The notes under the pieces are model-generated. The model saw only the letters and a list, made by a program, of their open reading frames with translations, did not search any database and was not told where the DNA came from. Below are positions 1-64,000 of a stretch of 64,000 bases of DNA, piece by piece. The first letter of the stretch is position 1; each line of letters begins with the position of its first letter. This DNA is from Hyphomonadaceae bacterium. Its GTDB lineage: Bacteria > Pseudomonadota > Alphaproteobacteria > Caulobacterales > Hyphomonadaceae. The position numbers and the translations under genes were made by a program. The DNA is taken from assembly GCA_022844345.1 (NCBI GenBank), contig JALHLU010000002.1, positions 1 through 64,000 on the forward strand, read 5' to 3'.

Positions 1-197
1 CGGAGGGAGTCTTCGGCGTCGAGGATGAGGAGTTCGAGCTGGAGGCGCAGCTGCGGGGTGACCAGGAGTTCGGCGAGCGTGGCTTCGTCTTGCGAGACGT
101 GGACGAGTTGCAGCACGCGATGGCGCATGGCTTCGGCGACCTGGCGGATGGGGTCGCCGGGGAAGAGGTAGCGCAGGATGATCCAGAGCCAGGACAT
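1..197 (-). CDS. hypothetical protein, 5' part only (runs off the window edge)
   Basis: The N-terminal 65 codons of a gene whose 3' end lies beyond base 1. The ATG is at 197-195 on the minus strand. The translation starts MSWLWIILRYLFPG and continues as a Leu/Glu-rich amphipathic helix with no stop. The first 13 residues are hydrophobic and could be a membrane anchor. Codon choice looks like normal coding sequence of this genome. I do not recognise a family. The visible part is too short to assign a function, and the remainder could change the call. Confidence 0.45.
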   Translation of the reverse strand, partial: MSWLWIILRYLFPGDPIRQVAEAMRHRVLQLVHVSQDEATLAELLVTPQLRLQLELLILDAEDSL

Positions 198-351
198 GGG
201 GAGTATATTGCGCTCATCCGCGGCCCGGCTGGTTCTGCGCGGCTACGTCCTACGAGTTGTGATCGCAGGGCGTTGGAAATGCGGGGGAAGTTTTTTCTGG
301 CTCCGACAGTTTCGGACAGGCTGTTTCCTACATTCGCGAAACACTAACGGG

Positions 352-470
352 GTCATTCTCGGCCTTGTGCCGAGAATCCCGGTTGGCTGTTGCGGTGGGA
401 TTTGTTGGCTTTCCCGATGAGGCGGCAACCGGCATCCCCGAGATGCGCCTTCTGCTTACCCGAGGATGAC
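352..470. repeat. palindromic intergenic repeat with internal hairpin
   Basis: The 358-base stretch between the partial gene and the antiporter (198-555) has no convincing gene. It holds a hairpin at 355-377, with arms ATTCTCGG and CCGAGAAT (8 of 8 paired) around a 7-base loop. An inverted partner of the outer arm lies at 460-470 (10 of 11 paired with 352-362). I infer a small dispersed palindromic element of the kind common between alphaproteobacterial genes. Only one copy was noticed in this window. It may also help end transcription of the antiporter gene, which reads towards it. Confidence 0.4.
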
Positions 471-555
471 AATGGTGTGGGTGCTGAGCCAAATCAAACC
501 GATGAAGGCGAGACCCGGGACCCATCGTGTGGGCTCGTCGCGGGTCGCTGGCTTG

Positions 556-1518
556 TCAGGCCAGCAGGAGCCAGCAATAGGCGGCGTAGTGGGCGAGGAG
601 GAAGAAGCCTTCGGCGCGGCTTACCCGGCCGCCTGTGTTGGCGTGGAGCAGCACAAGCAGCGTCGCAACGTAGAGCGCCGCCCAGTCGCGCGCGAGCAGG
701 TCGGCGGGAACGGCGATGGGCTGGATCAGGGCGGTGATGCCGAGGATGCCGAGTATGTTGTAGATGTTGGAGCCGATGATCGCGCCGAAGGCGACATCGG
801 AGCGGCCCTTGAGCGCGGCCATGACGGACGTGACAAGTTCGGGAAGCGACGTTCCCAGCGCGACGATGGTGAGGCCGATGATGGTCTCCGACATGCCGGC
901 GGCGAGCGCGATTGTCCTTGCGCTGTTGACGAGCAGGTCGGCGCCGAAGACGAGCATGACGAGGCCGCCGATCGCGAAGGCGGCTGATCGCCAGATGGGG
1001 GCGGGCCCGGGCTCGTGCAGTTCGACGCCGGCTTCGAGCATCTGGCCAGCGGGACTGGAGCGGCGTTCCATCATGAAGGTGAGCACGATGTAGGCGGCGA
1101 GGGCCGCGAGGAACAGGCCGGCCACGGGGCGCGAGATTTCGTCGAGGAAGATCGCCACGGCGATGAAGACGGCGGTCGCAAGGACCATGGCCCAACCGTC
1201 GCGCTGGACCGCGCGGGCGTCCACCGTAATGGGGCGGATGATGGCGACGATGGCGAAGATAAGCAGGACGTTCGAGATATTCGAGCCGACGACATTGCCG
1301 ACCGCGATGCCGGGCGAGCCGGCGAGGGCGGCGCTGATGCTGGCTGCTAGTTCCGGCGAGGATGTGCCGAAGCCGACCAGGGTGAGGCCGATCATCAGTT
1401 CCGAGACGCCGAAGCGGCGGGCGACGCCAACGGCGCCGCGGACAACGAATTCGCCGCCTATGGCCAGCAGGACGAGCCCCCCAGTGAGGGACAGGCCCAC
1501 AAGCAACCAGTTGTCCAA
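556..1518 (-). CDS. calcium/sodium antiporter, YrbG/CaCA family
   Basis: A 320-residue inner-membrane protein with about ten hydrophobic segments. It has the two internally repeated motifs that define the cation/Ca2+ exchanger superfamily. The first repeat (about residues 40-85) contains GFGTSSPELAAS and GNVVGSNISN. The second (about 220-265) contains ALGTSLPELVTS and GAIIGSNIYN. The acidic residue in each 'GTS-PE' motif is the ion-binding carboxylate in this family. The length matches the short bacterial YrbG type, so the family call is firm; the transported ions are inferred. It is divergent from the downstream Hsp70-like gene, and the 194 bases between them (1519-1712) must hold both promoters. 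Confidence 0.9.
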   Translation of the reverse strand: MDNWLLVGLSLTGGLVLLAIGGEFVVRGAVGVARRFGVSELMIGLTLVGFGTSSPELAASISAALAGSPGIAVGNVVGSNISNVLLIFAIVAIIRPITVDARAVQRDGWAMVLATAVFIAVAIFLDEISRPVAGLFLAALAAYIVLTFMMERRSSPAGQMLEAGVELHEPGPAPIWRSAAFAIGGLVMLVFGADLLVNSARTIALAAGMSETIIGLTIVALGTSLPELVTSVMAALKGRSDVAFGAIIGSNIYNILGILGITALIQPIAVPADLLARDWAALYVATLLVLLHANTGGRVSRAEGFFLLAHYAAYCWLLLA

Positions 1519-1712
1519 TGTGCGCTCCCCGCGTCTTGCAGGGTTTGCTTACGGTAAACTGGCGGTGGCGAAAAGCGGGTGGTGGCCCGGGATTTTCCAG
1601 AGAATGGCCCCGCGTTGAACCTTGACTTTATGCGAGCCGGGCACGACCAAGCGGCCCCCGCTGGTCGCATTCCGCAGGGTGGCGCGGCGCCTGGTGCGCC
1701 CGGAGTGGTGTG

Positions 1713-2996
1713 ATGTCCCTGTCGATTGGCGTCGATTTTGGTACGACGAACACCGTTGCGACCATGGTGAATGCCGCAGGGCAGGTCGAGGCGGTGCACT
1801 TCGAGCATGGGGGCGAGGCGTTTGACGCGTTCCGGTCGGTGCTGTGCTTTTCGGAGGCGGATGATGGGGCGGGGCGCGGGCCGAACATCGATGCCGGGCC
1901 ATGGGCGATCGACCGCTTTGTGGAGCTGGCGGGGGAGTGCCGTTTCATCCAGTCGTTCAAGACGTTCGCGGCGAGCGCGCATTTCACGGACACGCTGATC
2001 TACAATCGCCGCATGAAATTCGAGGACCTGCTGGCGAGCTTCCTGCGGCGGGTGCGCGTGCATGCGGGCATGACATTTCCCAAGCGGATCGTTATCGGCC
2101 GGCCGGTGAGCTTTGCGGGCGCTGATCCGGATGAGGCGCTGGCGCGCACCCGATATGAGGCGGCGTTGCGGGCGGTGGGGTTCGAGGAGATCCACCACGT
2201 CTATGAGCCGGTGGCGGCCGCCTACTTCTTTGCGCAACGGCTGAATACGGATGCGACCATTCTGGTGGCGGATTTCGGCGGCGGCACGAGCGATTTTTCG
2301 GTGGTGAGGTTTGCAAGGGGCGCTGACGGGCTGGAGTACAGGCCGCTGGCGCATACGGGCGTGGGCGTTGCGGGAGATGCGTTCGACTATCGCATTATCG
2401 ATGCGGTGGTGGCGCATGCCTTCGGCAAGGGCTCGGAGTTCATGAGTTGGGGCAAGGCGCTGCCCATTCCCAATTCGTATTTCAAGAAGTTCAGCCGCTG
2501 GAACGAGCTGTCGGTTATGCGGAACTCGCGCGATTATCGCGAGCTGCAGGATCTGGCCCGCTCCAGTCTCGATCCCGAGCGCATCCGCGCCTTTCTTGCG
2601 TTCCTGGATGCGGACGCCGGCTATGCGATGTACCGGGCGGTGTCGGCTGCGAAGACGCAGCTATCGCATGCGGATGAGGCCGTGCTGTCGCTTCATGTCG
2701 CCGGCGTGGATATTGAGCGCACCATCCTGCGCAGCGAGTTTGAGGCGTGGATCGCCCCGGAGCTTCAGGAGATCGATGGCTGCGTTGATCGTGCGTTGCG
2801 GGAGGCGGGCATCGGGGAGATGCAGATTGATCGCGTGTTCCTGACCGGCGGATCGTCCTTCGTGCCGGCGGTGCGCGCGCGGTTCGAGGACCGGTTCGGG
2901 GCGGACAAAATCGAGACGGGCGACCAGCTGGTGTCGATCGCGTATGGGCTTTCGCTCATCGGGCGGGAGCGCGATATCGGGCGGTGGGCTGTCTGA
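1713..2996 (+). CDS. Hsp70-family protein, YegD-like, nucleotide-binding domain only
   Basis: A 427-residue protein of the actin/Hsp70 ATPase fold. The phosphate-1 motif is VDFGTTNT near the N-terminus. The phosphate-2 motif is LVADFGGGTSDFSVV around residue 190. The adenosine motif FLTGGSSFVPAV is around residue 380. There is no substrate-binding domain or helical lid as in DnaK, so it resembles the stand-alone YegD-type paralogues whose clients are unknown. The ATG at 1713 directly follows an in-frame GTG at 1710; a CGGAG at 1701-1705 could serve either. It ends about 70 bases before the dusA 5' remnant, so it is the left chromosomal flank of the putative island. Confidence 0.88.
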   Translation: MSLSIGVDFGTTNTVATMVNAAGQVEAVHFEHGGEAFDAFRSVLCFSEADDGAGRGPNIDAGPWAIDRFVELAGECRFIQSFKTFAASAHFTDTLIYNRRMKFEDLLASFLRRVRVHAGMTFPKRIVIGRPVSFAGADPDEALARTRYEAALRAVGFEEIHHVYEPVAAAYFFAQRLNTDATILVADFGGGTSDFSVVRFARGADGLEYRPLAHTGVGVAGDAFDYRIIDAVVAHAFGKGSEFMSWGKALPIPNSYFKKFSRWNELSVMRNSRDYRELQDLARSSLDPERIRAFLAFLDADAGYAMYRAVSAAKTQLSHADEAVLSLHVAGVDIERTILRSEFEAWIAPELQEIDGCVDRALREAGIGEMQIDRVFLTGGSSFVPAVRARFEDRFGADKIETGDQLVSIAYGLSLIGRERDIGRWAV

Positions 2997-3023
2997 TGCG
3001 GGCGTGGGGCAAAGGGGCTTGCC

Positions 3024-3098
3024 ATGGCTGTCGCATCCGCGTTTTGGAGGCCCGTGCGCAGGTACTCCGTGGCCCCGACGATGGACTGGACTGACTGA
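3024..3098 (+). pseudogene. dusA': dusA 5'-end remnant (probable left attachment site)
   Basis: A 24-codon frame ending RRYSVAPTMDWTD and then TGA. This matches the start of the intact DusA at 14.0 kb, RRFAVAPMMDWTD. Bases 3067-3095 match 14048-14076 at 26 of 29 positions, and similarity stops just after. A GTG at 3054 behind GGAGG could be the ancestral dusA start, with the ATG at 3024 as an alternative. A broken gene start on one side and a complete gene with a replaced start on the other is what integration into the 5' end of dusA would leave. Seen: the duplicated 5' end. Inferred: that it is an att site. Confidence 0.75.
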
Positions 3099-3547
3099 AG
3101 AATTCAATCAGGGCGCGGGACGGGATTTGGTGCACTTCCGGCGCAGTCATGAGATGCGACGCGCGCTTCCGGAAGTCATCGCAAGTCGTTTCGCGCTGGG
3201 ATTTGGGAGGGCGGCCGAGCGTGTTCAGAGACTGGAATATGTTCGACAGCGGTCAGCCATTCAGCCAGCAGCGACCGCGCAGAATTGGCCCGAAGTCGGC
3301 ATTGGCCGCACGTTCCGAATACCTCAAGTATTCCTGCAAGGGCTTGGCAAGAGAACGTTTCGGATGTCCGGCGTCAGAAGCTGCAAGACTGGTTGAGGTC
3401 TTTCACCAACGGAACAAATTCGACTCATTGCGGCCCACGAGGCAGCGAAGACAAGACAAAAGTCCGGGCCGCAGTCCGCCGAGAAGCATGTCCGTCGGCG
3501 GACGCGGCTGAGGTTCTCTGCAGAGTTGGTGCTCGCTCTCGCCCAGT
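3099..3547. other. non-coding stretch, no gene recognised
   Basis: About 450 bases between the dusA remnant and the 3' end of the receptor gene. Several short frames are open on both strands, but none has a start with a ribosome-binding site or a recognisable protein. It may be degraded DNA from the left end of the island. A short inverted repeat, GTCCG-TCGG-CGGAC, near 3488-3501 lies downstream of the receptor stop and could be a weak terminator. Confidence 0.3.
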
Positions 3548-6500
3548 TCAGAACCTCTTCCTGAGATCCAGATAGACCTGCCGCCCGCGAACGTTGTGAT
3601 AGCCGGCATCGTAGCCGTTGGTCTCGTCTGCCAGCGGCGGATTTTTGTCGAACACATTGTTCAAGCCCAAGCGAATCCTCAGGCCGTCGAGCGCCCCATC
3701 CGGGTGGTCGAAGTCGTACTGAAGGTACGCGTTCGAGGTCATCCAGTCCTTGACGATGAAAGGATCGCCATTCGGGTCCAGGCCCAAGCCTGTGTCGATG
3801 AACTCGCCCGTATACTCGGTCCGGAAACCGGCGCCGAAGCCGCTGTCGTGGCGCCAGGTCAGGTTGGCGCCCCAGCGCCATTCGGGCTGGCCGTCCTGCA
3901 ATATGATGCTGCCTTCCTGCGAGACCGTGATCTCGTTGGAGATGGCGCCGGCATCGACGGCATCGCGGATCTGCTGCGAAGCCGGAGACAGGCCAATGAA
4001 ATATTTCTCCAGCTTCGTCGCATTGAGGCGGAGGCTGAAGTCGCCGACTGGCGTATCGTCAAGGTCATAATAGACCGCAAAGTCGATGCCCTCGACGTCG
4101 ACCGTTTCATTGTTGTCGTAGGTGTCGCGGATGAACAGGATCTCGCCCGCCGGGTCGAGGCCGGCCGCGTTATAGTAGGCGATCTCGTCAGCGTTGGGAT
4201 CGGCCCGCACAACGTTGGGGTTAGAGGAACCCTGCAGCCTGAGGAGATAGTCCAGGCTAATGTGGTTCTCGGCGCCAAACACGCCGACCACGTTCTCGCG
4301 GCGGATGTCCCAATAATCGACCGTGAGAGTCAGCGGGTTGAGAAAGCTCAGGAACCCGTCGAAGCCGCTTGGCTCAAAGACGATGCCGTAGGTGACGTTT
4401 GTATCGTCTTCCGGCCCGATATCATCGGCGACAGCGCGGCGTTCGATCCGCCCTTCCGTGAAGCCCGTGCAGGCGGCGAAGGTCGCGAAGGTTCCGTTGC
4501 GGAGTCCCGCCTCACATGCATAGGAATCTTCTCGGCTGTTGGACCGGTCCACGCCCTCGTTGATAACGATCAGATTGGGCGCCCGGAATCCCTGGGACCA
4601 CGCCCCACGGAACTTGATGAAGTCGAACGGCTTCCACGCTGCCGCGATGCGCGGCTTGACCCCGCTGCTTCCAAAATCCGAATACTCCTCGAACCTGGCG
4701 GCCACCTGAAAGTCGAGCGTGTCGACCAACGGGATCATCATGTCCGGACTTACGACCGGGATGGAGAATTCTGTGAACGCGGCAAGCACGTTGCGCGAGC
4801 CGCTGGAATCCGGCGTCGGGCTGGTCCCGTATACGTCGGTCTCGCTGAACTCTCCCGTGACCGCGTCCGTGAAGGTGATTGTGCCGTCGAGGCGCGGGTC
4901 GCGGTCCTCGGTATAGCTCTCGTAGCGCGCTTCAACGCCGAGCGCGAAGCCGACGTCCCCGCCCGGCAGGGAGAGCAGGTCGTTCTTTGTGATCTTGTAG
5001 TCCACGAGCGCGAGATCAGTCTCACTCTTGCGGTATACTTCGATCAGGAAGGGCGCGATGAGTTCGGCCGAGTTCGGCGTGCCGTCGCGCAGGGAGGGGT
5101 TGGCCAGATCGCCGCCGTTGAAGATGTTGTAGACATTTGGCGTCTCGTTGAAGAGGGCCTGCTGGAAGAGCGTGCGCGAGACCGAATTGTTCTCGACATC
5201 CTTGGCGCTGGCCACGTTGTAGAGCAAAGCGCTGTCCCAGTCCCAGCCAGACGAGCCGAACTCGCCGCGGGCGCCGACGAGCGCGCGGATCTGTTCGTTG
5301 CGGACGTTGATGTCCCGGAAGCCGACATCATCGAAGCGGTAGCGGCCCGCATCGGTGAAGACGGGAATCCCGCCGACGGGCACGTTTGTGAGGCCGGTCA
5401 GCCGGTTCGGGTTCGGCCTTCCATCGGAGAAATTCACCGGTCCGAACGGGTTGTAGTAGTAGCTGGCCGGGATGGAGATCTCGGTCGCGCCGATGCCGTT
5501 GCGCGGCTCGTTGGTGGAGTGCGTGTCGGCCACATAGTAGCCCAGTTCGCCGTAGAGACGGACGCCATTGTCAAAGTCGTGGTTCAAGAATGCGAAGGCG
5601 TTGAAGCGCTCGCGGTCTGAAATGATCGAGCGCTCGGTCGCGCCGTCATAGCGAAGTGCGGCGTCCTGGGTGCCGTCGTCGATGCAGATGCCTGGCACGG
5701 AGAGCGCTCCAGCTGTGGCGCCGAGACAGCCCGCGAGGGTGGAAGGCTGGATGTGGAACACGCCAGCGGCCGAGGTCAGGAATACCCCATTCCGCCGGAC
5801 GCGTGTTGCGGTCGTCGTTCGCAGAGACCACTGGCCCCATACGGACTGGGTAGCGCGGTTGTCCAGCGAGGCGTCGCCCTCGAAGGTCGTGCCCAAGGCG
5901 AATGGCCTGAGGTCCTCGCTGCGGGCGACATCGATTTCCTTGGCGAAGAGCCCGTCGCGGTTGGAGTATTCCGCTGAGAAGGTGATGTTGGTGCGGTCGT
6001 CGTTGAAGTTGTGACCCGCCTTGAGTGTCAGCGTCTGTTCGTAGAGACCGTTGCCGGTCGCCGTCAGGTACCGCGCGCCGACTTCGAGGCCTTCATAGTC
6101 GTCGTCGAGAATGGTGTTGAAGACGCCGGCAACCGCATCCGTGCCGTAGATGGCCGAGGCGCCGTCGTTCAGCACTTCAATGCGGGAAATCCCCGACACA
6201 GGCAGCGCGTTGACGTTGACCGTGGTGACCGGGGTCGAAAGCTCCGCCTGGGTCGAAGGGTGGTTCACGAACCGGCGGCCGTTAAGCAGGACCAGTGTGC
6301 CGCTCGACCCGATGGAGCGCAGGTTGATCGAGGCAACGTCCCCGCGGGCGTCGTTGGAGGTCGTGTTGTTGTCATTCCGGAACGCCACCGAGCCCTGCCC
6401 GGGTAGCGAGCGGATCAGGTCTTCGCCATCGACGCCGCCAACGGCCGCAATGTCGTCCTCGCTGACGAGCGTGATCGGCAGCGCCTCGTTGATCCGGGCT

Positions 6501-6640
6501 CCCTGGATATTCGTTCCAGTGACGACAACAACGTCCCGCGTCTCGGTTTCCGGCTCGACCTCCTGTGCGAATGCCTGGGCGCCCGTCATCGCCAGGATCG
6601 GCGCGGCCGTCAGCATCAGAAGGGTCTTGCGGCTGTTCAT
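3548..6640 (-). CDS. TonB-dependent outer-membrane receptor (large, about 1030 residues)
   Basis: The start ATG at 6640 follows an AAAGG-type ribosome-binding site. It gives a clear signal peptide (MNSRKTLLMLTAAPILAM, cleaved near AFAQ). A TonB-box-like segment DVVVVTGTN follows, then a plug domain with the motifs LRSIGSSGTLVLLNGRR and EVLNDGASAIYGTDAVAG. A long beta-barrel then ends in aromatic Phe (YLDLRKRF), the usual outer-membrane insertion signal. Acidic, Asn/Gly-rich loops and the large size suit uptake of a big or complex ligand; the ligand cannot be told from sequence. It is downstream of, and on the same strand as, the exported lyase and hydrolase genes, separated by 279 bases, so it may have its own promoter. 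Confidence 0.92.
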   Translation of the reverse strand: MNSRKTLLMLTAAPILAMTGAQAFAQEVEPETETRDVVVVTGTNIQGARINEALPITLVSEDDIAAVGGVDGEDLIRSLPGQGSVAFRNDNNTTSNDARGDVASINLRSIGSSGTLVLLNGRRFVNHPSTQAELSTPVTTVNVNALPVSGISRIEVLNDGASAIYGTDAVAGVFNTILDDDYEGLEVGARYLTATGNGLYEQTLTLKAGHNFNDDRTNITFSAEYSNRDGLFAKEIDVARSEDLRPFALGTTFEGDASLDNRATQSVWGQWSLRTTTATRVRRNGVFLTSAAGVFHIQPSTLAGCLGATAGALSVPGICIDDGTQDAALRYDGATERSIISDRERFNAFAFLNHDFDNGVRLYGELGYYVADTHSTNEPRNGIGATEISIPASYYYNPFGPVNFSDGRPNPNRLTGLTNVPVGGIPVFTDAGRYRFDDVGFRDINVRNEQIRALVGARGEFGSSGWDWDSALLYNVASAKDVENNSVSRTLFQQALFNETPNVYNIFNGGDLANPSLRDGTPNSAELIAPFLIEVYRKSETDLALVDYKITKNDLLSLPGGDVGFALGVEARYESYTEDRDPRLDGTITFTDAVTGEFSETDVYGTSPTPDSSGSRNVLAAFTEFSIPVVSPDMMIPLVDTLDFQVAARFEEYSDFGSSGVKPRIAAAWKPFDFIKFRGAWSQGFRAPNLIVINEGVDRSNSREDSYACEAGLRNGTFATFAACTGFTEGRIERRAVADDIGPEDDTNVTYGIVFEPSGFDGFLSFLNPLTLTVDYWDIRRENVVGVFGAENHISLDYLLRLQGSSNPNVVRADPNADEIAYYNAAGLDPAGEILFIRDTYDNNETVDVEGIDFAVYYDLDDTPVGDFSLRLNATKLEKYFIGLSPASQQIRDAVDAGAISNEITVSQEGSIILQDGQPEWRWGANLTWRHDSGFGAGFRTEYTGEFIDTGLGLDPNGDPFIVKDWMTSNAYLQYDFDHPDGALDGLRIRLGLNNVFDKNPPLADETNGYDAGYHNVRGRQVYLDLRKRF

Positions 6641-6919
6641 TGTCTCGTACCTTTTTTCCGTCCCGACGTGTCGCACCCAGCGCGGATGCGGTCACGCGAA
6701 ACGAGGTTTCGCCATGGGTGCGGATGGCCGCCCGTGAAAGGGCCTACGGCTAAGAGGGTTTAAGTTTGATTCCCGCCGCCCACCGCGCGTTGCTGAGTAA
6801 GTTGAAAGCGCGCGCGTTTGTCTACATTTATCGGACGATTCCGGTTGTTCTGGACCCCATTGTGGCTTGCGTGCTTCAATTTGGAAGCTCGCAATTCGCC
6901 TCCCCAAGGTCAGCCTTCA

Positions 6920-8341
6920 TCAGTTCGCCAGTTTGTCGTTGCCTCGCGCGATCCGAATAGCTGCGACGGTCTGGTCGACCTGCTCGCCGGCAAGACCCAG
7001 ATATGTCGTCGGATCCAGCAGCGAATCGATCTGGTCCCCGAGCAGCGGACCAATGGCCGGGTCGGCGAGCAGCGCGGCCCGGAACGAAGTCCCCCCCTCC
7101 GCGGCAATGGCCGCCGCCACGCGCACATGCTCCTCGGCGCGCTCACGGCCGATGTCGTTGGACAGGTGAAGGACGATGCGCTGGGACATGATCAGGCCGT
7201 CAGTGCGGCCGAGGTTGGCTCGCATCATCGCCTTGTTGATCTCCAGGCGCTGGAGCAGAACAGAGGTGTCGGACAGCATGTCGGATGCGGCGATCGTGAT
7301 CTCCTCGACAACCGTGTTGGGACGCGAGGTGTTGTCCCGCTCAAAAGCGTTCACCACGTCGTCGAGCAGAACCTCGGCGAGGCGCGGGATAGTCCGGCCG
7401 TGATGGATCAGGGCCTCCGAGCGGCTGGGGTTGGCCTTGTGTGGCATCGTGCTGCTGCCCACGGCTGTCTCCGGCCGGCCCTCCGACACTTCGTCGATGT
7501 CCGTCATCTGCAGACGGAATATCTCCTCGCCGATCGCCGCATTGGACTTCGCGATCAGCGCCAGGACGAGCGCATACTCAGCATAGACGTCGCGGGCGCC
7601 GTGCCAGTCCGCAGGATCGGGCTCCGCCAAGCCAAGTGATCTTGCCACGCGGCGCTCGATGTCGGCGCCCTCGGGCCCAAGACCGAGGTGGGTGCCGACC
7701 GCCCCCTTCAGCACGCCAAGCCGCTCTATGCGGGCGGCGACCTCCTCCAGGCGTTCAATGTTGCGGCGGTTCACCGAGGCCCAAACCGCGACCTTCTTGC
7801 CGAACGTGATGGGCAGCGCGTGCTGGCCCAGCGTGCGACCGATCATCGGCGTGTCACGGTGGGCCTCGGCAAGCGACAGCAGCTGGTCCTCGATCGCGCG
7901 CATTTCGCGGATGAGATGACGGATAGAGACCCGTATCTGAAGGGTCAGAACCGTGTCGTAGACGTCCACGGTGGTGACGCCGTAGTGCACGTAGTCAGCC
8001 GCCGTCTTCGACATCGAGCGCTTCCACACGTTCAGGATCGCGACCATGCGATGTCGCACCTGCGCGTATTCGCGGCGGACCTCCTCGATCGGGGTGTAGC
8101 GGATGTTCGCCTTGTCCATGATCTCGCGAGCGGCGGCGTCCGGAATGACGCCTTCGGCGGCTTGTGCAGCAGCGATCGCGGCTTCGACCTCCAGCACAAG
8201 CTGGTTCTGATGCTCCGGAGTGAACAGGTCTTCCACCGATTGCGGCGGCGTCTGCGCGGCCGCAACATGTGCCCCGAACAGCATCAGGATGCTGGCCAGA
8301 AAACCTGACGCTCGCATCAATTTTTCCGGGCGCATTCGCAC
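6920..8341 (-). CDS. exported lyase of the fumarase/adenylosuccinate lyase superfamily
   Basis: A 473-residue member of the superfamily that makes or breaks C-N or C-O bonds by anti-elimination to give fumarate-like products. The signature loop SSTMPHKANPSRSEA is present around residue 285. A TADYVHYGVTTVD segment near residue 110 matches the substrate-binding region of adenylosuccinate lyase and PcaB-like cycloisomerases. Unusually, it starts with a signal peptide (RASGFLASILMLFGAHVAAAQ), so it should act in the periplasm or outside; most relatives are cytoplasmic. The start is taken as GTG 8341, seven bases after GGGAGG. The upstream hydrolase gene overlaps it by 25 bases, so the two are probably co-translated. 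The substrate is unknown. Confidence 0.85.
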   Translation of the reverse strand: MRMRPEKLMRASGFLASILMLFGAHVAAAQTPPQSVEDLFTPEHQNQLVLEVEAAIAAAQAAEGVIPDAAAREIMDKANIRYTPIEEVRREYAQVRHRMVAILNVWKRSMSKTAADYVHYGVTTVDVYDTVLTLQIRVSIRHLIREMRAIEDQLLSLAEAHRDTPMIGRTLGQHALPITFGKKVAVWASVNRRNIERLEEVAARIERLGVLKGAVGTHLGLGPEGADIERRVARSLGLAEPDPADWHGARDVYAEYALVLALIAKSNAAIGEEIFRLQMTDIDEVSEGRPETAVGSSTMPHKANPSRSEALIHHGRTIPRLAEVLLDDVVNAFERDNTSRPNTVVEEITIAASDMLSDTSVLLQRLEINKAMMRANLGRTDGLIMSQRIVLHLSNDIGRERAEEHVRVAAAIAAEGGTSFRAALLADPAIGPLLGDQIDSLLDPTTYLGLAGEQVDQTVAAIRIARGNDKLAN

Positions 8342-9333
8342 GATCCATCCTCCCTGTGGCAGCCTTGGCGGCTGGCGTCGTGGCCGCGGATCAGAGCTGC
8401 GGCCGCCGACGCCATCAGGGCGTTGCTGTGATGCGCGCCCGGTACAGTGAGTTGCCGCCAGCCGAATGCCACGCCAAGCGCCGCCGCTTGATTCTCAGCA
8501 GCGCTGAAGAACGTCTGACCGCGAGCAAAGCGGTGACGGCCCTGCATCATCGCTTCTGGCGTGCGCCGAAGATTGGGGTCAGCCTCGTCGATATCCTTGT
8601 CGCCGAGCAGAACCACGACGTTCTTCTGCAGCGCACAGTCAAGACGAGCCCCGTCCAGCGTCGACTCTGCAAGCCCATAAGGAAACGCGGTTCCAAAGTC
8701 CGGCATGGTGTACCAGCCCGCGTTGGCGATGATGAACAGATCGGCGCGCGTGTCCGCCTTGAAGTAAAGGTAGCGGTGGACGAACTGGGCGCCAGCGGAA
8801 TGTCCAAAAAGCACATAGGACGTCTGGGCGCCGCCCATCCGGTTCACCGCCTCGGCGACCAACGGATCGATGGCGGAAAAGGACCACAACCTCTCGTCGA
8901 CCGGCGCGCCGGTCTCTGCATCGCGGACGTTCCCGAAATTGTAACCGGCGGCGTTTGGAAAGTCCGCATCAGAAAAGGTTGGCGCGAGGATGATCAGATC
9001 GTGCTCTCGGGCGATCTCTATCCATTCGTCACGATACCGGTCGCCATCCCGATTGACGCCGTGCATGACCACGACAACCGGCAAGCCGGCGAGAGGTTCG
9101 TCCTCCGGCGCGTAGGTCCAGACCGGTATCGGTGGACCCGCCCAGTCGCGAAAGACGAACTGGCCCGCACCCCGGGCGAGCTCGTGCGGCGCCGAAACTT
9201 CTTGCGAAACGGACGGGTAGGGGGAGCTCTGACACGCAGCCGCCAGCGCGATCGACAACCCGGCGCCCACCAGCGCCGCGAAAGCGCGCGCGACGGGGGA
9301 GATCGCGCCGGGCGTATCGGCGCGCGCTGGCAA
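8317..9333 (-). CDS. exported alpha/beta hydrolase (esterase/PHB-depolymerase-like), probable lipoprotein
   Basis: A 338-residue protein whose N-terminus is hydrophobic and ends at LSIALAAAC, which could be a lipobox (the -3 position is Ala, so not ideal). The alpha/beta-hydrolase core shows VVVVMHGVNRDG (oxyanion region, about residue 87), the nucleophile elbow FGHSAGA (about 175), a candidate Asp in LLGDKDIDEAD, and a catalytic His in VPGAHHSNAL. The first possible start is TTG 9333; GTG 9270 would give a shorter lipoprotein signal, and neither has a clear ribosome-binding site. It overlaps the exported lyase gene, which suggests the two act on the same imported or extracellular compound. 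An ester or lactone substrate is likely but unproven. Confidence 0.78.
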   Translation of the reverse strand: MPARADTPGAISPVARAFAALVGAGLSIALAAACQSSPYPSVSQEVSAPHELARGAGQFVFRDWAGPPIPVWTYAPEDEPLAGLPVVVVMHGVNRDGDRYRDEWIEIAREHDLIILAPTFSDADFPNAAGYNFGNVRDAETGAPVDERLWSFSAIDPLVAEAVNRMGGAQTSYVLFGHSAGAQFVHRYLYFKADTRADLFIIANAGWYTMPDFGTAFPYGLAESTLDGARLDCALQKNVVVLLGDKDIDEADPNLRRTPEAMMQGRHRFARGQTFFSAAENQAAALGVAFGWRQLTVPGAHHSNALMASAAAALIRGHDASRQGCHREDGSCECARKN

Positions 9334-9540
9334 CAGGTGCGTTGCGCGGTCAGGTCTGGGCGAAGTCAGGGTGGTTGCTCCGGCAAGGTTCGCGGCGTTG
9401 CTGTCAATGTCGTCATCAACGCGGATCGAATGTCAATCGGCGCGCAAAGTTGGCTCTGACGCGCTCTCGACAATGGCCGCCGTGCACCGGCCCGCCCGGA
9501 TCAGTCTCTGCAACAAGTCGAGCATGCCTCGATCGTACAT

Positions 9541-9708
9541 TTACCGCCTGATCCTGTTGCGCCGGATGATCTGCTTCTCGGCCTGGCCATTCGACCCAGT
9601 TAGAGTGATGTCCGCTTTGATCGCGATCTTGTCCTTCGCGACGCTGCGGGCATAGGAAGTGATGCAGCTTGTGGCCGCGGCGGCTATCCAGTCGCGAGTG
9701 TCCGGCAT
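9541..9708 (-). CDS. hypothetical small open frame, possibly a gene fragment
   Basis: A 55-codon frame from ATG 9708 to TAA 9541, beginning MPDTRDWIAAAATS and ending in basic residues IIRRNRIRR. The same frame is open further upstream to 9843, with no start codon, and runs through the 130-base repeat at 9722-9850. Residue composition looks protein-like (alternating charged and hydrophobic), but no ribosome-binding site is evident and I recognise no family. It lies in the 564-base gap between the hydrolase and the ABC exporter (9334-9897), where nothing else can be supported. Best read as a remnant of a longer gene; a functional small protein is less likely. Confidence 0.2.
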   Translation of the reverse strand: MPDTRDWIAAAATSCITSYARSVAKDKIAIKADITLTGSNGQAEKQIIRRNRIRR

Positions 9709-9721
9709 TGGCGAGAGGTGG

Positions 9722-9850
9722 CCGGATCGATCTATGGGATCGACTGTCCGTTTAGCGCGATTGCGGTCGTAGTAACAATCGTCCCAGCTGCGCCGCTCAC
9801 AAAGAGCTTCGCGAAATGCGGTGAAGCGCGAGGTTTGCGCGGCCTATGGG
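9722..9850. repeat. 130-bp direct repeat, left copy
   Basis: This stretch matches 13816-13946 in the same orientation over its whole length. By eye there are about a dozen substitutions and one 2-base gap, so identity is near 90 percent. Both copies end at the same point, GCGCGGCCTATGGG. The pair brackets the ABC exporter and SRPBCC genes. No shared reading frame shows mainly silent changes, so there is no sign that the repeat is kept for a protein. Confidence 0.85.
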
Positions 9851-9897
9851 GCGGATCAAGTACCAAGCCTGGCCAGCAGAATCCGGACCTCCGCAGC

Positions 9898-10596
9898 TTA
9901 GTTTGTCTTGTTCCGCATTCCGCTGTCGAACTGGCCGTCGACCAGGGTGATGCGGCGCGTGCAGCGCGAGGCAACCTGCTCGTCATGGGTGCAAATGAGG
10001 AATGTCGTCCCGTCCTCGCGGTTGATCTCACGCATGAGTGCGAGGACTTGATCGGCTGACGCCCTGTCCAGACTGCCTGTAGGCTCGTCGGCCAGAACAA
10101 GCTCTGGGTGGTTCATCAAGGCTCGCGCGATCGCGACCCGCTGCTTCTGGCCTCCCGAAAGACGAGCAGCCGGGAAATTCATCCGGTCCGAGAGTCCGAC
10201 ACGTGCAAGAAGTTCAGATGCTCGCTGACGGATGGCCGAGGTAATGCCGCCGCCTGCCGCTGCAGCAGGGAAGCTGACATTCTCCAACGCGGTGAAATCG
10301 GGCAGCAAATTGTGGAACTGGAAGATGAAGCCAAGGCGCTTGTTGCGAAAGAGAGAGCTCTTGGTGTCGGAGAGGGTGTCGACGCGCTCGCCTCCAATCG
10401 TGATGATGCCCGCAGTGGGGCGCAAAAGGAGCCCGACTATGGATAGCAGCGTCGACTTTCCCGACCCCGAAGCGCCAAGAAGGGCCACCAGTTCTCCCGG
10501 GTCAAGCGTGACGTCGACGCCGAGCAGGACGCGCGTAAACTCATCGCCATTCCGGAATGTCATGACGATGCCTCGTGCATCCAGAACTGCGGTCAT
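9898..10596 (-). CDS. ABC transporter ATP-binding protein, MacB/LolD type
   Basis: A 232-residue ATPase of the lipoprotein-release/macrolide-export class. It has the Walker A motif [14 protein letters not shown] (about residue 40), a Q-loop in FIFQFHNLL, the ABC signature [17 protein letters not shown] (about 140) and the Walker B motif [13 protein letters not shown]. The D-loop (GSLD) and H-loop His (LICTHD) follow. The start ATG at 10596 overlaps the stop of the permease gene by four bases (ATGA), so translation is coupled. With the permease and membrane-fusion protein it should form a tripartite exporter moving a substrate from the inner membrane or periplasm outward. The substrate is unknown. 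Confidence 0.93.
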
Positions 10597-11798
10597 TGCT
10601 GGATCGCCTCCAGAGCATCGAGGCGGGCAGCCGACCGGGCCGGTATGACGGAGGCGAGGACGGCGCCGGCCGTTGTGAGGAGGAACACGAGCGCATAGCC
10701 GCCCTCCGCCGGCGCAATCGGCAGGGCAAGCGCACCGTCGGGCTTGGTGAAGGTCGCCAGCCAGCTGCAGAGACCATAGCCGGCGAGGCAGCCCAGCGAA
10801 GCGCCAACTATACCGATCAGCAGGCCCTGCATCACGAAAACCGAAGCGATGAACAGGCGGGAAACGCCGAAGGCGCGCATGATGCCGATCTCGCTCCGGC
10901 GGCGGTTGGCCGACAGGGAGAGCGCACTTGCGATGCCAATAAGGACAGAGATCAGCGAGAAGATCTGAATCAGTGTTCCAGTCTGCCCCTGTGCTGTGAG
11001 CGCATCCGCCAGGCTGGAGTTCCTGTCCTGCCACGGTGTCGCGCGCAGTCCGGTAGCCCCGCTCACGAAGTTTGCGAACGCGCGCGCCTGGCCTGTGTCC
11101 TTCAGCTTGATCTCGATATTGGTCACGCCCGACGGGAGGAGAAACAGCGGGCGTGCCGTCTCAAGCGAGACATACGCTGCGCGTTCATCCAGACTCTGTA
11201 TGCCGGACCTGAAGATGCCCTCGACGACAAGCAGGCGATCGACGCCGCGATCGGTCCTGAACAATACCGGCTGGCCAACCGAAAGTCCGATTGTCTCCGC
11301 CAGGCGGACGCCGATCAGAATGCCGTTGGCATTGAGACGGGCGTCGCCCACGATGATCTCCCGGCTGACGGGGGAAATGGCGTCGAGATTTTTCGGGTCG
11401 CTCGCGGTTACGGCCACTGGCGCCGCCGCTTCTCCTCTCACAAGCACGGCGCTGCCTGTAATCTGGGGGCTTATAGCTGTAACTTCGGCTTGGCTTTCCA
11501 GTAGCGCGACTGTCGCCGCCCAAGTCCTGATCTGCTTTCGCTGAAGCATCGACACAAGCGCGACGGATTCGGTGTCGTAGTCAGAACCCGGCAGCACGCG
11601 CGCGACGCGGTCGGCAGGCTCAAGCGACACATGCGCGCTCTTGGCCGTAACGTCGTCCGTCAATCTGACCGCAAGGCCCTGGATCAAAGCGGTGATGAAC
11701 ACGAACGCCGTGACGCCGAGCGCAACGCCTGCGATCAGCAGAGCTGTTTGCCAGGGATTGGATCGGAGGTAACGGCGCGCGACAAGGAAAGCGAACAA
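10593..11798 (-). CDS. ABC transporter permease, FtsX/MacB-like
   Basis: A 401-residue permease with one N-terminal membrane segment (SNPWQTALLIAGVALGVTAF) and a large periplasmic domain. Three C-terminal membrane segments follow (about residues 265-390), with the conserved cytoplasmic RRRSEIGIMRAFG motif that contacts the ATPase. It ends in VIPARSAARLDALEAIQ, typical of FtsX-domain permeases. The start is taken as TTG 11798, just after the stop of the upstream adaptor gene; an in-frame extension into that gene also exists but would be hydrophilic and unlikely. The permease probably works as a dimer. The gene is the middle of a three-gene operon: adaptor, permease, ATPase. Confidence 0.9.
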   Translation of the reverse strand: MFAFLVARRYLRSNPWQTALLIAGVALGVTAFVFITALIQGLAVRLTDDVTAKSAHVSLEPADRVARVLPGSDYDTESVALVSMLQRKQIRTWAATVALLESQAEVTAISPQITGSAVLVRGEAAAPVAVTASDPKNLDAISPVSREIIVGDARLNANGILIGVRLAETIGLSVGQPVLFRTDRGVDRLLVVEGIFRSGIQSLDERAAYVSLETARPLFLLPSGVTNIEIKLKDTGQARAFANFVSGATGLRATPWQDRNSSLADALTAQGQTGTLIQIFSLISVLIGIASALSLSANRRRSEIGIMRAFGVSRLFIASVFVMQGLLIGIVGASLGCLAGYGLCSWLATFTKPDGALALPIAPAEGGYALVFLLTTAGAVLASVIPARSAARLDALEAIQQ

Positions 11799-11800
11799 GC

Positions 11801-12988
11801 CTAGTCTCCCGGGATCGAGGCAGGAGCCTGAGTTTCGCGCGGGCGTATCCGGGCGGAAGCGCGCGTCTGGCCGGGCGTCAGTACGACCCTGTCGCCAGCC
11901 TTTGCTCCGGCTGTGATGATGGCGTTGAGGGATGGCCATGAGTCGAGCTTGACCGGCCTTGCGGTAATTGTCCCATCTTCGCTGACGACGTAGACGCGCG
12001 GGTCCGTGCCTGCGTCGATAATCGCCTGCCGCGGAACGACGAGGGCATTCGCGCGGACACCGAGGACGATGGTGACGTCGACGGTCCTTCCTGGGGGGAG
12101 GGAGATGCTCGTATCTGGCAGGAGCTTGATCGACCGTCCGCCGGTGGCGGGGTCGACGCGGGGCGATATCTCCGCGATGCGAGCTGAAAAGATGACGTCC
12201 GATCCGGACGGCGCAGCGCGCGCGGCCATGCCGGGCCGCAAATCATCGGCATAGGCCTCGTCCACCTCGACTTCTATTTCACGTGCATCTGACGAACCCA
12301 GCTGAAACAGTGTCGTGGCAGCCGTTATGACTTGGCCGGCGTCAACCGGTCGCAACAGGACCTCACCCGCCATCGGAGCCCGAACGGTGAACTCACCCAA
12401 TCGAGCTGCTGCCGCGCGTCGATCTGAGGTAGCTGCCGCCAATGCGGCTTGGGCGGATCCAGCAGCAGCGCGCGCGTTGTCTAGCGCCGCAGGTGAGGCG
12501 AAGCCCTTTGCCGCGAGCGTATCCGTGCGATTTAACGCCAATTGAACGCGGGCAAGCTCGACTCGCGCAGCTTGTTCGCGTGCCTCCAAGGCATTCGCCT
12601 CGGCAGCTTCGATATCCGACCGGATCACAGCGAGAGGAGCGCCCTTCGCGACTATGTCGCCTTCATCATGCAACAGTTGAGCAATCTGGCCCGCGTTCTG
12701 CGATCTAACATCGAGTGTATTCCGGGACTGCACGCGGCCGACGACGGACAATGCGATTTCAACGGATCGTGGCGCGAGCGTGATCACCGTGATCTCGGCT
12801 GGCTGCAGAAGCAGCCAGCTCGTGACAATGACCAGGCCAGCACCGACAACAGCCGCTACCAGGAGCCCCGGCTTTTTCCCTGGCTTCTTTGGCGTTTCGA
12901 CAGTCTCTGCGTTCTTCACGCTGGACAGGTCGCGCGCGTGCGCCAAACTATGCACAGAAGTGCCGGTAGTGCTCGACGCATCATCCAT
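11801..12988 (-). CDS. periplasmic adaptor (membrane-fusion protein), MacA/HlyD-like
   Basis: A 395-residue protein with a cytoplasmic N-terminus and one membrane anchor (GLLVAAVVGAGLVIVTSWLL, about residues 40-60). A lipoyl-like half-motif RVQSRNTLDVRSQNAGQI precedes a long alpha-helical hairpin rich in Ala, Arg and Glu (about 110-195). A second lipoyl half (FTVRAPMAGEVLLRPVDAGQVI) and a beta-barrel domain follow. This is the architecture of adaptors that link an inner-membrane pump to an outer-membrane channel. It is first in the operon with the FtsX-like permease and ATPase. No outer-membrane TolC-type gene is nearby, so the exporter must use one encoded elsewhere, if any. Confidence 0.9.
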   Translation of the reverse strand: MDDASSTTGTSVHSLAHARDLSSVKNAETVETPKKPGKKPGLLVAAVVGAGLVIVTSWLLLQPAEITVITLAPRSVEIALSVVGRVQSRNTLDVRSQNAGQIAQLLHDEGDIVAKGAPLAVIRSDIEAAEANALEAREQAARVELARVQLALNRTDTLAAKGFASPAALDNARAAAGSAQAALAAATSDRRAAAARLGEFTVRAPMAGEVLLRPVDAGQVITAATTLFQLGSSDAREIEVEVDEAYADDLRPGMAARAAPSGSDVIFSARIAEISPRVDPATGGRSIKLLPDTSISLPPGRTVDVTIVLGVRANALVVPRQAIIDAGTDPRVYVVSEDGTITARPVKLDSWPSLNAIITAGAKAGDRVVLTPGQTRASARIRPRETQAPASIPGD

Positions 12989-13339
12989 CTGGTGTCACAC
13001 GGGGGCAGCATCCGCGCGTCAGAGACAGGCGGACCGGTCAGGCAGTAACGCCGCGATCCCGCAAAAGGTCCGAAGATATTTGGTCTATCGTACTGTCTTC
13101 GTCGGCTTGTTGGTAGTTTCCGAGGGCCGGCGATTACCCGCCTGGCATCCGGAATGGGGACATACCCCAGCTGACGAGCGACATCGCCGTGGGCAAGAAA
13201 GTGGCTGGCTCGGCATTCCTGGCCCAAAGTCGTCGCTCGCAACTGGAGCTGAACGATTTGGGTATTGGAGGTCTCAATGCTCCATCTTGGCGCTTTCGCG
13301 GGGGCCACATAGATACTCGCATGAAGTTCGAGAGACTCG
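12989..13339. other. intergenic stretch, no gene recognised
   Basis: About 350 bases between the divergent adaptor and SRPBCC genes. It must contain both promoters, but I could not pick convincing -35/-10 pairs. Open frames here lack ribosome-binding sites and known motifs. It may include decayed island DNA. Confidence 0.3.
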
Positions 13340-13789
13340 ATGGGACGAAAACACACCATATCGGAAGTCTACCCGGTGAGCGCTCAAGTGCTTTGGGACG
13401 ACATCCTGGACCCGAACGCACTAGCTGAGTCCATGCAGGGATCGCTTACTTACTCCGGCCTGCCCAAGGAGCCAGTGTTTGAGGGGCAGCGCATAGTCGT
13501 GTCGCTAAAGCGCTGGGGTTGGTTTCCAATGGGACGGTGGACGATGGACGTGGTCAGGCGTGACGATGATAGACGCATTCTGGAAAGCTGTGAGTTTGGA
13601 GGCTTGGTCCGCAAGTACCAGCATCGCCTGGAAGTTGAACCTCTGAACGATGGTGAAGCGCGCTATACCGACTATCTGGATCTGGACGCTGGCATTTTTA
13701 CGGACCTGATGTTTCCGACGTTTGTCTCGATGTATGAGAAGAGGCATCAGCAACGGCGGAAGCGGCTGCTGGCTTCTGAACGCGGTTGA
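13340..13789 (+). CDS. SRPBCC-fold protein (START/polyketide cyclase-like)
   Basis: A 149-residue protein with the pattern of the helix-grip fold: an opening strand with EVYPVSAQVLWDDILDP, a central block of strands (IVVSLKRWGWFPMGRWTMDVV, ILESCEFGG) and a long C-terminal helix (FPTFVSMYEKRHQQRRKRLL). Such proteins bind hydrophobic ligands in a deep cavity; a few are enzymes. Nothing identifies the ligand. A GAGAG precedes the ATG at 13340. It is the last coding gene of the putative island, in front of the right-hand 130-bp repeat, and transcribed towards dusA. Confidence 0.7.
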   Translation: MGRKHTISEVYPVSAQVLWDDILDPNALAESMQGSLTYSGLPKEPVFEGQRIVVSLKRWGWFPMGRWTMDVVRRDDDRRILESCEFGGLVRKYQHRLEVEPLNDGEARYTDYLDLDAGIFTDLMFPTFVSMYEKRHQQRRKRLLASERG

Positions 13790-13815
13790 AATTTCCTGCT
13801 TCCGGCGAGAACCAA

Positions 13816-13946
13816 CCGGATCGATCTACGGGATCGACTGTCCGCTTAGCGCGCGATTGCGGTCGTTGTAACAACCCTCCCAGCTGCGCCGGTCACAACG
13901 AGATTGGCGAAAAGCGGTGAAGCGCGAGGTTTGCGCGGCCTATGGG
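13816..13946. repeat. 130-bp direct repeat, right copy
   Basis: Right partner of the repeat at 9722-9850, same orientation, with about a dozen substitutions and two extra bases. It ends about 75 bases before the dusA start, so it sits at the right-hand end of the putative island. The matching left copy is internal, next to the end of the ABC operon. This could mean two related elements inserted one after the other, or a duplication that captured the exporter module. Confidence 0.85.
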
Positions 13947-14022
13947 ATTGATCTAGTTGAGGTGCGTTCCAGTCGGTCCAATGTGATCGTGGATGCGCGT
14001 CCGTCCACAAAAGTCAGTTACA

Positions 14023-15024
14023 ATGAACAAGATAGACCGACGTTTTGCCGTCGCCCCGATGATGGACTGGACCGACCGGAATTGCCGGGCGTTTCATCGG
14101 CATCTGTCGGCGCGTGCGCTCCTGTACACCGAGATGGTGACGGCGGATGCGGTTATCCATGGCGATCGCGAGCGGCTGCTGGGGTTCGACGAGATCGAGC
14201 AGCCGGTGGCGTTGCAGCTGGGCGGGTCGGAGCCGGACAAGCTGGCGCGGGCGGCGCGGATTGGCGCGGACTATGGATATTGCGAGATCAATCTCAATGT
14301 CGGGTGCCCGTCAGAGCGGGTGCAGTCGGGGGCGTTTGGCGCGTGCCTGATGCGCGAGGCGGATCTTGTGGCCGAGTGTCTTGCGGCGATGCGGGCGGTG
14401 GTGAGTGTGCCGGTGACGGTCAAGCATCGGCTGGGCGTGGATGATGATGATCCGCGCGATCGGCTGTTCCCGTTCGTCGAGACGCTGGCGAAGGCGGGGA
14501 CGACGACGTTTGTGGTCCATGCGCGGAAGGCGTTGCTGAAGGGGCTGTCGCCGAAGGAGAACCGGGAGATCCCGCCGCTCGACTATGAGATCGTCGCCGA
14601 ACTGAAGCGGATGTGGCCGCAGCTGGAGATCATCCTCAATGGCGGGATTGCGGACATGGCGACGTGCGAGCGGGAGCTCAAGCGCGTCGATGGCGTGATG
14701 CTGGGGCGGGCGGCGTATCATGATCCGGCGCTGCTGCTGCAGGTCGACGCCAAGCTGTTCGGCGCGGGACAGGCGTATGCGAGCGCGGAGGATGCGGCTT
14801 ATGCGTTCCGGCCGTGGATCGAGAAGCGGCTGGCGCAGGGCGTGGGGCTGCACTCCATCTCGCGGCACATGCTGGGGCTGTTCCACGGCAAGCCGGGTGC
14901 GCGGCTGTGGCGGCGCGTGCTGTCGGAGAAGGCGCCGGGAGCGCGGGGTGTTTCGGCGCTGGCGGTTTATGATGAGGCGCTGGCGGCGGTGACGAGCCGG
15001 GCGGGGACGCTGGTGCGGGGTTGA
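14023..15024 (+). CDS. dusA: tRNA-dihydrouridine synthase A
   Basis: A 333-residue flavoprotein that reduces uridine in the tRNA D-loop (positions 20/20a in the DusA class) using FMN and NADPH. The N-terminus RRFAVAPMMDWTDRNCR is diagnostic. The catalytic Cys is in EINLNVGCPSERVQSGAFGACLM (about residue 97). FMN-phosphate binding is suggested by FVVHARKA and ILNGGIAD, followed by DGVMLGRAAYHDP. The start ATG 14023 lies directly before the region duplicated at 3.07 kb. The first seven codons and the promoter may therefore be supplied by the island, not the ancestral gene. The gene itself looks intact over full length. Confidence 0.95.
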   Translation: MNKIDRRFAVAPMMDWTDRNCRAFHRHLSARALLYTEMVTADAVIHGDRERLLGFDEIEQPVALQLGGSEPDKLARAARIGADYGYCEINLNVGCPSERVQSGAFGACLMREADLVAECLAAMRAVVSVPVTVKHRLGVDDDDPRDRLFPFVETLAKAGTTTFVVHARKALLKGLSPKENREIPPLDYEIVAELKRMWPQLEIILNGGIADMATCERELKRVDGVMLGRAAYHDPALLLQVDAKLFGAGQAYASAEDAAYAFRPWIEKRLAQGVGLHSISRHMLGLFHGKPGARLWRRVLSEKAPGARGVSALAVYDEALAAVTSRAGTLVRG

Positions 15025-15148
15025 GGCGTATGAATGACTCTGCGCCCCAAGACGCGAGCGTCAGCTTCTACGACCGCCAGATAAGCTGAAATGGCGAGAT
15101 CATGGACTAGGGAGCTGGCCAGCCGCGCCGCATGGCATTTCGTAATCT

Positions 15149-15685
15149 GTGCGCGAGCAGAGCCGACTAGTGAGCCGGCCGAAGAGGTGGACCAAAATAC
15201 GGCTTAGCGCTATTTCTCGATGTCTCTCGGAAAGCAGGTCTCGCTTGAAAAGCCTGATAAATCGATGGCGTGCGACGCGGGCAGAGCGGCTTTGGCTGGA
15301 ATATGTAAGGCTATGCGCTGTTGGAGATCGCGAAGAAGCTCATCGCGTGTTGATGAAGATTGAGGTGGGGGTTAGAGGCGCTCTGCTTTGGCGAGTGGGA
15401 TACATTGCGGAATGTGGATTTCGGCAACGAGATCAGGATGTAGTCGACGCATTTGCGGACCTGGAACAGTCCCAAGTTGACTTGTTGGATGACACCGATT
15501 TTTACCTTTATGCATACGCGAAGTGGCGTCGAGGTTTTGCCATGAAGCGCTTGACCGGTGAGGCTCCGTCTGAAGATGGGCTAGATAGGGACATCGAGAG
15601 GATAAATCTTTCCCGTGTTCCGCCGATAATCTATCATTTGTATCCGCTGCCAATTCACCCGGATTGGTCGAGCAAATACGAGTAA
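15149..15685 (+). CDS. hypothetical protein
   Basis: A frame of up to 178 residues from GTG 15149, with later possible starts at GTG 15170 and TTG 15244. The part from about residue 35 looks like a real soluble protein: a helix-rich, charged sequence with LWLEYVRLCAVGDREEAHRV and FYLYAYAKWRRGF. This may be a single TPR-like helical pair. It ends PLPIHPDWSSKYE. Its base composition appears less GC-rich than neighbouring genes, suggesting recent acquisition. It lies just after dusA on the same strand. I recognise no family. Confidence 0.5.
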   Translation: MREQSRLVSRPKRWTKIRLSAISRCLSESRSRLKSLINRWRATRAERLWLEYVRLCAVGDREEAHRVLMKIEVGVRGALLWRVGYIAECGFRQRDQDVVDAFADLEQSQVDLLDDTDFYLYAYAKWRRGFAMKRLTGEAPSEDGLDRDIERINLSRVPPIIYHLYPLPIHPDWSSKYE

Positions 15686-15700
15686 GTCATCCGGCTTTTA

Positions 15701-15719
15701 GCTGGCGGGATTCGCCAGC
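15701..15719. terminator. hairpin between convergent genes
   Basis: A perfect 7-bp stem (GCTGGCG / CGCCAGC) with a 5-base loop sits between the end of the hypothetical gene (15685, plus strand) and the end of the protease gene (15781, minus strand). It is not followed by a good T-run on either strand, so it is at best a weak or Rho-assisted bidirectional terminator. Confidence 0.35.
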
Positions 15720-15780
15720 CTGCCAAGGTCGCATGCGATGTTCGAGAAAATCCGTACACGGCGCTTTATCAAGCGCGCGA

Positions 15781-16305
15781 TCACTCGTGGATGATGATCG
15801 CGTTCGGTGTGACGGCCCAGCTGTCGAGGCGGTTGAAGAAGCTCATACCGAGGAGGGAGTATTCGAGTCCATTCTCGATCACGACGGCGGAGACTTCCTC
15901 CATTTCAATGCCGTCGATCGACATGTCATTGATGATGGCGCTGGAGCCCTTGGTGCGGCCGGAGGCGGTGCTGACGTTGACGTTGCGCTGGAGGTTGTCG
16001 AGGTCGAGGCCGATGCGGCGGGCGTCGCGCTTGTTGAGGCTGACGAGGCTGGCGCCGGTATCGACCAGGAACTTCACCGCGACGCCGTTGACGCGGGCGG
16101 TGGCCCAGTAGTGGCCGTCGCTCTCCTTGCGAATGGAGGCAGTGCGGATCTGGCTGGAGGTGACCTGGACGGGGCGCATTTCCGATTCCGCGGCCTCGAC
16201 GAGGGCGGGCTTGGCTTCGGTGTCGCTGATCATGGTTTCGCGCAGGGCGACGAGGCCCAGGGCGGCGGCGCAGAACAGCGCAAGACCAGGTAGGATCGCC
16301 TTCAT
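15781..16305 (-). CDS. retropepsin-like aspartic protease, membrane-anchored (TIGR02281-type)
   Basis: A 174-residue protein with one N-terminal membrane segment (AILPGLALFCAAALGLVAL) and a retroviral-type aspartyl protease domain. The catalytic motif is FLVDTGASLVSL (about residue 90), and the family's second conserved motif is LLGMSFFNRLDS near the C-terminus. Active enzymes of this fold are dimers, each giving one Asp. The domain should face the periplasm. Proteins of this type are widespread in alphaproteobacteria with unknown targets. ATG 16305 is preferred over an upstream start at 16329 because it begins the hydrophobic anchor directly. Confidence 0.85.
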   Translation of the reverse strand: MKAILPGLALFCAAALGLVALRETMISDTEAKPALVEAAESEMRPVQVTSSQIRTASIRKESDGHYWATARVNGVAVKFLVDTGASLVSLNKRDARRIGLDLDNLQRNVNVSTASGRTKGSSAIINDMSIDGIEMEEVSAVVIENGLEYSLLGMSFFNRLDSWAVTPNAIIIHE

Positions 16306-16405
16306 CGCTGCAGCTTGCGTCCTTGCCACATACGTTACGGGTCCTGCTTAGCAGAAATCTGTTCAGCAAAGAACAAGCCGCGTGCAGCGGAGTTCCGGAT
16401 AGCGC

Positions 16406-16600
16406 TCAGCCGAGCTTGCCGGCGGCCTTGAGGGCGTCGATGCGGGAGGGCAGGAGGGCCATGACCTGGTCGCGCTCGGCGTCGGAAAACTTCGCCCAGC
16501 GCGCGATTTCGCCCAGCGTGCGGCCGCAGCCGAGGCAGTTGTTGGTCTGGCCGTCGACGACGCAGACCTTCACGCAGGGGGTCTTTATGGGCTGGTGCAT
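16406..16600 (-). CDS. DUF1289 small Cys-rich protein
   Basis: A 64-residue protein with the spacing typical of DUF1289: TPCVKVCVVDGQTNNCLGCGRTLGEIARW, that is C-x3-C-x8-C-x2-C (the motif is given in two pieces in the literature and is probably metal-binding). The conserved EIARW follows, then a helical tail ending AAGKLG. The function is unknown; zinc or Fe-S binding is an inference from the four cysteines. It starts at ATG 16600, and the upstream 177 bases separate it from the divergent acyl-CoA dehydrogenase gene. Confidence 0.85.
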   Translation of the reverse strand: MHQPIKTPCVKVCVVDGQTNNCLGCGRTLGEIARWAKFSDAERDQVMALLPSRIDALKAAGKLG

Positions 16601-16777
16601 GGGTTGTTTATACAGGGCTTCCCGCGGCGTGGGCAGCCTTCCCCAGCGGCAATGCGACCTAGCGTCCAAGGGCCGAAAAGCCTTGACGTACCTCGCGTAA
16701 ACCAGAGCATGGGGTGATGCGTATGCAATCGCTGAGCGCCTTACGTTAACGGAAACTGCTGATTCCCGGAGCCGACC

Positions 16778-17974
16778 ATGGACGTCCAGTTCACGCCTGA
16801 AGAGATTGCCTTCCGCGAAGAGGTGCGCACCTTCCTGGAGACGGAATACCCCGCCGAGCTGCGTGGCAAGTATTCGCGGGATGAGTATTCCAAGGAGGAC
16901 TTTCTCCTCTGGCAGAAGACGCTGCACAAGCGTGGCTGGGGCGCGCCGGCCTGGCCCAAGCAGTATGGCGGCACGGGCTGGACCGCGACGCAGAAGTACA
17001 TTTTCCAGGAAGAGTGCGCGCGCGCCGAGACGCTGCCGATTCCGCCGTTTGGCATGAGCATGCTGGCGCCGGTGCTGATGGCGTTCGCGAGCGAGGAGCA
17101 GAAGGCCCACTACCTGCCGCGCATCATCGAGGGCACGGATTTCTGGTGCCAGGGCTATTCCGAGCCGGGCGCCGGCTCCGACCTTGCTTCTCTGAAGACC
17201 AAGGCCGAGCGGGTGGGCGACCACTACATCATCAACGGCCAGAAGACATGGACGACGCTGGGCCACTTCGCCGACTGGATTTTCGTGCTGTGCCGCACAG
17301 ACGCCACGGCCAGGAAACCGCAGGAAGGCATCAGCTTCATCCTGGTCGACATGAAGACGCCGGGCGTGGAAGTGCGCCCGATCATCACCATGGATGGCGG
17401 TCACGAGGTCAACGAGACCTGGTTCACTGACGTGAAGGTTCCGGTCGCGAACCTGGTGGGCAAGGAAAATGAAGGCTGGACCTACGCCAAGTATCTCCTG
17501 GCGCACGAGCGCACGGGGATTGCCGGCGTCGCCCGCTCCAAGAAGGGCATCGAGCGGCTGCGTGAGATTGCTTCGGTGGAGCTGGACGCAGGCCAGCCGA
17601 TCATCCGCAATCCCGACTTCGCCAAGAAGATTTCCGAACTGGAGATCGACCTGACGGCGCTGGAATACACCGAGCTTCGGACTCTGGCGCGTGAGAGCCA
17701 GGGCAAGGGACCCGGGCCGGAAAGCTCGATCCTAAAGATCAAGGGCACCGAGATCCAGCAGCGCATCACCGAGCTGACGCTGGAGGCGGTGGGCGTCTAT
17801 GGCGCGCCGTATTTCCGCGGCTTCCCCAAGGACGGCGACAACATGTTCCCGATCGGACCGGACTACGCGCACCTGACGGCGCCGATGTATGCAAACATGC
17901 GCAAGACGTCGATCTATGGCGGCTCGAACGAAATCCAGCACAACATCATCGCGAAGATGGTGCTTGGGCTCTGA
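16778..17974 (+). CDS. acyl-CoA dehydrogenase, large subunit (PimC-like)
   Basis: A 398-residue flavoenzyme that introduces an alpha-beta double bond into an acyl-CoA, passing electrons to FAD. The N-terminal helical domain starts DVQFTPEEIAFREEV. The FAD/substrate signature CQGYSEPGAGSDLASL is at about residues 125-140, and a conserved KTWTT lies near 155. The likely catalytic base is the Glu in LLAHERTG (about 245), the position used by isovaleryl- and long-chain-type enzymes; the alternative C-terminal site reads IYGGS, lacking Glu. It resembles the large partner of two-subunit pimeloyl-CoA-type dehydrogenases. The second subunit is encoded at 18764, after a short membrane protein gene. 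Confidence 0.9.
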   Translation: MDVQFTPEEIAFREEVRTFLETEYPAELRGKYSRDEYSKEDFLLWQKTLHKRGWGAPAWPKQYGGTGWTATQKYIFQEECARAETLPIPPFGMSMLAPVLMAFASEEQKAHYLPRIIEGTDFWCQGYSEPGAGSDLASLKTKAERVGDHYIINGQKTWTTLGHFADWIFVLCRTDATARKPQEGISFILVDMKTPGVEVRPIITMDGGHEVNETWFTDVKVPVANLVGKENEGWTYAKYLLAHERTGIAGVARSKKGIERLREIASVELDAGQPIIRNPDFAKKISELEIDLTALEYTELRTLARESQGKGPGPESSILKIKGTEIQQRITELTLEAVGVYGAPYFRGFPKDGDNMFPIGPDYAHLTAPMYANMRKTSIYGGSNEIQHNIIAKMVLGL

Positions 17975-18064
17975 GATGCGTTGCCGGTCGAACGATGCTA
18001 GGCTCCCGCGATAACAGGCCCCCGAAAGAGGGGCGCCCCCGGCTGGGGGTAAGGGGAGGGACAC

Positions 18065-18709
18065 ATGACGGCTGCGAAAGCGGGCAACTTCGCTATCTGG
18101 CTAGTGATCATGCTGCTGTCGGTGGGCGTCGGCGGTTACGCGCTGTATTTCGTGGCCACTGGGTTTGCGGAAATGCCGCTGCAGAACCCGATGTTCGAGC
18201 CGTATGGCTTGCAGGTTCACATCGCCGCGTCGGGCGTCGCCATGCTGGTGGGCGCCTTCCAGTTCTTCAAGCCGCTGCGCGCCAAGGCGCCCGTGCTGCA
18301 TCGCTGGATCGGCCGGATCTATGTGGCGGCCTGCGTGGTTGGCGGGGTGGCGGGCGGGATCATCGCGCTGTCGTCGACGGCCGGGCCGATCGCGGGCTGG
18401 GGTTTTCTTTCGCTCGCGCTGCTGTGGGTCCCGTTCACGCTTCTGGCGCTGGCGGCGGCGATGCGCCGGGATTTCGTGGCTCACGAACGCTGGATGATCC
18501 GCTCCTTCGCGTTGACGTTCGGGGCGGTCACCCTTCGCATCTATCTGCCGATCGCGATCATCCAGAACCAGGGCGCGTTTCCGGTGGAAGCCTATCAGGC
18601 GATTGCCTGGCTCGCCTGGGTCCCCAACCTGATCGTCGCCGAGTTGTTCATCGCCACGTTACGCAAGCCCCGGCGACCCAAGGTCGCGCCGGGGGCAAGT
18701 GTGGCCTGA
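18065..18709 (+). CDS. DUF2306 membrane protein
   Basis: A 214-residue protein with about six membrane segments (for example FAIWLVIMLLSVGVGGYALYF and LQVHIAASGVAMLVGAFQFF). It has the DUF2306 hallmarks: a conserved His in LQVHIAA, LHRWIGRIYV, and the motif RRDFVAHERWMIRSFALTF. The conserved His residues inside the membrane hint at haem or metal binding, but the function is not known. A strong GGGAGGG precedes the ATG at 18065. It sits between the two acyl-CoA dehydrogenase subunit genes on the same strand, so it could be part of their operon or pass electrons from them; that link is only positional. Confidence 0.8.
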   Translation: MTAAKAGNFAIWLVIMLLSVGVGGYALYFVATGFAEMPLQNPMFEPYGLQVHIAASGVAMLVGAFQFFKPLRAKAPVLHRWIGRIYVAACVVGGVAGGIIALSSTAGPIAGWGFLSLALLWVPFTLLALAAAMRRDFVAHERWMIRSFALTFGAVTLRIYLPIAIIQNQGAFPVEAYQAIAWLAWVPNLIVAELFIATLRKPRRPKVAPGASVA

Positions 18710-18763
18710 CGCTGTTGCACCATCCCAAAGCCTGCCCCTAGAAGGGGTTCGAGGAGACTTTCC

Positions 18764-19900
18764 ATGGATTTCAGCTTCACCTCCGAACAGGACATGCTGC
18801 GCGATACGGTCGCGAAGCTGGTGGCCCAGCAGTATGATTTCGACACGCGCCGGAAAGTCGCGAAGTCGGACGCCGGCTGGCGTCCCGAAATGTGGGCGCA
18901 GTTCGCTGAACTGGGTCTTCTCGGCGCGGCGTTCTCGGAGGCCGAAGGCGGCTTCGGCAGCGGCCCGATCGAGGCCATGATCGTGATGGAAGAATTCGGC
19001 AAGGGCCTCGTCATCGAGCCCTACCTTCAGACCGTGGTGATCGGCGGCAACTTCCTGCGCCATGGCGGGACGGATGCGCAGAAGGAAGAACTGATCCCCT
19101 CGCTGATCGGCGGCGAGACCATCTTCGCGTTTGCCTATTCCGAGCCGAAGTCGCGCTATGACCTGCACGATGTGTCGACGACTGCGAAGAAGGATGGCGC
19201 GGGTTATGTGCTGAACGGCCACAAGGCCGTGGTGCTGGGCGCGCCGTTTGCGACGCACCTGATCATCACCGCGCGCACGTCTGGCGGGCAGCGCGACACG
19301 GGCGGCGTCTCGGTGTTCATCGTGCCCAAGGGCGCGAAGGGCGTGACGACGCGCGATTATCCGACCGTGGACGGCCTGCGCGCTTCGGAAGTGTATTTCG
19401 AGAACGTGGCGGTGGGCGCCGAGGCTCTGGTTGGCGCGGCCGACAACGGCCTCGCGCTGACCGAGAAGGTTGTCGACAACGCGATCGCTGCGCTGTGCGC
19501 CGAGGCGGTGGGCTGTTTCAAGGTTCTCAACGAGGCGACCATCTCCTACGCCAAGCAGCGCAAGCAGTTCGGCCAGCCGATCGCCAACTTCCAGGTTCTG
19601 CAGCACCGCATGGTCGACATGTTCATGGCGGCCGAGCAGGCGGCCTCGATGACGTTCATGGTGACGCTGAAGCTCGATGAGGCCGACAAGGCGCGGAAGA
19701 TGGCGGCGTCGGCGGCCAAGGTCCAGATCGGCAAGGCGGGCAAGCTGATCAGCCAGGACGCGGTTCAGATCCATGGCGGCATGGGCATGACGGACGAACT
19801 CAATGTCGGCCACTTCTTCAAGCGCGTGACGATGATCGAGAGCCAGTTCGGGAACACCGACTGGCACCTGCGCCGGTATACGGAGCTGTCGGCTTCGTAG
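18764..19900 (+). CDS. acyl-CoA dehydrogenase, small subunit (PimD-like)
   Basis: A 378-residue acyl-CoA dehydrogenase-fold protein starting MDFSFTSEQDMLRDTV, behind GGAG. The central sequence AYSEPKSRYDLHDV replaces the usual 'SEPxAGSD' loop, and no clear catalytic Glu is visible at either known position. The C-terminus carries QIHGGMGMTDELNVGHFFKRV, typical of FAD-binding tail regions. It resembles the small, probably non-catalytic partner of PimC-type enzymes. Together with the gene at 16778 it should form an alpha-beta dehydrogenase acting on dicarboxylic, branched or ring-containing acyl-CoAs. The exact substrate is unknown. Confidence 0.88.
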   Translation: MDFSFTSEQDMLRDTVAKLVAQQYDFDTRRKVAKSDAGWRPEMWAQFAELGLLGAAFSEAEGGFGSGPIEAMIVMEEFGKGLVIEPYLQTVVIGGNFLRHGGTDAQKEELIPSLIGGETIFAFAYSEPKSRYDLHDVSTTAKKDGAGYVLNGHKAVVLGAPFATHLIITARTSGGQRDTGGVSVFIVPKGAKGVTTRDYPTVDGLRASEVYFENVAVGAEALVGAADNGLALTEKVVDNAIAALCAEAVGCFKVLNEATISYAKQRKQFGQPIANFQVLQHRMVDMFMAAEQAASMTFMVTLKLDEADKARKMAASAAKVQIGKAGKLISQDAVQIHGGMGMTDELNVGHFFKRVTMIESQFGNTDWHLRRYTELSAS

Positions 19901-19925
19901 GACTCAGACGTTTGCAGCATCGAAG

Positions 19926-19957
19926 CGCCGGGTTCGCGATGCGGGCCCGGCGTTTCT
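19926..19957 (+). terminator. Rho-independent terminator after the acyl-CoA dehydrogenase operon
   Basis: A 7-bp GC stem (CGCCGGG / CCCGGCG) at 19926-19952 is followed by TTTCT, 25 bases after the stop of the small-subunit gene. This is a good candidate for the end of the 16778-19900 transcription unit. Confidence 0.6.
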
Positions 19958-20073
19958 GCAGTTGCATTTGAAGTGTACGCTAGGGCAGGTATTGTAAGCG
20001 CCTAACGAGCATAGGATCATTGGCCTATGCGCGCTGCGGGGGTTCCGCGCGACAATTGAGGGGACGCAGTACC

Positions 20074-20358
20074 ATGAAGGTCATCGCCATTACATCGATC
20101 GTGGCGGCTGTCGCGGCGGCCACGCTGCTGATCTCGCCGTCGCTGGCATCGCCGTGCGCGCCGTCGGAAGCGGCGCCTGAGATGATGTCGCCGGAAGCCC
20201 CGGACGAAGCCTGGGGTTGTATCTACACAGGCCCCTTGAACAAGAAGCTCTGCGTCGAAGTCACCAAGACGTTTTGCTTCAACAGCGCGATGTTTCTGTC
20301 TGGTCGCTGGTATGAAGGCGAAACTTGCGACGACCTTGAGGCGCGCGGGGCCTACTGA
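20074..20358 (+). CDS. small exported Cys-containing protein
   Basis: A 94-residue protein. ATG 20074 follows GAGGGG and starts a signal peptide (MKVIAITSIVAAVAAATLLI, cleaved near SLAS). The mature part is about 70 residues with five cysteines (PCAPSE, WGCIYTG, LCVEVTKTFCFN, ETCDDLE). This suggests a compact disulphide-bonded periplasmic protein. I recognise no family. It stands alone between the acyl-CoA dehydrogenase genes and the convergent RNase D gene, which ends 38 bases downstream. Confidence 0.65.
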   Translation: MKVIAITSIVAAVAAATLLISPSLASPCAPSEAAPEMMSPEAPDEAWGCIYTGPLNKKLCVEVTKTFCFNSAMFLSGRWYEGETCDDLEARGAY

Positions 20359-20395
20359 CGCGCGTTAGTGCGGACCCGTGGCTGACGCGGAGCGC

Positions 20396-21577
20396 TCAGA
20401 CCTCGACGATCTTCACGCCCTTGGGCGAGGCGGCCAAGGCGATCTTGCCGGTCTTCAGCTTGAGCGCCTTTTCGCCGAAGACTTCGCGGCGCCAGCCTTT
20501 GAGGGCGGCGATGTCGGGGTTGGTTTCGCGGGCCAGTGTTTCGATGTCGGCGGCGTTGGCGATGAGGCGGGTGGCGACGCCGGCGTCGTCTGACACCTGC
20601 TTCAGCAGGACCTTCAGGAGTTCGACGATCGCGCCGGGCGGCGGGCCGGATGATTCCTGGCGCTCGACGACGGGGGCGTACTTGTCCGGATCGTCGAGGG
20701 CCTCGTTGATCGCCACGATGAGGCCGGCGCCGTGGCGGGACTTGGCGAAGCCCTGCTGCACGCCGCGCATGCGGTCGAGTGCTTCGAGGGTGCGCGGTTT
20801 CTGCTGGGCGATTTCCTGGATGGCGTCGTCTTTCAGGATGCGGCCACGCGGCTTGTCGGTTTCCTGCGCCACGCGCTCGCGCCAGGCCGAGACGTTGGCG
20901 AGGACGGCGAGATAGTCGCTGCGGTACTTGCGGATCTTCTGACGCTTCCAGGCGTCAGCCGGATCGAAGGAGTAGTTCTCCGGATCGACGAGGGCGGCGT
21001 GTTCGTCCGCAATCCAGTCGAGGCGGTCCTGGCTCTGCAGCTTGTCGTGGAGGATGCGGTAGATGCGGCGGAGGAAAGTGACGTCGCCGCGCGCATATTC
21101 GAGTTGTTTGGTGGAAAGCGGGCGGCGGGCCCAGTCGGTGAACTGGGACGATTTGTCGACCGTGCCCTTCACGACGCGGGCGACGAGGTTCTCGTAGGAG
21201 ATCGAGTCGCCAAGGCCCGCGGCCATGGCGGCGATCTGGGTGTCGAAGACTGGGGCCGGGGTCGTGCCGATAAGGCGGGTGAAGATTTCGAGGTCCTGGC
21301 GGGCGGCGTGGAAGACTTTGACGCGGGTGGTGTCGGCCAGGAGGTCGAGCAGGGGCTTGAGGTCGATGTCCCTGGCCAGCGGATCCACCATGCAGTCAAA
21401 ATCGTCGGTGGCGAGCTGGATCAGGCAGACCTGGGGCCAATAGGTCGATTCGCGATGGAATTCGGTGTCGACGGCGATGAAGTCGCCCTTGGCGAGCTCG
21501 GCGCAGGCGGCTTCGAGGGCCGGGGTGTCGCTAACCAGGCGGAGTTCGGAGGGCTGGTCTTTATTCGTTTCTGGCAA
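20396..21577 (-). CDS. rnd: ribonuclease D
   Basis: A 3'-to-5' exoribonuclease involved in trimming tRNA 3' ends. The DEDDy exonuclease domain shows FIAVDTEFHRES (Exo I), VKVFHAARQDLEIF (Exo II) and LEYARGDVTFLRRIY (Exo III, catalytic Tyr and Asp). An HRDC domain and a helical C-terminus follow. The start is not certain: TTG 21577, 10 bases after GGAG, gives 393 residues, close to the family norm. An upstream start at 21652 adds 25 unlikely residues. It is divergent from aspS, with 127 bases between these starts. It ends convergently with the small exported protein gene. Confidence 0.9.
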   Translation of the reverse strand: MPETNKDQPSELRLVSDTPALEAACAELAKGDFIAVDTEFHRESTYWPQVCLIQLATDDFDCMVDPLARDIDLKPLLDLLADTTRVKVFHAARQDLEIFTRLIGTTPAPVFDTQIAAMAAGLGDSISYENLVARVVKGTVDKSSQFTDWARRPLSTKQLEYARGDVTFLRRIYRILHDKLQSQDRLDWIADEHAALVDPENYSFDPADAWKRQKIRKYRSDYLAVLANVSAWRERVAQETDKPRGRILKDDAIQEIAQQKPRTLEALDRMRGVQQGFAKSRHGAGLIVAINEALDDPDKYAPVVERQESSGPPPGAIVELLKVLLKQVSDDAGVATRLIANAADIETLARETNPDIAALKGWRREVFGEKALKLKTGKIALAASPKGVKIVEV

Positions 21578-21704
21578 CGGACCGGGGCTCCAGGATCGGG
21601 TCGCTCCCCGATATTGACAAGTTCGTTGGCGACATGCGCTTGTCCGCCCCAACGATCAAGCAATTTCCCGCCAGTTTTGCCGGAATAACAGGAGTTTCGC
21701 CCCG

Positions 21705-23489
21705 ATGCATGCCTACAGGACGCATACCTGCGGCCAGCTGCGCGGGAGCCATGTCGGCAATACCGTCCGGCTGTCGGGCTGGGTGCACCGCAAGCGGGAC
21801 CTTGGCGGCCTGCTGTTTATCGACCTGCGCGACCATTACGGGATCACCCAGTGCGTGGTGACGCCCTCCAACCCGCATTTCGGGAAGCTGGAGCGGATCC
21901 GGGTCGAGTCGGTCATTTCGGTTACGGGCGAGGTTGTGGCGCGCGATCCGGGGACGGTGAACGCGGCGCTGGCCACGGGCGAGATCGATCTCAAGGTTCA
22001 GGAACTGGTCGTGCTGTCGGAAGTGGCCGAGGAGCTGCCGCTGCCGGTGTTTGCCGAGCCGGAATATCCCGAGGACGTGCGCCTGAAATATCGCTTCCTC
22101 GATCTGCGGCGCGAGACGCTGCATGCGAACATCGTGACGCGCACGAAGGTGATCGCCTCGATGCGCAGGCGGATGCACGAGACGGGGTTTACGGAATACT
22201 CGACGCCGATCCTGACAGCGTCGTCGCCCGAGGGCGCGCGCGACTTCCTTGTGCCGAGCCGGATTCACCAGGGCAAGTTCTTCGCGCTGCCGCAGGCGCC
22301 GCAGCAGTACAAGCAGCTGCTGATGGTGGCGGGGTTTGACCGCTACTTCCAGATTGCGCCTTGCTTCCGCGATGAAGACCCGCGCGCCGACCGTCTGCCG
22401 GGCGAATTCTACCAGCTCGATCTGGAGATGAGCTTCGTCACGCAGGAAGACGTGTGGGACACGATGGAGCCCGTGCTGCGCGGCGTGTTCGAGGAGTTCG
22501 GCGGGGGCAAGCCGGTGACGCAGAAGTTCCCGCGCATTCCGTATGACACGGCGATCCGCAAATACGGATCGGACAAGCCGGACCTGCGCAACCCGATCGA
22601 GATGGACAAAGTCTCGGAGCATTTCCGCGGGTCGGGCTTCAAGGTGTTCGCCGGCATGCTGGAGAAGGACGCCAAGAACGAGGTGTGGGGCATTCCCGCC
22701 AAGGGCGGCGGCAGCCGCGCCTTCTGCGACAAGATGAACTCCTGGGCGCAGCAACAGGGCCAGCCGGGGCTTGGCTACATCTTCTGGCGCGAGGGCGAGG
22801 AAGGCGGCGCGGGACCGGTCGCCAAGAACATCGGACCCGAGCGTGCGGAGGCTATTCGCCAGCAGTTCGGGCTGAAGGTGGGCGACGCGGTGTTCTTCAC
22901 CGCAGGCGATCCGAAGGCGTTCTACAAGTTCGCGGGCGAGGCGCGGAACCGCGTGGGCGCCGAGCTTGGCCTGACGCAGCCGGGCCAGTTCGCCTGCTGC
23001 TGGATCGTGGACTTCCCGTTCTATGAGTGGAGCGAGGAAGAGAAGAAGGTCGACTTCGCGCACAACCCCTTCTCGATGCCACAGGGCGGGCTGGAGGCGC
23101 TGAACTCGGGCGTTGATCCGCTGAGCCTGAAGGCGTTTCAGTACGACATGGTCTGCAACGGCTACGAGATCGCGTCGGGCTCGATCCGGAATGCGAGTCC
23201 GGAGACGATGGTGCGGGCGTTCGAGATCACGGGTCTGACCAAGGACGACGTGGAAGCGCAGTTCGGCGGCATGTATCGCGCGTTCCAGTTCGGGGCGCCG
23301 CCGCATGGTGGCATGGCCGCTGGCGTTGATCGCATCGTCATGCTTGTCTGCGGGGTGCAGAACCTGCGCGAGATCACGCTGTTCCCGATGAACCAGCAGG
23401 CGCAGGACCTTCTGATGGGCGCGCCCAGCGAGGCCGCCATGAAGCAGCTGCGCGAGCTTGGACTGAGGGTCGTCGCCGACAAGAAGTAA
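21705..23489 (+). CDS. aspS: aspartyl-tRNA synthetase
   Basis: A 594-residue class II synthetase charging tRNA-Asp; in organisms that lack AsnRS it may also charge tRNA-Asn, which cannot be judged here. The N-terminal OB fold ([21 protein letters not shown]) binds the anticodon. Motif 2 is [10 protein letters not shown] (about residue 225), preceded by the flexible-loop text [22 protein letters not shown] (seen in two parts). Motif 3 is [13 protein letters not shown] near 535. A GAD domain lies in the middle, as in bacterial-type AspRS. GGAG at 21691 supports ATG 21705. The gene is followed by a small lipoprotein gene 20 bases on. Confidence 0.96.
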
Positions 23490-23509
23490 CGTCAATCGAG
23501 GGGACACGC

Positions 23510-23782
23510 ATGAAGCGGTTGGTTGCTGGTGGTGTAGTGCTGGCGCTGGCCGCGTGTGCGGGTGGTCCTGATGTCGATGTGACGGCGCTGGCGGATGGGC
23601 GGTTTCTGTATGCGACCGTGCCCGCTGGCGAGTTGCCTGAGCCCGATGTGATGGGGACGGCGATCGAAGAGGGCGAGGTGCGTTGCCAGAAGGAAGGCAA
23701 GACGGCCCAGCTGGATTCCGCAACCGTCACGCGCGACGGCAAGAATTTCGACGAGCACTTCTATACGTGCGTCGCGCCGTAG
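23510..23782 (+). CDS. small lipoprotein
   Basis: A 90-residue protein with a lipoprotein signal peptide: MKRLVAGGVVLALAACAGG, lipobox LAAC. After Cys19 the mature part is short and acidic, with two further Cys (VRCQKEGK, YTCVAP) that may pair. The ATG follows GAGGGG. It begins 20 bases after aspS on the same strand and may be read through from it. No family is recognised. Confidence 0.7.
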   Translation: MKRLVAGGVVLALAACAGGPDVDVTALADGRFLYATVPAGELPEPDVMGTAIEEGEVRCQKEGKTAQLDSATVTRDGKNFDEHFYTCVAP

Positions 23783-23803
23783 AGCTTCGGCCCTATCGAT
23801 AGA

Positions 23804-23905
23804 CCCCCTCCGTCACGCCGCGAAGACGCGGCGCGCCACCTCCCCCAGTCGCGTGGCGACTGGTGGAGGCAAGAGCGTTGCATCTTCGCGGCGTGACGGA
23901 GGGGG
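23804..23905. repeat. 102-bp nested inverted repeat (long hairpin element)
   Basis: Outer arms of 25 bases at 23804-23828 and 23881-23905 pair at 24 of 25 positions. Inside them, a second stem (about 23838-23851 with 23855-23869) pairs at 13 of 14. The whole could fold into one long cruciform or RNA hairpin. It lies in the 413-base gap between the lipoprotein and the ParA-like gene. GC-rich palindromes of this look, starting CCCCCTCCGTCACGC, are scattered as repeats in many alphaproteobacterial genomes; here only one copy was seen. The rest of the gap (23906-24195) shows nothing else I can support. Confidence 0.7.
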
Positions 23906-24195
23906 CCATCGGTGAGGCCCCCCCACTTCATCAGGGTTGATGCGTAGTTAGGTACGTAAATGTCTGGTGCTGCGTTTGCGCGCTAAGGATGCTGGAGGGC
24001 ATGCCGTAAACCTTGTCGGAGGCTTGTGGCGCAAGGGTTTCTGGCGTGTTGGCGCGAAGGTGGATTCACATTCATCGATCTCAACGGGATCGGTCGAATT
24101 CAACCGGACTGCCTAAGCCTGCATAAAAACGCTGCGCCCACCTTTCCCCTGACTGCGCCGCATCAGGGCTGGCGGTGGCGGGCTGGGAGAGGGCT

Positions 24196-25200
24196 ATGAC
24201 CGACGGCGTGCGCGTTCTGGTGTTTGCGTCCCAGAAGGGCGGTTCGGGCAAGACAACCCTGTCTGGCCACATTGCAGTTGAAGCGGAGCGAACGGGCGAT
24301 GGGCCTGTGGCGCTGATCGATACGGACCCGCAGGGGTCGCTGGCGAAGTGGTGGAATGCCCGGGCGGCGTCGACACCGGCATTTGCACAGGCATCGCTGG
24401 ACGAGCTGGATGCGTGTCTTGATCACCTGAAGGCAGTTGGGTTCAAGCTGATTGTTATCGATACGCCGCCTGCGGTGACGCAGACGATTGCGCACGTTGT
24501 GAAGCGGGCGGACCTGGTTGTGGTGCCGACGCGGCCGAGCCCGCATGACCTGCGCGCCGTTGGGCCGACGGTGGACATTGCCGACACGCTGAACAAGCCG
24601 CTGGTGTTCGTAGTGAACTCGGCCACGGCGCGGGCGCGGATCACGTCGGAGACGGCGGTGGCGCTGTCACAGCATGGCGTGGTGGCGCCGGTGACGTTGC
24701 ACCATCGCGTGGACTTTGCGGCCTCGATGATCGACGGGCGGACGGTGGGCGATATCCAGCCGGAGTCGAAGTCGGCGCTCGAAGTTGCGGCGTTGTGGAT
24801 GTACCTGCGCGGACGGCTGGCCAAGCTTTATGGCGGGATGGATGCGCATTGGGCCGAGAAGGCGCGCGCCGATTTCTCGACGGCTGTGCTGACCCCGGAA
24901 GGGCCGCTGTTGCCAGCGGCGGCAGTGAGCGCAGAAGACGATGAGGACTGGGAGGCGGACCTGCCAGCGTGGGCGAGCCTGGCGGTGGCGAATGCGACCG
25001 GGGCCGGGAACAGGCGGCGTGCGGCTGATCCTGCGCCGCGAGGCAATGGCGTGGCGGCGGCCCACAAGGCGGCGACTGCCGTGCTTGAGCCGCCGGAGGA
25101 ACGCAACCAGCTGGAGCGCCGGCGTGGCGATCGTGGGCCGCCTCCGGGCCAGCCTGACAGGCGCCAGGCCCGTGTGTTCGGCCGGCGACCAACGCACTGA
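24196..25200 (+). CDS. ParA/MinD-family ATPase
   Basis: A 334-residue protein. The deviant Walker A is QKGGSGKTT (residues 13-21), Walker A' is ALIDTDPQGSLAKWW, and Walker B is KLIVIDTPPA (about 93). These are the marks of ParA-type dimerising ATPases that position DNA or protein cargo on the nucleoid. After about residue 215 the sequence becomes low-complexity and Arg/Pro-rich (EPPEERNQLERRRGDRG), possibly non-specific DNA binding. The chosen ATG 24196 follows GGGAGAGGG; an in-frame start 21 bases upstream has no site. The gene ends 11 bases before the putative DNA-binding partner. It is not next to parB or an origin here, so it is an orphan ParA. Confidence 0.88.
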   Translation: MTDGVRVLVFASQKGGSGKTTLSGHIAVEAERTGDGPVALIDTDPQGSLAKWWNARAASTPAFAQASLDELDACLDHLKAVGFKLIVIDTPPAVTQTIAHVVKRADLVVVPTRPSPHDLRAVGPTVDIADTLNKPLVFVVNSATARARITSETAVALSQHGVVAPVTLHHRVDFAASMIDGRTVGDIQPESKSALEVAALWMYLRGRLAKLYGGMDAHWAEKARADFSTAVLTPEGPLLPAAAVSAEDDEDWEADLPAWASLAVANATGAGNRRRAADPAPRGNGVAAAHKAATAVLEPPEERNQLERRRGDRGPPPGQPDRRQARVFGRRPTH

Positions 25201-25211
25201 GGCGGCCGCCC

Positions 25212-25811
25212 ATGTCCCATCCCTTTGCATCGCTGAGCGCCAGCCTGCTTGCCCGCAAGGGCGAGGCGAAGCCGTCGCAGGAACCCGTATTCGGATCGAA
25301 GCCGTGGCAGCCGCCGGTGGTTCCGGCGCCGCTGTCTCAGCCCCGGCCCCCCGCCGCGCCACCCCCGGCCGCCGCGGCTTCGATGCCTGTGGCGCCCGCT
25401 GCTGGGGCTGCGTCTGCCGTTCTGACTGCAGCCGCAATGGCGCCGGCCGACGCCAAGGTGAAGCTGAGCGAGGTGGCGTCTGTATGGCCATCGCCCCCGG
25501 CGAAGCCTGTTCACACCGTGGAGGTCGATGTGGCGGGCTGGCAGCCTGCGCGGGATGTGCAGCCGGCAACGCCGGTCAATCCCAATACGCCGATCAAGAC
25601 GACGATCCGCCTGACGCATGCGCAGGTGAGGGCGGTGAAGCTGGCGGCGTTGCTGCTGGACCGGCCGCAGCAGGAAATCCTGACGGCTGGCTTGCTGGGG
25701 CGGCTGGAAGCGATTGCGTGTTCGGACCTTGCGAACTGCAACTGCTTCAAGGCGGTAATGGAGGGGTTGAGGTCGCCTGAGCCGGTGGGGGAGTTGCCGC
25801 TGGCCTATTGA
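25212..25811 (+). CDS. hypothetical protein with putative C-terminal ribbon-helix-helix domain (ParA partner?)
   Basis: A 199-residue protein with a long Ala/Pro-rich, probably disordered N-terminal half. Its compact C-terminal domain starts NTPIKTTIRLTHAQVRAVKL. A strand with alternating Thr/Arg followed by two helices (VRAVKLAALLLDRPQQEILTAGLLGRLEAI) fits the ribbon-helix-helix DNA-binding fold, a common form of centromere-binding partner for ParA. This is my reading of the pattern and not a recognised family. Two Cys pairs (ACSDL, CNCF) follow. The gene is 11 bases after the ParA-like gene, so the two are likely co-expressed and may act together. Confidence 0.6.
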   Translation: MSHPFASLSASLLARKGEAKPSQEPVFGSKPWQPPVVPAPLSQPRPPAAPPPAAAASMPVAPAAGAASAVLTAAAMAPADAKVKLSEVASVWPSPPAKPVHTVEVDVAGWQPARDVQPATPVNPNTPIKTTIRLTHAQVRAVKLAALLLDRPQQEILTAGLLGRLEAIACSDLANCNCFKAVMEGLRSPEPVGELPLAY

Positions 25812-25821
25812 GGCGATGGCC

Positions 25822-26358
25822 TCAGCCCGCGAGTTCTTCAACCTTGCACGGGACGACGGTGAGGCCCGGGGGCAGTTTCGTGGCGGCGTCTCCGCAGGCG
25901 GTGTTGAGCTGGTTCTGCGTTAGATCGAGCGCTGTTGAGAAATCCGCGCCGGAGAGGTTGGCGTTGGAGAGCTTCGCATTGGCAAAGCGCGAGCGCGCGA
26001 ACCAGCCTCCGACAAGGACGGCGTCCTGGAAATTGACGTTCGAGAAATCTGCATCTTCGGCGCGAATGCCGAAGGCGTTGACGATGGACATGTCAGCGCC
26101 GGTGAACTTGGTCTGGTCGAAGGTGGAGAGGCTGAGGTCGGCCTGGCGGATGCGGGCGCCGGAAAGGTCCCGGCCGGTCAGCTCTTGATAGGACAGGTCG
26201 ACCTGGAAAATGTCGCAGCCAGCGCAGGCCGTCTCGCCTTCAATGAGGCGTTGGGCGGTAGCCTGGCGGGAAATCGCATTCTGTTCCGGTGTCTGCGCAA
26301 ATGCCGTGAGGCTCATCGCGCCGATGGCGGCAACAGCGATCAGAATGCGAGCGAACAT
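25822..26358 (-). CDS. exported pentapeptide-repeat protein
   Basis: A 178-residue protein with a signal peptide (MFARILIAVAAIGAMSLTAF, cleaved near AFAQ). The central part contains pentapeptide-like repeats of the A(D/N)LxX type: LTGRDLSGARIRQADLS, then FTGADMS, DADFSNVNF and KLSNANLSGADFS. These form right-handed square beta-helices. Four Cys (ACAGC, TACGD, VVPCK) may form disulphides in the periplasm. The ATG directly abuts the stop codon of a 21-codon upstream frame that encodes a near-copy of this signal peptide. The role is unknown. Confidence 0.8.
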   Translation of the reverse strand: MFARILIAVAAIGAMSLTAFAQTPEQNAISRQATAQRLIEGETACAGCDIFQVDLSYQELTGRDLSGARIRQADLSLSTFDQTKFTGADMSIVNAFGIRAEDADFSNVNFQDAVLVGGWFARSRFANAKLSNANLSGADFSTALDLTQNQLNTACGDAATKLPPGLTVVPCKVEELAG

Positions 26359-26424
26359 TTATGCCAATGCAGACAAGCTCATCAGGCCAATAGCGACCAC
26401 GGCGATGAAGATACGCTGTGCCAT
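26359..26424 (-). CDS. 21-residue stand-alone signal peptide ORF (duplicated leader)
   Basis: ATG 26424 to TAA 26359, encoding MAQRIFIAVVAIGLMSLSAL plus a final Ala. It matches the signal peptide of the next gene (MFARILIAVAAIGAMSLTAF) at most positions. Its stop codon is followed with no gap by the ATG of that gene. A tandem duplication of the 5' end with an acquired stop is the simplest origin. It could be a remnant, or a translated leader that couples expression of the pentapeptide-repeat protein. The 272 bases upstream (26425-26696) hold nothing I can identify. Confidence 0.5.
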   Translation of the reverse strand: MAQRIFIAVVAIGLMSLSALA

Positions 26425-26696
26425 TCAAGTCCCGTTCCATGTCTCTTGCGGGTCTTTAGTCCCCCGCGGCCTCAGCAACGTGTGCGCCAAGGAAAGGTTC
26501 AATCGCGGCGGATTGCGGGCGGCAATCTGTGCAACTGAGGATCGTCGGATTATACGAATGTAAGGATTGCGAAATCCCGTTACTGAATTCCAAACGCGGA
26601 TGCGTCGGGATCAGGCGGGGCGAAATAATACAAGTCGGGCGGTTAGCCAACTGGGCAAAAACTGCCGATATGCGGAATGCTGTCAGTAGCTCCGCG

Positions 26697-29099
26697 TCAG
26701 GCGGTCTGAACCGTTGCGCCGCAGGCTTCGCACAGGGCGACGCCGTCGTCTGGCCGCAGGGTGAAGTGGCCGCAGGCGGGGCAGGCGTCGGAGAGGTAGT
26801 CGGCGCCGCGCTGGGGCGTGATGGGTGGGCCTTCGGCTTCCTCGAGGCGCTCGGCGACGCGACGGGCGGTGAACGGGACGATGTTGTCCGGCAGCACGCC
26901 ACGGCTGAAGCCCTTGGAGATGAGCTGCTCGGGTCGCATGGGCTGGACGGGCGCGGTCGGCTCCTCGCCTTCCCGTGCGCCTCCTCCCAGGCCGTCATGG
27001 CTGACGTTTTCGACTTCGGCGAGATCGTCGCGGCCGAGATAGGACACGGCGAGTTCGCGGAAGATGTAGTCGAGTATGGATGTCGCCTTGCGGATTGAAT
27101 CGTTGCCGGTGACTTCGCCTGCGGGCTCGAAGCGGGTGAAGATGAAGGCGTCGACGAACTCTTCCAGCGGCACGCCATATTGCAGGCCGATCGAAATCGC
27201 GATGGCGAAATTGTTCATCAGCGAGCGGAAGGCGGCGCCTTCCTTGTGCATGTCGATGAAGATCTCGCCGAGTTCGCCGTCGTCGAATTCGCCGGTGTGC
27301 AGGTAGACCTTGTGGCCGCCGACGCTGGCTTTCTGGATATAGCCCTTGCGGCGATCGGGAAGGCGGCGCCGTTCGGCGAAGACGATTTCTTCTGGCGGCT
27401 CTGCGGCGGCAGGCGGCGGCGTGAAGCGTTCGAAGCTGTGGGCCTGCATCTCGTTGGCCAGCGGTGCGCGGGCGCGGCGGCGGGCGTCGGCGATGCGCTG
27501 CTGCAGTTCGGCGTCGACGGCTGGGCGGCCAGGTTCAATGCGGACGCCGAGGCCGGCGGCCATGGCGGCGCGCGTCGAGGCGTGGACAACCATGCGGGTG
27601 GCGTCTCCCTGGTCGCCGGGGGCGACGGTGACGACCGGAGGGCGGGCCAGCATGGGCGCGATGGCCCGGGCGAGGCGGACGCGAGCCTCGGGCGTGACGC
27701 CGTCGGCGCGGGCGAGGATGCGGGCGAGCGGGGATTTGGGATTGGAGACCGGGCGGCGGCGGCCCTGCACGGCGACGCGCGCCTCGTCCACTTCGCGGGC
27801 CGAGATGCCGAGAGCGCGCAGGAGGGCTTCGCCATCTGTGTCGTAGGCTTCCGGATCCAGGCCCAGGCGCTTGCGGATCACGTCGTCACCGACGACCCAG
27901 CGGGAGAAGGCAGCGGCGAGGCTAAGGCCCTCGCGCAGAGCCTGTTCGACGCGATCGAGCGCTTCTTCAGGCATGCCGCGGGATTCAAGGCGGTGGCGTT
28001 CAATGCCGTCGATCTGGTCGAGTGTGCGGGCGCCGAGGATACGGAGACGGACATCTTCCGCCTCGGTCTTGCTGGCGACGGCGCCGAGAGCGGCGTTGAC
28101 GCATTCGGAGAGTTGCGGGGTCTGCTCGTCCTCGTGGGCTAGGAGGAGGTCGACCGGGTCCGTGCCGCTGCTTTCGGCAGCGAGCCAGCGGATGGCGGCT
28201 GGCAGGGTATGCTCAGCGGCGATAGCGCCGGCGGCCTGGTGGGCGATAGTGCAGAGGTCGGCCGCCGCTTTGGCGCCGTCCTCGCTATCGTAGGCGAGAC
28301 CAAGCGACATGATGGCGGCGGCAAGGCCCGCAAGCTGGACGACGCAATCTGGCGAGACGGTGCGCAGCGCGGCCAGATCAGCGCGCAGGAGGTCGCGGTC
28401 GTGAGCGGCGGCGTAGCGGGCGAGATTGATGGCGGCGCAGGGGGTGTTGGGCTCGGCCAAGGGGGTGCCGAGAGAAACCTGGACGCCAAGGCGCGTGCGG
28501 CTGACACGCTCGATGGCGGTGGCGACTTCATTGGGCTCGATGCCGGTCCAGGTGGGGATGCTGTAGGCTTGTCGGCCTGGCTCGCGCGCGCCGGTGGCCT
28601 GGCGGCGGAGCGTGATGGCGGCGGCGCGCGGGCCGCCGGGGGTGCACAGGGCGATCTCGACCAGTTCGGCGTCGGCGCCGGCGCGGAAGGCGTCGATCAG
28701 GGCGGAGGTGGTGGGGCGGCCCTGCTCGTCGGTTTCGATGGTGAGGGCTTCCAGCGCATCGGCGACAGCCACGAACGCCTGTGTGGCGACAGCGCGGGCC
28801 GAGGCGAGGGCGGCGGCGTCGCTGATGGCGGGGAGAAGCTGGGCGGGGTCCAGGGCGGCGGCCTGGACAGGCAGGAGCGCGGCGGCGGGGGCGAGCGGGG
28901 TTATGCGGCGGGCGCGGATGGCCTCGCAGAGCGTTTCGGCGGCTTCGGATTCTCCGCCAAGGACCCGCAGGGCGGCGAGGTGGGCGTTGATCAGCCGCGC
29001 GGGCGGCGCATCGCCATCGGGATGGGCCAGCAGGGCGGCGCCTGTTTCCAGCGCCTTGGCCAGGTGGCGGCTGGTCGACCTGGTTCTGGTTTCGGCCAT
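26697..29099 (-). CDS. NrdJ-like protein lacking the catalytic core (TSCPD-type C-terminus)
   Basis: An 800-residue protein whose C-terminal part is strikingly like the end of B12-dependent class II ribonucleotide reductase NrdJ. Examples are [20 protein letters not shown] (about residues 582-601), [20 protein letters not shown] and [20 protein letters not shown], then a zinc ribbon CPACGHF...CEACG (about 773-796). Earlier blocks, [11 protein letters not shown] (about 265) and [14 protein letters not shown] (about 375-388), also match NrdJ in the same order. The radical-site Cys and the N-x-C-x-E active-site loop are not found, and the protein is some 400 residues shorter than alphaproteobacterial NrdJ (about 1200). 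It is probably a degenerate, non-catalytic paralogue. ATG 29099 follows GGAGG. Confidence 0.8.
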
Positions 29100-29318
29100 A
29101 AAGGGCCTCCGGCTGGGTGGCTGTGAAACAACCATGCGATAGTCTCGAGTGGATTCGAGCACGAATCGGCCACATGATGATGTGGTTCGGCCTTGCCTGC
29201 ACACAGGAAATTGTCGCACAGCCAAGGCAGTCGCCGCGCTGGACCCATTTGTTCGCGGGCGCCATATTCGCGCCGCCGTATTGGTACCTATCTATCTGAA
29301 TTCCCAGCGGGGACCTTG

Positions 29319-29705
29319 ATGCTGAAGTCTATCTTCACCTGGTGGAACGGCGCCACGATTGGCGCGCGTTTCGACATCGGCCGCCGCGCCGCCTATGTCG
29401 GCAAGGACGATACGGGCAACAAATACTACGAAGAGAAGAAGCCCAGCCTGGAAGGCCGCAAGCGCCGCTATGTGATCTATCAGGGCTATGCCGAACCCTC
29501 GAAGGTTCCCTCGGACTGGCATGGCTGGTTGCACTACACCTTCGACAAGCCGCCGACGACAGACCCGCTGCCGACCAAGTCGTGGGAGATCGCCCACAAA
29601 CCCAACCTGACCGGAACGCCGGACGCCTATCGTCCGAAAGGCAGCCTTGCGGAAGGCGGTCAGCGGGCCAAGAGCACCGGCGACTATGAGGCCTGGAAGC
29701 CCTGA
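29319..29705 (+). CDS. NADH:ubiquinone oxidoreductase accessory subunit, NDUFA12 family
   Basis: A 128-residue protein matching the NDUFA12/B17.2 subunit of respiratory complex I. The features are an N-terminal FTWWNGATIGARF, VGKDDTGNKYYE, RRYVIYQGYAEPSKVPSDWHGWLHYTFD (in pieces) and a Pro-rich tail. The family is a hallmark of alphaproteobacteria and mitochondria. It sits on the matrix or cytoplasmic side of complex I. The ATG at 29319 is chosen because the conserved sequence starts at once; the upstream in-frame extension is not conserved-looking. The stop TGA shares one base with the ATG of mlaD, so the pair is coupled. Confidence 0.93.
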   Translation: MLKSIFTWWNGATIGARFDIGRRAAYVGKDDTGNKYYEEKKPSLEGRKRRYVIYQGYAEPSKVPSDWHGWLHYTFDKPPTTDPLPTKSWEIAHKPNLTGTPDAYRPKGSLAEGGQRAKSTGDYEAWKP

Positions 29706-30196
29706 TGCGCGAATCGCTGTTCGAGACCCTGGTTGGCCTGGCCGTCGTCATCGTGGCGGGGTTCTTTCTCGTTTATTCGCTGTCGCAGCGTTCGGACGCG
29801 GCGACGGGCGATTCTTACATGTTGCTGGCCAAGTTCCCGCGCGCGGATGCGATCTCGCCGGGCACGGATGTTCGGATTGCGGGTGTGAAGGTTGGCTCTG
29901 TTACCGATGTGAAGGTGAACCCCGAGACGCTGCGCGCCGAAGTGAAGATGACGGTGAGCCGCAATCTTCCGATGCCGCTGGATTCGACGGCGAAGATCCA
30001 GGCCGACGGCCTGCTGGGCGGCAACTATGTGTTCATCGAGCCGGGCGGCGATCCGGAGAACATGCCGATGGATGGTTCGGGCGTATTTGAATACACGAGC
30101 GGCAGCGTGGATATCCTGCGCCTGCTGATCGATGCGGTAAGTGCTGCGGGCGGCGGGGGCGGCAGCGGCGAGACCGCCGGAGAGACGACGCCATGA
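29705..30196 (+). CDS. mlaD: MlaD-like phospholipid-transport protein (MCE domain)
   Basis: A 163-residue protein with one N-terminal membrane anchor (TLVGLAVVIVAGFFLVYSL) and a single MCE domain (about residues 38-110). The domain shows LLAKFPRADAISPGTDVRIAGVKVG and a pore-loop region DGLLGGNYVFIEPG. Such proteins form hexamers in the periplasm that pass phospholipids between the inner-membrane MlaFE transporter and the outer membrane. Gly/Thr-rich low complexity follows at the end. The start shares one base with the stop of the NDUFA12 gene, and the stop overlaps the start of the DUF2155 gene by four bases. The order is the usual one in alphaproteobacteria. Confidence 0.92.
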   Translation: MRESLFETLVGLAVVIVAGFFLVYSLSQRSDAATGDSYMLLAKFPRADAISPGTDVRIAGVKVGSVTDVKVNPETLRAEVKMTVSRNLPMPLDSTAKIQADGLLGGNYVFIEPGGDPENMPMDGSGVFEYTSGSVDILRLLIDAVSAAGGGGGSGETAGETTP

Positions 30197-30657
30197 TGAT
30201 CCGTGGACTTGTTGCTGGCTGTGCGGCCGTGATGCTGGGGCTTGGGCCCACGGCAGTGGCGCAGGACACGACGCCAGCGCCGTCGATGCAGTCGTTCTCC
30301 GCCGTGAAGCTGCGGGCGCTGGACAAGATCACGGGTAATTCGCGCGACCTGAGCGCCAAGGTGGGCGACTCGCTGACCTTCGGGCGTTTGCGCGTCACTG
30401 TTCGGGCCTGCTATCAGGCCGACCCGCGCGAGACGCCAGAGTCCGCCGCGTTTGTTGAAATCCGTTCGACAACGCCTGCCGACAAGCAACCCGTCGCCGA
30501 CAAGCCGACCAACACATCGCGCATGAACAAGGGCCCGCAACCGATCGGGCCGGATGGGCTGCTGTTTTCTGGATGGATGTATGCGTCGAGCCCGGGTCTC
30601 AACGCCCTGGAGCACCCGACCTACGACGTCTGGGTGATCAGCTGCAGCGCTTCCTGA
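30193..30657 (+). CDS. exported DUF2155 protein
   Basis: A 154-residue protein with a signal peptide (MMIRGLVAGCAAVMLGLG, cleaved near AVAQ). It has the DUF2155 pattern: VKLRALDKITGNSRDLSAKV, then FGRLRVTVRACYQADP, PPE-like acidic segments and LFSGWMYASSPGLNALEHPTYDVWV. Two Cys are present (ACYQ, ISCSAS). Its function is unknown; its constant position between mlaD and aat suggests an envelope role. It starts with a four-base overlap with mlaD. Its last 37 bases overlap the 3' end of aat on the other strand. Confidence 0.9.
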   Translation: MMIRGLVAGCAAVMLGLGPTAVAQDTTPAPSMQSFSAVKLRALDKITGNSRDLSAKVGDSLTFGRLRVTVRACYQADPRETPESAAFVEIRSTTPADKQPVADKPTNTSRMNKGPQPIGPDGLLFSGWMYASSPGLNALEHPTYDVWVISCSAS

Positions 30658-31268
30658 CCTGAGACCGGTTCCGCCGGGAAGGTCGCATCGACCAGCATTG
30701 CGGCGCGCAGGCGGACGTGGAAGTCCTCCCGCGCCATTTCCTCGACACCGAATGTCTGCAGGTGCGCGGTCACGAACTGGGTATCGAGCAGGACAAAGCC
30801 GCCGCGCCGCAGCAGCGCCACGAGGTGGACCAGCGCGACCTTGGAGGCGTCGGTCTCGCGCGAGAACATGCTCTCGCCGAAGAATGCGCCATTGAGGCTG
30901 ACGCCGTAGAGGCCGCCGACGAGCTGGCCGTCGCGCCAGGCCTCGACGCTGTGCGCGTGGCGGAGGCGATGGAGCGAGCTGTAGAGATTGAGGATCGGGG
31001 AGTTGATCCAGGTGTTGGGCCGGTCGGGCGCAGCCTCGGCGCAGAGTTGCATGACGCGCGAGAAGGCGGTGTTTATGCGTATCTCGAACACGTCCTGGCG
31101 GATGGTCTTGCGCAGGCTGCGCGAGACGTGGAGCCGGTCGAGCGGCAGGACGCCGCGCAGGTCGGGGTCGACGAGGAACAGGCGCGGATCGTCGTGTGCA
31201 TCCGCCATGGGGAAGACCCCGCGGCGGTAGCAGTCGAGCAGTTCAGCAGGGCCGAAAACGCGGGACAT
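30621..31268 (-). CDS. aat: leucyl/phenylalanyl-tRNA--protein transferase
   Basis: A 215-residue enzyme that adds Leu or Phe from aminoacyl-tRNA to proteins with N-terminal Arg or Lys, marking them for ClpAP (the bacterial N-degron pathway). Conserved stretches are LLDCYRRGVFPMAD near the start, HSVEAWRDGQLVGGLYGVSL and FGESMFSRETDASKVALVHL, all typical of Aat. The end, LDTQFVTAHLQTFGVEEM, is also diagnostic. ATG 31268 is chosen by homology to the family start; upstream codons to 31361 are not typical. It is convergent and overlapping with the DUF2155 gene. Confidence 0.95.
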   Translation of the reverse strand: MSRVFGPAELLDCYRRGVFPMADAHDDPRLFLVDPDLRGVLPLDRLHVSRSLRKTIRQDVFEIRINTAFSRVMQLCAEAAPDRPNTWINSPILNLYSSLHRLRHAHSVEAWRDGQLVGGLYGVSLNGAFFGESMFSRETDASKVALVHLVALLRRGGFVLLDTQFVTAHLQTFGVEEMAREDFHVRLRAAMLVDATFPAEPVSGQEALQLITQTS

Positions 31269-31321
31269 GCCCCGATTGTTGCGGCATGCGGACGGAGTGG
31301 CAAGCCGGACGTTCAGCTGCC

Positions 31322-32062
31322 TCAGTGGGCCGGCGGAGCCGGGGGCGCGCCGGCGAGGCACGCGTTCGCTTCAGAGGCGATCTGTTCTGCCGGGGTGTCG
31401 TCGAACACGGCGACGCTGCTGGCGAAGAACTGGGCCAGTTCGTCCGGGGTCATGGCGGGTTCGGCCATGGCGCGATAACCGGCGAAAGCGGCATCGTACG
31501 CCGCAGTGTCACCGGGCGGCGTGGCTTTCGAGAGCGCGTCGGCGTGTAGGCGCAGCATGGCCATGCACTGCATGACGCCACCCTCGGGCTCGGGGGTGAT
31601 TTCATTGGACAGCATGTCGTCTGCAATCAGGCGGAGGTCGAAGCCTTCGGTGAAGATGTTGTCGACCTGCCAGGCGCCATCGACCTGGATGAGGTCCCAG
31701 AACATGTCCTTCTGCTCATTGCCGAAGAGGGTGAAGGTGGCTTCCACGAAGGTGTGCCCGTCTCGCGGGGCGAGGCTGGGATCTGTAGGCGTCGTGACCT
31801 TGAGGTTCGAGAAGCCAGTGCAGTCCTGGCAGTTGCCGGCGACTTCGAAGTCGAACACGCGTTCTTCGGCGCGCGTCTCGAGCTCCTGGATCTTGAGAGC
31901 AAGGTCCATCGTCAGGGGCAGGTCGGCGAGGTTCGTGCCGGTTGCGCCCTTGGAGTCGACGAGCGGTTTGTAGATGGCAGTGACGGCTGCCTCGGGGCCG
32001 GTGGCCTGCGGCGTACAGGCGGAGAGGACGAGCACGGCGAGTGCAGCGCTGGTGCGGATCAT
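31322..32062 (-). CDS. hypothetical lipoprotein
   Basis: A 246-residue protein with a lipoprotein signal (MIRTSAALAVLVLSACTPQA, lipobox LSAC). The mature sequence is acidic, with a CQDC pair in VAGNCQDCTGF (about residue 80) and further Cys in GVMQCMAML and EANACLAG. A strand-rich middle (HTFVEATFTLFGNEQKDMFW, VDGAWQVDNIF) looks like an NTF2/DUF3828-type domain, but I hold that loosely. It lies between aat and accC on the same strand. The function is unknown, and the location should be the outer or inner membrane facing the periplasm. Confidence 0.7.
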   Translation of the reverse strand: MIRTSAALAVLVLSACTPQATGPEAAVTAIYKPLVDSKGATGTNLADLPLTMDLALKIQELETRAEERVFDFEVAGNCQDCTGFSNLKVTTPTDPSLAPRDGHTFVEATFTLFGNEQKDMFWDLIQVDGAWQVDNIFTEGFDLRLIADDMLSNEITPEPEGGVMQCMAMLRLHADALSKATPPGDTAAYDAAFAGYRAMAEPAMTPDELAQFFASSVAVFDDTPAEQIASEANACLAGAPPAPPAH

Positions 32063-32159
32063 GATGTAGCCCGATGTATTGTAGCGGATTGAGCCAATAT
32101 GGGCGCGGTACGCCTGATGTGAGGCGCTGGTGCTGTGCGTGGGGCGGCGGTTGGCGGCC

Positions 32160-33503
32160 CTATTTCTTCATTCCCAGGAATTTTTCCAGCCAGTGGATGT
32201 CGTACTCACCCTTGGCGACATCCTCGTTGGCGGCAAGGCGGCGATGCAGCGGCAGCGTGGTTTCGACACCGGCGACGACCGTCTCATCGAGCGCGCGGCG
32301 CAGGCGGGCGAGCGCTTCCTTGCGGGTGGGGGCGTGCACGATCAGCTTGCCGATGAGGCTGTCGTAGTGAGGGGGCACGCGATAGCCGGCGTAGGCGGCG
32401 CTATCGAGACGGACGCCGAGGCCGCCGGGAGCGTGGAAATCGGAGATCAGGCCGGGAGACGGCGCGAAGGTTTCCGGGTTCTCGGCATTGATGCGGCACT
32501 CGATGGCGTGACCGTGAAAGATGACGTCCTTCTGCGTCAGCGAGAGCTTCTCGCCGGCCGCGATGCGGATCTGCTCCTGCACGAGATCAACATCGGTGAT
32601 CATCTCGGTGACGGGGTGTTCGACCTGCAGGCGCGTGTTCATCTCGATGAAGTAGAACTCGCCATTCTCGTAGAGGAATTCGATCGTGCCGACGCCGAGA
32701 TAGCCGAGCTTCTTGATGGCGGTGGTGACCGTCTTGCCGATGGCGGCGCGGGCCGCATCGTTGATGACGGGCGAGGGAGCTTCCTCGAACACTTTCTGAT
32801 GGCGGCGCTGCAGCGAGCAGTCGCGTTCGCCCAGATGGATGACGTTGCCATGGCTGTCGGCGACGACCTGGATCTCGATGTGGCGCGGCTTCTGGAGATA
32901 CTTCTCCATGTAGACGGCGTCGTTGCCGAAAGCGGTCTTCGCTTCTGTGCGCGCGGACATGAAGGCGAGTTCAAGGTCGTCCGGCGTAAGGGCAACCTTC
33001 ATGCCGCGTCCGCCGCCTCCGGCGGTGGCTTTGATGAGGACGGGATAGCCGATGCGCTCGGCGTTCGCCTTCGCGCTTTCCAGGCCGGGCACTTCACCAT
33101 CGGAGCCGGGGACCACTGGCACGCCGGCGGTCTGGATCGCATCCTTGGCCGTGATCTTGTCGCCCATCATCCGGATATGTTCGGGGCGCGGGCCGATGAA
33201 GGTGATGCCGGACTTCTCGACGATCTCGGCGAATTTGGCGTTCTCAGAGAGAAAGCCGTAGCCGGGGTGGATCGCCTGCGCGCCGGTGATCTTGGCGGCG
33301 GTGATGATTGCGGGGATGTTGAGATAGGACTTGGTGGCGGAGGCCGGGCCCACGCAGACGCTTTCATCCGCGAGGCGGACGTGCATGGCGTTGCGATCGG
33401 CCTCGGAGTGGATGGCCACCGTGGAGATGCCCATCTCCTTGCACGCGCGGTGTACGCGGAGGGCGATCTCTCCGCGGTTCGCTATGAGGATTTTCTCGAA
33501 CAT
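32160..33503 (-). CDS. accC: acetyl-CoA carboxylase, biotin carboxylase subunit
   Basis: A 447-residue ATP-grasp enzyme that carboxylates biotin on AccB, the first step of fatty-acid synthesis. The N-terminus [17 protein letters not shown] is diagnostic. The Gly-rich ATP loop is [13 protein letters not shown] (about residue 160), and catalytic-site text follows: [26 protein letters not shown], and [16 protein letters not shown] with RINAEN. It is directly downstream of accB, with 7 bases between, in the usual aroQ-accB-accC order. It should be cytoplasmic and essential. Confidence 0.97.
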
Positions 33504-33510
33504 CGGTTCG

Positions 33511-33999
33511 CTACTCGATGACGACGAGGGGTTCGCCGAATTCGACCGGCTGCTGGTTGTCGATCAGGATCTGCGTGACCTTGCCAGCGCGCGGGGCGGT
33601 AACGGGATTGAAGGTCTTCATCGCCTCGATCAGCAGGAGCGTGGCGCCGGCGGCGACCGTGTCTCCGACCGTCACGAACTTCTTCGCGCCTTCCTCAGCC
33701 TGGAGATAGACAGTGCCGACCATCGGCGACTTCACGGCGCCGGGATGATCGCGCAGGGAGGCAACAGCGACCGGGGCAGGGGCAGCGACGGGCGCGGCGG
33801 CGGCGGGAGAAACGGCGGTGGGCGCTGGCGCTGGCGCGTAGGAAACCTGTGCCGCGGCGACGGGCTTCACGACCTTGATGCGCGTGCCGCCTTGCTCGAT
33901 CTCGATCTCGCCGAGATCAGCTTCACGCAGGATGGCGGCGAGTTCCCGGATGAGACCGGTGTCGAACCTGCCATTCTTCTCGGAAGGCTTTTCGGCCAT
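33511..33999 (-). CDS. accB: acetyl-CoA carboxylase, biotin carboxyl carrier protein
   Basis: A 162-residue carrier. The N-terminal segment ([20 protein letters not shown]) is followed by an Ala/Pro-rich linker (about residues 50-85). A biotinyl domain has the biotin site EAMKTFNPV, where Lys at about 127 is biotinylated, and the protruding thumb [13 protein letters not shown]. It carries carboxybiotin from AccC to the carboxyltransferase, whose genes are not in this window. It lies 5 bases after aroQ and 7 before accC, so one operon is likely. Confidence 0.96.
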
Positions 34000-34004
34000 G
34001 GGCG

Positions 34005-34454
34005 TCAGACTCTCTTTTTTTCAGCAAGGGCGACCGCCGCCTCGATGGCGAGGCGATAGCCCAGGGGACCAAAGCCGGCGATGACGCCGGAGGCGGCAGG
34101 CGACACCAGGCTTTTGTGCCTGAAGTCTTCCCGATTCCCGGGATTGCTGAGATGCACTTCCACGACGGGAATGGTCAACACCTTGAGAGCGTCGTGGAGC
34201 GCGACCGAGGTGTGTGTATAGCCGCCCGCGTTTATGACCACGGCGGCGGCCTGTCTACGTGCTTGCTGAACCCAATCCACAAGCTCGCCTTCGTGGTTTG
34301 ACTGGCGGAATTCCACCCTAGCGCCCAGTTGGGCGGCCGTATCCTGCGACAGACCTTCAAGGTCGGCTAGGGTGGCGGTCCCGTAGATGGCCGGTTCGCG
34401 CTCACCCAGCAGGTTGAGGTTGGGGCCGTTCAGGACGTAGATGACAAGGCTCAT
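34005..34454 (-). CDS. aroQ: 3-dehydroquinate dehydratase, type II
   Basis: A 149-residue enzyme of the shikimate pathway that dehydrates 3-dehydroquinate to 3-dehydroshikimate. Type II signatures are present: [19 protein letters not shown] at the N-terminus (catalytic Arg and Tyr), [33 protein letters not shown], and [19 protein letters not shown] (His 101-type residue and Arg). The enzyme forms a dodecamer. It is first in the operon with accB and accC, a common arrangement in proteobacteria, and is divergent from thiS. Confidence 0.96.
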
Positions 34455-34572
34455 GAAAGACGCCTAGATGAGATCGGTTCGCAACGCGAGCCCCCACGCG
34501 CGGCGAGGAATGAATAGGCGAATCCCGAGCGGGATCAAATGCCTCAGACGATGAATTACCCGGGATTGGCCG

Positions 34573-34773
34573 ATGAAGCTTTTTCTGAACGGAGAACCGG
34601 CCGAAACGCCCGAAGGGGCGACGGTTGCGGCGTTCCTGGACCAGCTGGGCCTGCCGCAGAAGGGCGTGGCCGTGGAGCGCAACCGGGAGATCGTTCCGAA
34701 GTCGGCCTATGGGGACACTCGTCTGGCCGAAGGGGACCGGATCGAGATCGTGCAATTTGTGGGGGGTGGGTGA
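34573..34773 (+). CDS. thiS: sulfur carrier protein ThiS
   Basis: A 66-residue ubiquitin-fold protein ending in the required Gly-Gly tail (IEIVQFVGGG). The terminal Gly is adenylated and then thiocarboxylated to donate sulfur to the thiazole of thiamine. The opening MKLFLNGEPAETPEGATVAA is typical. It should act with ThiG, encoded 420 bases further on. The stop overlaps the ATG of an unknown gene (TGATG). No thiamine-pyrophosphate riboswitch was seen in the 118 bases upstream. Confidence 0.92.
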   Translation: MKLFLNGEPAETPEGATVAAFLDQLGLPQKGVAVERNREIVPKSAYGDTRLAEGDRIEIVQFVGGG

Positions 34774-35162
34774 TGGGACACGAGGATGAACAGTGGTTCA
34801 AAGACATGCACTTTGTCGATGAACTCTATCAGGACTGGAGTAAGCGGACCCGGTCTGTCTCAAGTCCCTTGTCGCCTGATGAGTGGGTTGGATATCTCGC
34901 GATCGATTACCTGATCAGGATGGAGGCGGGATACTACGACAGTCTCGCCCAAGACGATGCGCCCGAACCTGGCCGGGAAACGTTAGAAGCGCTACGGGCG
35001 TTGGGTCTTGATCGATATGCGAATGACCTGCAGCGCGTGTACGCCAAACACGCGGACCCAGATGATCGGGAGGCGGCGCTGTCAGAGCTGTCGAGTGATT
35101 TCAATGGTCGCTTGGAGTTTGAATCAGCTGTCGTAAAGTATGTGCGCGAACGAGCGAGCTAA
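34773..35162 (+). CDS. hypothetical protein inserted between thiS and thiG
   Basis: A 129-residue acidic, helix-rich protein that starts with an ATG sharing a base with the thiS stop. Notable segments are [37 protein letters not shown] and [20 protein letters not shown]. The pattern loosely recalls DMP19/DUF4375 immunity-like proteins, but I am not confident. Its base composition appears less GC-rich than thiS and thiG. The tight overlap shows it is translated with thiS, but nothing ties it to thiamine chemistry. Confidence 0.55.
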
Positions 35163-35194
35163 GACGTCTCGATCGCAGAGACTACTTTAGAGTG

Positions 35195-35974
35195 ATGCCC
35201 GACATGTCTGACAAGCTTACAATCGCCGGCCGCGCGTTCACCTCGCGCCTCATCGTTGGGACGGGGAAGTATGCGTCGTATGCGCAGAACGCCGAAGCGG
35301 CGGAGGCGGCGGGCGCGGAGATCGTGACGGTAGCGTTGCGGCGCGTGAATGTGGCGGACAAGGGATCGGATCGGTTGATCGATCATCTTGATCCGAAGAA
35401 GTTCACCTATCTACCGAACACGGCGGGTTGCTACACGGGCGAGGACGCTGTGCGCACGTTGCGGCTGGCGCGTGAGGCGGGCGGGTGGAGCCTTGTGAAG
35501 CTGGAGGTGCTGTCGAATACCGCGCACCTTTATCCGGACATGATCGAGACGCTGCGCGCAACCGAGATGCTGGTGAAGGACGGCTTCGACGTGATGGTGT
35601 ATTGCACGGACGACGTCGTGTTTGCGAAGCGGCTGGAGGAGGCGGGCGCGGCGGCGATCATGCCGGCCGCCTCGCCCATCGGCTCGGGGCTGGGCATCCA
35701 GAACCGCGTGAACATAAGGCTTATTGTCGAGCAGGCGAAAGTGCCGGTGCTGGTGGATGCGGGTGTAGGCACGGCGTCGGACGCGACGATTGCGATGGAG
35801 CTTGGCTGCGACGCTGTTATCGCCAACACGGCGATCGCGGCGGCGAAGGATCCCATCGGCATGGCGCGCGCGATGAAGCATGCGGTGATCGCGGGGCGCG
35901 AGGCCTATCTCGCGGGGCGCATGGCCAAGAAGATGTATGCCGATCCATCCAGCCCGCTGGGCGGGCTGATCTGA
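35195..35974 (+). CDS. thiG: thiazole synthase ThiG
   Basis: A TIM-barrel enzyme of about 259 residues that joins 1-deoxyxylulose 5-phosphate, dehydroglycine and the ThiS thiocarboxylate into the thiazole of thiamine. The features are [16 protein letters not shown], the Schiff-base Lys in [10 protein letters not shown] (about residue 108) and phosphate binding at [12 protein letters not shown] and [14 protein letters not shown]. It ends in the flexible tail [10 protein letters not shown]. Starts at ATG 35195 and ATG 35204 are both possible; the first is used here. It belongs with thiS upstream; thiE, thiF and thiO are not in the window. Confidence 0.95.
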
Positions 35975-35977
35975 TCG

Positions 35978-36733
35978 CTATTTCTTGTCCTTGAGTTCGG
36001 CGCGCTTGGCTTCGACCAGCGACTTGACCGCGTCGGCGTCGCCGCCGGCGAAGAAGGTGCCGTTGATGAGGAAGCCGGGCGTGCCGCGGATGCCGGCTTC
36101 CCGCGCTTCGGCCGCGAATCGGTCGATCTGAGCTGCCACTGCGGGGGTGAGCATGTCCGCCTTCCAGCGGGGGATGTCGAGACCGATCGAGCGCGCCAGG
36201 ATTTCGAGATTTTCCGGGGTGTAGGCGCCAGCGGGAGCGGTCATGAGCGCAAGGTGCATTTCGCGATACTTGCCCTGCCGGTGGGCGGCAAGAGCGGCGC
36301 GCGAGGGCGCTCCGTCGCGCGCGCCCTGCCAGTGGAGCTCCTTGAACACCACGCGAGTGTCGCCGCGACGATCGTCGGCAAGTTCGATGACGGTGGGAAG
36401 CACGCGCTTGCACCAGCCGCAATCATAGTCCGTGAACTCGATGATGGTGATCGGCGCGTCCTTACGGCCGATTGAGGGGTCGTCCTTTGCCGAGGCGATC
36501 AGCTTGTCCCATGACGCTTCGGCGACAACGGTCTGCTGAAGGGCGTCCTTCACCTCATAGGCGCTCTGCATCTCGAAGAGGATTTCGGGTTCGCGCAGCA
36601 GGTATTCGCGGACGATGGCTTCGACCTCGGCCTTCTCCATGCGGCCGATGCTGTCGGGCGCCGCGACCTGCGAGGGGCCGCCACACGCTGAAAGGCCAAA
36701 GGCGATCGAGAGAGGAAGCAGAAGCGCGCGCAT
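35978..36733 (-). CDS. DsbA-family thiol oxidoreductase, lipoprotein
   Basis: A 251-residue protein with a lipoprotein signal (RALLLPLSIAFGLSACGG, lipobox LSAC). An N-terminal helical segment (VEAIVREYLLREPEILFEMQ) precedes a thioredoxin-fold domain with the CGWC active site in TDYDCGWCKRVLP (about residue 104) and the cis-Pro motif RGTPGFLING. It resembles DsbA/ScsC-like thiol oxidases acting on periplasmic cysteines. ATG 36733 has AGGA at a good distance; ATG 36742 is an alternative. It faces thiG tail to tail with only three bases between the stops. Confidence 0.9.
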   Translation of the reverse strand: MRALLLPLSIAFGLSACGGPSQVAAPDSIGRMEKAEVEAIVREYLLREPEILFEMQSAYEVKDALQQTVVAEASWDKLIASAKDDPSIGRKDAPITIIEFTDYDCGWCKRVLPTVIELADDRRGDTRVVFKELHWQGARDGAPSRAALAAHRQGKYREMHLALMTAPAGAYTPENLEILARSIGLDIPRWKADMLTPAVAAQIDRFAAEAREAGIRGTPGFLINGTFFAGGDADAVKSLVEAKRAELKDKK

Positions 36734-36808
36734 GGAAATCATCCTGTCAGGCGAAGCTGGCCGAACCGTAAGGCCCGACATATGGCGTGCGCCGCCAGGA
36801 ATCCAGCA

Positions 36809-38197
36809 TCACTGTTGCGTTTGGATCGACAGATCCGAAAGGCCGCTGCGGCCGCCGCGCGGGCGGTTGCGGGGGTCGGACAGGGCCATGATGTCATCGG
36901 CGCGCTGGCCGTTGGGGGTTTCGAGCGTCAGCTTGTCGCGGGCGCGATTGGCAAAGACGAAGGCGCGCGCCATGTCGCCGCGGTAGTAGGCCTCCTCGGC
37001 CGTAGCGAGGTCAGCGTCGCCGATGCGTCCCTGCCGGGCGTAGACGACAGCGAGCTGGTTCCAGGCAAACGAATTGTCGTGCTCAAGATAGATTGCGTCC
37101 TGCAGCAGCCCCTCGGCCTCGGCGAGGTCTGAGTCTTCCTTCGTGCCGATCAATGAACGGGCGAGGTTCACTTTCAGCAGGGCGTGCTGGGGGGCCAGCT
37201 CAACCGACCTGCGGTGGTCGGGGATGGAGTCGGCAGCGCGCCCACTTTCGAACAGGATCTGGCCCTTGAGCTCGTGGAAGTAGGGATTTTCCGGCTCGAT
37301 GGCGATGAGTTCGTCAACGAGGGTGAGCGAGGCCTTTATGTCCACCGCGCGGTAAGCGGCGATGGCGCGGGCGTACTTGGCCGGCAGCGACTGGTCGGTC
37401 GTGGGATAGCGCGAAGCGACGCGGTTGGCCGGGCCGATGAAGCCGACGAGTTTGGCCTTCATCATAGCGAGCTGCGTGGCCGTTTCCTCGCTTTGCGGGG
37501 TGGACTTGGCGGTGATGCCGGCTGCGCGGCGCGACAGCGCGGCGATGCGGTCGCTGGAGATCGGGTGCGAACGAAAATAGGGATCGCGACGGGATTCCGA
37601 CATCAGTTCCTGATAGCGGAAATTCTCCATGAACGAGGCGAGGCCATCGGCCGATTGCCCGGTCTTTTCCAGGAAGGAGAGGCCATACTGGTCGGCCGCG
37701 CTTTCCTCAACGCGCGTGAACTTGAACATGGTCATCAGGCCGAACTGCTGTGCGGACCCGAAGAGGGCCAGCGCTGCGTCGGGCGCGCCCGCGAACAGGG
37801 CGAGTGCGCCAAGGCCCATGGTGATCAGCGACGTGTTGCCGGCTGCGCCCATGGCGGCTTCGCGGGTCACGTTGTGGCCGCCGGCGATGTGGCCGGTCTC
37901 GTGCGCGATGACGCCCTTCAACTCCTCGGGCGTACGGGCTTCCATGATGAGGCCGGTGTGGAGGAAGAGATTCTGCCCGGCCGCCACGAAGGCGTTCAAC
38001 GTGTCGTCCTGCACAATATAGATGTTGACGTCGGACGGCTTGAGGCCGGCGGCCTCGAACAGCGGATCGGAGTAGTCGCGCAGGATCTGCTCGATCTCGG
38101 CGTCGCGGATGAGGCCCTGGGCCGACGCAGTCAGCGGCGCGGTGAGCGCAAGCACGGCCGTCGCCAGTGCGGGCAGGACGTTCTTCAGCAAGCCCAT
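36809..38197 (-). CDS. M48-family periplasmic metalloprotease with TPR-like repeats (BepA-like)
   Basis: A 462-residue protein. It has a signal peptide (GLLKNVLPALATAVLALTAP, cleaved near ASAQ), then an M48 peptidase domain with zinc motif VIAHETGHIAGGH (about residue 102) and the third ligand Glu in VEESAADQYGLSF. The C-terminal half has helical repeats (PENPYFHELKGQILFESGRA, APQHALLKVNLARSL, WNQLAVVYARQGR) of the TPR type. This arrangement matches BepA/YfgC, a chaperone-protease that helps or removes outer-membrane proteins such as LptD. ATG 38197 follows GGAG. It is read in the same direction as the DsbA-like lipoprotein gene, 75 bases downstream. Confidence 0.92.
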   Translation of the reverse strand: MGLLKNVLPALATAVLALTAPLTASAQGLIRDAEIEQILRDYSDPLFEAAGLKPSDVNIYIVQDDTLNAFVAAGQNLFLHTGLIMEARTPEELKGVIAHETGHIAGGHNVTREAAMGAAGNTSLITMGLGALALFAGAPDAALALFGSAQQFGLMTMFKFTRVEESAADQYGLSFLEKTGQSADGLASFMENFRYQELMSESRRDPYFRSHPISSDRIAALSRRAAGITAKSTPQSEETATQLAMMKAKLVGFIGPANRVASRYPTTDQSLPAKYARAIAAYRAVDIKASLTLVDELIAIEPENPYFHELKGQILFESGRAADSIPDHRRSVELAPQHALLKVNLARSLIGTKEDSDLAEAEGLLQDAIYLEHDNSFAWNQLAVVYARQGRIGDADLATAEEAYYRGDMARAFVFANRARDKLTLETPNGQRADDIMALSDPRNRPRGGRSGLSDLSIQTQQ

Positions 38198-38330
38198 TCC
38201 AGCACTCCATCGATCGGCCGCCCAACCCGTATGTAGCCCGGCCGTTTGCACCCTATCCGTTGGGACAGGGCAAGCAAAGGCGCGGGCGCCGTGAGTTGGC
38301 CAGCCTTGCGCAGTTCAGCGCGGGAACGCC

Positions 38331-40877
38331 TCAGCCGGTCTTGCGGCGGCTCCACCAGCCGGACTTGCGCGGGGCCTTGTCAGCCGCCGGCTCTTCCTTG
38401 GCCGGCGCGCCATGAATGGCGTGCCACCGCGCTTCGGCCGCAGCGTCTGCGCTTTCCTGCGCGGCAAGGTCGGCGGCAGTTGAGGCGATTTCATGGTCGC
38501 CCGGTGCGGAAGCCGCTGTTGCAGGTTCCGGCGCCGGTTCGCGAACCGGCTCAGGTTCCCGAGCCAGTTCGGCTACAGGTTCAGGCGCAGGCTGGCGCGC
38601 CGGTTCCGGGGGGGCCTCCGCCTCAGTCTCTGCAGGTGCGGCGAACACAGGGGTTGCCGCGATCGGCGGGGCGTCAACCGGCGCGGCAGGTTCCGCGACC
38701 GCGAGTTCGGGCTCCGGTTCGGCGGCAGCAGCGACCAGGAATGGCGCCGACGCGATGGCGTCGAGCATTTCGCCGCCGTCGAAGGCGATGTCCGGAATGC
38801 GACTGCGCTCGGCGCCGCGATCGCGCTCGCGTCCGCCACGGCGGCGGCGGCGTCCGCCGCGTCCGCGGCCGTCATCTCGTTCCTCGTCGTCGCGTGCGGC
38901 GACGGGTTGGGGTTCTTCACCGGCGTCGGCGCCGCCATCGGCATCCGCAGAATCGCGCGGACGGTCACGGCCGGGACGGCGGCGGCGTCCGCCGCGGCGG
39001 CCACGACGCCCACGCTTGTTGGCGTCGTCGTCATCGTCTTCCGCGTCGGAGTTGGTTTCTTCCTCGCCATCATCGTCGTTGTCAGGGCTGTGGGCGTGAC
39101 CGTCGTGGTCTTCGTCGTCGGACTCGCCGTCGTCGATGATTTCGTCGTCGTCTTCCTCGATCTCGTCGGGAGCGGGCGGGGGAAGCGGCTTGAGCTTGCG
39201 CAGGTCGATCGGCTGCATCGGACGGGCTTCGATGACGTTGCCTTCGGCGCGGCCTTCGATCTTGAACTCGCCGGTCTTGAGGTCTTCGTCCGCCTCGATA
39301 CGGACAACGACATGGCATTCACGCTCGATGTCGGCGATCGGCGCGCGCTTTTCGTTGAGGAGGTAGAGAGCGACTTCAGGGGCGGCGTCGACGTGAACGG
39401 TCTGGACGCGGTCGTCGGCGGCGCGGGCTTCGATGGTACGCAGGAGCTGGATGGCGGCGCTTTCGATAGAGCGGACCCGGCCTGTGCCGCCGCAATGGTC
39501 GCAGGGCTCCGAGGACAGTTCCAACACGCCGGCGCGGCGGCGCTGGCGGGAAATCTCGAATAGGCCGAACTGCGAGATGCGGCCGGTCTGCACGCGGGCG
39601 CGGTCGATCTTGAGGCAGTCCTTCATCTTCTTCTCGACGGCGCGGTTGTTCTTGCCGTCTTCCATGTCGATGAAGTCGATGACGATGAGGCCGGCGAGAT
39701 CGCGCAGACGCATCTGGCGGCTCGCTTCGGCGGCGGCCTCCATGTTGGTTTTCAGGGCGGTGGCTTCGACGTTGCGCTCGCGCGTGGCCTTGCCGGAGTT
39801 CACGTCGATGGCGACGAGCGCTTCGGTCTGGTTGATCACGATATAGCCGCCGGAGGGCAGCTGGACAGTGGGCGAATAGATGCCTTCCAGCTGGTCTTCC
39901 ACGCCGGTCATCACGAACAGCGGGCCATTGTCCTCGTGCTGGACGACCTTGCGCGTATGCGAGGGCATCAGCATTTTCACGAAGGTGCGGGCCTCGTTGT
40001 AGGCCTCGTCGCCTTCCACGATGATCCGCTCGACATCCTTGTCATAGAGATCGCGCACGGCGCGGAGAACGAGGTGGCCTTCCTCGTGGATGAGGGCGGG
40101 GGCCATCGATTCCATCGTCTTGCCGACGATCTGCTGCCAGAGCTTGGTGAGATATTCGAAGTCGCGGCGCACTTCGTTCTTGGTGCGCTTGGCGCCTGCG
40201 GTGCGCACGATCAGGCCGGCGCCCGAGGGAATATCGAACTCGGACGTGATCGACTTGAGGCGCTTGCGGTCAGTGATGTTGGTGATCTTGCGGGAGATGC
40301 CGCCGCCGCGCGAGGTGTTGGGCATCAGCACGCAATAGCGGCCGGCGAGGGAAAGGTAGGTGGTGAGGGCGGCGCCCTTGTTGCCGCGCTCTTCCTTGAC
40401 GACCTGGACCAGCATCACCTGCCGGCGGCGGATGACTTCCTGGATCTTGTACTTGCGCTGGAAAAGGGCGGTGCGGCGCGCCTTCTTGCGCTCTTCCACA
40501 TCGTCGGCTTCCTCTTCGTCGGCGCCGCCATTCTCGATTGCGCCCGTGGCTTCTTCTTCCTCGCCATCTTCGGCGTCGTCCTTCGCGATTTCCCGGTCGG
40601 CTTCGGCGAGCAGGGCTTCGCGATCCTCCTTCGGGATCTGGTAGTAGTCCGGATGAATTTCGGAGAAGGCGAGGAAGCCGTGGCGGTTGCCGCCATAGTC
40701 GATGAACGCCGCCTGCAGCGACGGTTCGACCCGGGTTACCTTGGCGAGATAGATGTTGCCGCGAAGCTGTCGCTTGTTGCGGGCTTCGAAATCAAAGTCT
40801 TCGATCTGGCCGTTGTTGACGACGGCCACCCGGGTCTCCTCCGGGTGGGTCGCGTCGATCAGCATGAGTTTGCTCAT
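38331..40877 (-). CDS. rne: ribonuclease E
   Basis: An 848-residue endoribonuclease that starts mRNA decay and processes rRNA and tRNA. The N-terminus is MSKLMLIDATHPEETRVAVV. An S1 RNA-binding domain carries a long acidic insertion (about residues 90-130), as in other alphaproteobacteria. The DNase I-like catalytic sub-domain has its Asp residues in VAIDVNSGKA (about 360) and IVIDFIDMED (about 400). The zinc-link is CDHCGGTG (about 460). The C-terminal third is disordered: Asp-rich, then Arg-rich (RRGRRGGRRRRPGR), then Glu/Pro/Ala-rich, ending GWWSRRKTG. A GWW tail is known to bind PNPase in Caulobacter. AGAGG precedes ATG 40877. Confidence 0.96.
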   Translation of the reverse strand: MSKLMLIDATHPEETRVAVVNNGQIEDFDFEARNKRQLRGNIYLAKVTRVEPSLQAAFIDYGGNRHGFLAFSEIHPDYYQIPKEDREALLAEADREIAKDDAEDGEEEEATGAIENGGADEEEADDVEERKKARRTALFQRKYKIQEVIRRRQVMLVQVVKEERGNKGAALTTYLSLAGRYCVLMPNTSRGGGISRKITNITDRKRLKSITSEFDIPSGAGLIVRTAGAKRTKNEVRRDFEYLTKLWQQIVGKTMESMAPALIHEEGHLVLRAVRDLYDKDVERIIVEGDEAYNEARTFVKMLMPSHTRKVVQHEDNGPLFVMTGVEDQLEGIYSPTVQLPSGGYIVINQTEALVAIDVNSGKATRERNVEATALKTNMEAAAEASRQMRLRDLAGLIVIDFIDMEDGKNNRAVEKKMKDCLKIDRARVQTGRISQFGLFEISRQRRRAGVLELSSEPCDHCGGTGRVRSIESAAIQLLRTIEARAADDRVQTVHVDAAPEVALYLLNEKRAPIADIERECHVVVRIEADEDLKTGEFKIEGRAEGNVIEARPMQPIDLRKLKPLPPPAPDEIEEDDDEIIDDGESDDEDHDGHAHSPDNDDDGEEETNSDAEDDDDDANKRGRRGRRGGRRRRPGRDRPRDSADADGGADAGEEPQPVAARDDEERDDGRGRGGRRRRRGGRERDRGAERSRIPDIAFDGGEMLDAIASAPFLVAAAAEPEPELAVAEPAAPVDAPPIAATPVFAAPAETEAEAPPEPARQPAPEPVAELAREPEPVREPAPEPATAASAPGDHEIASTAADLAAQESADAAAEARWHAIHGAPAKEEPAADKAPRKSGWWSRRKTG

Positions 40878-41275
40878 GTCGTAGAACCTCTTTGTCTGGG
40901 AGGCGGACGGCGCGCGTAAGCGCGGCCATGGTCCGCAAGTGTATGGATTGGACAGAAGACGAGAGGGCTCGGCGTCCGGTCGGGCTGACTGAATCTCGCG
41001 TAATCGCGTTCATAATTGCCCTGACCAAAGAGGCTGCAAGGTCGCAGGCCTCCACTACGCACGGAACCGCTAGCGCCCTGAGCAGGATGGCTTTTTCGGA
41101 AGGCCGTCAGCAGGGCGACAAGGCGGACCATCGCGGCTCGCCTCATGACTCACCTATGCACGGATTGTGTCCAAAGGGAAAGGGCGGTGAGAGAGAACGG
41201 TGTGTTCCTGTATTTGCTGGGCTTTTTCTTGAAATAGTCCATTGAATGGTCCATTTTATAGACACGGAGACGCAA
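40878..41275. other. rne upstream region and vapBC promoter region
   Basis: About 400 bases between the divergent rne and vapBC starts. It should carry the rne promoter and leader; rne leaders often serve in autoregulation, but no structure is obvious to me here. Open frames on both strands lack ribosome-binding sites and are likely chance. The right end holds the toxin-antitoxin operator listed separately. Confidence 0.35.
41239..41260 (+). promoter_or_regulatory. candidate VapB operator within the vapBC promoter
   Basis: A perfect palindrome CCATT-G-AATGG (41239-41249) is followed at once by a third TCCATT half-site. It lies downstream of TTGAAA (41229-41234), a possible -35 box, and overlaps an A/T-rich stretch, ATTTTATA, that could hold the -10. 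Toxin-antitoxin pairs usually repress their own promoter through such sites. The start codon is about 27 bases further on. Confidence 0.45.
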
Positions 41276-41542
41276 ATGCGGATTTCAGTGACGGACGCCA
41301 AGGCCCAGCTGACCGAACTCGTGCGGCGAGCGGAGGCGGGGGAGGAGATCGTGCTGACGCGGCATGACAAGCCGGTGGTGGAGATTCGGGCTGTTCAGGA
41401 TGAAATCACGCAGGAGGAGCTTCGCGAGAAGCGCCGGCGGGCGCTGAATGCGTTGGCCGCCGCAGCGCCGAAGGCCGAGCCGTGGCCAGACGCGGCTCAC
41501 GCGGCAGACTTTCTGTACGATGAGTTCGGGTTGCCCAAGTGA
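41276..41542 (+). CDS. vapB: antitoxin, Phd/YefM-type (VapB-like)
   Basis: An 88-residue protein with the Phd/YefM fold: MRISVTDAKAQLTELVRRAE then GEEIVLTRHDKPVVEIRAV, which binds DNA as a dimer. The C-terminal part, with acidic and Trp residues (PKAEPWPDAAHAADFLYDEF), should wrap the toxin. ATG 41276 follows GGAG at good spacing; an upstream in-frame start at 41246 lies in the operator and is unlikely. The stop overlaps the GTG start of the toxin by four bases. Acting as repressor and toxin inhibitor is inferred from the family. Confidence 0.88.
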   Translation: MRISVTDAKAQLTELVRRAEAGEEIVLTRHDKPVVEIRAVQDEITQEELREKRRRALNALAAAAPKAEPWPDAAHAADFLYDEFGLPK

Positions 41543-41922
41543 TTGTCATCGACACATCTGCGCTGATGGCGGTTGCGCTGAACGAGCCAGCGCGGCCCGT
41601 TGTCCAGGCAAAGATCGAAGAAGCGAGCCAGGTGGTGGTTTCTGCGGCAACGGTCGCAGAACTGCTCATCGTTGGTCGTCGCCGGGGTCTGGGGCAAGAA
41701 GTCGAGGCGGCGCTCGAGGGAATCGCCGCCCTTGTGGTCCCGGTGACGGCTGCCATGGCCGTCAAGGTGGCCGACGCCTACGACCAATGGGGCAAAGGCG
41801 CACATCCGGCTGGGCTAAATTTCATGGACTGCTTCGCCTATGCCCTTGCCAGGGAGCGGGACTGCCCGTTGCTGTTTGTCGGCGACGACTTCGCACGGAC
41901 CGATGTTAAGCAGGCAATCTGA
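41539..41922 (+). CDS. vapC: PIN-domain toxin VapC
   Basis: A 127-residue PIN-domain endoribonuclease. The acidic catalytic residues are in MIVIDTSALMAV (Asp5), VVSAATVAELLIV (Glu) and LNFMDCFAYALA (Asp), with a last Asp in LFVGDDFARTD. VapC toxins cut tRNA or rRNA and are held inactive by the paired antitoxin. It starts at GTG 41539, overlapping the antitoxin gene by four bases (GTGA), so the two are coupled. The pair breaks the usual rne-to-amiC neighbourhood, so it is probably a later insertion. Confidence 0.92.
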   Translation: MIVIDTSALMAVALNEPARPVVQAKIEEASQVVVSAATVAELLIVGRRRGLGQEVEAALEGIAALVVPVTAAMAVKVADAYDQWGKGAHPAGLNFMDCFAYALARERDCPLLFVGDDFARTDVKQAI

Positions 41923-41925
41923 AAC

Positions 41926-42399
41926 CTACCCCTCGCACCTCCTCTCCTGTCCCACGACGCCGACGCGGGTGACGCGGCCGGTGGTGTTGGCGACGTCGAA
42001 GTAGAGCTTGCCATAGTCGTAGAGGGTTGTTTCGCCGCGTGTTTCGACGCAGCGGGGTTTGCCGAGGGAGGCGCGGGCGTGGATCTGCTCCGTGCCGGGG
42101 CGGACCCCGTCGGAGGTGTGGAACCGGGCGTCCTCCACGATGATCCAGTAGACCTCGTCATGCGCGCCGACCGTTAGGCCTTCGGGGAAGGTGTAAGTCG
42201 TGGCGTTCGAGTCCGGGATGGGGGCTGTGCGCAGGGGTGTTCCCTTTACGGCAAGGAGGGTGGCTAGCGGCATGCCGATCTGGACCTCGCCGACCCGGTG
42301 GCCGGGCACGATCAGGTTGTCATCCAGGGTCAGGGGCCCGGAGGCGCAGCTGGCTGTCGCAAACAGGGCGGCGAGGGCGGAAAGGCGGGCAAGGGACAT
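41926..42399 (-). CDS. hypothetical lipoprotein
   Basis: A 157-residue protein with signal MSLARLSALAALFATASCAS; the lipobox would be TASC. The mature part is strand-rich: VGEVQIGMPLATLLAVKG (a pattern seen in SmpA/OmlA-like small folds), TYTFPEGLTVGAHDEVYWII, and TLYDYGKLYFDV. One Cys pair (KPRCVETR, ERRCEG) may be bridged. The function is unknown. It is convergent with vapC, three bases apart, and divergent from amiC. Confidence 0.7.
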   Translation of the reverse strand: MSLARLSALAALFATASCASGPLTLDDNLIVPGHRVGEVQIGMPLATLLAVKGTPLRTAPIPDSNATTYTFPEGLTVGAHDEVYWIIVEDARFHTSDGVRPGTEQIHARASLGKPRCVETRGETTLYDYGKLYFDVANTTGRVTRVGVVGQERRCEG

Positions 42400-42569
42400 G
42401 GCGGACAACTCGCTCGATGCGCCCCGCCAGCGGCTTTGCACACATCAATACAGGTCACACGCGTTGTCGAGCACGATCACCGTTCCCAACGAACAGTTAA
42501 CGACGTGCGGTTAAGGCTTGGGACACGGACCAGAAGGTCCAGACAAAAGTCCTGAAGGGGCGAGCCTGC

Positions 42570-43763
42570 GTGCGCGCACTGGTTGCGAAAATCGCAATGC
42601 TGCTTGGCGTGCTGTGCGTCACGGCATCGAGCGCCATCGCCGACCCGCCGGCCGGGCGAGTGACATCTGTGCGGTTTGGCGGCGAGGGCCAGGCTACGCG
42701 CATCGTCATCGAGAGCGATACGCCCCTGCAATATCACGTTTTTCTGCTCGCAAGCGGCGCCAACCGCGTGGTTGTCGACCTGCCGCGCGTGCGCTGGTCC
42801 ATTGGGGGGCTGACGACTGAGTCCGGGTCCGGCGCGGGCGCCGGCGTGGTGGCGGGCTACCGCTATGCCCATAACACGGCGACGACTTCACGGCTTGTGC
42901 TCGATCTATCGCGGCCGGCGACAGTGGTTCGAGAGTTTGTTCTGGTGGGGAAGGACAAGGACGAACCGCACCGTATCGTCATCGACCTGGATCCGGCGAC
43001 CCCGCAGGCGTTTGCCGATGCTGCAACTGGCGACATGGGCGGGCCGCAGCCGGTCGCGCACCAGGTTTCACGCAAGCCGCTGGTCGTGATCGATCCGGGC
43101 CATGGCGGCAAGGACCCCGGGGCGATCTCGCGGGGCGGGGTGAAGGAAAAGGAAATCACACTGGGGGTGGCGCTGCAGCTGCGCGATGCGCTGGTTGCCA
43201 CGGGCCGGTATGACGTTGCTCTTACGCGATCCACAGACGTCTTCATCGAGCTGGAAGACCGCGTGACCAAGGCGCGGAACCTCGGTGCGGACTTGTTCAT
43301 TGCCCTCCATGCTGACGCAGGCGGCAAGCCGGCGACGCGGGGAGCGTCCGTGTACACACTGTCTCCGGACGGGGAGAAGCGCATCGACGGGGTCAGCCAG
43401 CAGCACGACTGGATCCTGGATGTCGAGGTGGACTCCACCCGGCCCGACGAGGTCAACCAGATCCTGCGCGACCTGGTGCAGCGGGAGACGAAGAACCAGT
43501 CGGCGCGGTTCGCGCTGATCCTGGCGGATGCGCTTGGCGGATCGGGCTGGCCGACGCTGGAGAATACTCACCGCCGCAAAAGCCTCTACGTGCTGCTTAG
43601 CCCGGATACGCCAGCGGCGCTGCTGGAAATGGGCTTCTTGACCAATGACGAGGATGTAACGGCGCTGCAGTCCGAGAGCAGGCGGCGGACGCTGGTGACG
43701 GCCGTGAGCCACGCGATTGACAGCTATTTCGACAGCCAGACCATGATGGTCGCGGGGCGATAG
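42570..43763 (+). CDS. amiC: N-acetylmuramoyl-L-alanine amidase with AMIN domain
   Basis: A 397-residue periplasmic enzyme that removes the peptide from peptidoglycan, needed for daughter-cell separation. It has a signal peptide (MRALVAKIAMLLGVLCVTAS). An N-terminal AMIN domain (about residues 30-135: RVTSVRFGGEGQATRIVIES) directs it to the septum. An Amidase_3 catalytic domain has zinc ligands in VIDPGHGGKDPGA (His at about 175), DVFIELEDR (Glu), FIALHADAGG (His) and the catalytic Glu in LLEMGFLTNDED. The gene order amiC-mrcA next to rne is usual in alphaproteobacteria. Confidence 0.94.
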   Translation: MRALVAKIAMLLGVLCVTASSAIADPPAGRVTSVRFGGEGQATRIVIESDTPLQYHVFLLASGANRVVVDLPRVRWSIGGLTTESGSGAGAGVVAGYRYAHNTATTSRLVLDLSRPATVVREFVLVGKDKDEPHRIVIDLDPATPQAFADAATGDMGGPQPVAHQVSRKPLVVIDPGHGGKDPGAISRGGVKEKEITLGVALQLRDALVATGRYDVALTRSTDVFIELEDRVTKARNLGADLFIALHADAGGKPATRGASVYTLSPDGEKRIDGVSQQHDWILDVEVDSTRPDEVNQILRDLVQRETKNQSARFALILADALGGSGWPTLENTHRRKSLYVLLSPDTPAALLEMGFLTNDEDVTALQSESRRRTLVTAVSHAIDSYFDSQTMMVAGR

Positions 43764-44023
43764 GGCGCTGGCGGTCTTCTGTTGCTGTTGCGGGACCAGA
43801 ACGGTCTTGGGTCCGCGAGCTCCGGATACGACGAAAGTGGGCTGTTTTTAACGCGCATGGGGCCTGTCGCCGGACAAATCCGCGCCTTAAAGTGAACGCA
43901 AACCTCGGTGATTCCGGATTGCTGTAACAAGGCGGCCGTGCGGTGCGCCGGAAGACTCGTGACTGGCTGCGGAGCCATGTGTGATCGTGGACCGCGGTGC
44001 GACTTGCTCCAGCCTGGTGAGAG

Positions 44024-46780
44024 ATGCAGCTGACTATGCCCCGTTGGAACTGGAAAGTGATCCTGCTGTCGATCGCGGGCGTGATCGGCCTTGTCTCAAT
44101 TTCCGGCCTGATCTGGTTCTTCATGGTCACCCAGGATCTTCCCTCCGAAGATCAGCTCGCCACGTACGAGCCGCCGATCATGAGCCGCGTGCACGCCGGG
44201 GACGGCGCGCTGGTCGCGGAGTTCGCGAACGAGCATCGTGTCTATGTTCCGTCTGAAGACCTTCCTGACATGCTGGTTCAGGCTTTCATCTCGGCCGAGG
44301 ACAAGGACTTCTTCAATCACTCGGGCATCGACCTGTGGGGCATGTTCCGTGGCGCGGTGCTCAATCCGCTGATGGGCCGGGACCAGGCCGGCGGCTCAAC
44401 CATCACGCAGCAGGTCGTCAAGAACATGCTGCTCGACAGCACGAAGTCTGTCGAACGCAAAGTGCGCGAGGCCGTGCTGGCCATGCGCATCGAGAAGATG
44501 CTGACCAAGGATCAGATCCTCGAACTCTATATGAATGAGATCTATCTTGGCGGCCGCTCCTACGGCGTCGGCGCCGCATCGCTGAACTATTTCGGCAAGT
44601 CGCTCGGCGAGTTGACGATCGCCGAGTGCGCGATGCTGGCGGGCCTGCCGCAGGCCCCGGGGCGCGTGAATCCGTATCTCAACCGCGAAGCAGCCATCAA
44701 GCGCCGCAACTATGTGATCGGCCGTATGCTGGCGAACAACTACATCTCGCAAGCCGACGCCGATAAGGCGATCGCCGAAGAGCTGGTTGTGGTCGACCGC
44801 CTGAACACGGCCGAGAACCAGGCGTCGGGCTATTATGTTGAACAGCTTCGCCGCGAACTGCTGATCATGGAGATCACGCGTCTTGCGGCCGAGGCAGGCA
44901 AGCTGTCGAAGGACGCAACCGAGGCGACATTCAAGGCGCTGAAGGCGGACCAACAGAAGGCGCTGCGCCAGGAGTTTGAAGAAAAGGCGATGGAGTCCTT
45001 CTACGAGGGCGGGCTGTCGATCCGCTCGACGCTGGATTCCAACTTGCAGCTGATTGCCCAGACCGCGCTGCGAGCCGGGTTGGAAAGCTATGACAGGCGT
45101 CACGGCTGGCGCGGCCCGATCGACACGATGGAAGTGAGCGAGGAATTCGGCAAGGCGCTCACCGAATATGCGAGTGTCAAGGCTAACCGGCCGAAGATCG
45201 CCGTGGGCGGCAATGACTGGCAGCTCGCTGTCGTGCGTACGGTGAACAAGGATGCCGTACGGCTTGGCCTTTCGAGCGGCGAAACCGGAACGTTGCAGGT
45301 CGATGACGTGAAGTGGGCGGCGCCCTTCAAGCGCGAAGGCGGCGGGACCGGCCTCAAGGCGGGGGACATGATCTTCGTCTCGCGCCAGGCAACGCCAGAC
45401 ATCACGAGCCAGCTGATCACCGAGTATGGGGTGGCGAAGAAGACGGCGGCCAATGCCCCATGGCGCCTACGTCAGGTTCCGGAAGTGCAGGGTGCGCTGG
45501 TTGCGATGGACCCGCACACCGGCCGTCTGCTGGCCATGTCAGGTGGCTATTCCTTCCAGCGGAGCTCCTACAACCGGGTTATCCAGGCGTGGCGCCAGCC
45601 GGGTTCGGCGTTCAAGCCGTTCGTCTACGGCGCCGCTCTGGAAATGCAGGACCCCGCAACAGGCGCCTACAAGTGGACGCCGTCCTATCGCGTGCTGGAT
45701 GGCCCCTACGTGTCATGCGCCCAGCGCGAAGGCGGCCAGGAAACCTGCTACAAGCCGACGAACTATTCCGAAGAGTTCTACGGCCTCACGACGATGCGTG
45801 TCGGCGTCGAAAAATCGCGAAACGCCATGACTGTTCGGCTTGCCAGCGAGATCGGGCTCGAGAAGGTTTCTGACATCGGTGAGCGGCTGGGCATCTACGA
45901 CCAGTTGCCGGCCTATGAGGCGATGGCGCTGGGCGCGGGCGACACGACGCCGATGCGCATGGCGATTGCCTACGCCGCGGTGGTCAACGGCGGCAAGCAG
46001 GTGAAGCCGGTCATGTTCGACCGGATCCAAAACCGGTATGGCGAGACGGTCTACAAGACGGATGCCCGCGAATGTGTGGGATGTTCTGCCGAGTGGACCT
46101 CGGGTCTGAAGCCGCCGGGGCTTCCCGATGAACGCCAGCAGGTGCTGGACCCGGTGACGGCGTATCAGCTGGTGTCCATACTGGAAGGCGCCGTGCAGCG
46201 CGGAACCGCGACGACTGTGCGGTCCGTTGGCAAGGCGGTAGCGGCGAAGACTGGAACGACGAACGACCAGTTCGACGCGTGGACGGTTGGCTTCAGTCCG
46301 AACCTCGTTGTTGCGGTCTGGGTCGGCTTCGACAAGCCGCGCGACATGGGCGCAGGCGAATCCGGCGGCCGCGTCGCGGCGCCGATCTTCCGCGACTTCA
46401 TGCTCGCAGCTCTCAAGGACAAGCCGGACGTCGGATTCCGCATGCCGGGCGGCGTCGAAGAGCTTCCTGTGGACGCCGACACGGGGTGTCTGCCCGATGC
46501 TTCTACGCGGCTGGTGATTTCCGAAGTCTTCCGGCCGGGCTCGGCCCCGATAGCGTCGTGCGAGCCATCGATTGTAAATGGCTATCGCGTCGACTTCAGC
46601 AGCATTGCCGCAGGCGACGAGTTGGCCGCGTCGACGCGTGACGGCCAGGTGGTATCTCAACCGGCAGATGGCAGTGCGTCCGATCTGCCAGCTGACCCCA
46701 ACGCGCCGGTCGACTCCACGGCGCCGCTGACGCCGCCGCCGAGCGATGATGACCTGACCTTCGACGACGGCACTTTCTGA
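44024..46780 (+). CDS. mrcA: penicillin-binding protein 1A
   Basis: A 918-residue bifunctional peptidoglycan synthase. One membrane anchor is at the N-terminus (VILLSIAGVIGLVSISGLIW). A GT51 glycosyltransferase domain follows with the catalytic Glu in ISAEDKDFFNHSGID (about residue 93) and GGSTITQQVVKNML. An OB-like insert precedes the transpeptidase domain with SAFKPF (Ser at about 527), KSRN (about 594) and KTGTTNDQFDAW (about 740). The tail is acidic and Pro-rich. ATG 44024 is used; ATG 44036 is possible. The stop is followed by a strong hairpin. Confidence 0.95.
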   Translation: MQLTMPRWNWKVILLSIAGVIGLVSISGLIWFFMVTQDLPSEDQLATYEPPIMSRVHAGDGALVAEFANEHRVYVPSEDLPDMLVQAFISAEDKDFFNHSGIDLWGMFRGAVLNPLMGRDQAGGSTITQQVVKNMLLDSTKSVERKVREAVLAMRIEKMLTKDQILELYMNEIYLGGRSYGVGAASLNYFGKSLGELTIAECAMLAGLPQAPGRVNPYLNREAAIKRRNYVIGRMLANNYISQADADKAIAEELVVVDRLNTAENQASGYYVEQLRRELLIMEITRLAAEAGKLSKDATEATFKALKADQQKALRQEFEEKAMESFYEGGLSIRSTLDSNLQLIAQTALRAGLESYDRRHGWRGPIDTMEVSEEFGKALTEYASVKANRPKIAVGGNDWQLAVVRTVNKDAVRLGLSSGETGTLQVDDVKWAAPFKREGGGTGLKAGDMIFVSRQATPDITSQLITEYGVAKKTAANAPWRLRQVPEVQGALVAMDPHTGRLLAMSGGYSFQRSSYNRVIQAWRQPGSAFKPFVYGAALEMQDPATGAYKWTPSYRVLDGPYVSCAQREGGQETCYKPTNYSEEFYGLTTMRVGVEKSRNAMTVRLASEIGLEKVSDIGERLGIYDQLPAYEAMALGAGDTTPMRMAIAYAAVVNGGKQVKPVMFDRIQNRYGETVYKTDARECVGCSAEWTSGLKPPGLPDERQQVLDPVTAYQLVSILEGAVQRGTATTVRSVGKAVAAKTGTTNDQFDAWTVGFSPNLVVAVWVGFDKPRDMGAGESGGRVAAPIFRDFMLAALKDKPDVGFRMPGGVEELPVDADTGCLPDASTRLVISEVFRPGSAPIASCEPSIVNGYRVDFSSIAAGDELAASTRDGQVVSQPADGSASDLPADPNAPVDSTAPLTPPPSDDDLTFDDGTF

Positions 46781-46791
46781 GTCATTGTGAG

Positions 46792-46822
46792 GCCGGGCGG
46801 AAGGCTGCCCCTTCCGCCCGGC
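46792..46822 (+). terminator. strong hairpin between mrcA and prfB
   Basis: A perfect 13-bp GC-rich stem (46792-46804 with 46810-46822) and a 5-base loop lie 12 bases after the mrcA stop. No T-run follows, so it may slow or end transcription with Rho, or protect the mRNA 3' end. It separates mrcA from prfB, 53 bases before the prfB start. Confidence 0.55.
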
Positions 46823-46875
46823 GCCGCACTGCTCTAGGAGCGTTCGCTTCCACCCGCCGTTCAGACGAGACTGCC

Positions 46876-48001
46876 ATGACGCCCGAACTTGAATCCATGA
46901 TCGACACCATCCGGCAGTCGGTCGCCTTGCTGCGGAGGCGTCTTTGACTGGGGTGTCGCCGAAAAACGCCTAGCTGAACTGAACGCGCTCTCCGAGCGCC
47001 CTGACTTCTGGAGCGATCCCCAGAAGGCCCAGCCGATGATGCGCGAACGCACCCGCATCGAGTCGGCTATGAACGATATCCGGATGCTGGAGCGCGAAGC
47101 CGATGATGCGGTCGAGTTGTGGGACATGGCGCAGGGCGAGGGCGACAAGGGCGCGCTAGCGGAAGTGGAAGCGAGCATCCGTGCGGCGCTGGGCAAGGCG
47201 AAGGACGCTGAACTGAAGGCGCTCCTATCTGGCGAGGTGGACGCCAACGACTGTTACATCGAGATCAACGCAGGCGCCGGCGGGACCGAGAGCCAGGACT
47301 GGGCCTCGATGTTGCGCAGGATGTATGTGCGTTACGCCAACGCCAAGGGCTACAAGATCGAAGAGATCGACGATCACCCGGGCGAGGCGGCGGGGATCAA
47401 GTCCGCGACCATGCTGATCAAGGGCGAGTACGCCTATGGCTGGCTGAAGAGCGAGAGCGGCGTGCACCGCCTTGTTCGAATCTCGCCTTATGACTCGAAC
47501 GCGCGGCGCCACACGAGCTTTGCGTCCGTCTGGGTGTATCCTGTGATCGACGACTCGATCGTTGTCGACATTCAGGAGAAGGATGTGCGCACCGACACCT
47601 ACCGGGCCTCCGGCTCGGGCGGGCAGCACATCAACAAGACGGACTCGGCCGTGCGCCTGACGCACGCGCCGACAGGCATTGTGGTCGCTGTGCAGGCCGA
47701 ACGCTCCCAGCACAAGAACCGCGCCAAGGCGTGGGACATGCTGCGGGCGCGGATCTACGAGATGGAGCTGAAGAAGCGCGAGGCGGCGGCGCAGGCCGAA
47801 GCTGATTCCAAAACCGAGATCGGCTGGGGACGTCAGATCCGTTCGTATGTGCTGCAACCGTACCAGATGGTGAAAGACCTCAGGACAGGTGTGGAGACTT
47901 CGGACACCGGCGGCGTGTTGGATGGCGACCTGGATGCTTTCCTGCAGGCATCGCTCAGCCACAAGCTGGGGCCGGAAACCGTGGTGGAGGATATCGACTA
48001 G
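46876..48001 (+). CDS. prfB: peptide chain release factor 2, made by programmed +1 frameshift
   Basis: RF2 reads UGA and UAA stops. The 5' frame runs from ATG 46876 for 23 codons to an in-frame TGA at 46945-46947. The main frame resumes at GAC 46946 and ends at 48001, giving 374 residues. After the shift the sequence [20 protein letters not shown] is a typical RF2 N-terminus. The peptidyl-transferase motif GGQ is in [15 protein letters not shown] (about residue 245). The codon-recognition motif reads SPY, not SPF, in [15 protein letters not shown], a variant I believe is usual in alphaproteobacteria. A start-only call at 47036 would lose the first 55 or so residues and is wrong. Confidence 0.95.
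46934..46948 (+). promoter_or_regulatory. prfB programmed frameshift site
   Basis: GGAGG at 46934-46938 is followed, three bases later, by CTT-TGA-C (46942-46948). This is the classic RF2 autoregulatory signal: an internal Shine-Dalgarno, a slippery Leu codon and a poorly terminating UGA-C. When RF2 is scarce, ribosomes shift +1 and make the full protein. Spacing equals that of Escherichia coli prfB. Confidence 0.93.
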
Positions 48002-48086
48002 ATCGCATGCGGCTGCGGGCGGCGGGGGCAAAACAGTCTGCCCAGAAAATGCCCAGATTGAACCGTTGCGGACCTAAGTGTTATCG

Positions 48087-48098
48087 TTTATCGATAAA
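48087..48098. promoter_or_regulatory. AT-rich 12-bp palindrome upstream of the TonB receptor
   Basis: TTTATCGATAAA is a perfect palindrome in an otherwise GC-rich intergenic stretch, 46 bases before the receptor ATG at 48144. Its position and symmetry fit a repressor or activator dimer site. It is not a clear match to a Fur box, and no regulator gene is beside it. Confidence 0.4.
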
Positions 48099-48143
48099 AC
48101 ATGGTCAGGCGGTTGTGATTCCGCCAAGTCAGCGGGTCGCCTC

Positions 48144-50228
48144 ATGCAGAACTACTATACCTTTAGTTGGGCGGCAATCCTGCTCGCTTCGACCGCCGTT
48201 CCGGCGTTCGCGCAGGACGCCCAGACAGCGCCGATTGCTGTTGACGCGGCGACCCAGCAGGCCGTGATCAGCTACACGCCCGCCGACTTCGCGGCTGCGC
48301 GGCCCAACACCGCGCTGGAGATGATCAACCGCCTGCCGGGCTTCAGCTTCGATGGCGGAGACAATGTGCGCGGCTTCGCAGGGGCGGCAGGCAACGTGCT
48401 GATCGATGGCGCGCGCCCCACCAGCAAGACTGACGGTCTTGGCGATACGTTGGGGCGGGTGCCGATCGACCAGGTCGAACGCATCGACGTCATCCGGGGC
48501 GGCGCGCCGGGCATCGACATGCAGGGGCAGACAGTGGTCGCCAACGTGATCCGCAAGAAGGCGGACACGTTCCAGCAGGTCTTCTCAGTGCGGAGTTTCC
48601 TGTTCGCGGACACGGGCAAGACGATCCCGGGCTGGAACTACCAAGCGACGCGGCGCTTCGGCGAGCATCAGTTCGACCTGTCGGGTGGGCGCGGCATTTC
48701 CATGGACGACTCGGTTGGGTCAGGCTGGCGCACAACGACGGACGCGGGCGGCGCCCTCACGCTGTTCGAAAATGCGCGCACCGAAGGCGACGGCGCCGTG
48801 CATTCCTTGCGAGGCGGCTACAAGGGTCCGCAGTTCGGCGGCACGCTGAGCCTCAACGGGCTCATCAGCGCGGACGAGTTCAAGAATGAGTCGTACTTTA
48901 CGACGTCCTCATCAAGCGAAGCCTTCGTGAGCCGCTCGGCAAATGACCGGGGTGAGATCGGCATCAACTACACGACGCACCTCACGCCCGACATCGAGTG
49001 GGAGACGCTTGGCCTGTTCAAGCTTACGGTCGGCTCGCTTGATGCCACCGGGGTAACGGCGGGCGGAGCACAGCTGTTCCAGATCGAGGCGGAGGCAGGG
49101 GAGCGCATCGGACGATCTGTGCTGCGCTATGCCTATGCGCCGGAGCTTTCGTTCGAGGGTGGCGGCGAGATCGCCTACAATTATCGCGAGCAGCAGGTTG
49201 CCTTGACCGTGAACGGTGCGCCCATTCCGCTGCCGGCGTCCGACGTGCTGGTTGAGGAACTGCGTGGCGAGGCTTTTGTGCAGGCCTCCTGGAGGCCGGA
49301 TCCACAATGGACGCTCGAGGGCGGCCTCCGTGTCGAACAATCCACCATCGAGCAGTCTGGCGACACCAACAAGGAACGCTCGTTCACCTATCCCAAGCCC
49401 CGCGTGGTGGTTTCATGGTCTCCGACGGAGGACGACCAACTGCGCATGCGCGTGGAGCGCGAGTTGGGGCAGCTGAACTTTCAGGACTTCGCTTCCGAGG
49501 TGGATCTGAATTCTGGACAGCAGGACACAGGCAATTCGGACCTTGAGCCGAGCAAGACCTGGGTCTACGAGGCCGCTTTCGAGAAGCGTTTCTGGGATGG
49601 CGCCGCCGCGGTTCTCACGCTGCGCCATGAGGACATTTCGGATGTCGTCGACCTGTTCCCGCGCCGTGTTCCAATCGATACGGACAATGACGGCGTCGAT
49701 GATTCCACAACCTTGATCGAGGGGCCGGGCAATATCGGCGACGGCACAAACGACTCGGTGACTTTCAATCTAACGCTGCCGCTCAAGAATTTCGGTTGGC
49801 AGGGCGCAGAGGTGAAGCTTGAGACGCAGTGGCAGGAGAGTGAAGTCACCGATCCGCTGACCGGGGAGGCGCGCCGCATCTCGGGCCAGCGCCCCGAGGA
49901 CATCAATTTCAGCTTCCGGCAGGACCTGCCCGAGCAGAACCTCACCTTCGGTTTTGGGTGGTTCCAGGGTTGGCGCGAGACCTACTATCAGGGCGCGGCG
50001 ATCGAGAACTTCAAATTGCGCGACTACTACCATTCGTTCGTTGAATGGAAGCCCGATCCAGGCTTCACGCTGCGGGCGGAGCTGAACAATCTGGACCCGT
50101 TCAGCTTCAGCATCGAACGTGAGCTGTATGACCGCGGCCGCGACCTCGACCCGCTCTCCTCGACGGAGGCCGAGCGCAGGAATTCGCAAATCCTGGGCAT
50201 GGTGAGCGCGCGGTGGACGTTCAACTAG
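48144..50228 (+). CDS. TonB-dependent outer-membrane receptor (about 694 residues)
   Basis: It has a signal peptide (NYYTFSWAAILLASTAVPAF, cleaved near AFAQ). The plug domain shows ALEMINRLPGFSFDGGDNVR, GAAGNVLIDGARPTSK and QVERIDVIRGGAPGIDMQGQ. The beta-barrel ends in VSARWTFN. The 'LIDGARP' and 'GAPGIDMQGQ' motifs mark a receptor group common in Caulobacterales and Sphingomonads. Its ligand is not known. The ATG at 48144 starts the signal peptide directly; an upstream frame to 48078 is less likely. It is preceded by an AT-rich palindrome and is transcribed in the direction of gyrA, 243 bases upstream of it. Confidence 0.92.
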   Translation: MQNYYTFSWAAILLASTAVPAFAQDAQTAPIAVDAATQQAVISYTPADFAAARPNTALEMINRLPGFSFDGGDNVRGFAGAAGNVLIDGARPTSKTDGLGDTLGRVPIDQVERIDVIRGGAPGIDMQGQTVVANVIRKKADTFQQVFSVRSFLFADTGKTIPGWNYQATRRFGEHQFDLSGGRGISMDDSVGSGWRTTTDAGGALTLFENARTEGDGAVHSLRGGYKGPQFGGTLSLNGLISADEFKNESYFTTSSSSEAFVSRSANDRGEIGINYTTHLTPDIEWETLGLFKLTVGSLDATGVTAGGAQLFQIEAEAGERIGRSVLRYAYAPELSFEGGGEIAYNYREQQVALTVNGAPIPLPASDVLVEELRGEAFVQASWRPDPQWTLEGGLRVEQSTIEQSGDTNKERSFTYPKPRVVVSWSPTEDDQLRMRVERELGQLNFQDFASEVDLNSGQQDTGNSDLEPSKTWVYEAAFEKRFWDGAAAVLTLRHEDISDVVDLFPRRVPIDTDNDGVDDSTTLIEGPGNIGDGTNDSVTFNLTLPLKNFGWQGAEVKLETQWQESEVTDPLTGEARRISGQRPEDINFSFRQDLPEQNLTFGFGWFQGWRETYYQGAAIENFKLRDYYHSFVEWKPDPGFTLRAELNNLDPFSFSIERELYDRGRDLDPLSSTEAERRNSQILGMVSARWTFN

Positions 50229-50471
50229 CCGCCGAGAGCCTGCGGTATGGTCCTATGCGGCGGGCGATCGAGGGGGCTCCCTGGCGCGGACTGGAGCGTT
50301 TGAACCGTCCGCAGCGGCGAGACGCCAGGCAGGAGCAAAAAGCCCTGCAAATTCATGGCGTCAGGCCTGTGGATCAAACGTCATATTCGTTTGTGTCGCG
50401 GCGCACAAATGGGCTAGAAGGGCGTCTCGAATCCCAGCGGCCGAGCCGCCCTTCTTCCGGACGAAATCTGC

Positions 50472-53252
50472 TTGAGCGATACGCCTGATCAAACTGCTTC
50501 GGACGGTGGCTCCGGCGCGGGCGACATTGCGCCCATTTCCATCACCGCTGAGCTCAAGAAGTCGTATCTCGACTATGCGATGAGCGTCATCGTGAGCCGA
50601 GCGCTGCCTGACGTGCGCGACGGCCTGAAGCCCGTTCACCGCCGCATCCTGTTTGCCGCCTATGAAGGCGGCTACACGCACGACAAGCCCTTCCGGAAAT
50701 CCGCCAACATCGTCGGCGACGTGATTGGCCGCTGGCACCCGCACGGTGACCAGTCGATCTATGACGCCCTCGTGCGCATGGCGCAGCCGTTTGCGATGAG
50801 CGTGCCGCTGATCGACGGGCAGGGCAATTTCGGCTCCATCGACGGCGACCCGCCGGCGGCCATGCGTTACACCGAAAGCCGCATGGCGCGCGTGACCGCG
50901 AACCTGCTGGACGATATCGACAAGGACACGGTCAACTTCGAGGACAACTATGACGGCTCCCGCCAGGAGCCCACGGTGTTGCCGGCGAAGTTCCCGAACC
51001 TGCTGGTTAACGGCGCGGGCGGTATCGCGGTTGGCATGGCGACCAACATCCCGCCACACAACCTGACCGAGATCATCGATGCCGCCGTTGCGCTGATCGA
51101 CAACCCGGCGATCGACGACATGGCGCTGCTGGACATTGTGCCCGGTCCCGACTTCCCGACGGGCGCGCTGATCATCGGCCGCGCTGGATCGCGCAACGGG
51201 CTGTTGACCGGGCGGGGCTCTGTCATCATGCGTTCGAGAACGGAAATCGAAACCACGAAGGCCGGGCGCGAGGCGATCATCATCTCGGAAGTGCCCTATC
51301 AGGTGAACAAGGCCACGATGGTCGAAAAGATCGCCGAACTGGTGCGCGACAAGCGGATCGAAGGCATCTCCGACCTGCGGGACGAGAGCGATCGAAACGG
51401 TATTCGCGTCGTCATCGAGATCAAGCGGGATTCATCTGCGGACATCGTGCTGAACAACCTGTTCCGCCTGACGCCGATGCAGACGTCGTTCGGCGTCAAC
51501 ATGCTGGCGCTGAATGGCGGCCGGCCGGAGCTGATGACGCTGCGCGGGATGCTGCAGGCGTTCATCCGCTTCCGCGAGGAAGTGGTGGCGCGGCGGACGA
51601 AGTTCGAACTGAACAAGGCGCGCGACCGGGCGCACGTCCTGATCGGCCTTGCTTTGGCCGTCGCCAACATCGACGAGATCATCCGCATCATTCGCTATTC
51701 GGCGGACCCGGAATCGGCGCGCGTCGCCCTGCTGGAGCGGGCGTGGCCGGCGATGGACATGGCGCCGCTGATCGGGCTGATCGCGGATCGCCGGACCGTG
51801 TTCAATGAGAAGGGCGAGATCAAGCTTTCGGACGAGCAGGCGCGTGCGATTCTCGCGTTGCAGCTGTCGCGTCTCACCAACCTTGGCCGTGACGAGATCG
51901 GCAAGGAGGCCTCCGGGCTTGCCGAGAAGATCAAGGACCTGCTCTCGATCCTGGCTTCGCGCGTCCGCGTGCTCGACATCATCAAGAGCGAGCTTGCCGA
52001 CGTTCGCGACAAGTTCGGCAAGCCGCGCCGCTCGGAATTCATCGAGGCTGATCTCGATCTTGAGGACGAAGCCTTCATCGAGAAGGAAGATATGGTCGTC
52101 ATGGTCACCCATGGCGGCTATGTGAAGCGGACTGCGCTGTCGGCCTATCGCACCCAGAACCGGGGCGGGAAGGGGCGCGGCGGCATGGAGACGAAGGAAG
52201 ACGATTTTGTCGTTCGCCTGTTCGCAGCCGATACGCATACCGAGATTCTGTTCTTCTCCTCCACGGGCATGGCCTACAAGCACAAGGTGTGGCGCCTGCC
52301 GTTGGGCGCACCGAATGCGCGGGGCAAGGCGCTGATCAACATTCTGCCGCTGAAAGAGGGCGAGCGGATCACATCCGTGATGCCGCTGCCGCATGACGAG
52401 GCAGAGCGCGCAAAGCTCAACATCCTGTTCGCCACGAAGTCGGGCGGCGTGCGTCGCAATCTGCTGACGGACTTCCTGTCGGTGAACCGCGCAGGCAAGA
52501 TCGCCATGAAGCTGGAGGACGACAGTGACGCTATCGTCGATGTGCAGATATGCCGCCCGGAAGACGACGTACTGCTGACGACGGCGCTCGGCCAGTGCAT
52601 CCGATTCTCGGTAGATGATGTGCGGGTGTTTACAGGACGTACGTCGACCGGGGTGCGCGGGATCCGTCTCGGCGCCGGTGATGCGCTGATCGCGATGAGC
52701 GTGCTGGGCCAGATCGATGTGACCCCGGCGGAGGCTCGCGCCTATCTGAAGCGCGCCAATGCTGCCCGCAGGGCGGAGGGCGAGGAAGTCGTTGAAGATG
52801 CCGAAGACGATAGCGGTATTGAGGGTGATGAAGCTGCGCCCGCCGCCGACGCAGAAGCCAATGGAGAGGTCGAGCTGAGCGATGAACGCTTCGCTCAGCT
52901 GCAGAAGGCGGAACAGTTCATCCTTACGCTGACCGAAGAGGGCATGGGCAAGCGCGCAACCGCGTTCGACTATCGCCGCACGGGTCGCGGCGGCAAGGGT
53001 CTCATCGCGCATCGCCTGCCCAAGGATGGAAAGCTGGTTGCGTCCTTCCCGGTGGGCGAGGCGGACGAAATCATGGTGGTGACAGATGCGGGGCAGTTGA
53101 TACGCTGCGCCGTGGATCAGATCCGTATTGCGGGTCGGGCGACGCAGGGTGTTCGCGTGTTGAGGGTGGCGGCAGGCGAACGCGTCGTTTCCGTGGAGCG
53201 GCTGGAGGACCAGAACGGTGACGAGACGGCCGGAAAGACGGGCGGCGGGTGA
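50472..53252 (+). CDS. gyrA: DNA gyrase subunit A
   Basis: A 926-residue subunit of the type II topoisomerase that introduces negative supercoils. After a short N-terminal tail comes [20 protein letters not shown]. The quinolone-resistance region has [19 protein letters not shown]; the residue after HPHGD is Gln, where Ser or Ala is more usual. The catalytic Tyr is in MRYTESRM (about 132). The C-terminal beta-pinwheel carries the GyrA box RGGKGRGG (about 560) and a long acidic insertion ([20 protein letters not shown], about 770-800). The start is TTG 50472 with a weak GGACG upstream; no ATG lies nearby. Confidence 0.95.
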
Positions 53253-53262
53253 ACCGCGCCCC

Positions 53263-53811
53263 GTGCGTGGCGCCTCTGCAAGCCGGGCCCCCGCCGTAAG
53301 CCGGGGCCTTAAGCGCATTGGGCTTTACCCCGGCACGTTCGACCCCATCACCAACGGTCACCTCGACATTATCGGCCGCGCCGTGAAGCTGGTCGACAAG
53401 CTGATCATTGGGGTCGCGATCAACGAAGGGAAGGGACCGCTTTTCTCCCTCGAAGAGCGCACTGACATGGTGCTGGCCGAGGCGCGCAAGCTGGCGCGGG
53501 GCATCGAGATCGAGGCGCGGCCGTTTGACACCCTTCTGATGCATTTTGCTGAGGAATGCGGGGCCCAGATGATCATTCGCGGCCTCCGGGCCGTTTCGGA
53601 TTTCGAGTATGAATTCCAGATGGTCGCGATGAACCAGCGCATGAATCACGAGATCGAGACTGTGTTTTTGATGGCGGATCCACACCATCAGGCGGTGTCG
53701 TCGCGACTGGTAAAAGAGATTGCGCGGCTCGGCGGAAGCGCCGATCTTTTCGTTCCCGAGGCAGTGCACACAAAGTTGCTGGCCAAGTACGGGATGAAGA
53801 AGGGCAAGTAG
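53263..53811 (+). CDS. coaD: phosphopantetheine adenylyltransferase
   Basis: Transfers AMP from ATP to 4'-phosphopantetheine, the penultimate step of coenzyme A synthesis. The nucleotidyltransferase motif is GLYPGTFDPITNGHLDII near the start, the middle has MIIRGLRAVSDFEYEFQM, and the ISSxxVKE-like motif reads VSSRLVKEIARLGG. The start is uncertain. The conserved fold begins at KRIGLYPG. GTG 53263 (182 residues) is used here, while GTG 53218, inside gyrA and nine bases after GGAGG, would add 15 more. Normal proteins have about 165. The stop is followed two bases later by a cyclophilin gene. Confidence 0.93.
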   Translation: MRGASASRAPAVSRGLKRIGLYPGTFDPITNGHLDIIGRAVKLVDKLIIGVAINEGKGPLFSLEERTDMVLAEARKLARGIEIEARPFDTLLMHFAEECGAQMIIRGLRAVSDFEYEFQMVAMNQRMNHEIETVFLMADPHHQAVSSRLVKEIARLGGSADLFVPEAVHTKLLAKYGMKKGK

Positions 53812-53812
53812 C

Positions 53813-54700
53813 ATGCTGCGAAAGTTACTGATGGCAGCAGCGGGGGCGGCCCTGCTGACGGCGAGCCCGGCTGCGCTGGCGGGGCCGGCGGACGATCCGG
53901 CCAACTGGCGGAAGGTCGAGGCCGAAAACCTGCTGCAGTTTACAGTGAACGGCCAGGAAATCCTGATTGAGTTGCGCCCGGACATCGCACCGGGCCACGT
54001 TGCACAGGTCCGCAAGATTGTGCGTGACGGTAACTACGACAAGACGCCGTTCCATCGCGTGATCGACAAGTTCATGGCGCAGGGCGGCGATGTCTATTCC
54101 GTTTACCAGGTCTATCCGCGCTATCCGGAGATCGCGGGCGAGTTCAACTGGCAGCGCAATCCCTCCACGCAGAAGGTGCAGTGGTTTGGCTCGACGCCGG
54201 ATGGCTTCCGGATCGGTTATCTCGACGGCTTCATCGTGCAGGGCCAGCCTGACGAGGTGGCGATGATCTCCGATCCGCCGGTGGCGCGGACATGGGCAAT
54301 CCACTGCCAGGGCATCGCATCGATGGCGCGCTCGCGCTCGCCCGACAGTGCGTCGACGGAATTCTACCTGATGCGGGCGCCGCGCGTGGGACCGGATTCG
54401 CCGCTCGACAAGAACTACACCATCTGGGGCCGCGCGCTGACGGGCCTCGACGCGATCCTGGGCATCAAGCTTGGTCCGCCGGACAATGACGGCCGGTTCC
54501 AGAATCCCAACCAGGCCGACAAGCTGACCAAGGCCGTCATCGTGGCCGATATCGCCGAGGCAAAGCGGCCATCGGTCTATGTGAAGCGGACGGATGGTCC
54601 GGAATTCGCGGCGACGCTCGCAGCCATCACCATCAGCGATCCTAGCCTAGCCTGCGCGCTTCCTCCTGTAGACGTCATCGTGGAAAGGCCGAGCCCATGA
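53813..54700 (+). CDS. exported cyclophilin-type peptidyl-prolyl isomerase
   Basis: A 295-residue protein with a signal peptide (MLRKLLMAAAGAALLTASPA, cleaved near ALAG) and a cyclophilin domain. Matching segments are GHVAQVRKIVRDGNYDKTPF, HRVIDKFMAQGGDVY, ASMARSRSPDSASTEFYLMR and YTIWGRALTGLDAI. The insertion between FMAQGG and SMAR is longer than in the usual enzyme, and the segment TWAIHCQGI is unusual. It should fold proteins in the periplasm. It overlaps the next cyclophilin gene by four bases (ATGA), so both come from one message with coaD. Confidence 0.9.
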   Translation: MLRKLLMAAAGAALLTASPAALAGPADDPANWRKVEAENLLQFTVNGQEILIELRPDIAPGHVAQVRKIVRDGNYDKTPFHRVIDKFMAQGGDVYSVYQVYPRYPEIAGEFNWQRNPSTQKVQWFGSTPDGFRIGYLDGFIVQGQPDEVAMISDPPVARTWAIHCQGIASMARSRSPDSASTEFYLMRAPRVGPDSPLDKNYTIWGRALTGLDAILGIKLGPPDNDGRFQNPNQADKLTKAVIVADIAEAKRPSVYVKRTDGPEFAATLAAITISDPSLACALPPVDVIVERPSP

Positions 54701-55164
54701 GCTCTGACAAAGAAAACACCCTGATCCTGAACCTTGAGACGGGCGCAGTGACGATCCAGCTCCTTGCCGACAAGGCGCCGGGCCATGTCGAGCGCATCAA
54801 GGAGCTGGTGCGCGAGGGGTTCTATGACGGCGTGGTGTTTCACCGCGTGATCGACGGCTTCATGGCGCAGGGCGGCGATCCGACGGGCACCGGTATGGGC
54901 GGTTCCAAGAAACCGAACCTGCGCGCGGAGTTCAACGATGTAAGCCACCAGCGCGGCGTATGCTCGATGGCGCGCTCGAACGATCCGAATTCGGCCAACA
55001 GCCAGTTCTTCATCTGCTTCGATGACGCGTCCTTCCTCGACCGCAAATACACGGCCTGGGGCAAGGTCGTGAGCGGCATGGAGGCGGTGGACGCCCTGCC
55101 CAAGGGCGAGCCGCCCAAGAAGCCGGGCAAGATCGTGTCGGCGAAAGTCGCCGCCGACGTCTGA
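54697..55164 (+). CDS. ppiB: cytoplasmic cyclophilin-type peptidyl-prolyl isomerase
   Basis: A 155-residue cyclophilin without signal peptide. It has the complete active-site pattern FHRVIDGFMAQGGDPTGTGMGG, SMARSNDPNSANSQFFICF and YTAWGKVVSGMEAVDAL. The Arg, Phe, Met and Gln residues that form the pocket are in place. It speeds cis-trans isomerisation at proline. It is the cytoplasmic partner of the exported gene it overlaps. The order gyrA-coaD-ppi-ppi is common in alphaproteobacteria. Confidence 0.94.
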   Translation: MSSDKENTLILNLETGAVTIQLLADKAPGHVERIKELVREGFYDGVVFHRVIDGFMAQGGDPTGTGMGGSKKPNLRAEFNDVSHQRGVCSMARSNDPNSANSQFFICFDDASFLDRKYTAWGKVVSGMEAVDALPKGEPPKKPGKIVSAKVAADV

Positions 55165-55244
55165 GGACCGCGACGGACTGAACTGGTCCAATAGGCAATT
55201 GTGAGGTAACGCAGGGTCGGGTTGCGATTTCGCGACAGGTGCCC

Positions 55245-55925
55245 ATGGCCTTACCATCCGATGTTCCCACCGTCCCAATCCGCCCGAAAGGCGGATTTCT
55301 GACGGCGTTGCGCAACTGGTTCTTTGCGGGACTAGTGGTGGCGGCGCCGATCGGCATTACGTTGTGGATCGTCTGGAGCTTTGTCGTCTTCGTTGATCGC
55401 GCCGTCACGCCGCTGTTGCCGGCGGCCTGGGATCCGGAAATTTGGCTTGGGTTCCCGCTGCCGGGGCTGGGCATTATTATTGTTGTGGTCGGCCTGACGT
55501 TGCTGGGCGCGATCGTCGCCAACCTTTTCGGGCGGACGATGGTGCGGGTCGGCGAGTTGATCCTCGCGCGCGTGCCGCTCGTGCGATCAATCTATTCGGT
55601 CATCAAACAGGTGGTTGAGACGCTGGCCTCGAACGACAGTTCCTCATTCAAAGAGGCTGTGCTGGTCGAGTATCCCGGCAAGGGGCTGTGGGTGCTCGGC
55701 TTTGTGACCAGCCGCAATCCTGATCCGGAGATCGCGAAGGGGCTGCCGGACCTGGTTGGCGTGCTGGTGCCGAGTTCGCCCAATCCCGCGATGGGGCAGC
55801 TGGTGTTCGTGACGCCCGAACGAATCCGGCCGCTGGAGATGTCGGTGGAGAAGGCGGCAAAGCTGGTGATCTCGTTCGGCATCCGCAGCGCCGACCAGAT
55901 CGACGCGGGGAATGCCGGTAAGTAG
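55245..55925 (+). CDS. DUF502 membrane protein
   Basis: A 226-residue protein with two membrane segments: FFAGLVVAAPIGITLWIVWS (about residues 25-45) and LPGLGIIIVVVGLTLLGAIV (about 75-95). A soluble C-terminal domain follows with the DUF502 marks VRSIYSVIKQVVETL and NPAMGQLVFVTPERIRPLEM. Plant and bacterial relatives exist, but the function is unknown. ATG 55245 lies nine bases after AGG; GTG 55239 is an alternative. It is convergent with recG, with two bases between stops. Confidence 0.88.
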   Translation: MALPSDVPTVPIRPKGGFLTALRNWFFAGLVVAAPIGITLWIVWSFVVFVDRAVTPLLPAAWDPEIWLGFPLPGLGIIIVVVGLTLLGAIVANLFGRTMVRVGELILARVPLVRSIYSVIKQVVETLASNDSSSFKEAVLVEYPGKGLWVLGFVTSRNPDPEIAKGLPDLVGVLVPSSPNPAMGQLVFVTPERIRPLEMSVEKAAKLVISFGIRSADQIDAGNAGK

Positions 55926-55927
55926 GC

Positions 55928-58006
55928 TTACGCTTCAGCCTCGCTGATCACCGAGGCAATGCGTGGGGCGAAGAGGTCACGCGCCCGCAGGACGGCTTTG
56001 CCGCGCGAGCCCGCGAGCGTGGGATCGCCCATCAGGACAGATTTGGCATCGGTACGCGCGATCTCGATGAGGTTGGTATCCTGCGTGAGGTCGAGCACGC
56101 GGAATGTCGGCAGCCCAGACTGGCGCAGGCCCAACAGGTCGCCCGGGCCGCGCAGGCGGTAGTCGGCCTCGGCGATTTCGAAGCCGTCAGTGGTCCTGCG
56201 TAGGGTGTCTAGACGTTCCTTGCCGCCTTCGGTGAGCGGAGCCTGGTAGAGCAGGAGGCAGCTGGACGCCTTCTCGCCACGCCCGACGCGGCCCCGCAGC
56301 TGGTGAAGCTGGGCGAGGCCGAAGCGTTCGGCGTGTTCGATGACGATGATGGTGGCCTCGGGAACGTCGACGCCAACTTCGATGACGGTGGTGGCGACGA
56401 GGACGCGGGCGTCTCCATTGCGGAGTTTTTCCAGCGCGGCGTCGCGATCCGGGCCGGGCATGCGGCCGTGGACGAGTTCGACGGGCGCCTTGATGAAGCC
56501 GGCGAGAATATCGCGGCGGGCGATGGCGGAAGCGTCGCCGGCATCTTCGGAATCGACGGCGGGGCAGATCCAGAAGGCTCGCTCGCCGCGGTCGACGGCT
56601 CGGGAGACGGCATTGATGACTTCGTCGATCCGCGTGTCTGGAACGGCGGCGGTGACGACTTCCTGGCGGTTGGTGGGCTTTTCGCGGATGACGGAGATGT
56701 CGAGATCGCCGTGGACGGCGAGGGCCATGGTGCGCGGGATGGGCGTTGCGCTCATCACCAGCATGTGGGGGCTGGCGCCTTTCGAGGTGAGGCGCAGGCG
56801 GTCAGCGACGCCGAAGCGGTGTTGCTCGTCGATGACGACAAGCGCGAGGTCGGGGAGTTCGACGTCCGACTGATAGAGCGCCTGCGTGCCGGAGATGACC
56901 TGTGTCTTGCCGGCGCGGATGTTGGCGAGGATGGCTTCGCGGCCGGCGCCCTTGTCGCGTCCGGTGAGCGCCACGACGCCGATGCCGGCGGGGGCGAGGA
57001 AGCGGCCGAGGGCGTCGGCCTGCTGCCGCGCGAGGACTTCAGTGGGAGACATCAGCGCGGTGATGCCGCCTGCAGCGGCGGCCTGCGCGGCCGCGAGTGC
57101 GGCAACCAGCGTTTTACCCGAGCCGACATCGCCCTGGATCATGCGGCGCATAGGGGCGGGCCGGCCCATGTCGATCGCGACGTCCTTGTAGGCGTCCATC
57201 TGACCGCGCGTGGGCGTGAAGGGGAGCGCATCGACGATGGTCTTCTCGACGCCGATGGCGCGGGGGATGGGCCATGCGTGACGGCGTTCCCGGGCGAGGC
57301 GGGCCTGCCCCATGGCGAGTTCGCGGGCGAGCGCTTCGTCATAGGCGAGGCGTTGGCGGGCGACCTCGAAGCCGTCGGGGTCGTAGACCTTTGGCTGGTG
57401 AAGGCGCAGCAGCGCCTGCTTGAATGCAGGCCAATGGTTCTTGGCCAGCAGGTGCGGGTCGATCCATTCGTCAAGATCGGGAATGCCATCGAGGGCTGCG
57501 GCGACGAACTTGCGGAACTGGCGGGGCGTGATGTTCGCCGTCATCGGATAGACGGGTTCGACCTCGGGAAGTTCGTCGTCCTTGTCGGGTGTGACGACAT
57601 GATCGGGGTGAACGATCTGGCGGCCGCCCTGATAGTCGCCGATCTTGCCGGAGGCAATGATGGTATCGCCGACCTTGAAGGTTTTCTCCAGCCACTGCCG
57701 GTTGGCGTGGAAGTAGGACAGCGTGATGAAGCCCGTGTCGTCGCGCAGGCGGACGCGGGCGGGAAACTTCATCCTGGCGTGCTCGAGCTTGTCGACCACG
57801 CCCGTGACAGTGGCTATCTCGCCGACCTCGACCGAGTCGATGGTGGCGCGGTTGCGGCGGTCGATCCAGCTGGTGGGGAGGTGGAAGAGAAGATCGAGGA
57901 TCGTCTCGCCGTCGATCAGCCGCGCGAGGACGGGGCGCACTTTCGGGCCGACGCCGGGAAGGCTGTCTATGTCGGCATAGAAGGGATATAGGACTGGATC
58001 GCGCAT
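55928..58006 (-). CDS. recG: ATP-dependent DNA helicase RecG
   Basis: A 692-residue helicase that remodels stalled replication forks and Holliday junctions. The N-terminal wedge/OB domain includes LPGVGPKVRPVLARL and GEIATVTGVVDKLEHARMKF. The helicase core has the Walker A QGDVGSGKTLVAALA (about residue 297), motif II VVIDEQHRFGVADRLRL (about 390), motif III MSATPIPRTMALAVHGDLD, and motif VI GLAQLHQLRGRVGRGEKAS. A C-terminal TRG motif follows. The length and motifs are normal. It is divergent from sdhE. Confidence 0.95.
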   Translation of the reverse strand: MRDPVLYPFYADIDSLPGVGPKVRPVLARLIDGETILDLLFHLPTSWIDRRNRATIDSVEVGEIATVTGVVDKLEHARMKFPARVRLRDDTGFITLSYFHANRQWLEKTFKVGDTIIASGKIGDYQGGRQIVHPDHVVTPDKDDELPEVEPVYPMTANITPRQFRKFVAAALDGIPDLDEWIDPHLLAKNHWPAFKQALLRLHQPKVYDPDGFEVARQRLAYDEALARELAMGQARLARERRHAWPIPRAIGVEKTIVDALPFTPTRGQMDAYKDVAIDMGRPAPMRRMIQGDVGSGKTLVAALAAAQAAAAGGITALMSPTEVLARQQADALGRFLAPAGIGVVALTGRDKGAGREAILANIRAGKTQVISGTQALYQSDVELPDLALVVIDEQHRFGVADRLRLTSKGASPHMLVMSATPIPRTMALAVHGDLDISVIREKPTNRQEVVTAAVPDTRIDEVINAVSRAVDRGERAFWICPAVDSEDAGDASAIARRDILAGFIKAPVELVHGRMPGPDRDAALEKLRNGDARVLVATTVIEVGVDVPEATIIVIEHAERFGLAQLHQLRGRVGRGEKASSCLLLYQAPLTEGGKERLDTLRRTTDGFEIAEADYRLRGPGDLLGLRQSGLPTFRVLDLTQDTNLIEIARTDAKSVLMGDPTLAGSRGKAVLRARDLFAPRIASVISEAEA

Positions 58007-58093
58007 GCTGGCGTGATGCTAGCCGGTTTGCGCAGGCCGCAACAGGCTCGGCTGGCACTGGCGCGTCTGGCAGTTGGGGGCTAGACCGCGCGG

Positions 58094-58360
58094 ATGAGCG
58101 ATATCGAGACGCGGCGGCGCAAGTTGAAATTCCGGGCGGACCGGCGGGGCTTTCGCGAGCTTGATCTCTACATGCAGCAGTTCACTGACGCGCACCTTGC
58201 GGCGTTCGACGCGCGCCAGCTGGACGAGTTCGAGGCGGTTCTCGATATCCCGGATCAGTTCGTATTCGACTGGATCATGGGTCGGGGCGAGCCGGAGGCG
58301 GCGCAGCGGTCGGAAGTTCTCGACCTGCTGCTTTCATTCCGGTATGCCGCGCCTAAGTAG
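58094..58360 (+). CDS. sdhE: succinate dehydrogenase assembly factor SdhE
   Basis: An 88-residue, five-helix protein with the signature RRGFRELDLYMQQF; the Arg-Gly-x-x-Glu motif contacts the flavoprotein. EFEAVLDIPDQFVFDWIMG follows. It helps FAD attach covalently to SdhA of succinate dehydrogenase. Its place beside recG and mfd is common in alphaproteobacteria. The 105 bases after it lead to mfd on the same strand. Confidence 0.92.
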   Translation: MSDIETRRRKLKFRADRRGFRELDLYMQQFTDAHLAAFDARQLDEFEAVLDIPDQFVFDWIMGRGEPEAAQRSEVLDLLLSFRYAAPK

Positions 58361-58465
58361 GTGATTGCCTGGCCGAATGCTCGCCGGGCTGCCGTTGATC
58401 GACATTGCGAACCTGGCGCTCAACGAGGCGTCCGGGCCGTGTAGCTATTCTGTTGTGAGCCTCCG

Positions 58466-61400
58466 ATGCGCGTCTGGGATACCCTTGCGGGCCAGAAACA
58501 ACCGGTGCGGGTCTATGAGACGCCGTTCATCGCGGACGTGCGGCTGGTCGCGGAAGCAGCGCAGAAGCGACGGGGCGCATCGCTCTACATCGCGAAGGAT
58601 GACCGGCATGCGCTGATGGCGGTGGCGGCGGCGAAGTTCTTCGCTCCGCTGCTGGAGGTGGTCCACCTGCCGGCGTGGGACTGCCTGCCTTATGACAGGG
58701 TCAGCCCGAGCCCCGCGATTGCAGCGGCGCGATGCGCGGCGCTAGCGCGGATCGCCAGCCGCAATGTGGGATCGCGCCCGGCGCTGGTGATCACGACGGC
58801 CTCGTCGATCGTGCAGCGCGTGCCGCCGCGCAAGCACATGGGCGTGGCGGCATTCGTCGCGCGTGTGGGTGAGGAAGTCGCGTCAGACAAGGTGCGAGCG
58901 TATCTCGACATCAACGGGTATTCGCGTGCCTCGACCGTGCGCGAGCCGGGCGAGTATTCGATCCGCGGCGGGATCGTGGACATTTTTCCGGCGGGGATGC
59001 CGGAGCCCGTGCGGCTGGACTTCTTCGGCGACGAGTTGGAGGCGGCCAAATACTTCGATCCCGAGACGCAGCTTTCGACGGCGGTCATTCGCGAGATCGT
59101 GCTGGCGCCGGTGAGCGAGATCGATTTCTCGGAAGATGCGCTGAGCCTGTTGCGGAAGAATTTCCTGGGCGAGTTTGGCTCGCCCGGTGGAGATCCGACC
59201 TACGAGGCGGCGCGCGAGCGCATTCGCCGGCAGGGCGTGGAGCAGTGGTTGCCCCTGTTTTACGATAAGCTGGAGACGCTATTCGACTATGTCGGGCCGG
59301 ATGCGCTGATTGCGCTGGATGCGGCGGCGGCGGAGGCGACGAGCGAGCGGCTGGCGCAGGCGCTGGACTATTTCGAGGCGCGCAAGCAGGCGGCGGTGGC
59401 GAGCGGGACGATCCAGCACGTGCTGCAGCCAGACCGGCTCTACCTGACGCCGAAGGAACTGGGCGATGCGCTGAATGCGCGGGCGACGGCGACGTTCACC
59501 ACGCAGAATGCTCCGGAGAAGGCCGAAGGCCTGATCGGGCGGGCGAAGCCGGGGCGGAGCTTTGTGCTGGAGCGGGCGAACCCGGACACCAACCTGTTTG
59601 ACGCAGTGGTTCGTCATGTGCGCGAGCGGCAGGCGGCGGGCAAGAAAGTGATCGTGGCCGCGTGGAGTCCGGGATCGGCCAGCCGGCTGGTAGGCATTCT
59701 CGACGACCACGGTATTCCAAATGCAAAATCGGTCGGTTCGTGGCCCGAGGTTGTAAAGGGGCAGGTTGCGGTTGCGGAGATCGCGGTCGAGAGCGGGTTC
59801 GAGGACGACGATCTCGTCATTATCTCCGAACAGGACATGCTGGGCGACAAGCTTGCGCGGCCGCGCAAGCGGAAGTCTTCAGCGGCGGTGATCGCGGAGG
59901 CGGCGGCGCTTTCGGCGGGCGATCTGATCGTGCACGTTGATCATGGCGTGGGGCGCTATGAGGGGTTGAAGACCGTTACCGTGCACGACGCGCCGCATGA
60001 TTGCCTTGAGCTGATCTATGCGGGCGGGGACAAGATCCTGCTGCCGGTCGAGAACGTGGAGCTGATCTCGCGCTATGGCGCGGAGAGCGGCGAGGGCGCG
60101 CTCGACAAGCTGGGCGGGGCGGGATGGCAGACGCGCAAGGCGCGCGCCAAGAAGAAGATCATGGACATGGCGGACGAGCTGATCCGTCTCGCCGCCGAGC
60201 GCGAACTGAAAACGGCGCCGCGAACGGATTCGGCCGATGGCGTGTTCCGCGAATTTGCGGCGCGCTTCCCGTATGAGGAGACGGATGACCAGCTCTCGGC
60301 CATCGAGGATGTGATCAAGGACCTCACATCAGGCAAGCCGATGGACAGGTTGATCTGCGGTGACGTTGGTTTCGGCAAGACGGAAGTGGCGCTGCGGGCC
60401 GCGTTCCTGGTGGCGATGAGCGGGATGCAGGTGGCCGTGATTGCGCCGACAACATTGCTGGCGCGGCAGCATTTCCAGACGTTCTCTGAGCGGTTTGCCG
60501 GATGGCCGATCAAGGTGCGGCACCTGTCTCGCTTCGTGACGGCGAAGGAGGCGGCTGAGACCAAGGACCTGATCGGCAAGGGTGAGTGCGATGTGGTGGT
60601 GGGCACGCACGCGCTGCTGGGCAAGGGGATCGACTTCAAGCGGCTCGGCATGATCGTCGTAGACGAGGAGCAGCGGTTTGGCGTGAAGCACAAGGAGCGG
60701 CTGAAGGAGCTGAAGGCGGACGTGCATGTGCTGACGCTGTCGGCGACGCCGATTCCGCGCACGCTGCAGATGGCGCTGACGGGTATTCGCGATCTGTCGA
60801 TCATTGCGACGCCGCCAGTCGACAGGCTTGCAGTGCGCACCTACGTAGTCGAGTTCGATCCAGTGACGATACGCGAGGCGTTGCTGCGCGAAAGGTATCG
60901 CGGCGGGCAGAGTTATTTCGTGGCGCCGCGCGTGGCGGATCTGCCGTTCCTGGAGCGGTATCTGAGAGAGCAGGTGCCGGAGGTGTCGTTCCTGACCGCG
61001 CACGGGCAGATGGCGGCGACCGATCTCGAAGACCGGATGGTGGAATTCTACGAGGGCAAGGCGGATGTGTTGCTGTCCACGACCATCGTGGAGTCGGGCA
61101 TCGATATTCCACGTGCGAATACGATGGTAATCCATCGGGCGGACATGTTCGGACTGGCGCAGCTTTATCAGCTGCGCGGGCGCGTGGGGCGGGCAAAGAT
61201 GCGGGCGTATGCGTATCTGACGACGCCGTCGGAAGAGAAGCTGACGGATGGTGCGGACAAACGCTTGAAGGTGCTGCAGTCGCTCGACAGCCTCGGCGCG
61301 GGCTTCATGCTGGCGAGCCACGATCTCGACATGCGCGGCGGCGGCAACCTGCTGGGGGATGAGCAGAGCGGGCATATCAGGGAAGTGGGCGTCGAGCTTT

Positions 61401-61921
61401 ATCAACAGATGCTGGAGGATGCGGTGAAAGCGCTCCGTTCCGGCGAGAGCCTGGACAGCCATGAGGTGGCGGATGAGTGGTCGCCGCAGATCGACATTGG
61501 CGCGGCGGTGCTGATCCCGGAAGGGTATGTCGAGGACCTGTCGACGCGGTTGTCGCTTTACCGGCGACTTGCGGACCTGCAGACGGACCAGGAGCGCGAG
61601 GCGTTTGCTGCCGAGCTGATCGACAGGTTTGGTCCGCTGCCCGATGAGACCAAGCAGTTGCTGGAGATCACGGCGGTGAAGATCCTGTGCAAGCGGCTGG
61701 GCGTGGCGAAGGTGTCGGCGGGGCCCAAGGGCGCGCTGGTGGGCTTCCGCGACAATGCTCCGCTGGATGGCATGAAGCTGATTGCGTATGTGCAGAAGCG
61801 GCCGAACCATCTGAAGCTGCGGCCGGACATGAAGCTGGTTCTCAGCGGGGCGTGGGTTGATGCACCGGCGCGGCTGGCGGGCGTGAAGAGCCTGCTGCGG
61901 GATATGAGCGGGTTGCTTTAG
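58466..61921 (+). CDS. mfd: transcription-repair coupling factor
   Basis: An 1151-residue translocase that removes RNA polymerase stalled at DNA damage and brings in UvrA. The N-terminal UvrB-like domains include EYSIRGGIVDIFPAG. The RNA-polymerase-interacting domain has DLIVHVDHGVGRYEGL (about residue 490). The RecG-like motor has Walker A CGDVGFGKTEVALRAAF (about 632), DEEQRFGVKHKERLK, SATPIPRTLQMALTG and GLAQLYQLRGRVGRAKMRAY. A C-terminal TRCF domain (VELYQQMLEDAVKAL) closes it. It is followed seven bases later by a short-chain dehydrogenase gene. Confidence 0.96.
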   Translation: MRVWDTLAGQKQPVRVYETPFIADVRLVAEAAQKRRGASLYIAKDDRHALMAVAAAKFFAPLLEVVHLPAWDCLPYDRVSPSPAIAAARCAALARIASRNVGSRPALVITTASSIVQRVPPRKHMGVAAFVARVGEEVASDKVRAYLDINGYSRASTVREPGEYSIRGGIVDIFPAGMPEPVRLDFFGDELEAAKYFDPETQLSTAVIREIVLAPVSEIDFSEDALSLLRKNFLGEFGSPGGDPTYEAARERIRRQGVEQWLPLFYDKLETLFDYVGPDALIALDAAAAEATSERLAQALDYFEARKQAAVASGTIQHVLQPDRLYLTPKELGDALNARATATFTTQNAPEKAEGLIGRAKPGRSFVLERANPDTNLFDAVVRHVRERQAAGKKVIVAAWSPGSASRLVGILDDHGIPNAKSVGSWPEVVKGQVAVAEIAVESGFEDDDLVIISEQDMLGDKLARPRKRKSSAAVIAEAAALSAGDLIVHVDHGVGRYEGLKTVTVHDAPHDCLELIYAGGDKILLPVENVELISRYGAESGEGALDKLGGAGWQTRKARAKKKIMDMADELIRLAAERELKTAPRTDSADGVFREFAARFPYEETDDQLSAIEDVIKDLTSGKPMDRLICGDVGFGKTEVALRAAFLVAMSGMQVAVIAPTTLLARQHFQTFSERFAGWPIKVRHLSRFVTAKEAAETKDLIGKGECDVVVGTHALLGKGIDFKRLGMIVVDEEQRFGVKHKERLKELKADVHVLTLSATPIPRTLQMALTGIRDLSIIATPPVDRLAVRTYVVEFDPVTIREALLRERYRGGQSYFVAPRVADLPFLERYLREQVPEVSFLTAHGQMAATDLEDRMVEFYEGKADVLLSTTIVESGIDIPRANTMVIHRADMFGLAQLYQLRGRVGRAKMRAYAYLTTPSEEKLTDGADKRLKVLQSLDSLGAGFMLASHDLDMRGGGNLLGDEQSGHIREVGVELYQQMLEDAVKALRSGESLDSHEVADEWSPQIDIGAAVLIPEGYVEDLSTRLSLYRRLADLQTDQEREAFAAELIDRFGPLPDETKQLLEITAVKILCKRLGVAKVSAGPKGALVGFRDNAPLDGMKLIAYVQKRPNHLKLRPDMKLVLSGAWVDAPARLAGVKSLLRDMSGLL

Positions 61922-61927
61922 GAGCGG

Positions 61928-62689
61928 ATGATGACCGGTCGTGTTGCGGGACGTGTGGCGCTGGTGACGGGGGCGTCAAGCGGGCTGGGCAAGCGGTTTG
62001 CTCAGGTGCTGGCGGCCGAGGGCGCGAAGGTGATCGTTGCGGCGCGGCGGAAGGAGCGGCTGGATGATCTCGTGAAGGAGATCGGCGGCAATGCGTTTGC
62101 GGTTCAGTGCGATGTGACGGACGAAGCGCAGGTTGTCGCCATGTTCGATGCGGCCGAGGCGAAGTTCGGGCTGGTTGACACGGTGATCAACAATGCGGGC
62201 ATGACGCACGCGAACAATGCGGTGACGCAGGACATCACGGAGTTCCGGAAGATCATGGACCTCAACGTGACGTCGGTGTGGTGCGTGGCGCGGGAGGCGG
62301 CGCGGCGGTTGATCCATGCCGGGCCGGAGAAGTCGGCGCATGGGCGGATCGTAAACATCGCCTCGATGGCGGGGCGGATCGTGATCCCGAATGTGACGGC
62401 GTACAACACGTCGAAGGCGGCGTGCGCGCATCTCTCGCGCTCCTTGGCGCGAGAGTGGGCCCGGTATGGGATCAATGTGAATGCGCTGTCGCCCGGCTAT
62501 GTCGCGACGGAGCTGACGGAAGAATGGCTCAATGGAGAGGGCGGCGCCAAGACAATCGGCAAGAGCCCGCGCCGGCGGATCATGGATGAAACGTCCCTGG
62601 ACGAGGCGCTGCTGTTCCTGTGCTCGGACGCCGCGAAGTATGTGACGGGGACGGATGTGCTGGTGGATGACGCGCAGAGCATGGGCTAG
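61928..62689 (+). CDS. short-chain dehydrogenase/reductase
   Basis: A 253-residue Rossmann-fold oxidoreductase. NAD(P) binding is at VALVTGASSGLGKRFAQVL, with the NNAG motif in VINNAGMTHANNAV. The catalytic Ser is in IVNIASMAGRIV, and Tyr-x3-Lys is in TAYNTSKAACAHL. It ends YVTGTDVLVDDAQSMG. An Ala-Arg-Arg-Lys in VAARRKERL after the second strand favours NADP. The substrate is unknown. It follows mfd by seven bases, so they may share a transcript, but no functional link is known. Two ATGs (61928, 61931) are both possible. Confidence 0.9.
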   Translation: MMTGRVAGRVALVTGASSGLGKRFAQVLAAEGAKVIVAARRKERLDDLVKEIGGNAFAVQCDVTDEAQVVAMFDAAEAKFGLVDTVINNAGMTHANNAVTQDITEFRKIMDLNVTSVWCVAREAARRLIHAGPEKSAHGRIVNIASMAGRIVIPNVTAYNTSKAACAHLSRSLAREWARYGINVNALSPGYVATELTEEWLNGEGGAKTIGKSPRRRIMDETSLDEALLFLCSDAAKYVTGTDVLVDDAQSMG

Positions 62690-62707
62690 GCGCGCACCGG
62701 CCCCGCC

Positions 62708-63478
62708 TTACATCGGACCTGGCGGCGGTGGCGGAAACGCCAATCCATCCGTGCCTGCCATGCCCGTGCCCGCAGTCACGGCGGCGTAAACAGCCTCCCC
62801 GATTGGCGAGAAGCCGATCACGCGCGCCAACAGTGTGACAACCAAAAGTACGCCGATCCCCCAGAACCATGCCGGGTGAGGGCGGCCATGCACCCGCCAA
62901 TCGCGGATAATGCCGAAGACCGGAAAAATGAGCGCGACGAGGCACGCGGTCTCGAAGGCATAGGGCGGCAGGAATGGCATCGGCAACAGTCGGCCAAAGC
63001 CAGGCCCCATCAGCAGAACGAACGCGCCGACGTGGAGGCGTGCGTGCCAGTCGGACCGACGCCGCAGGACGATGGCGGCGAAGAACAAGCCCGCGAAGCC
63101 GATCAGCGTCAGCGGATTGGCGATCAGGAAGTGCTGCGGCTGGAAGAAGAAGGGCGTGCGCGCCGTCTGTATCGTGGCGATGGTAACCAGCGGGCCAAGG
63201 ATCAGCAGGCCGATTGACCAGACGACCGCGAGCTGCCCCAGCTTCCGGTGGGTCGCGACATTTCCTGCGGCCACAAGCCAGCTCTGTGCGAGCGTGATTG
63301 CCACCCATCCCATGAAGACGATGGCGTGGGCGTGTACAATGGTTGGTGCAGAGAAGCTCGATCGTCCCAGCGCAAACTGGGCCACGAACCCGGCCACCAG
63401 GACGACGGCCATCACAGAAATCAGGTTGCGCAAGAACCGGCGGTCATCGGCCACCGGCGTAATCAATGTCGCGTCCAT
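62708..63478 (-). CDS. hypothetical membrane protein
   Basis: A 256-residue protein with about seven membrane segments, including NLISVMAVVLVAGFVAQFAL, TIVHAHAIVFMGWVAITLAQ and LIANPLTLIGFAGLFFAAIV. Conserved-looking His residues in VHAHAIVFMGW, THRKLGQLAVVWS and WHARLHVGAF recall the DUF2306/cytochrome-like membrane group seen also at 18065, though the two are not close. ATG 63478 follows GGGAG. The function is unknown. It is convergent with the short-chain dehydrogenase, 18 bases apart. Confidence 0.75.
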   Translation of the reverse strand: MDATLITPVADDRRFLRNLISVMAVVLVAGFVAQFALGRSSFSAPTIVHAHAIVFMGWVAITLAQSWLVAAGNVATHRKLGQLAVVWSIGLLILGPLVTIATIQTARTPFFFQPQHFLIANPLTLIGFAGLFFAAIVLRRRSDWHARLHVGAFVLLMGPGFGRLLPMPFLPPYAFETACLVALIFPVFGIIRDWRVHGRPHPAWFWGIGVLLVVTLLARVIGFSPIGEAVYAAVTAGTGMAGTDGLAFPPPPPGPM

Positions 63479-63575
63479 TCCCGAACTCCCGCCCACTACA
63501 GCAGTAATCTAGCTGCCAATGCCGGCGCACGTCCACCACGCGCAAGGTACAAGGGAGCGAATGTTCAAGACAGTG

Positions 63576-63956
63576 TCAGGAAGGCGCGCGTAGCACCTTT
63601 TCCATCGGCCGGCCCTTTGCGAGTTCATCGATGAGTTTGTCGAGGTACCTGATGTCCTGCATCAGGGGCTCCTCGATCTCCTCGACGCGGACGCCGCAGA
63701 TGACGCCGGTGATCTGCTTGCGGGCGGGATTGGGTTTGGGCGCCTTGGTGAAGAAGGCTTCGAAGCTGGTCTTCTTCGCGAGGTGTGCGTCGAGGGCTTT
63801 CTGCGTGTAGCCGGTGAGCCAGCGGATCACCTGGTCGACCTCGGCTTTCGTACGGGACTTCTTCTCCGCCTTGGCGATGTACATGGCATAGACGCTCGCG
63901 AAGCTCATCGCGTAGAGGCGCTGCCAGTTTGCTTCGGTCTTGGGCGTTGTCTTCAT
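63576..63956 (-). CDS. DUF2200 protein
   Basis: A 126-residue cytoplasmic protein with the DUF2200 pattern: [20 protein letters not shown] near the start, [20 protein letters not shown], then [20 protein letters not shown] and [20 protein letters not shown], ending [10 protein letters not shown]. The family is common in bacteria and its function is unknown. It is complete; the remaining 44 bases of the window are upstream of it and hold no gene start I can see. Confidence 0.9.
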
Positions 63957-64000
63957 CGATGCCTTCTCCGCCTCCGGCTCGCGGCAGGAAGATGCGGGCA

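Follow-up and report, generated by a model that had tools for sequence, protein, structure and literature searches.

The locus analyzed here raises the question of how an interval of ~11 kb came to lie between two copies of the beginning of dusA, and what could have placed it there. It belongs to a 64,000-nucleotide stretch of a Hyphomonadaceae genome (hereafter the window), and an earlier note, made from the sequence by itself, had read the interval as an island inserted into dusA at its 5' end, with no integrase left. We consider it likely that the interval is a decayed, composite island that integrated in the dusA 5' end by way of a dusA-type tyrosine recombinase, and that tandem accretion, collapse, and loss of the integrase gave it its present form.

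The ends of the interval are marked by a 29-base direct repeat, the copies of which (3067–3095 and 14048–14076) agree at 26 of 29 positions, have starts separated by 10,981 bases, and are the sole two such sites in the window on either strand at up to three mismatches; no match to the repeat occurred in 100 dinucleotide shuffles of the window (0/100). The left copy begins 70 bases past the end of an Hsp70-like gene, in a frame that opens at GTG 3054, reads V-R-R-Y-S-V-A-P-T-M-D-W-T-D, and closes at TGA 3096–3098, whereas the right copy lies in an intact dusA, an open frame (14023–15024) that scores above both NCBIfam DusA cut-offs. The repeat, and the contrast between a left copy that stops early and a right copy in a full gene, are therefore as the earlier note had described them. 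Its statement that both copies read VAP-MDWTD holds for the shared DusA N-terminal motif, but the left copy has APTM rather than APMM. The features at the two junctions are as follows.

3054–3098, plus strand: stub left from the original start of dusA (VRRYSVAPTMDWTD, followed by a stop), forming the left attachment site with repeat core 3067–3095, from the repeat search and alignment with the uninterrupted dusA start of the sister genome L001
14023–15024, plus strand: dusA with the island-derived N-terminus MNKIDRRF, from NCBIfam DusA
14048–14076, plus strand: right attachment site (repeat core) within dusA, from the repeat search and alignment to L001

Relatives of DusA were taken from a genome collection as the best 80 loci, and the closest among the matches listed is that of UBA7672 (L001, Hyphomonadaceae), with DusA at 93%. 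In this genome, the site is empty: the Hsp70 gene (91%) ends at 9943, 51 bases follow, and dusA runs from 9995, starting MHRFSVAPMMDWTD. In alignment, L001 follows the left flank of the window as far as the core and the right flank from there onward, and this empty site and both junctions place the insertion in the conserved 5' region of dusA. The earlier note had predicted just such a relative, devoid of the cargo, with the Hsp70 gene directly before dusA and an N-terminus close to MRRYSVAPMMDWTD. L001 is the one relative found with this gene order. In the eight other congeners with an Hsp70 orthologue (78–85%), dusA is on a different contig in seven and was not found in one, and neither dusA nor a dusA core follows the Hsp70 gene in the six of these eight for which sequence beyond the gene was fetched. 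The neighbors of dusA vary among all readable congeners.

The 5' end of dusA in the window is new in the manner of dusA islands, as it reads MNKIDRRF, compared with MHRFS in the sister genome and VRRYS in the left stub. That the present start came from the island, as had been proposed, agrees with the different, uninterrupted start in L001 and with the survival of the old start as a 14-codon stub. From the core onward, comparison of dusA with that of L001 gives a dN of 0.046 and a dS of 0.30; judged by these values, the gene behind the borrowed start has been retained and is kept under purifying selection.

The dusA gene is an established target of genomic islands. The dusA-specific islands and their integrase family were described by Farrugia et al. 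(2015; PMC4482086), whose survey, in the passages cited here, comprises 94 islands of 4.8–185 kb, all of which carry an integrase and were found through it. Among our best 80 loci, an integrase relative lies directly upstream of dusA in at least 15, a lower bound as some loci have little upstream sequence; one of these is a 142-residue fragment and one is cut by a contig end. The relatives' integrases match PF00589 and occupy the same position as the published dusA-associated integrases, to which they are assigned by family and position, in keeping with the background given in the earlier note, of dusA as a target of islands with their own tyrosine recombinase family. Within the genus, a DusA match of at least 63% is present in 13 of 15 genomes. 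An integrase sits beside dusA in three of the 13 (G009, G014, and G010, the last cut by a contig end), an N-terminal integrase relic in G011, and a transposase-like ORF (named by eye) in G013; the contig of G005 ends inside dusA, and the remaining seven, including the genome of the window and the empty-site genome, have no integrase beside the gene. The genus counts and the 80-locus counts overlap, as L002 and G009 are, by length, the same contig. N-terminal integrase relics were found at G011:C36 and G010:C32. In the loci displayed, the DusA N-termini are dissimilar up to (V/I/T)AP and similar thereafter, as is expected if islands repeatedly replace the start of the gene.

No such integrase was found for the element itself. 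The host genome (99.96% complete, 18 contigs) encodes seven PF00589 recombinases, none of them on C2, the contig of the window, and its best match to a dusA-associated integrase is at 33%, over the catalytic part. Comparison of the dusA-associated integrases of two relatives with the window returned no match better than E = 0.3, a search that faint or very short relics could escape. The annotated genes of the window include no recombinase or transfer family and nothing identified as a relaxase or mating-pair gene. Eight leftover ORFs (at the left end, round the internal repeat, next to the SRPBCC gene, and downstream of dusA) gave nothing in Pfam at E up to 1, and a PHROGs scan of eight window proteins detected no phage structural or integration family, while an integrase from a relative, scanned alongside, did match integrases. 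No tRNA was found in the window and no Rfam family in 1–20000. The claim that no integrase is left thus stands for the window, its contig, and, at the identity given, the host genome.

The left end of the element nonetheless carries a candidate trace of integrase recognition.

3127–3147, plus strand: arm-like site of the island left end, sharing 19 of 21 bases with G010:C32, where the distance from the core is identical

Starting 31 bases past the core, the window and G010:C32, a dusA-type junction in a congener, share this stretch, which contains two imperfect copies of a TGGTGCA-like unit; the unit also occurs between dusA and the integrase in G010:C22. The alignment score was equaled by none of 1000 shuffles and none of 1000 random window segments, the site is unique in the window even at four mismatches, and at up to two mismatches it is absent from the 2,570,104 positions of the best 80 loci, both strands included. 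We regard it as a putative integrase arm site. Other left ends fit the window poorly, that of G014 being equaled by 44 of 1000 random segments and that of G012 by 5 of 1000. In G010:C32, G012:C143, and G014:C149, dusA-start-like frames run through the core into non-dusA sequence. An altered core (APMM[DE]GAD-like, exact pattern) was found in five of 398 genomes, with one match each, and the reversed control gave none among the matches listed; in all five it closes a dusA-start-like frame and is followed within ~60 bases by repeat-like sequence (by eye). The left core of the window is not of this altered type seen at other junctions and retains DWTD.

At the opposite end, the sequence upstream of dusA recurs inside the element.

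13804–14047, plus strand: island right end, comprising the upstream region and the new dusA start codon (14023), with an internal copy in the window and 72% identity over 185 bases to G014:C149
9710–9861, plus strand: truncated right-end copy, probably the former right end of island A, 86–89% identical to 13804–13957

The internal copy is 88.7% identical to the right end over 142 columns and 86.4% over 154. The copy in G014:C149 extends into the core with an in-frame start codon (MYELDRRFAVAPM), but the sequence beyond it does not encode DusA; a left end with repeats comes next, and after that an AbiEi/AbiEii pair. Because this copy is joined through the core to the left end of another island, the sequence would appear to mark the right end of dusA islands, and 9710–9861 may most simply be read as the place where a first island once had its right end. 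What is missing at the internal copy is the remainder of the right end, the core, and the left end that a second island would have; support for the two-island step therefore comes from the repeat and from G014. When the right end was modeled as a sequence profile and run on 398 genomes, it gave three strong matches, all of them its source copies, and 13 weak ones (E 0.003–0.01), among which that of G003 alone sits at dusA and the others were treated as chance. A consensus search for a sigma-70-like promoter in 13750–14100 found none, although the consensus says little in this group. A Vibrio dusA island has been shown experimentally in E. coli to bring a promoter and an N-terminus, as reported in the part of PMC8409611 drawn on here, and the island in the window would likewise bring dusA both its promoter and its N-terminus.

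Between these ends lie two sets of cargo genes.

3548–6676, minus strand: cargo A, TonB-dependent receptor (PF00593, PF07715)
6920–8341, minus strand: cargo A, a lyase from the adenylosuccinate lyase superfamily whose start, by eye, resembles a signal peptide (PF00206, PF10397; below NCBIfam equivalog cut-offs)
8317–9333, minus strand: cargo A, hydrolase-like protein whose start, by eye, resembles that of a lipoprotein (weak NCBIfam PHA depolymerase domain match, below cut-off; recurs beside the TonB gene in relatives)
9898–10602, minus strand: cargo B, ABC exporter ATPase, LolD/MacB-like (PF00005)
10593–11939, minus strand: cargo B, FtsX/MacB-type permease (PF02687, PF12704)
11801–12988, minus strand: cargo B, HlyD/RND-type periplasmic adaptor (PF13437; TIGR01730 above cut-off)
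13340–13789, plus strand: cargo B, small protein resembling SRPBCC (PF10604 at E 0.0015, short of the family cut-off)

With a limit of E 1e-90, 20 of 398 genomes have the lyase, that of the window included, and its best outside match (75%) is in G101, of another genus. G101 is also one of the five altered-core genomes, the two features lying on different contigs. Within the genus, the lyase occurs in one of the 12 congeners listed (G010, 47%, at another locus), with G009 and G012 outside the listing. The permease, at E 1e-60, was found in 30 of 398 genomes, again with the window's included, and in one of the 12 congeners listed (G011, 86%), likewise at another locus, as G011 carries its exporter on contig C277 and dusA on C36. 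Two observations that would speak against acquisition were sought, namely close relatives with the same cargo between these genes and no left dusA fragment, and cargo genes sharing the phylogeny of the core genome, a comparison made here by presence, absence, and identity. Neither was seen in these terms, as cargo homologues are rare among congeners and sit at other loci. The proposal that everything between the repeats was acquired is supported to this extent, but it is less secure for part B: the G011 exporter is 84–86% identical, equal to or above the core genes of G011 (78–81%), and part B could therefore be an old gene set of the genus, inherited with losses elsewhere.

The two sets occur apart in other genomes. 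In the seven lyase relatives for which surroundings were fetched, a TonB homologue is on the same stretch in all seven and the hydrolase in six, while none of these lyase stretches has all three exporter genes and none of five exporter stretches has the lyase. Two neighboring ORFs that were tested (G124 and G230) encode sodium/dicarboxylate-type symporters, and no symporter is annotated in the window copy of cargo A. A plausible role for cargo A is the uptake of a substrate and its cleavage, releasing a dicarboxylate such as fumarate. GC content is not distinctive for the cargo; lower values are confined to the SRPBCC gene (0.56) and to the ORF downstream of dusA (0.52).

From these data, a history of the locus can be proposed, in which the interval is probably composite and comprises at least two accreted islands. 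An element would have inserted at the conserved APMMDWTD codons, as indicated by the repeats and the empty site, leaving the 14-codon stub on the left and placing its own right end before dusA, with MNKIDRRF as the resulting start. The recombinase may have been a dusA-associated tyrosine integrase, given that members of this family adjoin dusA in relatives and that an arm-like site is preserved at the left end. Related islands, A with the TonB receptor, lyase, and hydrolase and B with the ABC exporter, adaptor, and SRPBCC-like protein, would then have accreted in tandem, and a deletion would have removed the internal attachment site, fusing A and B and leaving the truncated right-end copy at 9710–9861. 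At some stage, the integrase would have disappeared from both element and host genome, where the searches found none, and the element could therefore move only if an integrase arrived from outside, in the manner of a CIME (cis-mobilizable element). This history upholds the earlier reading and adds three points that the note did not have: the probable composite nature of the interval, the arm-like site preserved on the left, and the origin of the new dusA start in a right-end sequence that recurs within the genus.

Other histories deserve consideration. A single dusA island, with 9710–9861 as an internal duplication or a carried repeat and the integrase simply deleted, would account for an internal copy that is followed by neither core nor left end (the window has two core sites) and for the two right-end copies being each other's closest match. 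We consider it unlikely, as the same right-end sequence terminates an island in G014, the A and B genes are separate elsewhere, and tandem islands at dusA are on record, with one tandem pair among the dusA-targeting mobilizable islands of Vibrio in the portion of PMC8409611 cited here. Somewhat less probable still is a non-autonomous island that never had an integrase and was moved in trans by that of another dusA island; no integrase accompanies such right ends in the window (two copies), at G014:C149, or at the G003 dusA, but the gene might have been located in a different part of the element, or a single loss might have taken place in a common ancestor; integrase decay is documented in G011 and G010:C32, and the G003 match is weak (E 0.001). 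An extension of this idea, in which dusA islands without an integrase form a lineage in the genus, have one right end in common (the source of the dusA upstream region and start), and depend for movement in trans on integrases encoded by other dusA islands, we likewise hold to be doubtful.

The locus might also have arisen with no island at all, by segmental duplication of the dusA start and rearrangement that brought unrelated genes between the copies. The indistinct GC content of the cargo and the variable dusA neighborhoods of all readable congeners would fit such an origin, but each flank aligns with the uninterrupted site of the sister genome on its own side of the core, the core coincides with the target in dusA known from the literature, and an arm-like site is present at the left end, making this origin highly improbable. 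Plain duplication of the dusA start was rejected in view of the empty site and the arm-like site.

The decayed composite island that we favor shares with the dusA-specific islands, as the cited passages of PMC4482086 present them, the dusA 5' target, imperfect (semi-conserved) direct end repeats, an island-supplied dusA 5' end, and variable cargo. Unlike all 94 of them, it has no integrase, and at 11 kb, it falls near the small end of their range. It also differs from the Vibrio mobilizable islands, in the part of PMC8409611 concerned with them, in that no integrase, directionality factor, or transfer gene was recognized here. CIMEs, in the section of PMC5704250 that defines them, descend from conjugative or mobilizable elements, with decay and tandem accretion as a described route; the element resembles them in lacking integration and transfer genes while keeping both attachment sites and departs from the definition in that no conjugative or mobilizable ancestor is identifiable. 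The absence of these genes is what the searches found, and we infer their loss in the CIME manner. As the integrase, a defining feature, is missing, the element is filed as a decayed relative of the dusA-specific islands that would work like a CIME and not as a full member. Islands at dusA, replaced dusA starts, and tandem accretion have already been published, and this element is a decayed new example; no description of non-autonomous dusA islands, or of dusA islands in Caulobacterales, was found in the open-licence literature, which is weak evidence.

The locus illustrates what would become of a dusA island as it decays: unusually clear scars remain at both ends, the borrowed gene start is kept under selection, and the cargo has become fixed. 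Based as it was on integrases, the published survey is blind to such elements, which might instead be sought by signatures that do not depend on an integrase, namely hypervariability of the DusA N-terminus, left ends with arm-like sites, and cores of the altered type. If the integrase-less lineage moved in trans proved to be true, its members would be missed by any survey that begins with the integrase, and dusA islands may be under-counted.

Downstream of the window's dusA, about 750 additional bases (15025-15780) separate this gene from the next conserved one, and an open reading frame of 178 residues with a GC content of 52% lies within them; a Pfam search with this frame returned no match. 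In UBA7672, the sister genome with an empty dusA site, dusA and that conserved gene lie end to end.

Congeners also carry dusA-type junctions. Positions 7228-7642 of L242 (contig C32 of G010) hold the N-terminal part of a dusA-associated integrase, a relic that adjoins a fragment of the dusA start and an island left end; this site, which lies apart from the dusA of G010, is a second decayed dusA island junction. L162 (contig C149 of G014) runs, over 605-2598, from the right end of one dusA island through a core, the repeat at the attachment site, into the left end of another, and it is this second island that carries an AbiEi/AbiEii pair. The dusA of G014 is on a separate contig, with an integrase of its own. 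In L243 (contig C143 of G012), large open reading frames (60-6196) that by eye resemble polyketide/nonribosomal synthases stop immediately before a dusA-type island junction, and they are possibly biosynthetic cargo of a dusA island.

The TonB receptor, lyase, and hydrolase of the window (3548-9333) recur as a set across several families of this order, including at L211 and L216, two stretches around relatives of the lyase, and in two cases a dicarboxylate-type symporter adjoins the set. The set looks like a pathway for the uptake and cleavage of a substrate.
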